64,000 nucleotides of DNA. It comes from Terebella lapidaria (taxonomy: Eukaryota > Annelida > Polychaeta > Terebellida > Terebellidae). The first letter of the stretch is position 1. The number at the start of each line of letters is the position of its first letter. The stretch covers positions 11,989,177-12,053,176 of the forward strand of contig OX424566.1 of the NCBI GenBank assembly GCA_949152475.1. The letters are read 5' to 3'. The notes under the pieces were generated by a model, which made no database searches, was not told where the DNA came from, and saw only the letters and a list, made by a program, of their open reading frames with translations. This document shows, piece after piece, positions 1-64,000 of the stretch. Made by a program: the position numbers and the translations under genes.

Positions 1-1737
1 TCAATCTAAGATTTGGCGCCAAAAGTCCAAAAAGGGGATATTTCCCGGATCATGACATCACACCTATCTTTAGCTGATTGCATGATGTTCCCTGATTGGC
101 TAATTTGAGTGACAGCTTTGTAGCATGACAACACTGTACCATGATGACAAATTGACAATGTAAACAAACAGCTTCAGGTCAAGTGACAAAGTATGGAATT
201 AACTTAAAATTGAGGGACATATATCGTTGGAAACATGATGATACACGGTGTGTATTTCATGCATTCAAAACATGTTTTGTTCTGAAATAAGTTCACAAAT
301 CCTGACCCACTGTGACAGGGGGTCAGGCGAAAACCGTTGTCGCCTCAGGAAGGGACTAGCATTTAACTCTGCTATTGGGCTGAACTAGTGTAGCCCTAAT
401 ATGACTATTCATTTGGTACATTTTACCCTTCGGGGCACAAAAAAAGTAAAAAAGGCATTCGACCATGAGAGTTCTGACAAAAATTGTGACGGTTCTAGCA
501 TCTACAAAACACTTGACAACACTTTATCACATACATTGTATCTCAATTTTTTCCGATCAAAACGACACTATAACTGGCTTGATCACTCGAACATATTGCC
601 AACAATAAATTTATTTGCACAGCGCTATAGCTGCTGGAAATGGCCATTCACGTACAGCATCAATTTTTCACAAACTCTATTTTTTGTTAGTTCATGTCTG
701 TCCGTTCTGTCCGGGATGGTCTGAGAGGCATTTTGGTTATCCGAAAATCGATGCTGTATCGACGTGGATCTTTCCCTGTCCTGTGCAGAGTACATACCAT
801 TACCAGTACTAGTGATGTACCGATTGATATGTTATCAATATCTATCTATGGCAGACCAGCTGCCTGATAATGCTATCAATAGTAATACCCACTGTCAACT
901 ATCGAAAATGTGTAAAACTTTCGACCTTTTCATGTGTACATGTAGATCTACAATAATGAAGATTCCTCATGATTTTTTTCGCAAAAAAAAAGCATATACT
1001 CCAATTCTAGACAAGGTTTTGGTAGATAAATTCATTCACTTGTTCCCAGATAGTTTTGATAATAATTGAGCGATATTGGTACAGATTTATTGACAGTCAA
1101 TACTAAATAAAATCTGCAGTTGATTCCCATCACAGACCATAGCTGCAGAAAATTTTTCGTTATTTAGATCACTGGTTGCAATTAAGAATACAATGTAGCT
1201 TGTGCCACAAGGCATGGTACATTATCTTGCACAGTTTCTGATGGATTTGAAAAACTGAAAAAAGAAAAGTTGCGCCTGTCAGCTAGTTCCTGGGAGCCGA
1301 TGTCTATTCTTTTATCGTAAATTGCCACTTGTACATCAATTTCAGAGAGATTATGATCAAGTCAAATGGTCCTGACTGTCTATGCATAATTTGGTGTATT
1401 GTTGCAAAACTGCACATTGCATTGCAAAATTTAGTGTATTGTTGGCCAAATTGGCATTATTCTACCGGGTCAGTCGTTAACAGCTAACTTTATCTGGAAA
1501 AAAGAGAGAAAGAAAAGAAATCGCATCACAGAAAACAGAACCCTTTAGAACAACCAGAACCATGATACTTTTTTTTTACCTAACTGGTTATCAAAACTGG
1601 TTTCTGATACCATCAAAGATTCGAAAAGAGTCCCAAAGTTTCTGCAGTTCTAGATCAGGTTGTGGCTGCTTAGTTTTAAACAACATTCTTTGAATTTAAC
1701 TTTTGTTTTGTTTGGTGTTTTAATCCTTCCATCACAG
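1..1737. other. Upstream flank of ODF2, no gene seen
   Basis: I see no supported coding exon here. The open frames are short, AT-rich and resemble no family I know. A short hairpin lies at 301-327, with CCTGACCC at 301-308 pairing with GGGTCAGG at 320-327. The ODF2 promoter and any 5'UTR exons probably lie in or near this stretch, but no TATA box or CpG-rich start region stands out. Confidence 0.5.
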
Positions 1738-1845
1738 GTGCTTGACCAGTGTTTCTGTCTTGTGTCTGGCTAAACTGAGTCGAATGCTTCCTTGAGAACA
1801 ACTATCTTCTAGTAATCTGTGTTCGTGTTAGTCACCGATGGTAAC

Positions 1846-4800
1846 ATGTCTCACCATCACCTAGAAAAACGTCCATCAGACCAGGTAGGCTAACTCACTA
1901 CTCTATCATTTAACACACTTCAACACTGTCTTTATCATCTTTATGTTCATTGTTGCCCACATTCTTTTAATTCTGGTTGTTTAGACTATTTTTAGTGGTA
2001 TTATTTGTTTAAATTTGCTATCACAGGATTAGTCACCAGAACTTTTGATAAATTGAAATTTTACTTCCTTCTACATGTACATGTATATGTACGCTAATTC
2101 ATATTATTGTATTTCTGAAAGTGTTTCCAAATTTTTGCAATACCGTTACATGGATAGGCACGATTTTCAGTAGTGAACATGGTTTCTGTTTGAAGACGAA
2201 AATAACGATATCGTCTGATATATATACATATATTTGTGGTACAGGTGATGATGACAATAGACAAGTCTGGTGTCGCAGACAAGACGTCATCGCCTGTTCA
2301 TGTCCACGTAGATGATTCCACCTCTGTCTACGTTCACGTCAAGAAACCAAAGAAGCCTGTCTCACCCCTCGTTAGCAGGAAAGTCGATGTGAGTGAAACA
2401 GAATATTTCTTGCAATGTTCGTGATGATCTTCGAAAGAGATCAACTCATAAAGTTTGTGGGATATTGGAGTCACCGATGTGTAGTTCTGGTGTTTACTCT
2501 ATAATTGCTTCAATCAGTTTGTTCAGTGGCTGAACTAATGTGACTAATCACGCTAATCAAAAGCTGTGCATCACTCAGCTGTCAACTAATTACAGCACAG
2601 TTCTAGAGCAGACACCTGTCATTTCTCATTCTTTTACCTAATACCCATTGTATATATTCCCTGAGGAGGTAACGTCAGCACTGATGGTGACAAAACCTTC
2701 GTTAATTGTCAGTCTCCGATTCCTTCTCTATCTTGTATAGCTCCCTACATGCTGACATGTGATAAGCTTCCCAAGATAATGCAGCCATGGTCAGAAGTGA
2801 TCCTGTACCTGTGTAGTGGGACTAAATAAGACACTCCCATTTTTAATCTAATAACCATGATATAATAACCATTAGACAAAACTTTTGCCGTGTTATTTGC
2901 CGTGTCACCAGGTCACACCATGCATGGACAGGGGGGGGGGGGGGGGGGGGGGAGTAGAAGGCAGGGCTAGAATTTTGTAAAATTTTGCGTGAGTCCTATT
3001 CTCATACACTCCATTATATTTTGCAAAAATCAAGGGCCATTTTGGGTTCTTGAAGGAAACATACAGAAATACATGAGACCTATGTTTATTGTAAACATCA
3101 CCAATCTAAACTACTACATGCTCCTTTTCGATCTTGAGGATTGTTCTGGTAGTAGTTTAGAGGTGAGTTTAAATACATGTAGCAATAAACGGAAAAATTA
3201 CTTAAAATTTTTGGACATTTCTGATACCAAGTAAACTAACTACTGTATATAGGCAGAAGGCTTTCTCAATGCTATGACCTGTATGATTGACAAAATCAAC
3301 CCAATAGCCAGTCCCATTTATACCGCCCTGACCCCAAGCATACAAGTCTGCCTAACCTAGATTCCTGCCCCTTGGGTAAACTTAACACCTGCTGTCAACA
3401 CTTGTAATTACAGTGTCAGATTTACTCCCCACGCAATAAATGCATGGTTGAAGATCATTTGTCACATAGTTCCCCATTATTGAGAGTTATGTAACTGCGT
3501 AAGCCAATTAGTTTATTATCTTTCCCATCTCTAACCCACCCTCCCCTTCCTGACCCCCCCCCCCCCTCCCCCCAGGTCTTAATGTAGTATTCATCACATG
3601 TTGCTTGCATTTAGCTTCCCCATTCATCTAATCTTATTACTATTTCGTCGGTGGCGATTTATCATTTACTACTAAACATTCATCTGCCTGGAATAAACAT
3701 GTTTCTCTGTTGACCAATATCACTTGTATTATATAAATGCAGCATTCTATATAACTGTGTATGTTACGTTTGATTCAGTAATTCGGCACCCTGTTCTGAT
3801 CCAGTCCTTTGGGACTAACCTAGTCTTCAATTACTGGTCTCAAGTTTCCTGTAGACCAATTACTGTGATGGTATATTCCACCAGTGGCTTTCCTGTTAGT
3901 GTCAGTGATCAATGCCCTAGCCGATTAGTGATTTCCTATTGTTGCTCTGCGAGGGGTGATTGCTACAATGCAGATTTTTGATTGGGGAGTGCATGCATGC
4001 AGATTGAGGCAGCAGTGCCTGGTTTATGATAATGACCTGTAATACATTTATAAGGAAGTGCATTCAGTTGATCTTGTGATAGTGTACATGTATTAGCCTT
4101 GCTGCCAACAGTTGTCAGTGTTTCTTATCTAGAATCAGTCGTCGATTTTTCGAAAGAAGAAGGGCATCAATTTCAAGATTTCAAACTTGTGAGAGAACTA
4201 TCATCTAGGATTAGGGCATTACCACATAAAGATATATTTGCTGAAAAATATATTTGGATATTGGATATCGGCACATCACGAAATAATGCCTCGTAACATT
4301 GTCGTAAAAAAGCAGGCGAAGCTAATGGATGCGAAAACGAAGCCCACCGCTGCCTCACTCGGGGACAGTAACCTGCGACGCACGTCTGCCACCGCCAAGG
4401 CTCGCAGCAAGAGTCCAACCCGCAGCAAAAGTCCTGGACCGTGGGTTCCGCCACCTGGCCGCAGCTCTAAGGGCAATAAATACGCATGGCAGGTCAGTAC
4501 TCGCTTTCATAACCATCACAAAATATGGCTCACCGCCTCATGACTTCTTGCAAATTATATATGCTCAATGGAAGGGTTTGTTATGTTTGTAATTAGGCGG
4601 ACGACTTATTTGGCGGATTTGGCGGTAGGGGAAAAAACGCCAAATTAAAATTAAATCGCCGCCAAATTAACCAGATATATGATAAGAAATACATGTGGTT
4701 TTGAAACTGCCAAATTAAATCTCCGCCAATTGACGTGGGGCTCATAACCGCCAAATTTAATAGCTGCCAAAATTAGTCATTTTATAGTACCTGTATTTGG

Positions 4801-7800
4801 CTTTTCGGAATACATAGTTGTTTTACCCTGTCTACAATGCACAGTTTTTATGGAATTTTTCTTAGGTCTGATACAATAAATTATACATGTACTAGTACAC
4901 TAGAATATGCACATATCATGTATGTACCAAGGGAAGTTTGTAAAGTCACTGAGTGGTATCTGCTGACAGGGCCCAAGCCACCGTCTAGAGATCGCTGCCC
5001 CAGAACCCGACACGCTGCACATGAGCGACCTCAACACTGACGAGGAGGATACGATCAACCACAAGATGAGGAACTATGAGAAAAAGATCGACAGCCTCAT
5101 GACCGAAGTTGGAACTCTGAAGAGCGAGGTAAGTTTTAAAGATGACTGGTGATTAAAATGGAAGTGACAATCTTTAGAGAAACAGGCTTCGAAGAAAAGT
5201 AGTATCTTGTAAATAGGCAGCTTTATAGCTGAATGCAAAGAGCCCAAAATACCAAGAGGCGGCACTTCCATTCGACCACATGGTGACAAATAAAACAAAA
5301 GACCAAAATCGCCAGAAAGGATCGAGCTGCTCACTCATAGCTCACGACGGCACTGGTGGGCAATGTCTTTCGAGTTCTATGTTGAATCGCCATTGGAGGA
5401 TCTTCAGTTCGGAAATTCGGCTGAGTGCCCACACTTGGTATTTTAGGCTCTTTGGCTGGATGAACCGGTATTGGTTGGTTATTCAATCACAAGGTGGTCT
5501 ACGAATATCTATTATAGTTGTTTTGTGATCACTAGGTCGGGCTGCAGAAGTCCCTGCGAGAGCTGGAGAAGAAGGACGAGATGTTGGAGACGTCACGTCG
5601 AGTTCTTGAAGATCAAGAGAAAGAATTGCACGACAAGAGCGCCGAGCTAGAAGTCACAGAGTTGGAGAATCGAATCCTTCGCAAGAACATGGGCAAACTG
5701 CGTGAGGAAGTCGAACTGAACAGGTGAAATACATCAGGCAATATAGGAGACTTGTTTTGTATGCATATTTGTATTTGTAAAATGTATCCTGAGCAAGCAA
5801 CTAACTTTCCTGAACATGCTGAATGTTGTTTGTCATGTTGATAATGATTCAATGCTAGAAACTGATTGTACCAGCAGAAAATTGTAACGTTTCAGATCGC
5901 AGCCAGATTGTCTGCAAACACAGAAGGACCTGCTCTTGAACAAACTTGTGGAAGTCGAGATGGACGGACAGGCCGTCGCTAAACAGGTCGCAGCTCTACG
6001 TGATGTCATCCGCAGACTGAAAGAGGTCCGTAGAGTGTGTAACCAATGAATAGTAACATGAGTGCCTGGCTCAATGCTTATAAGATGTTTGTGTAAACTG
6101 TATTTCATACTGAACAGAAGATATGTTGTTCTTTTTCATTCATAGTTGAGAGTTTGTGGGCCCAAGTAACGTGCACTGATCCTTAATACTACTCGTCCAT
6201 GGGAAACATACCATTTACCCATAATTCGTCTCTCACCTTTTTGACCCTCATTGAAAATAGAGGAAAAAGCAACATACGATACTTGGGTCATTCTGTGCTG
6301 TACAATGAGAAATTCATATGAGTGATACAAAACATACCTTGCTCATTCATCAGTACTTAATAGAACGATCTATCCTCTGACAGGAGAAGCAAATGTCGAC
6401 CACCGACTCGACCATGCTGCACAAACAGAAAGAGCTGATGATGGAGCGACTGGCAGATTTCGAGGCAACCAATCGGACGCTCCGACGAATGCTGCGGGAA
6501 CGCCACGAGGAGGAGTCGTCACTGAGCCGCATGGCTGACCAGCGCGACTTACTTCTGCGGAAGCTGTCCGAGACGGAGGATGCGGTACAGGTGAGGACTA
6601 GCCTGTTCTTTACGCCAGAGTATGGGTTGAGTTGTTTGTCCGACGGGATTACTATTGTCTGGAAATATTTGTCCGAGGTGTACACTTCACAGAAAAGGTG
6701 TTCAGCCTTGACCGTCGAAAGGTCAATTGTTGTCAGCATCTGATAATATTATGAATGAAAGGATGTGATATAAATAATAGGAAAGGTTTTATTTAAGTAT
6801 GCATGTATACTAAGTGAAGACTTCTATTCATTGTATTTGAGTGATATGTTGAGGGTACACATATAGTTAATTTTCTAATCAAAGTAGTTGGTGTAGTGTC
6901 AAAATTGTACATTATCATATGCTAATAATCAACTGTATTAAATGAGAGAGTAGTTCCGGACCAATGCATGTCCTTTATTCTTGCACTTCTGTACAATATT
7001 TATCCCCTCTGTCACCAACCCTATCCCCACCCTGTAGATGTATCGCACGCACGCCTACGAAAAGGATAGAGAAATTGGTGATCTTCGAATGCAAATGGAA
7101 TCGCAACGGGTAAATTAATACTTTTTTCATGTTTTCCATGGTCCCGATATATTGCTTACTTGGTGTAAATAATGATATTTTTCTTTGTTAGAATAACTCA
7201 TCATGAATATTCATGAACAGGAGGAGAATTTAGCTGTCAGCAGCCTCCAGACTTCTTTGGAAACGACTCGTGCTCATCTCCAGAAACAGCTGAGGCAGAA
7301 AGAAGCCGACTGTAACCGCATGGCCGTACAGATACGGGTAAGTTACCATAGTAACCATATGTATGTGTGGCTTTATAGGTGGAAGAGTTGTTTTCTTATG
7401 GATATTAAATTTATTTATGTATCAAAGTTATATCTTCGAGTCACAAGAAAATGTATTGTAGAATACACAATCTTCAAAACCTGAAGTATTTTGCTGTCTC
7501 GATTCAAATATTTTTGAACATTGATTATACTGTTTTGCTGCGCTGTATAGCTTCTATAACTGTTTCTGTTTGATCGAATATTTTGTTGAAATATTTGTAA
7601 CCACTGATACGACATCAACTTTAGATGTGTGGCTTGAGCAATTGTCAAAGAATTGATGTCGATTGTTGAGAATCGCTAGAAGAATTGCAGTTAGCAATAT
7701 TCAAGCTAGAAAATCTTAGAGCTTTTCTCTTTGCTTGCCCCCATCCCGATCATCAGAACTTGGAGAGTCAAGTTGCTCAAGAGAAGATCGAAGTCGACCA

Positions 7801-10800
7801 CCTTCGTCAGTTGCTGACTGCAGCGAAAGAGAAATCTGAACGGGACAAGGAGGCGCTGAAAAAAGCCACCAGGTATGAAATGTTGCCACTCTCTGACAAA
7901 AAATTAAACATTTAGTATTGTTTTGTAATTTTGTCATTAACTTCTTGGAGTCTGTTTGATGTCACCATTTTTCACAATTATTCCACTATGCACATTGTCA
8001 CAATTGTTTTGCTTTGGAACTTTGAACGGGTCCTTAGAAAGAATCTGAAAACTTTCCAGTTGATACTTCCTCGTGTATTGTTTTGTATTTTGATGGTCCT
8101 GTCAAATCTTTCATTCTTTTGTGTGATAAAAGGGAGTTGAGGCGTCAACAACGACAGTTTAGAGCTGACAGGTGATTGTTGTATGTGGTTGCATGTGATA
8201 CTGTCGCCATGGTTACTCACGGATTAGCATGTTACCTGGACAAGTGGTTGTGTGTAATTGGCCAAAATTCAAACTGGGAATAAAACAATGTTCATGTTGT
8301 CTTTATTCGTGTGTGTGGATGCCAGAGTGAGATATATGTATGTTTGGAAACCTATGCATTCTATTGTTGTGCCTCTTTTGTTGTACCGTTGTCATGGGTT
8401 TGTGATATATAAGTGCATGAAAATTACTGGAACTGTTCTTCTTCATTATCAGATAAGCATACCTTTGCTTTTCTGATATCATTCATACACAAGTCAAACA
8501 TAAATTTCCAGTTTTGAAAACATTACCAGCTTTCTTTTTCCCACGTATTTGCATGGAGAATATTTGCAGATATTTAACCTCCAGATAGGACATCCCGGAA
8601 TGTTGTCTTTTCTTGCAGCATGGTTCCGCTTCGCAAAGATCCCTCAAAATTTGTTAAAGTTTATCGTTGCTAACATTACTTCAAACTTTTATGGCATGTA
8701 CTTTGGCTAAGTTTGCTTTCCTGCTGTCTTCCAACAGAGTTCAGAAACAGCGAGCGACCAAAAGCGAAGACGCAGTGGACCATCTAAACGCACAGATGAT
8801 GGAGAGGGAAGCGGTGGTCGCGGAACTGCGCACAGATCTGGATGCCGTCCGTGCAAGATGCGAGAAACTCATCAGAGAAAAGGCCCAGGCCGAGGCAGAG
8901 ACTTCCGGACTCAAAAGGTGGGTATTGAGGGCGATTCTTTGAATTCTTCGAATTATTTTCGAAGGGTACTTGGGTATATTTGGGTATATCAGAATGCATT
9001 ATGATAATTCTTGAAAAGTGAATGGTCTCAGGGGCTAATGGATATTGTTCCAGATATGAATAGTTCCAAAGGGTATTTGGGCTTCTGCAAAGTGCTTAAT
9101 ACTTTATAATCCACACACACTAAATATGATTTCTTGCAACATGAGAGTTCAGATTTTGTAAATTGTTCACGTTTTCGCCAGTAAGTTTTATGCTGGATGT
9201 TTCTGTCTGCAGTCGACTTGCAGAGTTGGAGAGCTTGCTGGAGGAGATGGAGGACGATACAAAGGCCAAAGTTGAGTCGGCGAACCTCAAACTGCAGGAC
9301 AAGACAGTGGAAAACTCAAGTCTGAAGTTGGAAAACGAGAAGATGAAGGTACCTTACAGTGTACTGCTGTGGTCTGATTTTGACCTCGCGTGCTGGATTT
9401 AGCATTAAAAACTCGAAGTAAGCCAGATAAAGGGATTTTCATTCAAAAGAGAATCATTTAGTTGAGACGTCAAACATTCGGTTCAAATTTGAAGGATGGG
9501 GTTTTGTGTTTGGGGGGTGATCGCTGATCATGGGAATACGGATGGGGAGCTGTTTCATTAAATGATCCTATCAATTTATGTTGAGCAGTTTAGATGTCGT
9601 GCATCTGTTTCTTGTGTGTTATTTTGAAGGGTGGTGGCTGTATTGTTGTGTGGTTAACAAATAACAGATTTAGTCACTATTAGATAAACTTAGACATATG
9701 TGGTTTATTTGTACATGTAGTTTTAAATTTATGTTTAATCCACAAAATATCAAGTGAAGCTTACCTGTAAATAGTTTCTGATGGAATAACTGTACAGTTT
9801 TCAAATACTGAAAGTTTTCATTGTATATTTTGTGGATAACTTATCATTTTCTTTTCATGTTTTCGTCAAGTATTCTTACGTGTGATGTGTTTGTCTTGTG
9901 TGATTAGACTCGACTGCTCTTTTCTTTCGATGTACTCGAATCATTTCATGACAGTTTCACCTTGGCCTTGTACAAGCTGTTCATTCAGTTTGATTGTATG
10001 TTGATTTAGGCGAACAAGCATTGCTACAAATAAAACCCTTTGTCCAAACTTGTATCAAGAGCGAGCAACTCCAACCCCCCCCCCCCCCCTCCCCCAGTGT
10101 AGATATATATTTACTTGTCTGCCTTGTCTCGGTGCTGCCCCCTAACAGTCATCGCTGACAGTACTAGACGAGAAAACCGTACAAGTGGACAGTGAGAACG
10201 CACAGCTTCGGGCCAGTCTCCGACAATACGAGACTTTGGTCGACGAATACAGATCCCAGGTTAGTATTGTTACCATGGCAACTATTAGTAACTGTTGATC
10301 AGATGCGGAATCTCTAAAAGCATGTTGTGAGTTAATTTGCTAAAATTGAAAATATAGGGGGGAGGGGGGAGTGTCGAGGATAGGATGACATTGAAACATG
10401 AGGCAACCTGAAAGCAATTTTGGTAAATTATAGATCAAAAATAAATTTGCATGTATATTGCTTTTGACATAATATGTTTAAATGGTATAAAAATGAAATT
10501 CAACTAGTCTTGTATTCAAAATTGAAGCGGTTTCATGACAGCAGTTTGCAGTCATTTCGTAAACTTCATTGACTTCATAAACTCAGCTTGTTGATATGCT
10601 GTAACTTTCAACAATGTTGCAAAGATGTGATTCACTTTTGCTTCTCAATTATATCTATCATCAGAAGAAATCTGATGAATTTGTCAACAATGATGAAATA
10701 TCTCCAACAGAGGTAATCGTGGTGATGACAACGATTTAAGTGATGCAAAGCAACTAAATTTTACAGATTTTTTACCCTTTCAAAATTGGCACAAATTGTA

Positions 10801-13800
10801 TAATATTTTTGGTGTAAACAGCCCCTTTTTTTCTTGCACTGTACAGCTTAATTTCCAAGCTATTTTTTACAGATCTTGATACTTGGTATAAATGTTATGT
10901 AAAACTATATGATCTGTCGAATAATTCTAATCATGATAAAACCCTGTTGTATAAAGACAACCTCAATCATATATAGGGCAACCACAGCCCAACATGAAAT
11001 TAGTACACCCAATGAAAGAAACAAAAGCATCATTATCAATTCATTTAAGTGCATGCAATATAGCCATACTATATCTTCTTCTGATAGTGCAAGATTGAAC
11101 CTGAAAATTTCTTGTGTATTGTCAGTTGTTACAATGTGTGATGTGTTTTGTGGTACCCTTTCCAAGGCATTTTACATATGTAGATGGGCATTATATGTTC
11201 TCTATATTAGTTTATTTCTTGGTGCTGTTGTGTGAAATACCAGAAACTACCTGTCGATGTCATGTTTACTATTATGTTGCATGCAGTTTACTTTGAACTG
11301 TGTTATACAGCGCAATTTAGCAAGTATTTCACGCATATTTTCTCGACATTGTTGCAGATGAACCGCTCGCGTAGAGAAGCCGATGATACTCTGATACAGC
11401 TCGAAGAACACAAACGCGAAATGTGTCGTGTCCAACAAGATAGCGAACAAGAACTGGAAAAGGTGCGAAAAAAATCTATAATTTCAATTTAATGGAACCA
11501 TGTTGTATTTGTAGGTAAATGGTAAAGTGTTTATGTCAAATCCTTTTCGCATAAAAAAATGTGGCTAAGCTTGGGTCTTTTCTTCAATATTCTGCTTTGG
11601 TTTGATGTTTTATCTAAGCTGTCGTCTAAACTTCACTATATCTTACTGATATTATGCTGTGCTAACAACAATGAAATCATACTTTGCCTATATGTATGTA
11701 AGTGTAGATAGCTTTGTTCGAATGGACCTAACTAAGCATTACATTCTCCCTTTCTCAGATTTATTATCGGCCCCAGGTAGTTGGTGTTTGTAGAATTTTG
11801 CTTGCATGCTTCAGAAAAAATCAAATTTTAATCGAACTGTAAAATCTCTTAAAGAGATGGTGGACAGAATTTGCAATCAAAATCCTTAAGGCAATATTTG
11901 AATGATTCAATTTGGATGAATAATCAGGTGTACATTGTATATAAAAAATGATGTTCCAATCATGTTGTACAACACTTGACCTTGACCTCATGTAGTTCAC
12001 ATACTAGAAATTTTTATGTAAATTTATGCAAATTTGACACTGAACTGAAAATATCCTTACCTCTTCCAAACCAGGTCAAGAATCGTCTGCAGTCCCGCCT
12101 GCAAGAGTTAGAACCACTTCCCGAGCTGCTAAAATCTGCCGAGCACCGACTCCAAGAAGCTAACGATAAGCTGCTGTCGTACGAGCGACGAAATACTGAA
12201 AACACTAAGCTTATCGCCGAGCTAACAGCAAAGGTCTGTTACTTCGCCAAGTGTGAAAGTTAGCACTGTTTTGTCCGTCCCATGACTTGAGTGATCAATG
12301 CAATGCTAAGCTTATCCATGGATAGGTCTCCCAGTTTTTCTTTTGCCTCTAAACCTGTCATTTTCTTGTGCGCATTTCTTTTCATCGGGCCATTTATAGT
12401 CCTCGGCAAATAGTTGATTAACAGTTCACATTCATTACACCAGTTAAGAAGATGGTGGATTTAGCGATTTGCCGATGACAAATAAATGGCTCTGAGCACA
12501 TTCATTTTGAAATGTATGTTTGTGTTTGGTTGTTTGTATTTTCCGTGCACCCTAGTTTCAGGTTTATATTGGGCAGTAGTTTGTAGTTTGCATGTGCACT
12601 TAGTATTACATTTAGTCTATTTCTCATGTTTTAACTACAGTATGGTCTTTCTTAGACTGGCATAATATCTGAAATAGTATTTTAGACGAAATGCCTTTCA
12701 CATGGGAGACCCAATGCTAATCAATAACCAAATTCTTGCTTGTCGCTCTATGCTTTTTTTTCTCAACTGTCATTGAATTGGATAGTCTTGCTCAATGTTC
12801 AGGGATGGGATAAGACTAGGGCATGGTAGTGGGTATGAATTGGTTGAAAGGGAGGGGGGAAGGTCGATGCAGGGTGGGAAAAGCTAGGATACGAAATCAA
12901 AATTGGGGTTAGTTTATTTTGGATCAGTACATGTCTCTGTGTTTCCATTATATCATTCATGATTTGAAAATAAAAATCAAAATTAAGTCTTTATTCATTG
13001 CAGTGCATAAGGCATGAAATAAAACTAAAACTGTCATGTTTTTCCACAGGTTGAGCACCTAAACGGCAGCCTGGAAACGACGCGGGAAAACTGGCACAAG
13101 TCTCGCGATGATGGTCGTACGCTGCAAACAAAGATGGACGCCATCGAAAGGTAGGTCGGGTAATGTATGATAGAGTCACATAAATCCGACTTAATGGCAT
13201 TTTGGGGGATTTACGTGTACTGGCCATGCAATAGTTCTGACTTATCAGTTTGCTGTCAGTTACATCGTAAAAATGAAGGGATTAAAAGCAAATTAACGCT
13301 ATTAACAAACTTGTCATTTTCTTAGATGTCTAAAAACATATCTTTCATCTCTGTTCGCAGGAAATTGGCTGATGTTGAGGGACAGAACAAAGATTTGCTC
13401 TCGACCGTCACCAAGAGGGAGGATACCATGCACCAGACAAATGTGAGTCACAGGCCGATGTCTGTGTAACATGTATGATCTACTGAGCATGTGAAGACAG
13501 ATATCAATAGTTCATAATTCATGAATATTGACTTGATTTACGACTTTGTTCATATATACAAAACATACACTACCAAAGATTTTTCTTTAAGAATCTGATG
13601 CTTCTGCCATTGAGGTGGACAACTGCCATTTATTTTGTACATTTGATTGACAAAATTCGGAATAACTAATAGCAAAGACAAGTATATTGACTATGAACTT
13701 TCCATGAATGATGAAAGACATGTATTCTGTTGTTAGCTGCGTCTGGAAGAGAAGTCGCGCGAGTGTTCGTCTCTGGCCCGTCAACTGGAGGCGGCGCTGG

Positions 13801-14662
13801 TCGAGGCTCGAAGGCATTCGGAGGATCTACAGGAGAAGGCCCTCAGCAAGGTCCGTGGACCGTCACAGTCGGTTGCTGTCATTGTGCTACTGTAGTCAAA
13901 CTGTTGATATAGGGCCTCTAACCTTGTAATTCTAGTGACCAACAAAGATACATCTATTGTGTTGCTTGGGTACTTTGAGTTCTGAATGGAGTTCTACTCA
14001 TATTAAACAAAAGGTGTATGTTTGTTGGTCACCAGAATCACACTGTGAAGGCACTTGACTTACAAGCCCTATTACTTGTAGTTTGGTCAGTTTATTGATC
14101 ATCTCACATATATTGTCCAGTTCCCTAATCAGTACAGTTAGCCCAAGAGACGCCTTGGTGTTCGCCAATGGCAGCAAAATGTAGGGAATGTTGATCATGT
14201 ATCTGTGCTGAGTGTAGAAGTCTCCACTTCCTTCTTTGCAGGATCGTAACTTGCAGTCGCGTATTCTGGACTTGGAGTCACAGCTTAGTCAGGCGCGAGC
14301 AGAAATCTCCCGCGTCAAACGCGAGAAAGAAGAGGTCAGTTCACAAAATTTTCTCTGTTGAAGAGACGGAAATCGAGGAATCTATGCATATGATGGAATA
14401 GTTTTGCCGTTTTCCAGTTTTGGAAAATAACTCCGTGAACAGGGCAGTTTGAGTTACGTCTTATGAGTGGTAACTTTGTTTTTTCCAGGCTGAGCGAAAG
14501 TTCAACTCGAAACTTTATGACTTGAAGGACCGACTTGAGCAATCTCACAGCACCAACCGTTCCATGCAGAATTACGTCCATTTCCTCAAGAGCTCCTATG
14601 CCAACGTATTTGGCGATTCGGCGGTGGTTTCAGGGTCATCCTTCCGATCCCCATACACTTAA
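1846..14662 (+). CDS. ODF2: ODF2/cenexin, centriole distal-appendage and sperm-tail coiled-coil protein (multi-exon)
   Basis: ODF2 builds centriole subdistal/distal appendages, supports ciliogenesis and forms sperm outer dense fibres. Coding exons read from GT-AG junctions with matching phase: 1846-1884, 2245-2388, about 4286 or 4316-4492, 4970-5128, 5536-5723, 5896-6025, 6384-6590, 7038-7109, 7221-7337, 7757-7872, 8738-8917, 9213-9348, 10149-10259, 11358-11462, 12075-12233, 13050-13150, 13361-13442, 13737-13850, 14242-14334 and 14489-14662. Almost every exon is heptad-rich coiled coil. Diagnostic matches to human ODF2 are YEKKIDSLM (exon at 4970), LVEVEMDGQAVAKQV (5896), NRTLRRMLRE (6384) and the C-terminal DLKDRLEQS, STNRSMQNYV and SSYANVFGD (14489). 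From the ATG at 4286 the product is about 816 aa, against about 829 in human. The acceptor of the third exon is weak and the ATG at 4286 has A at -3, so that exon may also serve as an alternative first exon. The family call is near certain; single junctions are inferred by eye. Confidence 0.93.
2245..2388 (+). CDS. ODF2: ODF2 exon 2, cenexin-type N-terminal exon
   Basis: This 144-nt phase-0 exon lies between acag and gtgagt. It encodes VHVHVDDSTSVYVHVKKPKK, which aligns with the cenexin-specific N-terminus of human ODF2 (LHVHVDENTPVHVHIKKLPK, from memory). It supports a long, centriolar cenexin-type isoform. Translation could begin at the ATG at 1846 (MSHHHLEKRPSDQ, exon 1846-1884) or at one of the two in-exon ATGs at 2248 and 2251. 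Confidence 0.82.
4596..4776. repeat. Clustered GCCAAATTAA / TTTGGCGG motifs in an ODF2 intron
   Basis: Within about 180 bp the sequence repeats TTTGGCGG twice on the + strand and then (C)GCCAAATTAA-like words five to six times, separated by irregular spacers. The two halves are complementary, so the segment could fold back. It may be a short MITE-like repeat. I cannot assign a family. Confidence 0.4.
8133..8171 (+). CDS. ODF2: Candidate 39-nt ODF2 cassette microexon
   Basis: The stretch is bounded by ...gataaaag and gtgatt and is exactly 39 nt. The upstream exon ends in phase 2 and the next exon starts with one completing base, so including or skipping these 39 nt keeps the frame. It encodes a basic, coiled-coil-compatible ELRRQQRQFRAD. 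The polypyrimidine tract is weak. Expression is not shown. Confidence 0.42.
10665..10712 (+). CDS. ODF2: Candidate 48-nt ODF2 cassette exon
   Basis: A 48-nt segment lies between tatcatcag and gtaatc. Both flanking exons (10149-10259 and 11358-11462) are phase 0, so it can be included without frameshift and would add KKSDEFVNNDEISPTE. The acidic, proline-containing sequence would interrupt the coiled coil. I know of no human counterpart. Confidence 0.42.
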
Positions 14663-16240
14663 CTATGCAATTATTATAAAATACAGCTCAAACTGGGAAA
14701 AATTCCATCATCCCATTTTTACTAATACCTCGAGATTGACCAGTTTATTGTTCGACAGGATGTTTAGATTTAGCATTGGGCTTAGAGTTTGCTTAACCTT
14801 TTCTTTGAAGATTTCCATAGCATTTTGGTGAATTGATGTCATTTTGTACAGAAATGCGAAAAACTTGTAAAGTTTCCATTCAATTGATTAACAGTACATC
14901 TCAAAACTGCACTTTGTGGTATTTATGGATCTTTTGATGATATATAGTCCTCACTTTAACACTGGGGGGAAATTGTCATGAAACAGTATTGCTTATATCC
15001 AAAAGATTTTTAGACCTTCACTCAGTTTTTATTACTTTCTGCTATTTTTATTGTATAGTGAACTAATCGTGGTTTGGTCCATATTTCCTTGGACATGATG
15101 AGAGGTAAAATATGCATTGGAAAATATGCATCATTCATAACCTTTGTAAAATATTTCTAACATGATACATTACCGCAAAATGATTTTGCGAAGTGTATGA
15201 ATTTTGTTTCTGTTGCCATTTGTTATCGAGGTTTATTTCAATGTTACTTGTGACTTGCAACCAAGAGGCAGCAATATATTGTCACAGTTGTGATTTCTTT
15301 GCTTTATTAATATGAAGTACACAGGCAGTTTATACATACTTTCCCCAGAGAATGGGTGATCTCCTGGTTTGAAGTTGTGCCTATGTCATATAATTTTGCC
15401 TTACATTACATCATTATGACTATTTCTATTGATCTGAGCAAGTATTTTATTGCTAGTGAACACTGGTCATTTCGTTAATCCGTCCATGCCAATATAAGAT
15501 GTCATCACTCAATATTGAATATATAACAACGCAGTGGGTGCCAAATACATTACTATCTTAGAGATTACAATGACATCTTGTCTTCGGACATGTAGCAGGC
15601 ACACTGTGCCTGACTTATGGGGTAAAAGTGCATTGGATTTAATGGAAGGCTCTGGTATCAAATGTTGGTTGAAGAAACGAAGGGGGCTGGAATATTTTGT
15701 GTTGTGTTAATTCTATGGATACGTGGTGCTATGTGAGTGGAGTTTTTCAGCACTTGTTGATTTTATGTTGCCAGGAACCAATGAATCTTTGCTGCAGTAG
15801 TCCAACGATACCTGAAATCTGTCGAGCGAGTATTTCTGTACTCGGTTGTCATGAAAATGTTGCTTTTGCGTCACTGACTCTATTCAGGGACAAAAGAGTG
15901 TGTAGAATTCACAACGGGACCTGTTTATCTGTGATCTTAGAATTGTTTACATTGTTTCACTCTTCATTATAAATTACCATGTACTATGAAATGTGTATAT
16001 TTATTTTATTTATGCATGTATGGACTGTAGTTTTAGCCGATATATTTGAATAGTAGCAGGCTGTTATTTTAGTGTTTCTCGACTATATATGTTACCCATA
16101 CAGTTGATTGTTAGTTGAGCTTCAAGGATGTACAAAATGAGCAGTAGCTGTGTACAGCTAAATACATGTACATGTAGGAAAACAACGTCTTTGTATTTTT
16201 TCAGCTCATATGATCCAAATAAACATTGAAGATTGAGAGG
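14663..16240 (+). other. ODF2: ODF2 3'UTR with polyadenylation signal
   Basis: No coding exon follows the ODF2 stop codon at 14660-14662. The stretch is AT-rich and ends near an AATAAA at 16218-16223, followed by a GT-rich segment. It is most simply a 1.55-kb 3'UTR. Other A-rich words within it could serve as earlier polyadenylation sites. Confidence 0.5.
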
Positions 16241-16654
16241 AAGGTGTTGCATTTATTAACTGATACCATGGTACGTGATGGAAGACATTGTCCATCTCTT
16301 GTTCCTCATTTGAATAATCAGGAACTCAAGCTTCTTACTTTTATGCCAGTATTGTATGGTCGCCACTGCCCTAGCAGTCCTTCTGTGTTCTATCTCGTCA
16401 TAGCTACGCAGCCGAATAACAATCGAGACAATCATGTTTGACTTTTGAAATTGCAAATTCTGTAACAAAGCTTGACAGATGCACTGAAATGATGCTATTT
16501 TTAACTGATCCACAGATGTGCCACCTATCTTGAGTCATCCATTGATAACTCGTCAATGCAGATAATATCTGATAGTTGTAGGTAATTGGGTGACATTTTA
16601 CTTATTATTAGGGCATTTCGGCACGAAATGCCCCTATGGTTTTGTCTGTTTTTT

Positions 16655-18458
16655 TTAGGTTACCGGACCTATGGTCCGATAACCTATTGCCGTCACGTTG
16701 CGTCCGTCATCCGTCCGTCGTCCGTCGTCCGTCCACAGCTGTATCTAAGTTTACAGGCGGATTTTTCTGAAATTTTGCACAAAAATGCCTAAAAATATTT
16801 CAAGAGGGGGTTTTTTTTAAGTTTTTTGATTTTCGCATTTTTCTCAAAATGGCGGCCATTTTTGACGAAAAATGGCCAATTTTGGACTTTGGCGGCCATT
16901 TTCTCAAAAACTGTCTGATCAGTTTTGAGATTTTTGTTTCAAAAGATTCCCCTTATGTACCTTTATGATGTGTATAAGTTTTGTTGCCCTTGAATCGCCG
17001 GTCTCCGTGTGGCGGCCATTTTGAATTTTTGACGGGTCGGCGAAAAAAATTTTTTTTGCCCCAAATCGCGTTACTATCCATTTCGGGCCATTTCTAGGCA
17101 AAAAAAAATTTTTCACCCTTTGAAAAAAATTTTGGACTTGGAAAATTTTCGGCACCTTTTTCCTTCATAATGGGAGCTGCCCGGACTGTACTCATAGAAC
17201 GCTTAAAGATAGAGCTTAGATATTGGCACTTTCAAATGGGAAGTCATATATGGCGACTTGTGTGGTGACCTCGAATTTGACCTTGGATGACCTTGAAAGG
17301 TCAAAATAGCCATTTTTGGGTCGAAAAATGCCCAAATTTGCAGCTTTTCTGTCTTTTCTCGAAAACTGTCTGATCAGTTTTGAGATTTTCGTTTCAGAAG
17401 ATTCCCCTTATGTACCTTTATGATGTGTATAAGTTTTGTTGCCCTTGAATCGCTGGTCTCCGTGTGGCGGCCATTTTGAATTTTTGACGGGTCGGCAAAA
17501 AAAATTTTTTTTGCCCCAAATCGCGTTACTATCCACTTCGGGCCTTTTCTAGGCAAAAAAAAAATTTTCACCCTTTGAAAAAAATTTTGGACTTAGAAAA
17601 TTTTCGGCACTTTTTTCCTTCATAATGGGAGCTGCCAGGACTGTACTCATAGAATGCTTGAAGATAGAGCTTAGAAATTAGCACTTTCAAATGGGAAGTC
17701 ATATATGAAGACTTGTGTGGTGACCTTGAATTTGACCTTGGATGACCTTGAAATGTCAAAACAGCCATTTTTGAGTCGAAAAATGCCCAAATTTGCACCT
17801 TGTTTGTCTTTAATCGAAAACTGTCTGATCACTTTTGAGATTTTTATTTCAAAACATAGTAATTGGGGTTTTTGACATGATGTGTATAAATATGTATATA
17901 GTGTATAAAGTGCCTTGAATTGCTCAAAAGGCTAGAAATTTAGGCTGAATAGGCCCCAAATTTAATTTTTGGTCGTTTTCCTTCAAATTTATCTGATCAG
18001 TTTTGAGATTTTTGTTATAAAACATGCTAATTGGGGTCCCTGACATTGTGTATAAAGATGGAGTGCTTTGAATTGCTTAAAAGGCCCCTTGAGTGTGTAA
18101 ACTGGCCTCTACAGCCAAAAAATGTTTGTAGGTATAGCTGGAATTGGAAGTCATATACATGTATACCACATATATATGTGGCTTTTTTGGGTGACGTTGA
18201 ACTTGACGTCAGATGACATTGAGTGCTATATCTCAGTGTCACGTCCAACAAGAAATGTGTAAATTTCGTTTATAGACAAAAGACTTGTAGATAGACCTTG
18301 TATTTGTATTTTGAACATACATGAATACAAGGTTATATGCTGCACACTTAATGATGACATTGAAGTTCACGAAGATGATTGGTTTATCTTAACGTTATAT
18401 CTCACCTGTCCTGTTTCAACTAAAGTTGTCCGGTAACCTATCTTAGCCCTTGGGCTAA
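16655..18458 (+). mobile_element. Element D, nested Helentron-like element with 455-bp internal repeats
   Basis: This segment interrupts a T-tract of copy A that is continuous in copies B and C. It starts TTAGGTTACCGGACC and ends with a stem-loop reading TTAGCCCTTGGGCTAA. GGTTACCGGAC at the 5' end and GTCCGGTAACC near the 3' end are exact inverted repeats. Inside are about 2.5 direct repeats with 455-bp spacing (CTGTCTGATC at 16911, 17366 and 17821, and a decayed version near 17991). No protein is encoded. Its architecture parallels that of its host element, so it is probably another non-autonomous member of the same class. Confidence 0.62.
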
Positions 18459-18810
18459 TTTTTTTTTTACTTTCCGCCGTTTTGGTTTCCGATCAATAAC
18501 TCGGGAATGCCTGAACGGATCTTGTACAAATTTACACCACTGGTCAGAAATATTACATGGAAGATCCCTATTGTTTTGGAGGCGGCTCCGGGGTCCGTGA
18601 GGTCCGTGAGGATGAAATCAAGGTTGATTTTGAGACTTGGTTTCCGAGCGATAACTCAAAAAGTATTCATGCAATGGCAAGTATTCTGTGCATGGGAGTT
18701 CATATACCACCAAGGAAGAACCCTATTGATTTTGGGATCAATCCGTCGAACGACCTTTGACCTAGAGCTCGGAAGAATTTTTGGTGATTCATCCTTGAGG
18801 CTTTCATGCA

Positions 18811-21800
18811 TATCTCGGAAACGGTGCATCGTAGAGCGAAACGGAGCTCAATTTCGGCCTCCTGACACTAGACAAACTAGTCTAGGGGGTATCTTGGGTC
18901 AAACGACCCCTGGTGTCGAATTTTTTCTGCCGACTCGGCACTTCCTGTTTGGCCGTATCTTGGAAACGGTGCGTCGTAGAGCGAAACGGAGCTCGATTTC
19001 GGCCTCCTGGCACTAGACAAACTAGTGTAGAGGGTATCTTGGGTCAAGACGACCCCTGGTGTCGAATTTCTTTTCGCCGACTCGGCACTTCCTGTTTGGC
19101 CGTATCTCGGAAACGGTGTGTCGTAGAGCGAAACGGAGCTCAATTCCGGCCTCCTCGCACTAGACAAACTAGTCTAGTGGGTATCTTGGGTCGAGACGAC
19201 CCCTGGTGTCGAATTTCTTTTCGCCGACTCGGCACTTCCTGTTTGGCCGTATCTCGGAAACGGTGTGTCGTAGAGCGAAACGGAGCTCAATTCCGGCCTC
19301 CTCACACTAGACAAACTAGTCTAGTGGGTATCTTGGGTCGAGACGACCCCTGGTGTCGAATTTTTTTTCGCCGACTCGGCACTTCCTGTTCAGCCGTATC
19401 TCGGAAACGGTGCGTCGTAGAGCGAAACGGAGCTCGATTCCGGCCTTCTGGCACTAGACAAACTAGCCTAGTGGGTATTTTGGGTCGAGATGACCTATGG
19501 TGTCGAATTGATTTTCGCCGACTCGGCACTTCCTGTTTGGCCGTATCTCGGAAACGGTGCGTCGTAGAGCGAAACGGAGCTCAATTCCGGCCTACTGGCA
19601 CTAGACAAACTAGCCTAGTGGGTATTTTGGGTCGAGACGACCTATGGTGTCGAATAGATTTTCGCCGACTCGGCACTTCCTGTTCGGCCGTATCTCGGAA
19701 ACGGTGCGTCGTAGAGCGAAACGGAGCTCAATTCCGGCCTTCTGGCACTAGACAAACTAGCCTAGTGGGTGTTTTGGGTCGAGACGACCTATGGTGTCGA
19801 ATTGATTTTCGCAGACTCGGCACTTCCTGTTCGGCCGTATCTCGGAAACGGTGCGTCGTAGAGCGAAACGGAGCTCAATTCCGGCCTTCTGGCATTAGAC
19901 AAACTAGCCTAGTGGGTGTTTTGGGTCAAGACGACCTATGGTGTCGAATTGATTTTCGCCGACTCGGCACTTCCTGTTCGGCCGTATCTCGGAAACGGTG
20001 CGTCGTAGAGCAAAACGGAGCTCAATTCCGGCCTTCTGGCATTAGACAAACTAGTCTAGTGAGTATTTTGGGTCGAGATGACCCCGGTGTCGAAATTATT
20101 TTCGCCAACTCGGCATTGCATGTTTTTTCTGTATCTCGGAAACGGTGCGTCGTAGAGCGAAACGGAGCTCAATCCCGGCTCCTGGCACTAGACAAACTAG
20201 GCTTATGGGTATTATGGGTCGAGACGACCCCTGCTGTCAAATTTTTTTTTCGCCGAATCGGCACTTCCTGTTTGGCCATATCTTGGAAACGGTGCATCAT
20301 ACAGGGAAACGGAGCTCAATTCCGGCCTCCTGGCACTAGTCAAAGTAGTCTAGAGGGTATCTTGGGTCAAGACGACCTATGGTGTCGAATTGATTTTCGC
20401 CGACTCGGCACTTCCTGTTCGGCCGTATCTCGGAAACGGTGCGTCGTAGAGCAAAACGGAGCTCAATTCCGGCCTTCTGGCATTAGACAAACTAGTCTAG
20501 TGAGTATTTTGGGTCGAGATGACCCCTGGTGTCGAAATTATTTTCGCCAACTCGGCATTGCATGTTTTTTCTGTATCTCGGAAACGGTGCGTCGTAGAGC
20601 GAAACGGAGCTCAATCCCGGCTCCTGGCACTAGACAAACTAGGCTTATGGGTATTATGGGTCGAGACGACCCCTGTTGTCAAATTTTTTTTTCGCCGAAT
20701 CGGCACTTCCTGTTTGGCCATATCTTGGAAACGGTGCATCATACAGGGAAACGGAGCTCAATTCCGGCCTCCTGGCACTAGTCAAAGTAGTCTAGAGGGT
20801 ATCTTGGGTCAAGACGACCTATGGTGTCGAATTGATTTTCGCCGACTCGGCACTTCCTGTTCGGCCGTATCTCGGAAACGGTGCGTCGTAGAGCAAAACG
20901 GAGCTCAATTCCGGCCTTCTGGCATTAGACAAACTAGTCTAGTGAGTATTTTGGGTCGAGATGACCCCTGGTGTCGAAATTATTTTCGCCAACTCGGCAT
21001 TGCATGTTTTTTCTGTATCTCGGAAACGGTGCGTCGTAGAGCGAAACGGAGCTCAATCCCGGCTCCTGGCACTAGACAAACTAGGCTTATGGGTATTATG
21101 GGTCGAGACGACCCCTGTTGTCAAATTTTTTTTTCGCCGAATCGGCACTTCCTGTTTGGCCATATCTTGGAAACGGTGCATCATACAGGGAAACGGAGCT
21201 CAATTCCGGCCTCCTGGCACTAGTCAAAGTAGTCTAGAGGGTATCTTGGGTCGAGACGACCCCTGGTGTCGAATTTTTTTTCGCCGACTCGGCACCTCCT
21301 GTTTGGCCGTATCTCGGAAACGGTGTGTCGTAGAGCGAAACGGAGCTCAATTCCGGCATTCTGGTGCTAGACATAGTAGTCTAGAGGGTATCTTGGGTCG
21401 AGACGACTTCTGGTGTCGAATTTTTTCTCGCCGACTCGGCACTTCCTGTTTGGCCGTATCTCATATCAGCGAAACGGAACTCAATTTCGGCCTTCTGGCA
21501 CTAGACAAACTAGTCTAGGGGGTATTTCGGGTCGAGACGACCCATGGTGTCGAATTTATTTTAGCCGACTCGGCACTTCCTGTTTGGCCATATCTCGGAA
21601 ACGGTGCGTCATACAGGGAAACGGAGCTCAATTCCGGCCTTCTGGCACTAGACAAACTAGTCTAGTGGGTATCCTGGGTCGAGACGACCCCTGGTGTCGA
21701 ATTTTTTTTTGCCGACTCGGCACTTCCTTTTTGGCCGTATCTCGGAAACGGTGAGTCGTAGAGCGAAACGGAGCTCAATTTCGACCTTCTGGCACTAGAC

Positions 21801-22460
21801 AAACTAGCCTAGTGGGTATTTTGGGTCGAGACGACCCCTGGTGTCGAATTGATTTTCGCCGACTCGGCACTTCCTGTTTGGCCGTATCTCGGAAACGGTG
21901 CGTCGTAGTGCGAAACGGAGCTCAATTCCGGCCTTCTGGCACTAGACAAACTGGCCTAGTGGGTATTTTGGGTCGAGTCGACCCCTGGTGTCGAATTTAT
22001 TCGAATCCGTTTCGAAACAGAGCTCAATTCCGGCCTTCTGGCACTAGACAAACTAGGCTTACGGGTATTTTGGGTCGAGACGATCCCTGTTGTCAAATTT
22101 TTTTTTCGCTGAATCGGCACTTCCTGTTTGGCCATATTTCGGAAACGGTGCATCATACAGGGAAACGGAGCTCAATTCCGGCCTTCTGGCACTAGACAAA
22201 CTAGTCTAGTGAGTATTTTGGGTCTAGTCGACCCCTGGTGTCGAATTTATTTTCGCCGACTCTGCACTTCCTGTTTGACCGTTACTCGGAAACGGTGCGT
22301 CGTACAGCGAAACGGAGCTTAATTTCAGCCTACTGGCACTAGACAAACTAGCCTAGAGGGTATCTTGGGTCAAGACGACTTCTGGTGACAATTTTTTTTC
22401 GCCGACTCAGCACTTCCTGTTTGCCGTGTCTCGGAAACGGTGCGTCGTAGAGCGAAACAC
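18811..22460 (+). repeat. 147-bp tandem (satellite-like) array of copy A
   Basis: About 25 monomers carry the landmarks tatctcggaaacggtgcgtc, gtagagcgaaacggagctc, cactagacaaactag and cgccgactcggcacttcc. Spacing between successive ACGGTG landmarks was read as 147 bp four times in a row from 18966 to 19554 (the first step is 145). Because 147 is divisible by three, the array reads through in one frame for 622 codons (18913-20781). That frame is a by-product of the period and not evidence of a gene. Confidence 0.9.
19933..21257 (+). repeat. Three-monomer higher-order repeat inside the 147-bp array
   Basis: Three nearly identical blocks of about 441-442 bp start at about 19933, 20374 and 20816. 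Each contains three 147-bp monomers with the same private variants, such as gcattgcatgttttttctg and catcatacaggg. This is a recent block amplification, for example by unequal exchange or rolling-circle replication, on top of older monomer tandemisation. Confidence 0.85.
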
Positions 22461-22823
22461 AAAGATGCCTAAGGGCGGGGTATGTCACTTAAACTTTGAC
22501 CACGGACAGTTACAGAGTCATCATGGTTCTAGACACGGTCTCTTAGGTATATGTTAGGTAGGAATAAAACTCACACGAAATGCCCCAAGGCATCTTCAGG
22601 CCTTGACGTCTAGTTAAAGTTTAATTACTGATATTGCTAGGGTAATGATGTAAAAACAATTAATGTTTGGAATTTTGGTCTGTCTGGGATCGAAAACAGT
22701 TCTCGAGCAATAGGTTTCGACTGCATCATCAATTTACTGCGCCTGGTAAAACCAAAGTTCGTGTTTGACGAATCCGGGTCTCGATACTCGCCGAAATCCA
22801 GTCACTGCCAACCTTCAGAAAAC

Positions 22824-23543
22824 ATGGCGGCGGCCGCAAACATGCGACTGTTTTTGTCAAACATTTCTTCCCGGCTCACGTCAAATACTTTGCTATCGAA
22901 ACTGACCAACATATCGCCGTACACTTTGACGTCTGTACGTCACAGCCGGTACGATTCACGACATCTAGATCCGACGATTGACCGATACGAACTTGACACT
23001 CCTTTGGCTGAGGAAGACCCCAGAAGATTTCAGCCAATCAAAGCCGCTCTTAACGAACACACCTCCTCTTCGACTTACGATCCCATAGTCGCGAAGTTTG
23101 TGCGAATGATGTTGCGTAGAGGGGACAAGCATGCCGCCAGACAGTGCATCGATAGAACTTTCGAACACATCAAGTTAATTCAGCTCGAGAAATATCACAA
23201 GTGCACTGATGAAGGAGAAAAACAGGATATCGAACTCGACCCATTGGTGATCTTCCACAAGGCGATCGAGAACTGTCAGCCGCTGTTGATCACACAGAGA
23301 ACGAGACGTGGCGGAATAACTTACACGGTTCCTGTGCCGTGTAACCCAAGCTATAAAATGTACAAGGCCATGCGATGGTTGATTGACTCGTGTCGACTCA
23401 GTGAACATAATAATAGATTTTGGCACCACATGTCCAAAGAACTGATAAATGCGTCAAACAACCAGGGCAAAGCGATACGGAAAAAACAAGACTTGCATAA
23501 ATTGTGCGAGGCAAATCGGGCTTATGCTCATTACCGCTGGTAG
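22824..23543 (+). CDS. MRPS7: Mitochondrial small-subunit ribosomal protein S7 (uS7m)
   Basis: uS7m binds the 3' domain of mitochondrial 12S rRNA and helps assemble the head of the small ribosomal subunit in the matrix. The frame encodes 239 aa from ATGGCGGCGGCC at 22824 (human about 242). The basic, Ser/Thr-rich N-terminus (MAAAANMRLFLSNISSRL) fits a mitochondrial presequence. Family matches include SSTYDPIVAKFVRMMLRRGD, FEHIKLIQLEKYH, the linker GGITYTVPVPCNP and the C-terminal NNQGKAIRKKQDLHKLCEAN ending in AHYRW. The gene is a single exon and starts about 210 bp after copy A of the repeat element. In-frame codons upstream of 22824 lack an ATG. Confidence 0.95.
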   Translation: MAAAANMRLFLSNISSRLTSNTLLSKLTNISPYTLTSVRHSRYDSRHLDPTIDRYELDTPLAEEDPRRFQPIKAALNEHTSSSTYDPIVAKFVRMMLRRGDKHAARQCIDRTFEHIKLIQLEKYHKCTDEGEKQDIELDPLVIFHKAIENCQPLLITQRTRRGGITYTVPVPCNPSYKMYKAMRWLIDSCRLSEHNNRFWHHMSKELINASNNQGKAIRKKQDLHKLCEANRAYAHYRW

Positions 23544-23580
23544 CTTTGAATCATGTTGACTTGACATTTCACTTATCATG

Positions 23581-23586
23581 AATAAA
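23581..23586 (+). promoter_or_regulatory. MRPS7: MRPS7 polyadenylation signal AATAAA
   Basis: A canonical AATAAA lies 38 bases after the MRPS7 stop codon and is followed by a T/GT-rich stretch, as expected for a short 3'UTR. Confidence 0.65.
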
Positions 23587-23599
23587 AATTGTTTGTACC

Positions 23600-25217
23600 A
23601 TATGTGTTATACTTTTACTTTCACCAGGATGCAAGTGCATTAGTTTCATGACTCATATGATATGGGCCAATGAGCTATTGTCACATGGTTCTTCAGCCGA
23701 TTTCCGTTTGGGTCTGTGATATTTCTTGATTTGATGAATTTACCAATAAATTTTCAGAATAATGATAATACTTCCAGATTATAATAATATCCAGAATATA
23801 TCTTGGGCCAAATTCAAACTGTTTTGGGTCATCTGAATTTGAAAAACAAAATCCTCAAAATCTGCATGCTTACTTTTTTCCTAGTTCCTACAAGCATGAA
23901 GTTTCAGGCCATTTGTATTGTTTATAAAGATTACCTTTAAGCCTTGTCGGTTTAAATGCCATAGACGTGTGCTCATGTCTACCTGGAATGTGTAAATTAG
24001 CCTCCGTGGCCTTTGTAGATAGGCACTTGTAGATAGAGCTTTGTATGAGTGTATGTGAGCATAGTCTATATACTATCATGTATGTTAGATGTTTTGTTGA
24101 AGAAAAATAGTGAAATCCGCAAAATAAATTGTTCGGTCGCCTTAACTTCACTTCAGGTGACCTATACTTAAATGTCGAGATATGTCTGAACTCTGAACTG
24201 AAATAAATAAATTGCCTCCACAGACAAAAGACTTACCGGTACTAAAAGCTTAGGGTTGTACTATGAGCAAGCATGAATTCTTATGTGCTCTGTTGGTGAC
24301 ATTGATCATTGAGATCTGGCAGGGGTGGGATTAGGAGGGAGGTAGGGGCAATGGGCAAGCCCCCCCCCCCCCCCCCCCCCAGAAAAAAGGGAAAAAAGAA
24401 GGAAAAGGGGGGGAAAGAGAGGGGAGGAAGTGTTTTCAAGAAATCACACTGGGAAGTAGCCCTGGGGCAACATGTCGAGAGCAGTGTATTTGCTCTACAG
24501 CCAACCAACCTACTTGTTCTCAGTGGAAATGGTGGAAACACTCTTATGGCCTTCACCTTCTATAAATGAATTGAGAATATTGAATGGGCAAGTGCACATA
24601 ATCCTTTGATGGGTTCCGAAACCAAGTAATATTTTGTACCATATTTTAATCCATGCATTTATAGATGTAAAGTAATGCTTGATAATCAGATCCAGGAGAG
24701 CTCTGGAATGCTGTATTAAGCATGCGAATACCTCCAGACCCCCAGCCAACAGGGGCTTCTTCTAGTAGCTCACTTAGTAACATTTCACAACTGGGAATCC
24801 CTCAAAATCCCAAATCTGCCCCAATCAGTCATGCAGAAACTCTTTAGGGGAATGGTAAATGGTCCAAAGGAAACCTCTAAAACACACCACTGGGCATGTA
24901 TATCCCTTCATCTTCTGGGCCCCAGACCCTCCGCCTTCACCACCTCCTTTCGCGACATTTCACACCTTAGCACTCATTCAGAACCCTATACTGCCCCAGA
25001 ACAGGCATTCATAAACCAAGCAATGCCCTAGAACACACCATTGGGGATGCATAATCCTTCAGCGTATGGGGCCCTTGAGCGAGCTTCAGACCCCCGGCCG
25101 ACAGGGGCTCGTTTCGCTCGCCACTATATCGAATAAAGGTTTTGGCCCCCGTCCCCAAAATCCTATACCCGTCCCTGGATTTGCCCCAAGGACTGGGGTT
25201 GTGTGGCCCTAGCTGAA
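23600..25217. other. Intergenic DNA with decayed repeats
   Basis: No gene is seen. About 23930-24200 carries diverged text resembling element D (gtagatagagctt, tcacttcaggtgacctat). Around 24361 there is a C homopolymer followed by a purine-rich tract. Between about 24580 and 25160 a loose tandem repeat is visible: aacacaccactgggcatgta at 24881 recurs at 25032, and cagacccccagccaacaggg at about 24737 recurs near 25089. Confidence 0.45.
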
Positions 25218-26546
25218 CTAGACGTCAAGGCCTAAAGATGCCTTGGAGGCATTTCAGTGTTAAGACTAATTTATAATATTTATAACATGTTTACCATAGG
25301 CTCTACGACACACTGTTTCAAAGATATCGACGAAAAAGAAAAAAGCAGACTCGGCAGACAAATTCAAGGTCAAAGTCAAAATTCATCCATAATACCCCTT
25401 AGACATGTTTGTCTAGTGCCACGAGTCCGAAAATAATGTCGGTTTTGCTCTACGACACACCGTTCCCGAGATATGGACGAAACAAAAAAATTCCGACTCG
25501 GCAAAAAAATTTTAGGTGAAGGTCAAAGTTCATCCATGATACCCCTTAGACATGTTTGTCTAGTGCCACGAGTCCGAAAATAACGTCCGTTTCGCTCTAC
25601 GACGCACCGTTTCCGAGATATTGACGAAAACGAGAAATGCAGACTCGGCGAAAAAAATTAGGGTCAAGGTAAGAGTTAATCCATAATACCCCTTAGACAT
25701 GTTTGTCTAGTGCCACGAGTCCGAAAATAACGTCCGTTTCGCTCTACGACACACCGTTTCCGAGATATGGACGAAAACGAAAAATGCCGACTCGGCAGAA
25801 AAATTCAAGGTCAAAGTCATCCTTAATACCCCTTATACATGTTTGTCTAGGGCGGCGAGTCCGAAAATAACGTCCGTTTCACTCTACGACGCACCGTTTC
25901 CGAGATATGGACGAAAACGAAAAATGCCGACTCGGCAAAAGATAACGTCCGTTTCGCTCTACGACGCACCGTTTCCGACATACGCACCGTTTCCGAGATA
26001 TCGACGAAAACGAAAAATGCCGACTCGGCAGAAAAATTCAAGGTCAAGGTCAAAGGTCATCCTTAATACCTCTTAGACTTGTTTGTCTAGGGCGACGAGT
26101 CTGAAAATAGCGTCCGTTTCGCTCTACGACGCACCGTTTCCGAGATATGCAGGAAACCTCAAGGATGACTGGGCGAAAACTCTTCCGACCTCTAGGTCAA
26201 AGGTCGTTTGACGGATTGATCCCAAAATCAATAGGGTTCTTCCCTGTTGATATATGAACCTCCGTGCAAAGTTCTGCAGCCATTGCCTACATACTTTTTG
26301 AGTTATCGTGCGGAAACAAAGTCCAAAAAACGACATTGATTTCATCCTCACGGACCTCGGATTCGTGTGAAAAACAATAGGGTTCTTCCATATATTATGT
26401 CTGACTGATGCTGAAAATTTGGCGAAGATACATCGAGGCAAACTAAAGTTATCGGTCGGAAACCAAAGTGGCGGAAAAAAAAAAAAAAAAAAGAAAAAAA
26501 AAAATTCTGCTAAAACCATAAAGGCATTTCTTCCGAAATGCCTTAA
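25218..26546 (-). mobile_element. Helitron/Helentron-like element, copy B, with 147-bp array
   Basis: Read on the minus strand, the copy starts TTAAGGCATTTC after an A and ends GACGTCTAG before a T, exactly as copies A and C. Its array (about 25310-26150) has landmark spacings of 147 bp (25451, 25598, 25745) and then a shortened monomer. The arm at 26150-26546 contains the conserved non-repeat flank (atcccaaaatcaatagggtt, tttcatcctcacggacctc) and an A/T homopolymer where element D sits in copy A. It encodes nothing recognisable. Confidence 0.7.
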
Positions 26547-26699
26547 TAAGGACGGAGTGCTCATCCTAGCATCCTTCAACCTTGGTACTCTGCGAAGGTT
26601 CTGACTCGTGAGTCGTGACTCGTAACATTCTAGCCGCCCCTAAAGTTATCAAACACAGTCAAAACAAGAAACACAATAAAATTTAAAAATATGTCTCAG

Positions 26700-27000
26700 A
26701 TTATCAGGATAAATCACCACATGGGCTTATAGGGAGTCATATATACAAATGCATACTGACTTACTAGTATGGTCTTTCGATGACCTTGAAAAAAAACCTT
26801 GAACCCAATGGTAAATAATGATGTTCATGGTCGCAAGGTCAAGACTGACCAGAAGTGCATTGATAACCTCTGCAGGCTTAAAATAGGGCTTAAATGTTAT
26901 AAGCATACGTGTATATGGAGTCACGTATGAGAGATTTTCCGATGACCTCAAACTTAACCCCATATGACCTTGGAAACTCGAAGTACTCAATCATGGTCCC
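26700..27000 (-). repeat. Diverged relic related to element D
   Basis: Two blocks repeat the theme gagtcatatatac ... gatgaccttgaa, matching the gtcatatatggcgacttgtg / gaccttggatgaccttgaaa text of element D but with many differences. It is probably an old copy or shared repeat core. The rest of 26550-27840 holds nothing recognisable. Confidence 0.4.
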
Positions 27001-27878
27001 TGGCTCCATGTTTTCTTGGGGCTAAGTAAAAGCAATCTAGTCAATTCACAAAGACGAAGGCTGTTCTATGTTACTATTAATACCTTAATATAGCACCACA
27101 GAAATTCGATAATTTCAATAGTTAAAAAACGTGAAGGTCACCAGATTTGACTTCCATGAAATTGTAATACTCAAGTGAACAAATCTTCAGACGTTTCATC
27201 TCCATAGAGCGAACTAGCATTCAGATCCTCGGTGGCCTATCGATTCTTGATTTGTTTCCCATACCCATTCAAAACAAAGACGATGGGGACAAATTACGTA
27301 GTAGATTCTAAATCTAGAAGAAAAAACCATATTGACAAGGCGATCTAGTGAACCAGTCTCGCAGCTTAGTACACACATTTTAAGTACACATAATTGTGGA
27401 TTTACTGTACATTATGGTACTACTAAGGCTGATATTACTTTATCAATGAATTCGGCACCTTGAAAATTGGTCTTCAAAGTGGCAATAAAATTTTGTATTC
27501 ACACCAGTGTTAACATTGTCACCAAGGGATATGTGCCCCCAAACAAGTTCAAATACTGGTAGACCTTGGCAGAAGCTTGCAATGCAGTCTACTTCAAGAA
27601 TGCCCGAACTTTATTGCCCATGTTGATTAGTACTACACATTTCACAAATGTAGGTAATAAATTCGAGAAGATTTGCCTTCTGTGAAGATGGAGAGATAAA
27701 AATACACTCCAGGCAGTTTTTGAAGGCCTTAGCGACTCACAAGCATCCATAAGTTAACCAGTCCTGAAATCACAGTTCACAAGCCGCTCAGTCAGGGAAA
27801 CCCGGGCAGGCCGAAAAAAAAGCTTGATCTTGCAATAAAAGAACTCCACTTTATTTAAAAGAAAGTCGGGGAATTAAA

Positions 27879-28597
27879 ATGGCACTAGGTGAGCTAGGAC
27901 GAGTGGCCACTGTGCTCCTGCTAATAGGGTTCTTCCTGGATGCCCTTGTACTCTCCCGTTATGTTGGGATGGTCGGAGCGGATGGGGCCATCGAAGGCTT
28001 ACAGCTGGCTGGCTTCTTCTGCTACATGACGGCCGTGCTCCTCTCGCTCTTGGCGTACTTCGGAGGCGGGGACCCACTTCGGAGCAACAGGATCGCGGCG
28101 ATTTTCACTTGCGTCATGGCCTTCCTCAGTGGTATGTTTTTCCATGAAAAATAATGATTGAAGAAACTTTTTCTCAACAATTCAGAGCTTTCGCCATGAA
28201 GAATCATTCAAAATGAAAAGTGTTGGGAATCCCTGGAGTTTTCAGGACATCCTAAACTATTTCTTAAAAAAAAAATAAGAAGTTAATTTGGATTTGTAAC
28301 CAATGGGATTCAGACGAAACCGATATAATGGTATCCACTCGAAATAAACTATACATACCTCTTTTCATTTCAATGAATATTATGTTTAAAATATGGCTCG
28401 TTAAATACATACTAAAATCAATTGACTATTTGTCCGTTGCAGTGGTATTTATTGTGATCAGTTTGATCGTCTGTGGGACAAAAGACGAGTGTGAACAGGG
28501 CATTGAGGTCTACGCTACGACGCAGCTTGTGGCCAGTGCGGGGCTGGCTCTCGTGGCGGGGATACTCTGCATTTTCAATCTCATCCGAAAGTTCTAG
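27879..28597 (+). CDS. Small four-transmembrane protein, two exons, family unknown
   Basis: Exon 1 is 27879-28131 (donor gtatgt) and exon 2 is 28443-28597 (acceptor ttgcag). The phases fit and give 135 aa. Four hydrophobic segments lie near residues 8-28, 41-62, 70-96 and 113-131. The loop between the third and fourth holds two cysteines (VCGTKDECEQGIEVY), and the C-terminus is a short basic NLIRKF. The layout resembles MARVEL/claudin-type tetraspan proteins, but the W-GLW-C-C claudin signature is missing and I do not recognise the family. The start AAAATGG is a good context. Confidence 0.72.
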
Positions 28598-29208
28598 TCT
28601 AAGGACGACCTTTTTGGCGGCAACAGCCCGCGGACTTGAACTTATTGGATTTATTCAGACAATTCACCGAGACTCCTCCATCGGACATTACCATGCTGCT
28701 GCATGGTTTTACACTTTATTATATAAGTTTTACATAACATTATATCATTGAACTCATTGTTGACTAGGCCTAATAAGGCTGTAGAATCATATAGTATAAT
28801 CATACATCCATGTTGATAATAACTGAATGTATAGTGTACACGTAATTCCTATATAGGTCTATATGTGCACCATACCTTGTATAATTGGTTGTAAAATTTG
28901 GTTGTTGTATGTGTATCATATATTATAATATCTAAATTGTACTCCACGATACTCTAATACATGTAGATTGTACCTAACAATATTTATTTGTACATGTATG
29001 TTACTACGTGTACATGCACGTGTTATCAGCGGCTGCAAATCATGCAAATAGCAAAGCATCGAATAGGGGTGGGGACACCTGATGGGGTGTATGTTACCCC
29101 CCAGCAGCTATCAAAAGCAGCGCGCGCTCAAGGTTGCGATCTGATAACGGAAACATTTTTTATTGTCCGGCATTCTCCAAACACTTATTCATGTTCAAGA
29201 TGTATTCA

Positions 29209-29214
29209 AATAAA
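29209..29214 (+). promoter_or_regulatory. Polyadenylation signal of the four-TM gene
   Basis: AATAAA occurs 612 bases after the stop codon and is preserved in the duplicated copy at 30877-30882. It is the clearest candidate 3' end for this transcript. Confidence 0.45.
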
Positions 29215-30074
29215 CGCATAACGCATGTTGAGTTCGATGTACTCAATTAAATTTAATCACCAAACACAATAAAGAACACGTATAAGTTATTTGGACATGT
29301 ATCTAATTTATTCATATTCTAAACTGATGCGCGCTTGTTTACATCACAACTTGTTAATGCGAACCACAACATATATGAGGCAGCTAGCCCTGCCCATATG
29401 TAATTGTTGTTTAAAAATGTATAGAATAAAAACAATAAAATATACACCTTAGTACATTTTTACAAAAATTTAAATGTGAGAGTTACATAATACATACGCG
29501 CTCAAATTCTGAAGATCTATCTATAAGTACACAAAGAAAATGATACTGGAATATTGCACCCTTGAATAATCTAAATATATGGATTATCAGTTATATTCCA
29601 ATGGGACATGACCGTGATATCTGGAAAGAACTATGAGCAAGTCATTGTAGCAAAACCATAGTCGACAGCACAGGCAGACAGACATACATATAATCATTTT
29701 GAAATGCTGAAAAGAGACTATTCCTTGGCAAAACCATGAAAGCAAATAATTATCATTTTGATGCTGCATATTTTTATCTGTGCATTTTTCTTCCCAGTCG
29801 GTGGGTAAAATAAAAATAAAAAGAGGAACTGCTGAATTAATTTCTTATCGGCCGATTTTATGTGGAGTCGGCGGGTTTGTAAAACAATCAATCAAAAAAT
29901 AATGGCCTAAGAAGTTAATTTGGATTTGTAACCAATGGGATTCAGACGAAACCGATATAATGGTATCCACTCGAAATAAACTATACATACCTCTTTTCAT
30001 TTCAATGAATATTATGTTTAAAATATGGCTCGTTAAATACATACCAAAATCAATTGACTATTTGTCCGTTGCAG

Positions 30075-30229
30075 TGGTATTTATTGTGATCAGTTTGATC
30101 GTCTGTGGGACAAAGGACGAGTGTGAACAGGGCATTGAGGTCTACGCTACGACGCAGCTTGTGGCCAGTGCGGGGCTGGCTCTCGTGGCGGGGATACTCT
30201 GCATTTTCAATCTCATCCGAAAGTTCTAG
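30075..30229 (+). pseudogene. Duplicated last exon of the four-TM gene (exon 2 copy)
   Basis: The copy keeps the ttgcag acceptor, the same start phase, the whole reading frame and the stop codon. The coding difference seen (aaa to aag for lysine) is silent. No second copy of exon 1 is present, so it cannot be an independent gene. It is either a silent relic or an alternative terminal exon encoding the same C-terminus with a different 3'UTR. Confidence 0.7.
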
Positions 30230-32234
30230 TCTACGGACGACCTTTGTGGCGGCAACAGCCCGCGGACTTGAACTTATTGGATTTATTCAGACAATTCACC
30301 GAGACTCCTCCATATCGGACATTACCATGCTGCTGCATGGTTTTACACTTTATTATATAAGTTTTACATAACATTATATCATTGAACTCATTGTTGACTA
30401 GGCCTAATAAGGCTGTAGAATCATACAGTCTAATCATACATCCATGTTGATAATAACTGAATGTATATTGTATATACGTAATTCCTATATGAATGTATAT
30501 TGTATATACGTAATTCCTATATAGGCCTATATGTGCACCATACCTTGTATAACTGGTTGTAAAATTTGGTTGTTGTATGTGTATCGTATATTATAATATC
30601 TAAATTGTACTCCACGATACTCTAATACATGTAGATTGTACCTAACAATATTTATTTGTACATGTATGTTACTACGTGTACATGCACGTGTTATCAGCGG
30701 CTGCAAATCATGCAAATAGCAAAGCATCGAATAGGGGTGGGGACACCTGATGGGGTGTATGTTACCCCCCAGCAGCTATCAAAAGCAGCGCGCGCTCAAG
30801 GTTGCGATCTGATAACGGAAACATTTTTTATTGTCCGGCATTCTCCAAACACTTATTCATGTTCAAGATGTATTCAAATAAACGCATACCTCATGTTGAG
30901 TTCGATGTACTCAATGAAAATAAACAATTCGGTCAATGTATTAATTTCATTCATCATGTGTACATGTATGGCACAAGGCTAAATGTGATAAACCTATCCG
31001 GCAAATAACCGAAATATTGAGACAATATTTTGTTGGTGAGATTTATAAATGAAGTGTTTTCTCATTATGAAAACATTAAATTAAGTTTTCTGAGGTCAGT
31101 CTTCATCTTTGGTACTCAAAGATATACGAGGCCAAAACTCGAGGTCACCAAATATGTTCCAATTGAATTGATGTCTCGCAAAAGTTTGACTGCATGACAC
31201 ACGTCAATTGCTCACCTTGAATATTCTCAATATAATAGTCATATTCTACTGGTCTTTGATTCGATATTCCAATTGAGGTGATCACGTTTGGATATGTATT
31301 TGTATCACTCCATGACATACACGCGACGCTAGGATATTCATCAGGGACGCTACTGCAACATATTGGTCCCTTACATGCATGCATTAACACACACACCGTA
31401 ACAAATTGCCAGCGGTAGATCCAGACCATTGTGCTCGCTTACAAAGGGAGACGATTTCTCTTTGGTCATCGTTGATCCATCTCAAGGTTATCTCTACCTC
31501 AAAAGTTGTAAATTGGTTTTAGTAAACAAACTGCTGCTGTGGACACAGTTTAGGCGTAGATTGACCATTAAACCGTATTCAACATAAGCCCCGAGAAAAC
31601 CTTGAGGATGCGTATTCAAGGTGATGACTCGACCTCAAATGAGTGACTTGGTCTTCGGAGATGACAATTTTGACCATATAGGACATATTCTGTTGACCTT
31701 GAACATGCCTTCGTACAGAAGCTTATTTTTGTATTATGACCCATGTACATTTGATCTTTGATGACCTTGAACCTGACTCCAGTTGATCTTAATCAGGTCA
31801 ACTCAAGATTTACCTTCCTCAAAATGTTCATTCAAATTAGGTAAAAATACTCAGAGATTAACTATGATCATGATACCTACGTATAGGGAGTTAGATGAGG
31901 TGTATCATGAATGACCTACAACTATACCTTAGATGACCTCCAGTAATGTCTTAGGCCTCGGGTTTGGCCACAGATGGAATTAGGAGCTACAGGAAACTGG
32001 TTCTTATCTTTGTATCTTCGGACAACAAATTGGAGATACTAATTTTTTTTAGATACACCAAAATGATGGCCTTGAATACATATTTTTAAACCTCAGTTCA
32101 TGTTTATGTTCAGTGACTAATACACTGTGGAGTTGCGATATATGGGGTGATAAAGAGATGCAACCTTGTCACGGATAGCGACAGAGCGTCTAGTTTTGAA
32201 ATTTTTTTGGCCAACTTGGATACTCTACTCTAAT

Positions 32235-32340
32235 CTACGGAAAGCCAGTGGGGACTTGGAATTGGGAATTTCGTAGTAGTAAACCATGATTGAATACTGC
32301 AAAATTCCCAATACCCAAGTCTCCATGGGCTATTCCGTAG
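32235..32340. repeat. 106-bp fold-back sequence
   Basis: The segment begins CTACGGAAAGCC and ends GGGCTATTCCGTAG, with further complementary blocks (GACTTGGAATTGGGAATTT against AAATTCCCAATACCCAAGTC). A decayed partial repeat follows to about 32400 (gtagtaaaccatggtttaatactgcg). It looks like a small MITE of unknown family. Confidence 0.6.
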
Positions 32341-33704
32341 TAAACCATGGTTTAATACTGCGTAGTTCCCAATACCAAATCCCCATCGTCTCTCCGTACT
32401 AAGCATACATTTCTTTGTATTCATGCAAGGTTATATGAGAAGTAAAGGGTGGCAGAAAAGATCATACCACTTAGAACATCACAAAGTTTCTGGAAACAAA
32501 TATTTTTATTATGACATTTTCATAAAGTGTGTTTTGATCCAATAAAAATGCTTGTTTTTAAGCATCACTTTTGCAGGGTTACAACATTGTCAAGTTGTAA
32601 CATTTTGGATCATGAGTAACACAATAAATAATTGTACTAAAAATATATGTACACACATAATATATCAATATGAGCATAAGTTCACTACTTATTACAGCAA
32701 TGTATGTATTGTGACCTAAGCTTCCAATACAGAAGCTTCAATTGTCGGATGAACCACATCTAATGGACAAATATCAAAATTTACAAAGATCAGTACAGAT
32801 TTCGCGCTTGAAATAGCGGGAAATGCTCGACGACCGGTATTGTACATTCAATACTGATGTATATTTGTCATTTTTCCACAAATGAAATCAAATACCGGCA
32901 TGAAATAATGAAAGATTATTCACTTGAACAATGCTATGTCAGCTGGATGTCATTTTGTACAGGAATTATTTAAATGTATCTGAATAGTTCATGATACATG
33001 ATGGAAAAAAAAGTTTCTCTTCAACCATACTGAATAAGATCATGGATTTTCAGCCCACAATATCTGTGAGCACAAGTACATGACCATAATGCATTGTTGT
33101 TGCTACTGCACTGGCCAGAATTCGTTGCCATGATGTCACTCTTGTGTTTTTTCTTGTGCTAAAAAATGTTATTGTAGACATATAATAAACTAAATATTAC
33201 ATTTTATCACATGCTATGAATTTATCCCAAACTACAAACAGTAGGAACACACAGTGATTTCCGACAGTGTGATAACCTTTGCCGGAAACATCATGTTTGC
33301 ACTATTTTTTTCTTCACATTTTTGCTTCACATGTCACGTATTCACATGCACTTTTCTTGATGTGAAACAACAATGAAAGCACGAGTGTTCTATGACGTGA
33401 CAATGAAACTCCACGCGATTCAGCCTTAGTAACATATAACCATGCAGAAAACGTATAACCACTGTGACGTCATAATACAAAGAATTTGACGACCCGGTGA
33501 TCTGCTTTGTTTATACTGTTTCCTAGCAACGCGCATGTTCACGGCTCTTGTACTCATGAGTAGGAGGGGTCCTTGAGTGCAATCAAAGATTGTAAGAAGT
33601 TCTTCCAATCTTTGGTACAATTTCACTTCACTTTACATGCGTTGGGTTTTCAAATATTTTAGAATCATAAATTCATAGCATGTGATAAAAACAAAACCTG
33701 TTTC

Positions 33705-33843
33705 GTGTGTTTTCCAGCACGCGGGAAAGATCTCGTTTGAACTGGCGGAAGAACATCAGAAAGCACTCGACCTTCGGTCTCGTGCTCTCTTGTATTCTTC
33801 CCCCAGTTCAAACTCGATCTTTCCTGCGTGCTGGAAAACACAC
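33705..33843. repeat. 139-bp near-perfect palindromic element
   Basis: GTGTGTTTTCCAGCACGC at the left and GCGTGCTGGAAAACACAC at the right start 41-bp arms that continue with only a few mismatches to GTTTGAACTGG/CCAGTTCAAAC. The centre also folds (GCACTCGACC..GGTCTCGTGC). A separate short hairpin, CGAAGCAC..GTGCTTCG, lies at about 33895-33921. It is likely a MITE or other hairpin-forming repeat. Confidence 0.68.
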
Positions 33844-35536
33844 TCACCTAGTTTTGTCATTGTACTGGTATTAATTTGGCACTCGGTCGTTTCGCGAAGC
33901 ACTCATAAACTCGTGCTTCGTGGAAGGACCCATGTGAAATGAATCCGAAAACAATGCAGGGTTTGCTTCTTCTTTGTACTATAATTATATTGTACTGCAA
34001 TAACTGTATTACAGGTATACAATTTTCACATCAATGGTACAATACATGTATAACTTAAACACTTTAGTAACAAATCACACAACCTTCCTACAATGTACAT
34101 ATTACCATCAACATGATACATTTTAAAGTTCGGTACAATACATGATTATGCAATAGACGATGTAACTTTGTGTATTTGTGGACAGCTACATGCCAAAATA
34201 AGATCATCAAATCAGCCAAATGAAAAGTAAATGATTCAAAATGGAAAAAAAAAATAGCAGCTAAAATATTGATGTACAAAATACATGTGATGATAAACAG
34301 ATTGTTTGCACGGTAAAAAAACAGTGAACTTGTCTGAAAAAAACAGAATCGGTAACGATGAAATGTCAGACATGAATGAAATGATTATGCTTTGTTTGAT
34401 CAGAAGTATCTAAAACCGTGTCATTGTAAACATTCTAAATCCATCATAAATGTATAGTCAAAAAGGAAGTCCTACGCATTCTTTGTCAGTATGTAAAGTA
34501 TCACAGTTTCAACGAAAAAAATCTTTTGGTGTCTCTAACAGAATACATTGACATATATACACATGTTTGTACAGATATACCCTCGCATGCATAGGGGTAA
34601 CGACCCCAGCACATACAGAGTAGACAATGTCATAAATACAAAACACAGATGAATATTGTACATAAAAACAAGGATGATAAAATGTATAATACCCTTTAAT
34701 TCACAAAATGTTTGGGGGACAGTTGAATCAACATCGCAGCAGATAACCATTGAAGGACATTAATGTTGGATGGTAAACGACAAGTAATATGCGTGTAGGT
34801 CATAAACACATTAAAAACAACCTACGCAGCGAAAATTGCCAGACATATTAACTTTAGGTCTTGTTACTTTGAAATGACTACCACAAATAATAAAATGTTG
34901 GATTATAATTCACGAATTCAATAATACACAATAGATGAATCAAGCAACAAATTTCTAAGAGTATGATCAAGATATTCAGCAGATTTTTGTAATAGCCCAA
35001 AAAACGATACCATTGGTTAACATGTTCCAAGTTTGAAATGGAAAAAAACAATATTTTAGTTCAGCATAATACAATGTATTCAATCTTTGATATCCTGGAT
35101 AATAAACATAATATTGAACACCTTTCGGCCTTGATAAAAATGTACAAAGTTCTTATATTATATCACACATTACAAATGTACATGTACTTATACGATTTGA
35201 GAATTTACATGATTTTTTTCTGTCAAAATTATGTGTTCCAGAAAAACTTAGTTATAAATGGAATAAATATTTTCATTCATATCCAGCAAGCTTTTCAACT
35301 AATACACGATGAAGATTCAGTTCCAAGTCAAAATATATGACAAAACATTTGTCAAAACAATACAATGGCACGAAATCCACTGTCATACAACATATGTGTA
35401 TATAGGCTCTTTGCAGTCCATGTGTTTGGTTTTTGAAGTGACCATGAAAGAATAAGTACAGTTCAGATTACATTGACATTTACCACATTTAAGTACATTT
35501 GGCGCCAAATAATCAGATGTGGCAGTCGCCACCGTT

Positions 35537-35588
35537 GTCGTTATTTGTACAAGGTTCGTTTTGTCGTTATTTGTACAAGGTTCGTTTT
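35537..35588. repeat. 26-bp tandem duplication across the RAPGEF1 stop codon
   Basis: The unit gtcgttatttgtacaaggtt plus cgtttt occurs twice head to tail with no difference. The copy nearer the gene body supplies the in-frame C-terminal codons and stop; the other falls in the 3'UTR. Confidence 0.9.
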
Positions 35589-37690
35589 GGTGGTTTAATG
35601 GCCTCAGATATTTGCCACAATGTCTCCTCGGGCAAATAGTTGTCGAACGAGCCAAAAAACTGCATGATTTTGTCCTTCCTCGTGAAGTCGTAGTCACTGG
35701 AAATAAATATTGTATCTTAACATTTCAACTTCACAGCTTATGAATAGTTTCTTCTCATGATGATAATCTGTTTATTATTTGGAAAAACAGAAACTGTACA
35801 AATGATCCAATTCATTTAAGATTCCAGATTTCAAGCTGTCAAAAAAACTTAAATACATTTGACGACAAAATACCATACAAATTGAGAGGCAATCAGATAA
35901 ATTCCCCATGGCCATACATACCACTTTCGGAAACGTCGCATATGGTCGAGAATGTTGAACTGTTGCCAGCGTTTGACAAAATTTACGGAGCCGTCCGGAA
36001 GCCAGTCCTTGTTTCCGACGTGAACGAATGTCAGATCTTGTAACACGAGGCCTCTGTCGATCGTTGGGGCAGAAAAGCGGAAGAACATTTACGATAAAAA
36101 TTAAAATTTGCATTATTCTTGTCAAACACTACGCGGGTAGGATTTAGAATAGACATGTACTAGTTATGCAATGTACTAGGAGTATGTCCGAAAAATTCTA
36201 GTTTCTTAATTTTCAAAACTAACTAGATCAGGGTAAATGTAGTAAAAGAAATCGTCACATCATAGGCATTCATGGTAGTGAGTATTTGACATTTTTCAAT
36301 TTGCCATGTGTATGAGCCATTACTTACATGTACGGAATACAAGGGGGCTCTGTATCGGCTAATCTCAGTCGGTACGTCCTGAACCCGTGCGTGTTGTCGA
36401 TAAGCTGGAAATACTGTGATAACATCTGAAAAACATACAGGTTAACATGTTAAAATTTCTTAAATGTATCACAGGCTATAAGTGATTCAAGTATCTTTCA
36501 ATAAACATTTATTGAGCAATTAACAAATTTTAAATCTCACATATCAAACCATTGGCCTGATAAAGCAGCTGCATGGATATTATCTTTATTACATGGTATG
36601 GTTACATGCACATATACATAGTTCACCAGAGAATGCTTTATAGCTACGAAACGTAATACTATAACTTGTTTCTGTGTCTACCTCTGAATGTTGTTTCTGC
36701 CAATCAAGGCGCGCCAGTGGTGAGGATGATAACGCCGATAATATCGCCAGATACGAGTTAAAATTGTTGAACTTTTCCAGGTACTGCAAGGTGTATACAG
36801 AACAAGTGGATGATTATTAATTATTCTCTTGAAAATTCAACATCTACAGTGGAGCCTTCAATGGGACGGTTGAACATACATGTAACAAAATTGATATCTG
36901 TATATTATTGTTCACCCTGACCCATGCAATTACTGAATCTGTAAATTCTCTCTTAAGAGAATGACCGTTACAGTTTAGCAGTGATGATCGCAAACAAACC
37001 CGCATAATTTTGATGAATTTGACGAGGCAATGTTCACGATCTCTTGGGTCTTCCTGCTCGAGAATCCGTGTCCGACACCTGAGGAACGAAAACATACAAG
37101 TGAATCCAGTGAGGGCAGATTTGAACACTAAGACTGGTTACCATCGTAAGCATGTAACTATGGTAATGGATGAACCCAGTGCAGTGTTTAAAAGGCGAAA
37201 GAATTATTGTGAAATTTATGCCAGTGTATTTGTCATGACAAGCAAGGCGCAATGCCAAACATCGCAGTTGTCTGTAATTTGTTGTATGCGATTTTTTTCA
37301 ACTATGAATCAACGTGAATAGGGAAATAAGTAAGTTATAGTTAACCTTTTGATACAAACAGTTTGAAGACACCCACCAGTATGACATTTTATTGAAGTGT
37401 TCGGTGAACATGGTCAGGTTCGGGCTGTGTTCCTCGTTCTGTTCTTTGGCCCACAGCAACACTTCTGGAATCTTTGACAAGAAGCAAAATCCACATGAAA
37501 ATCAGTTCATTAAATTTCCTCGACTTTTACTGCTAGATTTCAAAATTTCCATCCTATATCATGTACATGTTTCCTTAGGAGAGGAAATAAATATTGAAAT
37601 CACACCTCAATTTTCTGAAAGAGTTCTGCGTCAAGCAGTGTCAGTTGTTCGGCAATATCCTGAGACTTGAAGTTGAATAGACTGTATTGT
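35567..37690 (-). CDS. RAPGEF1: RAPGEF1 CDC25-homology (RasGEF) catalytic block, seven exons
   Basis: These seven exons encode the catalytic exchange domain. They begin with FKSQDIAEQLTLLDAELFQK and IEIPEVLLWAKEQNEE, pass through NLTMFTEHFNKMSYW, LVKFIKIMR, FNNFNSYLAILSAL and EPPCIPY, and reach QDLTFVHVGN and RWQQFNILDHM. This order and these words are the hallmarks of RasGEF domains, and the closest memory match is C3G. The last exon ends KPPKRTLYK with TAA at 35569-35567, slightly different in tail from human C3G. A perfect 26-bp tandem duplication (35537-35562 and 35563-35588) covers the final codons and stop, leaving the protein end intact. Confidence 0.95.
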
Positions 37691-40600
37691 CTGCAAGTAA
37701 TTCAAGAATACATTGTCAAATGTAAGTCCATAGCTTCATACTAGTAACTATTTGAAGCACAACATATATACTCGGATTTTTCTAACTCGTTTACACTGTT
37801 TTTCGCTAATATTTTTGTGATGCTAAACGCTATCATTCTATAACTTGGCATACTTCATCTGGGAGTCAAACGGCAATTTTCTACCAAATTGCAGACAGCT
37901 ATCGCGAAAATTGAAAAAGTTGGCAATCTACCTCAATGTTAAATTTCAGCCCAGAACGGGATCTCGAGAATCTGAGCATATTCGAGGAATTGGTCCTGTT
38001 TACATCCATCAGGATTCAAAATATTTTTGTAACTTTGAACCAGAAGATACACTGGGGTGTATTTTACACAAACATTTTCATTTTGAAACATTGCTCCGCT
38101 ACAAAACCGAGCAAATACACAAAATTGTATGCGGGCCCAGAAATTAATTAATATGGCTAAAGTTAACATTGGGGTAGATTGCCAACATTTTCAATTTTCG
38201 TGATAGCTGTCTGAAATTTGGTAGAAAATTGCCGTTTGACTCCCAGATGAAGTATGCCAAGTTATAGAACGATAGCATTTAGCATCACAAAAATATTAGC
38301 GAAAAACAGTGTAAACGAGTTAGAAAAATCAGAGTATAAGCTTTCAAATTAATTTTAAGCATTGGGTATTGACAGGATCATTACAAATTCATTAGCTCTC
38401 TGAGTATTATTCATTTACATAATATTGCAAAAGTCAAGACAAATAGGATAACAGAAATAGTACGCCTCTAAAAACTTCAGTAGCCAACAATATAACCAAC
38501 ATGTACATGTATCGACATCATGGACATTCGGCATCCTACGCTCTCACAGATAAATTCTGCCCTCGTTTAAATAACTCGACAACCTCACAGACCTGGTGGA
38601 TACTTTGTGTCGCGGCCAGAGATCCTTTTGGCTCGACTCGCGGAGTTTTTGGAGGTAGGCACACTTTTCCAGGACCTTGCTGCGGAGAACTTTGGCAAGT
38701 GTCAGCTCCCCGTCGCACAACATTTGGAACACGAGGTTCATCAACATTTGGATCAGCTTCTCGTCAACCTCCGTACTAAGAGCATAAAAGAAAGAAAATG
38801 TGGAATATTTGGAAAAAATCATATTTATATGATGATTCACTGGGTAGTGTGTACAATGCAACTTTATTTTTTTCCTTTACTTTTAAAATTTACGACAATT
38901 ACAATCAAGCTAGTATTTTACTTATTCCATATTTCTATTATAATGTCTACAGTATTTTTTAAACATCACTTGTAAACATCACAGCAACTATTCACGAGGT
39001 AAATCCGGGTTTCTTTCAATAGGCAAAACCACAATGAACCACCATGTTAGTATGAGACAGCCTCCAATCATAAAACACTATAAAACAGATTGACATTTTT
39101 ATCACTCCATAGTGCACTTCTAATACCATGAATACCAAGATATCATAAGATGCCATAGTCTTCAATTTTATGACTGACAGGTAGTGAACACTTAATATTT
39201 AACTGGATTATGAATTAATCCCATCCGCGCTAAACCCAATTAACACCTATCAGCATGAGAACTGTTAATTACCCTTTTTAATGACCCATGTAATAAGTGA
39301 TTTACACCATCAATCTATCAACTGCTGAAGAAACATTGCCCTACTATAATATGATATCAATTTATTATCATTTTGACACGTGAATTATCATGATTTTGTC
39401 AATGGCATGTCATATATTTGATTTCTTTAGTATAAAAGCTCTGGAGGTTTTTGGAAAACTTCATATTCCCACAACCAGTGACAACAGCGAAAACCACAGA
39501 AAATCAGCGATCTTGTAAAGTTTAAAGTATATATCTTGCATTGGAAGCGAATATATTGAAAGCATATAATACTATTTGTTGGTATGTATCAGAAACCTAT
39601 TCTTAGTCTTACTAAGTGTGAGTCACACAATTGCAATGAGTAGATCTTTCATGATGTAACATGTTTTAAATGTGTTAAAACCAAGTAAAACTCTTAAATT
39701 TTAAATAAATTGTTGCTTTGACAGTTTACTCATAATTGGATATTCCCACTTTGGAGAAAGGCTCAATTGCACATAAGCACAAAGAAAGTTTGAGCACAGT
39801 TTGCAGCAGTTCTATAATCTATCAGCTAAACTGTATAATCACCTATCTTGATTGGCAATTACGACTGAAATCTATCAGACCCCTCTGCTATATAAATGCA
39901 TTTTCACTGACCAAGTGCAAGCAGTTCAGCTCAATTGACAAGCAATACATAGTATACTATATGAACATTACTGACTGAACTGCTCATAGAACATCTTTCC
40001 ATATTCCTTACAGCCAAATACCAACAGTAGGAATATTTACAAGAGACAGTTGGAATCGAGAATCACTCAAAGCGATCTACTTGACACACACCAAACAATG
40101 GCATCTGTACTAGACCTGACGACCTCCACCTCAGCCGATCAAGAAGTCACCTTAGACGACCTCTGGCAGACTTTAGATGAGGAAGCGGCCAGCTGCAGCA
40201 GCGAGGGCACTTCCGCCCTTGACAACTTTGACTTTGCGGAGTTCGCAGAGGAAACACTTGGGGAGGATCCGTTCCTTCTCGGCTCACAGAGTCCGGACTC
40301 CGGGATTCACTCTGAGTTGTTGGACGAGTCAAAACAGTCGCGCTCAGTCAGTCCGAGTACATGTAGTGATGTATCCAGCGTAAACCAAAGCCTGCAGTCG
40401 AAGCCGACAGCTGAGCTTGAAGTTGTTGACCTGACACCAGCCAATCAGCATGCAGTACCGTCACACGCCCCTTACAGTGGGCCACACGGCTTCGAAATCG
40501 GCTTCCAGCAGCAACGAACAGAAACCAAAGCCACCACTTGGATGTACTCAGAGCAACTTCAGAAACTCTTCGTGAGAATGGGAACAGCTTGTCCCGTTCG

Positions 40601-43600
40601 CTTCAGAATGACATCCACTCCGCCCAACGGGGCAATCATCCGAGCGATGCCGGTCTACGTCAAGGCGGGAAGCATGCAAGAAGTCGTTAAACGCTGCCCG
40701 AACCACAGTGCTGGCAGTGACTTCAACGACAACCATCCAGCCCCTACACATCTCGTCCGCTGTGAGCATCCATTCGCAAAATACAATGACGACCCGTACA
40801 GTGGCCGACAAAGTGTCCTCGTACCAAGCGAGACCCCACAACCCGGAGCCGAATGGGTTACCAACCTCTACCAGTTCATGTGCTTTAGCAGCTGTGTGGG
40901 TGGACTCAACCGTCGACCGCTGAGGCTCGTCTTCACCCTGGAGCTCGGGGGTCAGGTCCTTGGAAGACAATCCGTTGAAGTCAGGATCTGTGCCTGTCCA
41001 GGGCGCGACCTTAGGGTGGAGGAGAGGGCACTCGCCCCCGCGAATCCCGCACAAAAACGCCGAGCACCCTGGGCCAAAACCGCAACCGCCATGGACAAAC
41101 GACGGAAAGTGGACGGAAAGGAAGAGTTTACCCTCACAGTGACGGGTTTGGAGAATTATGAGCTGCTCTGTAAGATTAGAGACTCCCTGGAGATGGCAGC
41201 CACTATCATGGAAAACGTCAACACACCAGTGAGTTTGTGTCCAGGGAAACCCGGTGTAGCTCAGGTTGCCAGAGCAGGAGTCCAAGCTCCAAGGGCAGCA
41301 GTCCCAGGCCAGGCTCTGATCCAAGTGAAGCAGGAACCGCAACAGCCAATCAGGAAGCAGCAAGTCTCACAGCAACCAATCAGAGAACATGATATCAGAC
41401 CACAGCCAATCAGGGTCCAGCATGTTGTACAGCAGCCAATGAGACTGCACCAAATCCCGCACCAGCCATCGAACCAGAAACTCCATGGATTCCAGGCAAC
41501 AGACACCAACAACAATGGTAGTTATGACAACAGGAACTTGGCCAATCAAGGAGCACCAATGTCTCCCGCAATCCCACCTCCCGCTCACCTCAACTACTAC
41601 GTACACAACCATGTCCAGCAAGTGTACATCCCAAACGAAAAGTTGTGAACATTCTGGAACTACAATCTCTCACACTGTTCTTGTACATGTAGTTTTGTTG
41701 GCTATTATGTCCAACCATGTTAATTCTGTGTTCATTTCTTTTCAGCATTTCCAGCAATTTTGTACGTTTTGTATATATATTCTTTTGCATGCCCTTGATT
41801 ATGTTAATAAGATATTGTGGAACTATTTTACCATTTGAATATTTCATGGATATTTATGTTGTATATTTATTGATGACGTTATTCATTTATATATATTGTG
41901 TATATAATATTTATTTTCAATATTTAACACATATTTGTAAATAGAGTGAATAGACTTCTGTGATACATCATGTTTGCAAAATAAAACTGAAAAAGAAACT
42001 TTCTATTTCCTAATTGCAATCATAATGGGGTAATTATCGGAAGCTACATTTATTTGCATCTTTTTGTATGTAGACCCTACTTGCCATAGATACGAACATT
42101 CTAATGTCCGAGAGTAAATCAGGCATGACTAAAATCAATCAATATTCATCAGAGTTAGTCAGCGCTGACTACTAGGGTGACCAAAACAATGAATTCATTA
42201 TGCATGATTGATTTCGCCTGAAATAGGTGTGAAATGCAAGTCCAGTCTTTACTGAACGACCTGAACCAATTTGCAATATTCATCGGTACCCCGCTGATAC
42301 CCCCTACCCCACAAACACACATTAACAGGAAGTTTTAACCTGTTAAAACCAGTATTTATTACACACTTACCTCTATAATAAACACTTTTGGGTAATCTTA
42401 CCTGGCTTTCAAATAAGAGGGAAATTAATGCCAATAAAAAAACTAGACGTCAAGGCCTAAAGATGCCTTGGAGGCATTTCGGTGTGATGAATAATTTATA
42501 ATACTAGATATCGACGAAAATGAAAAATGTCGACAAATTTCGGGTCAAGGTCAAAGTTCATCCATAATACCCGCTAGACATGTTTGTCTAGGGCGACGAG
42601 TCCGAAAATACCATCCGTTTCGCTCTACGACGCACCGTTTCCGAGATATCGACGAAAACAAAAACTGCCGACTCGGCAAAAAAATTTCGGGTCAAGGTCA
42701 AAGTTAATCCATAATACCCCTTAGACATGTTTGTCTAGGGCGACGAGTCCGAAAGTAACGTCTGTTTCGCTCTACGACGCACCGTTTCCGAGATATCGAC
42801 GAAAACGAAAAATGCCGACTCAGCAAAAAAATTTCGGGTCAAGGTCAAAGTTCATCAATAATTCCCCTTAGACATGTTTGTCTAGTGCGACGAGTCCGAA
42901 AATAACGTCCGTTTCGCTCTACGACGCACCGTTTCCGAGATATCGACGAAAACGAAAAATGCCGACTTGGCAAAAAAATTTCGGGTCAAGGTCAAAGTTC
43001 ATCCATAATACCCCTTAGACATGTTTGTCTAGTGCGACGAGTTCGAAAATAACGTCCGTTTCGCTCTACGACGCACCGTTTCCGAGATATCGACGAAAAC
43101 GAAAAATGCCGACTCGGCAAAAAAATTTCGGGTCAAGGTCAAAGTTCATCAATAATACCCCTTAGACATGTTTGTCTAGCGCGACGAGTCCGAAAATAAC
43201 GTCCGTTTCGCTCTACGACGCACCGTTTCCGAGATATCGACGAAAACGAAAAATGCCGACTCGGCAAAAAAATTTCGGGTCAAGGTCAAAGTTCATCCAT
43301 AATACCCCTTAGACATGTTTGTCTAGCGCGACGAGTCCGAAAATAACGTCCGTTTCGCTCTACGACGCACCGTTTCCGAGATATCGACGAAAACGAAAAA
43401 TGCCGACTCGGCAAAAAAATTTCGGGTCAAGGTCAAAGTTCATCCATAATACCCCTTAGACATGTTTGTCTAGTGCGACGAGTCCGAAAATAACGTCCGT
43501 TTCGCTCTACGACGCACCGTTTCCGAGATATCGACGAAAACGAAAAATGCCGACTCGGCAAAAAAATTTCGGGTCAAGGTCAAAGTTCATCCATAATACC

Positions 43601-44607
43601 CCTTAGACATGTTTGTCTAGTGCGACGAGTCCGAAAAGAACGTCCGTTTCGCTCTACGACGCACCATTTCCGAGATATCGACGAAAACGAAAAATGCCAA
43701 CTCGGCAAAAAAATTTCGGGTCAAGGTCAAAGTTCATCCATAATACGCGACGAGTCCGAAAATAACGTCCGTTTCGCTCTACGACGCACCGTTTCCGAGA
43801 TATCGACGAAAACGAAAAATGCCGACTCGGCAAAAAAATTTCGGGTCAAGGTCAAAGTTCATCCATAATACCCCTTAGAAATGTTTGTCTAGGGCGACGA
43901 GTCCGAAAATAACGTCCGTTTCGCTCTACGACGCACCGTTTCCGAGATATGCAGGATGAATCAAGGATGACTCAGCAAAAAATTATTTTGACCTCTAGGT
44001 CAAAGGTCGTTTGAGGTATCGATCCCAAAATCAATAGGGTTCTTCCCTGGTGATATATAAACCTCCGTGCAAAATTCTGCAACTATTGCCTGAATATTTT
44101 TTGAGTTATCGTCCGGAAACCAAGTTCCTCGATTTCATCCTCACGGACCTCACGGACCTCGGAGCCGGATCAAAAAAAAAAGTACACCCTAGAGATGTTT
44201 GTCTAGGGCGACGAGTCCGAAAATAACGTCCGTTTCGCTCTACGACGCACGGTTTCCGAGATATGCAGGAAGCCTCAAGGATGAATCAGCAAAAAATTAT
44301 TTTGACCTCTAGGTCAAAGGTCGTTTGACGGATCGATCCCAAAATCAATAGGGTTCTTCCCTGGTGGCATATGAACCTCCATGCAGAGTTCTGCAACTAT
44401 TGCATAAATATTTTTCCAGTTATCGTCCGGAAACCAAGTCTTAAAATTAGCCTTGATTTCATCCTCACGGACCTCACGGACCTCCGATCCGGCTCAAAAA
44501 GAATAGGGTTCTTCCTCATATCATTTCTGACTTGCGGTGAAAATTTGACAAGGATCCGTCAAGGCAATCTAAAGTTATCGTCCGGAAACCAAAAGTGGCG
44601 GAAGAAG

Positions 44608-44640
<33 letters not shown>

Positions 44641-47600
44641 CTGCTAAAACCATAAAGGCATTTCTGCCGAAATGCCTTAATTATTGGCACATTCTCTTAA
44701 ACTGGTCGTTCTATGCCCCTCAGACTCGGTCGTTCATAAGGGTTTCTTGACGAAACCTGAGCGAGTCAGTGGTCACTGAGAAATCTTTCCTGACGAAACT
44801 GTTCCCCCAGAACCGCCATTACTTTGTCCCTGATAGTTAGGCAGGGGAGGCGGGAGGGAAATCAGCGTGTTTATTATAGAGGTAAGTGTGTAATAAATAC
44901 TGGTTTTAACAGGTTAAAACTTCCTATTTATGTCCACACTTTGACCTCTATAATAAACACTTTTGGGTTATCTCAGAATAACCACAGGAGGTGGGCTAAC
45001 CCTTCCCTCACAATGTCATCACAGAGGCATAGAACACACTATTTCAGATGTTTAATGAATTTAGGGTTGCGAGTAAAACCTACTTGCAAGTAATTAAAGT
45101 GGACGGGAATTAATGAGAAGGTTTAATTCTATTCACGACAAATATTCATAAACAAGAACTGAATAGTACCTGGGTAAGAGAAGGTCGTCGGCGAAGGAGG
45201 GACCCCCGGCAGTCGCTTGCTGACGGTGGGCGAACCAAAAAACTTCTACCACCAAATAAGAGGGACAAACCCGTCCCCCGAGCCGACAACCGTCTGGCGA
45301 TCTGTGCGTATGTACATGTGCTCCCCAATCGAACAGTATCTACAGGCGGACCTTGCTTTGCGCCGCTACCACGGGTCCGAGGTGGTAGTGGTCGCCGTCA
45401 AACCACGTCAATTCCCTACAATAGAAAGAGACGAAAGTATTGTTAGAGGCCCATGTACAGGCCTTCATGACATCGGCAAGGGCAACATTATTCATGAACG
45501 CGAGTGATGACGCCAGAGCTCGCACATCATGCGCCTTCACTCGAAAGGAGCCCGAAGTTCTGGTGTTGGATCTGTCATAACAGAACAAAACACATTTCTT
45601 TACCCAGGAAGAGATCGTTGCAGCCCTGATATCTTTCTGAAACCCCTTCTTGAACGCAACGAAAAGTAACCGTTTCCCAACATGAAGCTCCCTCGTGCGA
45701 TTGACGTAGATGCGCAGAGCTCTGACGGGACACAATTTAGCATCCTCCTCCAAACCCGGGCCTAGGGAAGAGGTAAGGGAAGGGATGGTAAAAGTCATAG
45801 ACGGGGTCTGGGCTAGCTGAGTTTTAGCCAAAAAGGAAGGGATGACCCCGAGCTTAACCGCGGAGCCATCCTCCTTCCAGTGCACTTTGGAAAAGTCGAG
45901 AGCATGCAGCTCACTTCGCCTCTTCCCTGAAGCAAGGGCCAGGAGGAAGACCGTTTTAAAGGTCAACAACTTCAACGACGCTTTCTCCAACGGTTCGAAA
46001 GGTTCGGAAAGTAAGCAATTCAAGACTAGCGATAAATCCCAGTCCGGGACTGGATTTCGCGTTCTCGGCCTGTCGACAGCAAAACTGTTTAATAACGCGG
46101 ACAAACTCGCATCCTGACCAAAATCGACCCCCGTTTTAGGCTTAAGGGTCTTCGCGATATCGGTCCGGTACCCAGCAAGAGTGGACGGAGCCCTTCCCTC
46201 ATTAAACTTTTCCAGGAGGAACTCCGAGATCAGAGGGGCAGTGGCCTTGAAAGGACTAACCTTCCTGCCACGACACCAAGCACAGAATCGCGTCCACTTG
46301 GATTCGTAGACTGCCAAAGAAGATCGTCTATTAGTTCTGGCGATCCTCGCGGACACTTCTCTAGAAAAGCCCTTCTTTCGAAAACATCGCTCGACAAGAG
46401 CCACGCGTGAAGTTTCAGCGTGCTCGGAGCTTGATGGAAGATGTCGGACCGAGGCTGCTTGAGTAGATCCCAACGGTCCGGCAACGGAACTGGGTCGGCT
46501 GCTAACAACTCCAGAAGGTCCGGGAACCACGGCTTCTGGGGAAGCAGCGGGGCAATCAGGATCATTCTGGCGCAATGCGATCGGAACTTGGCCAGAACCT
46601 TCTCCAGGAGCACTGCCGGAGGGTACGCATACGCGAACATGGCGTCCCAATTCGCCGACAGAGCATCCACCTCGAGACACCACTCGTCGGGGATGGGGGA
46701 AACAAACATTGGAAGCTTTGTGTTCCACCTCGTGGCAAACAGATCGACTGTAGGCGAACCCCAGAGGTCGCACAAGGCCCGAAACACCACTGGAGACAGG
46801 GACCATTCTGTTGGCTGCACCTGTCCCCTCCTGGACAAGCGATCGGCTAGAACATTCATATGGCCTGGAATGTGACGAGCCCTGAGCAGAATTCGACGCT
46901 CGTGACACCAGAGAAGGAGGTCTATTGCGAGCCGGCACAGAGAAACCGACTTTGTACCCCCTTGCTTGTTTATGTAGGCCACGACTGTGGAATTGTCGGT
47001 GGCCAACAGCACAACTTGCTGAGAAAACTGACGTTCCCAATGCTGTAGCACCAGAAAGACAGCTTTTAACTCGAGGATATTGATATGCTCGTCCTGCTGC
47101 GAACGAGACCACAGACCTGAGACCTCGTGAGAGTCCCAGTGCGCCCCCCAGCCCTCCAAACTGGCATCCGTAAAGAGATGCCTGGATGGAGGCGGCTGGC
47201 GGAACGGCGCCCCTCGGAACAGGTTGACTGGATCCAGCCACCAACGCAAATCTCGAACCACTTCCGCCGACACCGGGACCAACTGAGACATGTCCCCGGT
47301 CGCCTGGGACCATTGAGAATGCAACTGGTGCTGAAGAGACCTCATGTGTAGGCGCCCTAATGGCACCATTTTCTCGGTTGAAGCCAGGGTGCCTATCAGG
47401 GACTGCCACCGAGACGCTGGCTGAGGGACCCGATCCAAAAACCCGCGGCACTGCTCTGATAACTTTAACCGACGCTCCTCGGTCGGGATAACAGATCCGG
47501 AGATAGTCCGAAATCGATAGCCCAGAAAGACGAAGTCTTGCCGAGGAGATAAGTCGGACTTTTTGGGGTTGATTTTGAAACCCATGGAATGGCAAAGATC

Positions 47601-50600
47601 GACCACCCACTGAGCCTGCCAAACAAGAGTCCGAGGGCAGTGATGCCTGATTAGCCAATCGTCCAGATACTGATACAGGACAATACCATTGCGATGAGCT
47701 AGTACCTGAAGCTCCCTCACGCACATGGTGAAAATCCAAGGGGCCGTGGACAGACCGAAAGGCAACGCCCGAAACTGCCAAACTTGGCCCCGATAGAAGA
47801 ATCTGAGGTACCTCCGAATGGACCGCCTCATCGGAACATGGAAGTACGCATCCTTCAGATCTATAGTTACCACCCACGCATTGAGGGGCATCGCCGAGCG
47901 AACAACCTCGGGTGTCTCCATCGTGAAGGTGGGTATGTGAAGGTAACGGTTGAGGGCCGAAAGGTCGATCACCGGCCTCCAACCGCCGGAAGCTTTGGGT
48001 ACCACAAACAGAATACTGTAAAATCCGGGGGAATGATCTGACACCGGTTCTACCGCTCTTTTGTCTATCATGGCGGAAATTTCGCTGACGAGCGCTTGAC
48101 GCCTTTCGGGATCGTGCGGAAGGGAAAAAAACCCTTGGAGAAAGCGTCAATGGGGGAAACTGAACAAACTTGAGGCCGAACCCCCGACGCAAGGTCGTGA
48201 CTATCCAGGGGCTGGCTCCCAGATCTCGCCAACGAAGCCAGAAATTGCTGAGACGCGCGCCTACAGGCTCGTCCGTACTCACGATATTTACGGAGCCTAT
48301 CGCGCCTGGTGACCCGACCATGCATGGAAGGTCCGGAGACAACAGCGAGGCACCTACCTGATTTCTTCTCCCCTGCCGGCTTGGCTGGGCTGGAGGGACG
48401 GCCTCGACCTCGGCCACCCCGACCACGTTGCCCCCCTCGCTGCGCGCCTGCAGGGGCCCCACGAAAGGGCTGCCCCAGAGCCTTACCCCGGCCACGACCT
48501 GACGAGGAAGCCCCACGACTCTGGTGAGATGGTTGCTGCTGCTGGGCGGGTTTCCGTTGCTGCTGCTGCGCAAGCATACGCGCCCAACGCTCCAGCGCCT
48601 GGGATTGACGGACCGAAGCATCAGAGGAGGCCTTCGCTCGTGCCCTATCCTCCTGCCGAGTCTTGACTTCCTCCAACTCCCGATGGACCCCCTCCGGAAA
48701 GAGGAAGGGAGAAGCAGGCCCTTCCGGCGGAAGTACAGGATGGAGTCTCAGGGACTGAACCAACTGGTCCGAGATCTTGAAGTCCGCCTTCTGCAAAATG
48801 GCATCTCTGCGCCATAACTCGGAGACCCACCACATGTGGGTATCGAGAGCCACCTTGTCAGCCACGGCTCGGCCTATCGATTGAATGAGGCTGATAGATC
48901 CATGGAGGGCCTCAGCGAGGTCGGACCTATCCAGCTGTTCATTGTTCAATACCTGGTCATGACAGGCCGTGAGGGCCAACGTAGAGCCATGCACCAGCCA
49001 ATCCATAGCTGAGTCTACGGCAACTCCCAAACGCAGCGACGCCTGCAGATCTGAAATCTGCGCCCACGGAAGGGAAATCGACTTCGGGACAGCGAACACA
49101 TCCTGCTCCTGAAGCCGCGAAGGCTCGACATCAAGCAAAGAGGAAGTGTAGAAATCCGTCACTCTGGGCCTTGAGGGATACGCGCCGACATGTGTGCGGT
49201 TCTTCTTAACCGTGTCCTCGATCCGCGAAGAAAACGAGTTCCGAACCCCAGGAGCCAGGGGGAAACCTAAGGGCATCTCTAGGAACCCTGGGCTGCTGTA
49301 GGTCCCGCTCAGTGAAGGACTTCGCCTTCTTCGCTGGAGGAGGGGAATCAGAACGTGGTTGAGGCCACTCCTCTCCAGACAACCGACGCACAAAATCCAA
49401 CTTGTCGGCCCATGGGCGCTTGAAGGGATTAGTAGGATCCTCCTCATCCGCCGACTGCGAGTCTTCCTCGCGCTGGCGCTTAGGTACCAGTAAACGAGAA
49501 GTGCTCGGCTGAGGTCCCTGTAAAGGAACAATGCCATCCTGCTGCACCGAAACGGGAACCACCTCAGAACCCTCCGAAGGAGAAGACGTAGCAAAAGCTG
49601 GCGGCTGACAACGCTGAACCTCTGGGACCCTAGGAGGCCGTGACAAAAGGCTCTCCAGCCTGCCCAAGAAGTCCTCCCGCATAGTAGCCATCTCCGTCCT
49701 AAACTCCTCCTTAGAGATATACGAAGGTGGGGATTCAGCTACAGAATGGTACACTGTGGAAGCCGGAGAAGGCTTAGAGACTGGTGCCGGCGGAGGCTTG
49801 GAAACTGTAGGCAACGGCGGAGGCTTGGAAATCGTCGGAGCAACCGAACCCGCACTCGAAGACGTAGGCAAGGAGTCAAAAATGAGGCCGGGGTCCGCCG
49901 GGACTTCGCCCTGCTCAAAATCCTCCGCAACCTGCGGAAAAAAGGTAGGCGTTAAGGAAAATGAAACAGACTTCTTCCATGAAACAGATTCTGAAGAAGT
50001 GCCGTCAGTTTTTGACAAGCCACCAGGAAACGGTTGTTTCACAATAACAGTAGGAGATAAAGGATAGCGTGGCCCTGATCCCATTCCCAACTTTGAACTA
50101 CGTACGGGCCGCGAATCCCGGGTTCCAGCAAGCACTGGAGGGCTCCCGGGAACCGGAAAACGGGTCCCAGGAACCGACAATTGGTCCCAGAAACCGACAA
50201 CCGTCAGAACCCCAAAGGAAAAGGCTGACGGAAACCCAGGAGCCGAAAAGCCCATACCCGTGCCACCTGCACGATCCACAGGGTCCTCGGAGCCTGTGGC
50301 ATCGGAAGGCCGCTGTTCACAATTTGAGACGTTAACAGAGTTGAACTCCCGGTTAAGGGACCCCGGGAGCCGCATCCGAACGGAGCTCAAAGCCGGAAAC
50401 CGAGGAATCAGAGGCATGTTGCAGCGTGAGACCTTGGAAACCTTTAGAATCCTTGGAATCTTGGAATCCTTTAGCCCTGGCGGAACAGGGCTAAAGGAAG
50501 ACGACATCAAACCCGGTGGCTGATGTAAAAAACTCACGGCACTAACAGTACAACCCTGGTTCCCGGGAACCGGCAAACCGGGTCCCGGGAACCGTGAAAA

Positions 50601-53600
50601 CGGCAAGCTGAAAGACAAAAACATGTCTAAACTTACAGCAGAAATGGTACGTAGTAGACGTAAATCCTGCTCCTCGCGCCTCTGCGCGCTCTGCTTGTAC
50701 CTCGACTTTTTACTAGAAGTAGCTGAGGGACTGAGAGGGGGGATAGGTTTAGCCAACCGTTCTAGTTGCACCTGGCGCAGACCGTTGAGATAATCTGACC
50801 AATCGTCTACTCCCCACGAAGCGCACATCCCGCAACAGGCAGTAGGTCGGCACAATTCTCTACACATCCAGCAATTATGATGTAGTTCCGACTTGGGGAG
50901 AAACTGCTGGCACCCAGCGCACTTCATCTGGAAAGATAGCACAAACCAATGTGCGATGGGCGATAATAGGGGAAGAAACAGTAACCTAAGAGGATTTACC
51001 AGTTCCTCCCAAAAACACTAAACTACACTACTCTAAACTACTGTAAACAGTACAATAAAGCAGTAAAATAATCCTGAGATCCAAAGATCCGAGAAAGTGA
51101 TGAGAAAACTCCAATTGAAAGCCAAGAAGCTTGTCCTTCCAACAAAGCAGGGACAAACGTAATGGCGGTTCTGGGGGAACAGTTTCCTCAGGAAAGATTT
51201 CTCAGTGACCACTGACTCGCTCAGGTTTCGTCAAGAAACCCTTATGAACGACCGAGTCTGAGGGGCATAGAACGACCAGTTTAAGAGAATGTGCCAATAA
51301 TTTTTTTATTGGCATTAATTTCCCTCTTATTTGAAAGCCAGGTAAGATTACCCAAAAGTGTTTATTATAGAGGTCAAAGTGTGGACATAAATATATGTAT
51401 TCTTGTGTGCAGAAACAAAAACCTGTAACTATAGTAATCATCGGTATCCTCACCAGAGTTCGTTGACGACACGAGTCAGGAGGGCGAAGGCGTTTCTCGA
51501 CAGCTTTTTCTTGTTGATATCGTTCATGCGGCTGAACCGGTTGTATCGGTAGATCAGTTTCTCGATCAGTTCGTGAGAGGTCATCATCGATCGATACGTC
51601 GTCAGAAATGCTTCTTGGTACATGAAATCTGGGAAGGCAGATCGGGAATATGACTTTATGAACAGGGCACACGGCAGGTTTAATTTGTGTTTGTTTGCTG
51701 AACATGCTGAATTGTAACATGGAAATTTTCAAGGACGTTTTTGTAAGGGACCATCATCATCAGCATAGAATCCACAGACCTCGTTTTCCGGTGGTTGTAG
51801 CGTGTACGATGAGCGCATCTATCGAGCCACCTCTTAGATCTGGACCATCGTCTTCCTGTACAGAAGCAATAAAACAAATAGCATAATGGCTGATAAGCTC
51901 TAATGTTGACATAAAAGTCATGGGGTGAATTCTTTGCTAAATTGGCCACCTCACAGCTATCAACAATATCAGAAGCTCATTTAAGCATAAGGATATCTGA
52001 TTGTAGAAGCAGAGAATCTCATTTCATAAATGCTTTGGAAAATTGAGAAGTCATGATTCAACTAATACTTAGAAATATATAACACAAAATATATAACACT
52101 GACGGGTTTCTTGCGGACGAGATATTGCGACACGTCAATTTCGTCTAGGATGGACCAGTCACTGTCTGAGAATGCCGAATCTGTATCCTTGGCAACGTCT
52201 TTCTTGGGGTCGGGTAGCTGGGAGGGAGGGGGTTCTGGGGGTGTTGGGGAGGTGATGAGGCCTGAGATGGGGGCTGACAACCGCTTCTCACTGTCAAACG
52301 GGAACAGTAATCATTCAAAGTAATTTCTCAGATTTTTTTTTTTTTGGTCATGTATTTATTATTATTTTATCTCGATTTATTTTTCTCGAAAAGTTATGTT
52401 CCTGGCAATATCATAACACTTACAGCAAACATTTTACAGTGAATGAATCGTTACCTGTGCAATATTCACACGTACATTGTAACCTTAACAAACCTGTCTG
52501 GACTGCGGACTGCCTCGCCGTCGTTCCTCTGAGATTTATCGTCCTCCTCGGCCGTTTCGCTCTGCGTTGAGGACGTCATCGCCGGGTCAGATTGACGTGA
52601 TGACACCCCAGAGCTTGACGATGTGTTACTCTGACGATAAAACATTGGATAGGACATTACCATACGCCAAGTTAAAGGTCTATGACAGTATGCAAATCGC
52701 ATACATATCAACTTTATATTTTCATCAGCATGACTACAGACGTTAAGATTGCCATGGAACATAGGTAATGACCTGCCATGAACACCTCAATGTTGATAGC
52801 AAAGCAAACACAAACTACCGCTACTCAAAAAGATACTTTAGTAGAGTAAAGAATGTAGGAAGCGTATATTGACAAGATTTTTTCCTACATATTTCTCACA
52901 CCACTCAAATAAACAGGTTACATTTATATAGCACAGATTTATATATACACAGATGACGTACAGTTCGTTGTTTGGCGGGCAGGTCTGGAAGCCCGGCTAG
53001 CCCGCTCTGTATGGCCTCCATGTCTGGTATGTAGTCGAGGGGGGTGGGGGTGGTCTGCGCCCCAGTGCCGTCCTCGCTGGAACTGCCGCTGACTATCGAC
53101 ATGACGTCCGACGAGCGATGGGTGTCGATCGATGACCCGCTAATCACGGAGAGGTGGTCCGACCCGAGCGAACGGTCGCGCAAGACTGCATCACGGGCTG
53201 AGTGAACGCTGAATGTGTTGGATCGCGGGTACATCGGCATGAACACCTGGGAGGGGAAAATGTTGCAAGAAAAAAATTCCTCAGTCATACATTCTCTGCC
53301 GAAGTATTATCAAATATGTTATGAACTTATTAAATGCAGAAATTAGGAATATATAATAGGTTATTACTTTTATGTAGCCTATTACTATCATGTAACCCAT
53401 GCAGTTACATGGCTTCTTGAAGTAACTCATTTGATGCTGTGACCATGCAAAGTGCACACTTTTCAACGGTGTTCAGTATTCTTATATTCTTACATTTCCC
53501 AAGACATTGTCAGACTAATTCCTATATATTTAAAGTTCTCCGAACTTGGTGATTTCGCTGACCTCCATCTGGTGTTGCTGCCACTGCTCCTGATAGAAGT

Positions 53601-56600
53601 GCATGGATCTGACGGAGCGGCGCGACAGCTCCTGGACGGACGGCGTGGCTGACTGTCCAAACATCTGCATGTACTCCTCCACTGTAACCATAGCAACCAG
53701 ATATATATACTCTAACTGTAGTACTGTCTAAATGAATGTTTCTACTGTAACCATAACAACAGAAAGCATCCAAACATTGCATGTACCTTCCCAACCGAGA
53801 GCAATTAAATGTATGGATGTTTGAAAACATATATTTGAACATGCATGAATCTGCCAATGCAATATACTGTAATCATAGCAACATAATCATGACTGATTCC
53901 GGCATGTAAGATCTAAATTTGCAAGGCTTCAGTATGAGTAGTCCAATCATTTTTTTATTGCAAAGGAGATCATATGCTCTGCTACATGTAATATAGGTCA
54001 TGCTACTATCCAGTCAATAGTATCATTAACAGGTTTTGACACACTACAGTTTTGCACACTTACCATGGCGTTTTTTAGGTGGAAGCGGGGGTGGGTCGCC
54101 CTCTCCGTCCCACTCCACTTCTTCTTCATCGTCATCGTCGTCCCCGGCAACAAACGTCTCCTTGACGTACCGCATCTGTACGCCGGATGAGACGGTGGCA
54201 GTCTGCGTCGTGTACTGGCGTCCGCCCGACACGACCTTCTTCACGTTGTGGTTCTTGGTCATCGCCGCCGATTTTGCGGCGTTCTGAACGAATCGCCGCC
54301 CCTGTTCGGTCGTCTCCGACTTGGCAGTGGCCACGGAGAACGCACTCGAAGACGTGACCGTCGTTGTAGATTGTGATTCGTTGTTGGCGTTCATCTCCAT
54401 GGACATGTTGTCGTAGAGGGAAGGAGTTCGGTTCCGCATGACGACAGTTTCTGAGGGTTTCCGAGTTTTTTCAGGTAGAGGCGGGGCTTCCCCATCTTTG
54501 GTCATTGACATTGAAAGACTTTGTTTGTTGTCATAGAAACTGGCAGTATTTAGACATGCTTTATTGTCGTATACACCGGTACTGTCTTCGTAACCTCGCT
54601 GAACAAAGTGACTGATTTGTTTTGATACTTGCGAAATTTGCTCCTGTGTTTTCTTCTGTTGAATTAAGTCCGACGGGGAGTCGAAAAAGACTTTACTGGG
54701 CATGGGGGTGGGGGTGGGTGTTTCTGAGGGGGTTGGGGTTGCTGACGATGTGGACAATGTATCGCAGGTTGACGAAGAGGTATCAGACAGATCCTTTCCC
54801 CAGTGATTGTCGTAATGTGACAATCGCTGGCCGAATTTCCCGACAATTGGGACCTGGAGGGCGGATGATCCTGACAATACTTGAGTTGTATGTACTCCAC
54901 CGTGCGACGGACGCTCATCTAATAAACCTTCTTCCGATGTCGCACTTGCCGCGGAACTGATGCTACTAGCTGGCGACGGACAGCGGACTGGTGACACATC
55001 GGTCGCCAAGTGTTTACTGGGTGAATGGTCCTGGGCGGGATTCGGAGAGGTGGCTTCGGCAAAAGGATCGCCCGTGTTGTCGTAGGAGGAGTGCGCCCGA
55101 GATTTACTTTTCTCCGGAAGTGGCGGAGGGACATCGGGTTTTGAGGTATTGGACATTGACGTGAAAACATCATCGTCATCAGCCTGACTCAACTTACTGG
55201 ACCTGAGTGAGGAAAATTCGGGATTGGTTTGATCAACAAGAACATTTTTCACAATGATTCTCATATTTCAATCTGCTTGAACTTTTGAATGGTTATTCAT
55301 TTTCAAACACCTTAGAATACAATTTTCTAATAGTACGCATTTATATGTTTCGAAAAATTTAATTGATTCTGTTACTACTAGCACTATCTTCCGGGGAAAA
55401 TGGCCGTCATTCTTTGCTTAAATGAGTGCTCTAACTTCACACAATTATCTCTAATTATTTTAGAATCATGCACCATTATTTTACCATTCAAAGTAAGTCT
55501 AACTCACATCCTGAGAGCATAGTTTGGTGGCAGTGGTGGCTTCGGCGGTGGTTTTCCCTCTACGACATCCTCCTCTGGTTGCCTAGCAACAGACGAGGCG
55601 CTGCGCTGGAGGATGGTTTTTCCCTCGTCAAGAAGTTTTAATTCCTGCGGTGTGAGGGGGGTGGGGTCAGGGACGGCTGGCGACCGGCTGAAAGAAAATC
55701 CAATTGGAAAACGAATTCCTCAAAGGAAACACCAGAATATCCATGGAAATAGCAAGAGCGCTATACATATAATTAAATTATCCGGTAAACTTCAATGAGC
55801 ATGAATTCCCCAAACAGATAAACTTGTGTTGGATAATCTCATCTACAATGTAGAGAACAGGGGATTTTCAAAATGCACTTCATTCAAAGGAGTAACATGC
55901 AATTATCACTGGAATATTAACTTCTGTAATGTAATCATGACCGTTAATCATTATTATATCGTATTACAACAGCAAAGTAAGAAGAAACCTTTCGGATGTG
56001 GTCTTTTTGCGATGTGTCGGTGGTCGTTGTAGTGTTTTGGACATGACTGCGGGGGGTGCCGTGTCCCCGGCCATTAGCTTCTCTTTGGAAAGTTTCAGCA
56101 ACTCCTGGCAAAAAATGATGTTCATACCGAAAATTAGTTTGATCCGATGATAAGAATGGTAGATAGATATACCATTGAGACTTGAGCAATTGTGAGAAAC
56201 GAAGTGTTTTCAAATGACTTGATCATGTCAAATAATCTGCATGCGTATTCATAAGAATAATTATTATCTAGATACTGAACGATATCCAAACGTTTTCAAT
56301 TTCATCATAGAAACTGAAGTAATATCCTATATTTGATCCGAAAAACAGATTAATTACTGTAAACGAAAGAACGTAACTCACCCTAACACCTTTCTCCAGT
56401 GGGTCTATAAGCTCCTGAACACGACCTTTGTCCGGGTTCTGGTCAACTTTGAGGAAGGACTGATCCGCCCACAGAATCAAGTTACCCAGCATCTCATACA
56501 CTTGGTTGTAGGTCGAAGTCAGAAGCGTGCTGTACAATAGATAGATATGGTGTGAATCCTGTATGATTTGAAAGACTGTGATATTTTTGATATTTTCATC

Positions 56601-59600
56601 TGCTTCAGAGGCTTCATTGAAATAATCGCAAAATTCGATGCCTGCAAATTGCTTTTAAATGTACTATGACGTGGAAGACTTTAAATAGATGTAGAAGCAT
56701 ACTGTAGTTTACAAATGAACATATTAAATGTGTTAAATGTCCGCAAATAAATGCATCAACTAGGGGCCAACTTGCAATATTGCATGTCCGGTCATTAGGC
56801 AAGACTATAGTCTAGATCATAGATATCCCATAATTTCACCAGACAGGACATGCCAATTTTTTTACACAATTAGTAAACATGTTTGGAGAGAATTAGCATT
56901 TAACATGGGCATATAACATTTGAATTTTTGCAATTTCCTTCAACAAAGACCTTACACTTCTTTTGTAGTCAGTGCACATCGCACAATAAGTAACCAAAAT
57001 TACTTCACGACATTCCATAATATTGAAGTCCTTCTTAAAGTCCTTCTTTTTATGTACTAAGACAGTACTCAGGTATTATCATGTTGATATACATATATAT
57101 TATATGTAGTCACAGACCTTTCCTGATTGAGGAAATGTTTGCTGATGGACTGTTGAAGCTCCGTAACCGACTCCAAGACGATGTTGGTTGCCCCTGACAA
57201 CTGCTCGGCAACACCCTTGTTGACCACATCTCGGAGATATTTGATCGCGCTGAACACTTTGATACCATCTTGGTCCAGCCGCTCGGCATCCTAGGAAATA
57301 AATACATGTATCGCTGAGCGTTTTTCGAAAAGTCTATGAGGTATTCATGAAATTATATGAAGTTTTAATCACTATTTATGTTATTATAATCACTTAGAAT
57401 TTCAGAACTTTTTTTTCAGTCTTGGTCATGTTTTGGTACTACTGATCACATCAAGACAATGTCATGATATTATGAGTAACTCGTCATGATTATTTCATTT
57501 ACGATCATCTCAATCTACTCAATATGACAAATGCTTTTAAATGAGCCGATGACAATAATGTCATAACCACTATCATATTAGTTTACACACTTTCAAGTTC
57601 GTGATTTGTGGTGTTGTGTAAGATCATGAACATATCCGAATATGTCACGATAACTCATGAATATTTATTACTTAGGCTGAGCATGCTGAATGAGGTGATG
57701 TAATTCGGTATCGTGATCATGATGATGAGATCTGGCGGCGCCATGCAATACCAAATAATTTCATGCTGAAAACATCATTGCTGTATTTTCATCAACATTA
57801 CATTGAGTACATCTATGTGTGTTATAAAAATCCTTAAATTCACTTTTGAGCGACTGGTGAACTTACAAAGTATAATGGCATTAATGATGTTAGAATAAAC
57901 ATCAGTAATGAATTTTAGTAATGACTCTCGGTTATATCACTATTTACTTTAGAAAATTCCGTGTTCACATAGTTTACAAATTGATCGCGTTATGGACTCG
58001 AACAATTTGATCTCAACTTAAAGCTGTGTATTACAGGCGTTCCGAGTTGCCCATGCTGAAGACATAAATTGGAATTATTATAAAACAATATTCAACAACA
58101 GTTTCAACCGTATCATTTACCATGTTTACAAGTATCATCAATATTACTCTCAGCTGTTTAAGCCTGTATGCATGGTATGTAAATCGTGTACCTTGCGATT
58201 CTGTTTCAGCTGAGCAAAATCATTTCTGCCCAGTGTTCCCGGATAGACGAACATATCCGTGACGTTGTTCATCAAACCCTTCATTCCCGTGTATCCTTCT
58301 GAACACATTCTCACAAGCGCGAGAGAAAAAAATCCCTTCACAAAATAATGAAACTAGTTTGCAACTTTCCCATAGATATCAGATTTGTGCAGTTTCCTCT
58401 GGTAAACGCACATTCACAGCAAACAGAGCCTGTATTATGTCATGTGTGCAGTTTCCAGGCCGTTTTTTTTCCCCCTTCAATATGATACTTCCTTGCTTTT
58501 CACTACACTCCAGCTACATATTGTAAGCTACCACATGTAAGCTGAAAATGCATGGTAGAGCTTATGGTCCGTAGATGCTTCCCGAGATGCAACGAGTACA
58601 ACATCTGTTCATCTGCGTTTGCCGCGCAATATCATACTATGTACTACGTGAAACACAAGTATAGGTTCAGTATGAATAGGGAGGGCCGAGGCATTAGTCC
58701 AAAACGATTTTGTTTTGAGTCATGTGTTCGGCCTATGTCTGCCTGTGTGAGGTATGTCAAAATTTGCTTCCAGTTAGAAATTTGCTTTGCACCCACGAAA
58801 AAAACAGTTGGTTTTTTGTCGGTACGCCGCCAGGTCCAATTTCTCAAAGCCTATTGTTCTATTCCACATAGAAGTCTTACTGTAGCATACACTATATGTG
58901 CTATGTTCCAAATAATACTTGTATTAATCACAGTGAACTGCTATTACATATATACGTGTGGGTTTTTTTCCACCCCGAATTTTGTATGTGCATGGTAATT
59001 TGATATCACAAATATTAAGCAAATCCTAGTCCATGTTTTGCAGTCCGAAAACAACAACATATTATATCCTGCTTGGGTCTAAACATTGATTATTTTGCTA
59101 CAAATGGATTTACAACACTGACACCAATTTCCACCAGTCCTTCTCCCCCCCCCCCCCCCCACCCCACACACACACCCATACTTTCCAAACCGTTTGTCAC
59201 CAATCCTGTTTCTAACATCATTTATAAGTACGATACACCACTATATGCACTGGAACCCTCATAAGTACATTTAGGACTGCGTGTTATACAGCTAGGCCGA
59301 GCAAACTTAATTAGCGATTAGTAATAAGGCCAGGCATAAATGTGTCACAGAAATTACACATTGGAATGGAAATGAAAATGTGAATTTATAGTGATATTAC
59401 ATACATATACACAACGTATACAAATTCTTCTGAACTCAAAATTTCAACCATCTTTCGAAGCATATCCAATTTATAATTTTTATCCATTGTTAATAACAAT
59501 TTGTTCTAGCAATTTTCTTTTGCATTATCTGCATATTTATGTCTATGATTTTGCTTATATTATAATTTATATTAAATATTTATTTCTGCCCAGAATGATA

Positions 59601-61378
59601 ACACTAATATATTACATATTCAGATCTGATATGAAATAACCCTGATATTTATACATGAATACCGTAATGTATTAACATAATATTGAATCATTCAATTTGG
59701 TGGTTGTCCATGACCCATGATGAAAATAATTTCAAGTTATTATCACCAATTGCATACATTAATTGCTAAGCATTACATATTGAAATTGAGATGAAAACAA
59801 CAAATATGGATGCCTAATTATGATGTACAAGGCACAACTGGATGGCTAAGTCAATATCGATTGTAACCATCGGTAACCAAACCAATTAAATTCATACCAG
59901 TACTGTTTATCACCACATAATTATTACATATTTACATGTACTAAATGTATGTATGAGATACAATAAAAGCCTAAATGTTAGAATGCATGGAAAACACCCT
60001 GGTTTACAGTTACAACAATTAGGTCCGGCTGTACATGGTGTAAGGGTCATTGCGGCTACATGGAATTATATACTAAGTAGTATGCTATGTGTTTCCAATA
60101 ATTATCCTATTATGCCAATTATCATCATAGACATTGTTACAGGCCGGTTATAGATGCGGAGAGGGGTGGGGCAGGGAATTAGAGATGGGGGGGGGGGGGG
60201 GGTAGTCTGGCCATAGACAGTTAGCATTCATAAAATAGTTCTATATTGTAGTGGTACATGGCAAAGCAGACTGAGTTTACACCCAAGATAAATGCCGAAG
60301 AAGGTCAACGTTTTACGACAGTGGATAATTTCTTATGGCAGGAATTTCTAGGCCATTATTTTATATGGATAAATGTTCCTGGTAAGTTGCTATGCAAAGA
60401 TACAAATAATCTGAATATTTACTCACTTTCTTACATGTATAGCCAGATAGTTTTTGCACCGAATGTGCAATACATTGTATACATGTATATGTCAGAGTAT
60501 TTTTTCATTGAGCAACTCGCCATTTACTTTTTTTATTTAGCAACTACGCCATTTATAATTTCATGAATTCTGCAGTATTAGTTATTGCACATGAATTTTT
60601 TCATTTTAAATCATGTCAATATTTTTGAATGATGAACTGATGTAAACATGATATGACATCAAAGTTTTGATTAAAATATGTTTAATATCATTCAGTGTCA
60701 AACTATCATAATGCTAACATTTTGCACATATGTCATTGATCATGATGCATTTATCATAATGTAACCTAATCCATGATCATAACGCATTCCAACAGTTCCT
60801 ATGTCAGGATGAGTCAGAAGTGACAAATAAAATCCCCAGCTGTATGTATTGAAGAGTTCAAATACATGAATTGCCAATTGATATGACATTAAACATGTTT
60901 TAAAAATGCAACTTACATAGTCACGACAGCATGAAGAATCAACAAGCTTGAACTTCAGCAAAAATATTCTGCCTACAATGTGGCTGAACAAGTTATTTAG
61001 CATCTGAATATCATAATAATAATAACCATTCTAATGAATAGGATATGAACTATATTTTCCATATTGAAGGTAAATTGCCTTCAGATATATAGAATAGCAC
61101 AGATAGATTAAATTTCTTTAACATGACAAATTTAATTAAAAATCTTTCAATCCCCCAATTCTCACCGTCACGCTCTTCCCCTCGCTGTCGGTTTTGCACG
61201 CCTCGTTGAAGCTGCCCGTGCGTCCCACGCGTTTCCTGTTGCCATGACGACTCTTGCGAGCGGGGCTCTGGTCCTTGTCCGCGCGGGAGGCCGACGGCGT
61301 CCGCTTGATGCGGGACTTGAGGTCATGCTTGAACGACCGTGCCTTTTGTAGGACTTTCGATGTTGGAGACTCTGTCAT
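35567..61378 (-). CDS. RAPGEF1: RAPGEF1 (C3G), CRK-bound guanine-nucleotide exchange factor for RAP1
   Basis: C3G is recruited by CRK SH3 domains to activated receptors and loads RAP1 (and R-Ras) with GTP at the cell cortex. Exons read on the minus strand in transcript order: 61378-61166, 58298-58192, 57290-57118, 56529-56382, 56104-55989, 55687-55508, 55196-54064, 53681-53563, 53246-52962, 52630-52494, 52290-52104, 51855-51780, 51628-51454, 38775-38593, 37690-37606, 37471-37377, 37078-37000, 36783-36682, 36425-36328, 36053-35922 and 35696-35567. Phases agree at all junctions except exon 1 to 2, where one base is unaccounted for; a missed microexon or another boundary is likely. The product is about 1,315 aa against about 1,080 in human, the excess lying in the proline-rich middle. 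Matches include KSRIKRTPS, DDGPDLRGGS, IPEVLLWAKEQNEEHSPNLT and QDLTFVHVGN. I prefer the ATG at 61378 (A at -3) over the in-frame ATG at 61402; further 5' exons may lie upstream. Confidence 0.94.
37771..38334. mobile_element. 564-bp fold-back/MITE-like element in a RAPGEF1 intron
   Basis: Two inverted arms of 172 bp (37771-37942 and 38163-38334) flank a 220-bp loop. The arms start CTCGGATTTTTCTAACTCG and end CGAGTTAGAAAAATCAGAG and differ at only a few positions. TA dinucleotides flank both ends (37769-37770 and 38335-38336), as expected for a Tc1/mariner-type TA target. The loop shows no transposase. It lies between the RAPGEF1 exons at 38593-38775 and 37606-37690. Confidence 0.78.
38593..38775 (-). 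CDS. RAPGEF1: RAPGEF1 exon, end of the RasGEF N-terminal module
   Basis: The exon encodes EVDEKLIQMLMNLVFQMLCD followed by GELTLAKVLRSKVLEK, matching the human C3G stretch ELVFRLVCNGELSLARVLRK. It joins in phase to the exon at 51454-51628 across a 12.7-kb intron, the largest in the gene. Its 3' half (LQKLRESSQKDLWPRHKVST) is less conserved linker. Confidence 0.92.
39431..39438 (+). promoter_or_regulatory. TATA box of the p53-like gene
   Basis: TATAAAAG is a strong TATA box. It stands about 670 bp upstream of the p53-like start codon and predicts a transcription start near 39461. No other gene on this strand would use it. Confidence 0.5.
39515..40013 (+). other. Candidate 5'UTR intron of the p53-like gene
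   Basis: A donor (tctt|gtaaag) and an acceptor with a pyrimidine tract (tttccatattccttacag) define a 499-bp intron between the predicted start site and the coding exon. The resulting 5'UTR would run from about 39461 to 39514 joined to 40014-40097. This is inferred from sequence alone. Confidence 0.4.
40098..41648 (+). CDS. Intronless p53-family transcription factor, nested antisense in a RAPGEF1 intron
   Basis: This is a sequence-specific transcription factor of the p53/p63/p73 family. The single exon encodes 516 aa from AACAATGG at 40098. Residues 17-29 form the first activation motif (VTLDDLWQTLDEE), with L19, W23 and L26 at the same numbers as human F19, W23 and L26. A second acidic patch is at 43-57. 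The DNA-binding domain (about 135-310) retains zinc ligands C200, H203, C262 and C266, the R175, R248 and R273 equivalents (R199, R272 and R296) and ICACPGRD. A basic NLS-like DKRRKVDGK precedes the tetramerisation domain (about 341-372, EEFTLTVTGLENYELLCKIR). VKQE at 410-413 is a SUMO consensus. The tail has 10-residue QPIR repeats (about 415-455) and no SAM domain. Two notable changes are Phe at the N239 position (residue 263) and Leu at the R282 position (residue 305). The absence of introns suggests a retrocopy; the open frame suggests function. Confidence 0.93.
   Translation: MASVLDLTTSTSADQEVTLDDLWQTLDEEAASCSSEGTSALDNFDFAEFAEETLGEDPFLLGSQSPDSGIHSELLDESKQSRSVSPSTCSDVSSVNQSLQSKPTAELEVVDLTPANQHAVPSHAPYSGPHGFEIGFQQQRTETKATTWMYSEQLQKLFVRMGTACPVRFRMTSTPPNGAIIRAMPVYVKAGSMQEVVKRCPNHSAGSDFNDNHPAPTHLVRCEHPFAKYNDDPYSGRQSVLVPSETPQPGAEWVTNLYQFMCFSSCVGGLNRRPLRLVFTLELGGQVLGRQSVEVRICACPGRDLRVEERALAPANPAQKRRAPWAKTATAMDKRRKVDGKEEFTLTVTGLENYELLCKIRDSLEMAATIMENVNTPVSLCPGKPGVAQVARAGVQAPRAAVPGQALIQVKQEPQQPIRKQQVSQQPIREHDIRPQPIRVQHVVQQPMRLHQIPHQPSNQKLHGFQATDTNNNGSYDNRNLANQGAPMSPAIPPPAHLNYYVHNHVQQVYIPNEKL
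40296..40313 (+). other. DSGIHS phosphodegron-like motif in the p53-like protein
   Basis: Residues 67-72 read DSGIHS, fitting the beta-TrCP consensus DSGxxS and identical to the beta-catenin degron core. It is preceded by SP and followed by acidic residues (ELLDE), in a predicted disordered region between the activation and DNA-binding domains. Confidence 0.6.
41340..41460 (+). repeat. 30-bp coding repeat (QPIR decapeptide) containing CCAAT boxes
   Basis: CCAAT occurs at 41346, 41376, 41406 and 41436, exactly 30 bp apart, each in the context (c)agcCAATcag or close to it. The unit encodes a decapeptide starting QPIR or QPMR. A decayed fifth unit (HQPSNQK) follows, and further CCAATCA words occur at 40441 and 41542. 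Confidence 0.85.
41980..41985 (+). promoter_or_regulatory. Polyadenylation signal of the p53-like gene
   Basis: AATAAA lies 331 bases after the stop codon, in an AT-rich 3'UTR. It is followed by TTTCTATTTCC. No long genomic poly(A) tract follows, so any retrocopy tail has decayed or the 3' end was remade. Confidence 0.6.
42443..44680 (-). mobile_element. Helitron/Helentron-like element, copy C, inserted in the DIRS terminal repeat
   Basis: On the minus strand it starts TTAAGGCATTTCGGC and ends GACGTCTAG. The intact right-hand terminal repeat of the DIRS element shows the empty site, aaaaaaa|ttattggcac, so insertion occurred between A and T with no bases duplicated or lost. The array (about 42500-43950) holds about ten monomers of 147 bp (landmarks 42627, 42774, 42921, 43068, 43215 and 43362), far more uniform than in copy A. 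The 5' arm is partly duplicated (about 43935-44190 and 44260-44680). No protein is encoded. Confidence 0.8.
45340..48621 (-). CDS. DIRS element tyrosine recombinase frame
   Basis: The C-terminal part (about 45340-46400) is a phage-integrase-like tyrosine recombinase, with an N-terminal core-binding segment (YESKWTRFCAWC, SEFLLEKFNEGRAPSTLAGY) and the family's R, H-x-x-R and Y blocks (ASGKRRSELHAL, KAHDVRALA, SFYCRELT). It overlaps the reverse-transcriptase frame, as in other DIRS elements. I did not recognise the methyltransferase domain that some DIRS elements carry. Confidence 0.85.
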   Translation of the reverse strand: MLRSVNPRRWSVGRVCLRSSSNGNPPSSSNHLTRVVGLPRQVVAGVRLWGSPFVGPLQARSEGGNVVGVAEVEAVPPAQPSRQGRRNQVGASLLSPDLPCMVGSPGAIGSVNIVSTDEPVGARLSNFWLRWRDLGASPWIVTTLRRGFGLKFVQFPPLTLSPRVFFPSARSRKASSARQRNFRHDRQKSGRTGVRSFPRILQYSVCGTQSFRRLEAGDRPFGPQPLPSHTHLHDGDTRGCSLGDAPQCVGGNYRSEGCVLPCSDEAVHSEVPQILLSGPSLAVSGVAFRSVHGPLDFHHVREGASGTSSSQWYCPVSVSGRLANQASLPSDSCLAGSVGGRSLPFHGFQNQPQKVRLISSARLRLSGLSISDYLRICYPDRGASVKVIRAVPRVFGSGPSASVSVAVPDRHPGFNRENGAIRAPTHEVSSAPVAFSMVPGDRGHVSVGPGVGGSGSRFALVAGSSQPVPRGAVPPAASIQASLYGCQFGGLGGALGLSRGLRSVVSFAAGRAYQYPRVKSCLSGATALGTSVFSASCAVGHRQFHSRGLHKQARGYKVGFSVPARNRPPSLVSRASNSAQGSSHSRPYECSSRSLVQEGTGAANRMVPVSSGVSGLVRPLGFAYSRSVCHEVEHKASNVCFPHPRRVVSRGGCSVGELGRHVRVCVPSGSAPGEGSGQVPIALRQNDPDCPAASPEAVVPGPSGVVSSRPSSVAGPLGSTQAASVRHLPSSSEHAETSRVALVERCFRKKGFSREVSARIARTNRRSSLAVYESKWTRFCAWCRGRKVSPFKATAPLISEFLLEKFNEGRAPSTLAGYRTDIAKTLKPKTGVDFGQDASLSALLNSFAVDRPRTRNPVPDWDLSLVLNCLLSEPFEPLEKASLKLLTFKTVFLLALASGKRRSELHALDFSKVHWKEDGSAVKLGVIPSFLAKTQLAQTPSMTFTIPSLTSSLGPGLEEDAKLCPVRALRIYVNRTRELHVGKRLLFVAFKKGFQKDIRAATISSWVKKCVLFCYDRSNTRTSGSFRVKAHDVRALASSLAFMNNVALADVMKACTWASNNTFVSFYCRELTWFDGDHYHLGPVVAAQSKVRL
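46230..48071 (-). CDS. DIRS element reverse transcriptase and RNase H region
   Basis: Reverse-transcriptase hallmarks include VPKASGGWRPVIDLSALN, KDAYFHVPM, ALPFGLSTAPWIF and the YLDD-type active-site block. An RNase H domain follows (LFTDASLEGWGAH, INILELKAVF, LATDNSTVVAYINKQGG). This arrangement and the wording are typical of DIRS/Ngaro-class elements. Confidence 0.88.
   Translation of the reverse strand: MIDKRAVEPVSDHSPGFYSILFVVPKASGGWRPVIDLSALNRYLHIPTFTMETPEVVRSAMPLNAWVVTIDLKDAYFHVPMRRSIRRYLRFFYRGQVWQFRALPFGLSTAPWIFTMCVRELQVLAHRNGIVLYQYLDDWLIRHHCPRTLVWQAQWVVDLCHSMGFKINPKKSDLSPRQDFVFLGYRFRTISGSVIPTEERRLKLSEQCRGFLDRVPQPASRWQSLIGTLASTEKMVPLGRLHMRSLQHQLHSQWSQATGDMSQLVPVSAEVVRDLRWWLDPVNLFRGAPFRQPPPSRHLFTDASLEGWGAHWDSHEVSGLWSRSQQDEHINILELKAVFLVLQHWERQFSQQVVLLATDNSTVVAYINKQGGTKSVSLCRLAIDLLLWCHERRILLRARHIPGHMNVLADRLSRRGQVQPTEWSLSPVVFRALCDLWGSPTVDLFATRWNTKLPMFVSPIPDEWCLEVDALSANWDAMFAYAYPPAVLLEKVLAKFRSHCARMILIAPLLPQKPWFPDLLELLAADPVPLPDRWDLLKQPRSDIFHQAPSTLKLHAWLLSSDVFERRAFLEKCPRGSPELIDDLLWQSTNPSGRDSVLGVVAGRLVLSRPLPL
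49206..50942 (-). CDS. DIRS element gag-like region
   Basis: This is the first long frame of the retroelement. It opens with a cysteine-rich segment near its start, followed by a long proline/serine-rich region and coiled or charged text, as in the gag-like first frame of DIRS elements. A second frame overlapping it on the same strand (about 48068-49594) continues the gag-like/linker region. The call rests on position and composition. Confidence 0.55.
   Translation of the reverse strand: MLSFQMKCAGCQQFLPKSELHHNCWMCRELCRPTACCGMCASWGVDDWSDYLNGLRQVQLERLAKPIPPLSPSATSSKKSRYKQSAQRREEQDLRLLRTISAVSLDMFLSFSLPFSRFPGPGLPVPGNQGCTVSAVSFLHQPPGLMSSSFSPVPPGLKDSKIPRILKVSKVSRCNMPLIPRFPALSSVRMRLPGSLNREFNSVNVSNCEQRPSDATGSEDPVDRAGGTGMGFSAPGFPSAFSFGVLTVVGFWDQLSVPGTRFPVPGSPPVLAGTRDSRPVRSSKLGMGSGPRYPLSPTVIVKQPFPGGLSKTDGTSSESVSWKKSVSFSLTPTFFPQVAEDFEQGEVPADPGLIFDSLPTSSSAGSVAPTISKPPPLPTVSKPPPAPVSKPSPASTVYHSVAESPPSYISKEEFRTEMATMREDFLGRLESLLSRPPRVPEVQRCQPPAFATSSPSEGSEVVPVSVQQDGIVPLQGPQPSTSRLLVPKRQREEDSQSADEEDPTNPFKRPWADKLDFVRRLSGEEWPQPRSDSPPPAKKAKSFTERDLQQPRVPRDALRFPPGSWGSELVFFADRGHG
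51454..51628 (-). CDS. RAPGEF1: RAPGEF1 exon, RasGEF N-terminal (REM) module
   Basis: The exon encodes FMYQEAFLTTYRSMMTSHEL then IEKLIYRYNRFSRMNDINKK and NAFALLTRVVNEL, closely matching human C3G (EAFLTTYRTFISPEELIKKL). The REM module stabilises the catalytic domain. Together with 51780-51855 (DDGPDLRGGSIDALIVHATT) it forms the conserved entry to the catalytic half. Confidence 0.94.
54064..55196 (-). CDS. RAPGEF1: RAPGEF1 large proline-rich/YDN-repeat exon
   Basis: This 1.13-kb exon encodes about 378 disordered residues holding three SH3-ligand-type motifs: PPPLPEKSK, PPLPEKTRK and, at its end, PPPLPPKKRHG. The last is the CRK-binding type known from C3G (PPPALPPKKR). Five copies of Tyr-Asp-Asn are spread through it (SYDNTG, HYDNHW, VYDNKA, FYDNKQ and LYDNMS), each fitting pYxN, the GRB2 SH2 ligand. 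Human C3G has QYDNISG in the equivalent region. The upstream exon 55508-55687 adds KPPPKPPLPPN. Confidence 0.9.
55989..58298 (-). CDS. RAPGEF1: RAPGEF1 N-terminal helical region, four exons
   Basis: Exons 58298-58192, 57290-57118, 56529-56382 and 56104-55989 encode the N-terminal region that in human C3G binds cadherin and restrains activity. KVFSAIKYLRDVVNKG aligns with human VVSALRYFKTIVDKM, and YNQVYEMLGNLILWADQS aligns with YSRVYQSLANLIRWSDQ. The first of the four (GLMNNVTDMFVYPGTLGRND) is weakly conserved and placed by its splice sites and an EGY match. Confidence 0.83.
58299..61165 (-). other. RAPGEF1 intron 1
   Basis: AT-rich intronic DNA with C and G homopolymers near 59147 and 60188. 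No conserved coding text is seen. The 148-codon frame at 58552-58998 has no family match and no splice context, and I regard it as chance. A missed microexon that would restore phase between the first two RAPGEF1 exons could lie here. Confidence 0.5.
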
Positions 61379-61402
61379 GGTTGGCGAAATGAAAGTGACC
61401 AT

Positions 61403-64000
61403 TCAAAATCAACAAATTTAAAAATATATACTTTCGGATATATAGAAGCAATACAATCCAGTATTATTCCTTGTAGTTCCCATAATCTTTACCCTTCATG
61501 TGTAGAGGCTAGAAAACTGTCAACAAACTAAAAATGTCATTATAACATAGGAGAGTGGAAATGCCAATTCGTCATGTCCAAACATTTACTAGTATATATT
61601 ATTATGACAAAGTCATGATATTTTGATATGAAGCGTGGTGTCATATGGGCATGTTTCTGCATCACCTAATTACATTACTGGGCTGAGCAGTGCTCCTCGA
61701 CTTGGCAAGTGGTGCGGCAGAGCTCTGCATGTATGGACGAGGAAGAGGATGCAGAAAAACTTATCGTAAAACTCATGAGAATGTCTTTCAGGAAGATTTT
61801 TATGTGTCACGACAGAAATGTAGGAAAAGGACAAGCCCATTCATTTTGCATTACCATCAGAGTGAGGCAAGCACTTGAAATAAATTTATGAAATAGGCTA
61901 AACATGCTCATATTTTGCATGTCTGTATAATTTCTCTACTCCAAATATTCAACAACAAACAGGTATTTACATGTTCTGTTGCATGTAATTCATGCAGCAA
62001 ATGTACAGAATGGATACTGAAAAACATTTGGTATACATTTACTGACAAAGCATTTGAAAAGTTGCCAAAATGCCCAAAAATAGAACAGGGCAACAATGAA
62101 TTTATAGCTAGGAATGACACTAAGCCAGTTATTAAATTTGATGAGCACTTGCCACAATTGAGAGAAAATAATGTGGCAGAAATTACCATAACAAGTATAT
62201 TTATCATGTTCCTTGCACAAGACTAGAATTGTTCCCATAATCAAACACAGATGAACAACAGTGGAAAACAGGTATTAAGCCGAGGCAATAAACAATGTTT
62301 TCTTGACAGGAGAATTTCCTGAACATGTCCCTGGGTTCCTATTATTCTGGCAGTACCTGTATATGAGTTTCAGTTGCCCTATTCATTGGTATTAAAAACT
62401 TTGCAATCATGATCAACTGAATATAAGAAATCAATATTCAAACTCCAGAGACTAAAAATGCTACATTGATTTCATTGAACTATTATCAGTTATTCTACAC
62501 AATTTAGTGAAATATTAATATGATCATAATACATGTAACATGTATTGTATACAATGTATACCACATAAAATAATTAGTTTATCCAATATCCCATTTGGCC
62601 AAAGAATTAAGACAATTTATAGTACATGTACCGAAGCTATATTAGGCATTTTCTCTATCACGTTATCATTATTATTCATGATAATCTTCATGGCAAAGAC
62701 ATGAATTTCTCATTAGACTATTAATAAACTGATGCAATTAATAATGGACAATTCTATACGACAGCATATATCTCTCGAAGACTAGGTGAAAATTATAACA
62801 AGTTACTGATGTAAACTAACTGTTTGGTAATAAGCATTTTTATTTTAAAGAGCAAACAACATCTCAGCTATGAAATGTATAGTATAATTTTTATTTTCCA
62901 TTTTCGGTACTACAATTGCAGCAACTGCAATGTTGAGTCTCATATGTGCAACAGTAACAAAACTGACAATTTCCGTCACTGGCATATCATTTAGCAATAT
63001 TTATAAAATGACAAGCACACATAATATCACTAATTCTCTCAATATTCTGGATGGTAAAAGGATCAACTAACAAATCGCAATACCACTTTCTTAATCACGT
63101 TAAGTTGTTATTCTGTATTTTCAGGTCGTGACACCATCGAAGAACGCTCTGAAGGAGTAAATTTCAAGAAGCAGAAGTGTGATGGGGAAACTTACGAACA
63201 CTGTATACCACCAGCACAAAATACATGTATAAGCATATACTACCTGTCAACCAACAGAGAACACATTTGACATGGATCTACAAAAACAGTGGTATAACAA
63301 TCTGCATACCGTAACTAGAAATAATTTTTGTCACCAAAATGAAAGTCAAATCTGAGAGATTCCTGGCAACTTTGACCAGAAACACAGAGGAACACCTCAG
63401 CATCCGCATGGAGCAGTGGAAAACATTGATGAGTTCAGCGCAAAATCCCGCAAATATATCAACAATGTTGCACATGATCCTGCTGCAGATGTTTTCGTGC
63501 CAGTGTCAGGCAGTGTGAGAGCAAGAGTCATAGCAATGAACTGAATGAAATCAGACATTTGATAATATGTTCAATTTGCTATTCGCAATGTGTGCATGGC
63601 TGCTCGAGTGTTGTGGCTGGAGAGCCCATTTAATTGAATAAACCACTGAAATATGATGTAAAAAAAATGTCTGTGTTGATTAGGGATGGGAATCGGTTGC
63701 AATTTCACTTTTGATCATCGGTTGCAATCGGTTACCACCAACCAGTCGATGATCGATTATAATCAGTTGTATGCGCTTATTAGTAAGTGAAGGCCACAGA
63801 ACCCTGTTGTAGCAATGAGGTTCCTGTTTGCCACCAGGATCGCCACCATGTAATTCGGGTATAGATAAACCATAGAAACAGTCTACTGTCTGTACCATAT
63901 AATACAAAAACGTAATAATGTTGCATTAAAATTTGTCATGTTTGTTTTTGCATAATGCATACAATGGATATGACGTTTTTTGTACTTTTTAGGCATAATA
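61403..64000. other. Upstream flank of RAPGEF1, no gene seen
   Basis: No coding exon is supported. Short frames at 61690-61878 and 61915-62226 have protein-like cysteine and lysine runs but match nothing I know. They could be worn transposon pieces. The RAPGEF1 promoter and non-coding first exons may lie here or beyond the window. Confidence 0.4.

Follow-up and report, generated by a model that had tools for sequence, protein, structure and literature searches.

The window analysed here, 64,000 nucleotides of Terebella lapidaria DNA (contig OX424566.1, positions 11,989,177 to 12,053,176, forward strand), contains a p53-family gene with its coding part in one exon and, on the opposite strand, exons of a RasGEF gene on both sides of it. 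We annotated the following features.

36682..37659, minus strand: RasGEF-domain exons of the host gene (37603-37659, 37343-37468 and 36682-36789)
39431..39438, plus strand: TATA-box-like TATAAAAG, 667 bases upstream of the ATG
39582..40013, plus strand: candidate 5'UTR intron, GTATGT ... CCTTACAG, its donor chosen from three donor-like sites
39788..39834, plus strand: conserved non-coding block of 47 bp that also occurs in the C12 and C5 copies described below (dinucleotide shuffles)
40098..41648, plus strand: p53-family coding sequence, one coding exon, ATG to TGA, 516 codons (516 residues)
40152..40175, plus strand: activation/MDM2-type motif LDDLWQTL, residues 19-26, with L in place of the classic F19
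40470..41030, plus strand: P53 DNA-binding domain (DBD), residues 125-311 (Pfam PF00870, E 1.5e-62)
41097..41198, plus strand: P53 tetramerisation motif (P53_tetramer), residues 334-367 (Pfam PF07710, 1.3e-9)
41340..41471, plus strand: C-terminal repeats of roughly 10 residues, QPIxxQ type, recognised by eye
41980..41985, plus strand: AATAAA polyadenylation signal, from the sequence
51507..51644, minus strand: RasGEF_N exon of the host gene, profile 17-62 of 106 (2.9e-8)
54044..55264, minus strand: open frame with proline-rich motifs PPLPEK and PPPLPPKKR, taken as a host exon

An earlier note on this DNA had described a single open exon of 516 codons with DNA-binding and tetramerisation domains, and we found both domains above their Pfam cut-offs (211.3 bits against a curated cut-off of 27 for the DBD, and 37.8 against 20.7 for P53_tetramer). 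The top match of the protein among PDB sequences reached 323 bits. The DBD retains the zinc-ligand and DNA-contact motifs RCPNH, FMCFSSCVGGLNRRP, CFSSC, NRRP and RICACPGRD. With the DBD, these motifs and the tetramerisation motif, the protein belongs to the p53/p63/p73 family. The Pfam search gave no match to a SAM domain of the p63/p73 type, and a second tetramerisation helix was not seen by eye. A structure predicted from a seven-row alignment was set aside, its mean pLDDT being 35.

The N-terminal motif reads L19-D-D-L-W23-Q-T-L26, that is, LxxxWxxL against the FxxxWxxL of the family, and its meaning follows passages of PMC5061548 and PMC10303687. The activation domain claimed previously has no domain match; the motif suggests that the N-terminus serves as one. 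The gene was also said to have its own TATA box and AATAAA, which was confirmed (TATAAAAG at 39431, AATAAA at 41980). Its description as intronless holds for the coding part, but a single intron may interrupt the 5'UTR (39582-40013), and excision of this candidate eliminates all eight upstream ATGs. No Rfam family matched between 38500 and 42500.

Since RasGEF and RasGEF_N exons on the minus strand lie on both sides of the p53 gene, the gene is nested antisense in its host. The rest of the RasGEF_N domain (profile 63-106) was not found, and the intron that holds the p53 gene is left imprecise for that reason. The open frame at 54044..55264 had no Pfam match; it resembles RAPGEF1/C3G. The antisense nesting in a RAPGEF1 intron proposed before was thus retained for the orientation and the flanking exons but not for a specific intron, and the host is called RAPGEF1-like, on the grounds of its domain order and of a motif resemblance.

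Single-coding-exon p53 loci across the genome

Ten p53 loci with a single coding exon are spread over six contigs of chromosome size; nine of these loci lay outside the earlier note's view. The genome also has one intron-split gene, C1. Clade A comprises the window copy (C13), C12, C4 and the C5 trio (C5a, C5b, C5c), and clade B comprises the C3 trio (C3a, C3b, C3c); C15 is a further copy besides these. The C5 copies stand in tandem, and clade B is a local trio. Eight of the ten coding exons are intact: a DNA transposon of 1.69 kb, flanked by duplicated TAA, interrupts the C4 copy, and C3c is frameshifted in the tetramerisation region. The QPIxxQ-type repeats were seen by eye in other clade A copies as well.

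The C13, C5a and C4 copies each have a tandem array of 147 bp as a neighbour, which at C5a directly adjoins the p53 unit. The idea that p53 travelled in a mobile unit was dropped, the array being genome-wide (2234 first-look candidates, 40 scored). The mitochondrial gene order is of the annelid type; on that mitochondrial contig, ARAGORN set to the bacterial code detected no tRNA genes.

The earlier note had called for a search for an intron-bearing p53/p63/p73 parent, and C1 was found in the same genome. It extends from C1:18759250 to about 18788234, with a TAD exon and with the DBD and tetramerisation domain (TET) split by introns; a SAM-like match downstream is weak (18.7 bits, under the Pfam cut-off of 23). 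From the DBD to the end of the TET, four introns of C1 map to uninterrupted stretches of the window frame. The window copy therefore looks like a retrogene, with the parent's introns lost and an intron-bearing relative in the genome at C1:18759250-18780026. C1 fits the role of parent of the single-exon copies, and retroposition would account for the loss of introns. At this divergence, a poly(A) remnant or target-site duplication would be expected to have disappeared. In the tree, the nine copies of clades A and B form a group with support 94/93, the support for a group of all ten is weak (66/79), and an alternative that places A and B with C1 was not rejected (p-AU 0.21). One origin for all single-exon copies is thus weakly indicated.

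Upstream sequence and the arrival of the window copy

Upstream regions were compared in 36 pairs, with C4 and C5c excluded. The pairs exceeding their shuffles were within clade A, plus C3b/C3c; near misses were C3a/C15 (1/100 shuffles), C5a/C1 (2/100) and C5b/C1 (2/100). The match between C12 and C5b runs from -955 to -77, beyond the TATA box. For the window copy, the 47-bp block was the sole significant match to paralogues, its score being reached by 0/100 dinucleotide shuffles in each of three comparisons. A TATA-like box lies at -666 to -679 in C12, C5a, C5b and C4, a distance similar to that in the window, and is absent at that distance from C5c, which lacks the TATA/donor stretch. C12, C5a and C5b also have splice-like sites at comparable distances. 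The TATA box and splice-like sites of the window copy are spaced much like those of the paralogues but fall in different alignment columns.

Because the 47-bp block recurs in paralogues and the spacing of the TATA and splice-like sites is similar there, the window copy probably came as DNA together with its promoter. The earlier term retrocopy remains apt for a retrogene with an intron-bearing relative, but the locus itself probably arose by DNA duplication of a retrogene together with its promoter, not as a direct retrocopy, since upstream non-coding sequence is shared. It is unlikely, in our judgement, that the window copy instead reached the RAPGEF1-like gene by direct retroposition, with C1 or an expressed retrogene of clade A as its source. 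Such an event would suit the overall upstream identity to paralogues of about 45%, the differing alignment columns and the fact that no large flanking duplication was detected; and as the 47-bp block lies 3' of the TATA box, an unspliced retrogene mRNA could have brought it. However, a cDNA would lack a TATA box with the spacing that the paralogues share, and the block would be intronic under the candidate splicing.

Predicted function, selection and proposed origin

The TAD motif reads FDYLWKSL in C1 and C15, LDDLWxTL/I in clade A and TDDLWKTL in clade B, and an exon for the p53-binding part of MDM2 is present in the genome, at C4:7830305. As F19 of the MDM2-binding motif is kept in C1 and replaced by L in clade A and by T in clade B, both clades probably differ from C1 in their answer to MDM2. 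Human p63 has a low affinity for MDM2 despite a kept motif, according to a part of PMC10303687, indicating that the motif by itself is not decisive for binding. With DNA-contact, zinc and tetramerisation motifs kept, the proteins are most likely tetrameric p53-type transcription factors, and we infer transcription, DNA binding and altered MDM2 control of the copies. Only tentatively do we go further and suggest a multi-gene p53 system built by retroposition, in which the seven intact genes of clades A and B would act as constitutive or differently triggered factors beside an MDM2-regulated C1, freed from MDM2 and tolerated.

The intact copies could also be expressed but serve chiefly to inhibit the C1 protein, as its dominant-negative or decoy partners, rather than as transcription factors of their own, which we regard as improbable. 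In favour of it, all three clade B copies have changes equivalent to G245S and G279S in human numbering. Models of this kind have been proposed for elephant retrogenes, as a part of PMC5061548 describes. In clade A, including the window copy, the motifs for DNA contact and the tryptophan of the TAD are nevertheless retained.

We then considered selection. dS could be measured in six clade A pairs, three of them based on the stretch of the broken C4 copy that follows its insert; in these six, dN/dS of the DBD was 0.14-0.16 (YN00) or 0.11-0.14 (NG86). For the window copy against others, dS was saturated or not computable, so that its pairwise dN/dS values of 0.055-0.075 are rough, and codon-position bias was used instead: against C12, C5a and C5b, the fraction of DBD codons differing was 0.55-0.59 at position 3 and 0.10-0.11 at position 2. 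Clade B had higher dN/dS values for the DBD (0.15-0.38). In a neutral simulation, 0/1000 frames were stop-free at >=0.2 changes per site. Given the clade A values, the eight intact copies appear to be kept by selection, in agreement with the earlier claim. That the copies are young processed pseudogenes, open by chance, is very improbable: two of the ten are indeed broken, but the divergence is large and skewed toward third positions, dN/dS is well below 1 where measurable, and the simulation argues against it, strongly so for clade A. Least probable of all is an ancestral single-exon p53 with introns gained later in C1, as the C1 introns sit at the places of human TP53 introns (near codons 126, 261, 307 and 332) and C1 is the shortest branch, beside PDB 7pc6, a solved p53-family DBD (0.077 and 0.11).

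We therefore favour, as the likely reading, a functional annelid p53-family retrogene that arose from a retroposed C1-type mRNA, gained a promoter and, in clade A, spread as DNA. A spliced mRNA of C1, or of its ancestor, would have undergone reverse transcription, with one or a few insertions, and the new retrocopy would have acquired a promoter with a TATA box and perhaps also a non-coding 5' exon followed by a single intron. The clade A unit would then have spread as DNA, in tandem on C5 and to other chromosomes, with one copy landing antisense in the RAPGEF1-like gene; clade B would be a second set. The two broken copies, and C5c without its TATA/donor stretch, are points against this reading.

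Relation to known p53 gene families

Like the intron-bearing animal p53/p63/p73 genes, represented here by C1, the window copy has a TAD motif, a DBD and a TET. Unlike C1, which has introns, FxxxWxxL and a SAM-like match, it has no coding introns, SAM match or visible second TET helix. Duplicated invertebrate p53 genes are described in a part of PMC5543598 for Branchiostoma, Nasonia and Tribolium, as single duplications; these are likewise lineage-specific, and in Branchiostoma the SAM domain was lost from one gene. Neither introns nor retrogenes came up in a word search of that paper. In the literature on invertebrate, annelid and mollusc p53, no p53 retrogene family was among the matches listed, and the match for a single-exon p53 in Ciona concerned NUMB. 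Titles and abstracts naming p53 retrogenes were, among the matches listed, those on elephants.

Additional p53 is said, in a part of PMC5061548, to become costly to mice above about two to three extra copies. Eight intact, constrained extra p53 genes in an invertebrate would be a natural experiment on p53 dosage and MDM2 escape. The family also bears on how a retrogene acquires a promoter and spreads with it, and the adaptive value of p53 copy number would become testable outside mammals.

A close parallel is elephant TP53RTG, where numerous p53 copies with a single exon likewise accompany one gene with introns and which, as a part of PMC5061548 states, arose by one retroposition followed by segmental duplication. 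The MDM2 motif is altered in both, as W23G in the elephant copies and as F19L or F19T in annelid clades A and B. The elephant copies all have stop codons, 14 of 19 being truncated to <=88 residues, and their dN/dS is 1.20, not different from 1 (from a part of PMC9108310). In contrast to these truncated, near-neutral copies, eight of the ten annelid coding exons are intact, with dN/dS well below 1, and the annelid family, in another phylum, presumably had an origin independent of that in elephants.

The window p53 gene and its host gene

We found that the window carries a p53-family gene in one open frame of 516 codons, as the earlier note had claimed, with Pfam matches to the P53 DNA-binding domain (DBD) at residues 125-311 (211.3 bits, E 1.5e-62) and to the tetramerisation motif at residues 334-367 (37.8 bits, E 1.3e-9). 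In a sequence search of solved structures the protein matched 7pc6 best (323 bits), followed by p63 and p73 chains (~226-232 bits). The DBD retains the zinc and DNA-contact motifs. Residues 19-26 read LDDLWQTL; thus, compared with the classic F19-W23-L26 motif, the protein retains W23 and L26 but has L in place of F19. By eye, QPIxxQ repeats of ~10 residues each were seen at the C-terminus, also in close paralogues. Retention of the DBD, the tetramerisation motif and W23/L26 points to a transcription factor acting as a tetramer. The antisense nesting described earlier was also borne out, since minus-strand RasGEF and RasGEF_N exons flank the plus-strand p53 gene:

40098-41648, plus strand: p53-family open reading frame, single frame of 516 codons
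37603-37659, 37343-37468 and 36682-36789, minus strand: RasGEF-domain exons of the host gene
51507-51644, minus strand: RasGEF_N exon of the host gene (profile positions 17-62 of 106)
54044-55264, minus strand: proline-rich open frame
45340-50942, minus strand: retroelement with a reverse transcriptase domain

The host gene is presumably RAPGEF1, a name given from the domain order and a putative Crk-binding motif. Both the p53 gene and the retroelement lie between the RasGEF_N and RasGEF exons. Because the remainder of RasGEF_N, beyond profile positions 17-62, was not found, with frame-by-frame scanning outside 45340-50900, at least one further host exon should lie in this interval, on either side of the p53 gene.

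Several neighbouring elements recur near p53 copies on other contigs. The retroelement, which we take to be DIRS-like, has a relative adjoining copy C5a (~70-71% identity). A 147-bp tandem array (42506-44683) adjoins the window p53 gene, abuts the C5a unit and comes after the C4 copy, with 2234 first-look candidates genome-wide. A 578-bp element with inverted arms of ~185 bp (37761-38338) is found again beside C5a and in the region of the intron-bearing gene C1, and partially near C5b. Elsewhere in the window, overlapping long frames of a protein-level tandem repeat (RRLGTSCLAVSRKRCVVERNGAQFRP...) at 18913-21518 are probably satellite, and 22761-23543 is a ribosomal protein S7 frame of 260 residues, open throughout (Ribosomal_S7, 3e-36).

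Single-exon copies and an intron-bearing relative

The assembly (761.6 Mb in 438 contigs, the window lying in a 40.6-Mb contig) was searched using the Pfam model and three proteins (those of the window copy, C15 and C3a) as queries. All searches pointed to the same ten loci, each encoding the DBD in a single continuous frame:

C13: the window copy
C12, C4 and C15: one copy each
C5: three copies (C5a, C5b, C5c)
C3: three copies (C3a, C3b, C3c)

The coding exon is intact at eight of the ten. The other two are broken: a 1.69-kb transposon, whose inverted ends match and which is accompanied by a TAA duplication, interrupts the C4 copy, and C3c is frameshifted in the tetramerisation region. Among the intact copies, the C12 frame stops a few residues short of its relatives' end. 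C5b and C5c show no difference over 2139 bp, indicating either very recent duplication or duplication in the assembly. An additional p53 N-terminal fragment lies at C5:5207748, inside a 1848-bp perfect duplication.

The earlier note had proposed searching the same genome for an intron-bearing relative, and C1 is such a gene. Its activation-domain exon has an ATG at 18759250 and the motif FDYLWKSL, and its DBD and tetramerisation exons (18778293-18780026) have GT/AG borders at four inner introns in the portion of the gene analysed. A SAM match near 18788133 is weak (18.7 bits against a Pfam cut-off of 23). The four introns presumably coincide with human TP53 intron positions, and the window frame is unbroken across all of them.

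A tree built from 13 rows and 203 DBD columns joined clade A (C13, C12, C4, C5) with clade B (C3) in one group (support 94/93). The branch uniting all ten single-exon copies had support of 66/79, at which one origin is neither shown nor rejected. Constraining C15 with C1 was not rejected (p-AU 0.30), nor was constraining clades A and B with C1 (p-AU 0.21); human p63 and C15 have long branches. These groupings and topology tests fit one or a few retropositions rather than ten.

All three C3 copies carry equivalents of human p53 G245S and G279S; G245S is a human cancer hot spot. Near this trio, at ~C3:33232195-33235893 (locus L038:195-3893, minus strand), a DBF4-like frame of 1233 residues without interruption (zf-DBF 8.5e-16) may likewise be a full-length retrocopy, derived from an S-phase regulator. 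A further zf-DBF match lies in two pieces at C6:15384850-15385091, and C124 and C110 carry weaker matches.

Selection, MDM2 control and upstream regions

Among C12, C5a, C5b and the part of C4 behind its insert, dS could be measured for six clade A pairs; their dN/dS was 0.14-0.16 (YN00) or 0.11-0.14 (NG86) in the DBD and 0.27-0.41 or 0.18-0.29, respectively, over all aligned codons. The three clade B pairs gave 0.15-0.38 in the DBD and 0.35-0.46 over all codons. Because dS between C13 and C12, C5a or C5b was saturated (NG86 1.7-2.4 over all codons; not computable by YN00), these were compared by codon position: the fraction of DBD codons differing fell from 0.55-0.59 (position 3) to 0.18-0.23 (position 1) and 0.10-0.11 (position 2). 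Outside the DBD, position 2 was looser (N-terminal 0.34-0.38, C-terminal 0.27-0.32). When neutral change was simulated for C13, C5a and C15, 0/1000 frames were stop-free from 0.2 changes per site upwards; the counts per 1000 were 10, 3 and 23 at 0.1, and 58, 29 and 136 at 0.05.

An MDM2 p53-binding exon is present in the genome at C4:7830305 (SWIB/MDM2 6.7e-6; PDB Mdm2 chains 2.5e-8). Residue 19 is F in C1 and C15, L in clade A and T in clade B. According to passages of PMC10303687, MDM2 binding is very weak or absent for a zebrafish p63 activation domain in which each of the three motif residues is Leu, and human p63 binds weakly despite its retained motif. Passages of PMC5061548 report W23G in elephant retrogenes and the absence of MDM2 co-precipitation with TP53RTG12, the sole one assayed. 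Because F19 is changed, and given the zebrafish p63 and elephant W23G precedents, MDM2 control is likely weaker for clades A and B.

The TATA box ascribed to the window gene by the earlier note was located, and others were found at similar distances upstream of the ATG:

C13: -667
C12: -666
C5a: -679
C5b: -674
C4: -674

C5c has none, as it matches C5b only from ~445 bases upstream of the ATG onwards. The C12-C5b match spans -955 to -77, beyond the TATA box, and the C5a-C5b match begins at ~-1030; on these grounds C12, C5a and C5b clearly spread as DNA. Upstream regions of C13, C12, C5a and C5b have a ~47-bp block in common, whose score was reached by 0/100 shuffles in each of the three C13 comparisons. 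These four copies also have donor-like sites at -513 to -544 (picked from two to five per copy) and, as the sole acceptor with at least 9/15 pyrimidines in the last 220 bases, a site at -84 to -112. Removal of the candidate intron reduces upstream ATGs from 8 to 0 in C13 and leaves 2/7 in C12, 1/4 in C5a and 2/6 in C5b. In the upstream alignment the TATA box, donor and acceptor of C13 lie near those of the others, yet in different columns. Since the block is shared and these sites are near but not aligned in column, it is probable, not shown, that C13 came as DNA together with its promoter. No promoter common to clade A and clade B or C15 was found in the upstream comparison.

Comparison with known mitochondrial and p53 systems

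The 16-kb contig C438 is mitochondrial and carries cox1. Pfam matched nine of the ten frames submitted from it (nad4L, nad4, nad1, nad3, cox2, cox3, cob, atp6 and a presumed nad2, the last by a generic proton-antiporter match only); the presumed nad6 had no Pfam match. Conserved positions of COX1 suggest that AAA encodes Lys and AGA encodes Ser, which is evidence against the echinoderm code. Another COX1-like match, weaker and broken into two pieces with internal TGA codons, lies at C417:44633-46450 and represents either mitochondrial DNA of foreign origin or a nuclear copy. The C438 order on one strand, cox1-cox2-cox3-(nad6)-cob-atp6-(nad5)-nad4L-nad4-nad1-nad3-nad2, with nad5, atp8 and rRNAs placed by position only, fits the annelid arrangement in the relevant passages of PMC2639372, where non-coding sequence separating atp6 from nad5 is described for Clitellata, Maldanidae and Terebellidae.

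No invertebrate p53 retrogene family came up among the papers listed by our literature searches, which covered mostly open-access work; priority is not claimed. Elephant p53 retrogenes are ascribed to one retroposition followed by segmental duplication in passages of PMC5061548. Parts of PMC9108310 report stop codons in all elephant copies, truncation to 88 residues or fewer in 14/19, and a dN/dS of 1.20, not different from 1. The annelid family and the elephant TP53 retrogenes are alike in their probable mode of origin but opposite in their fates.
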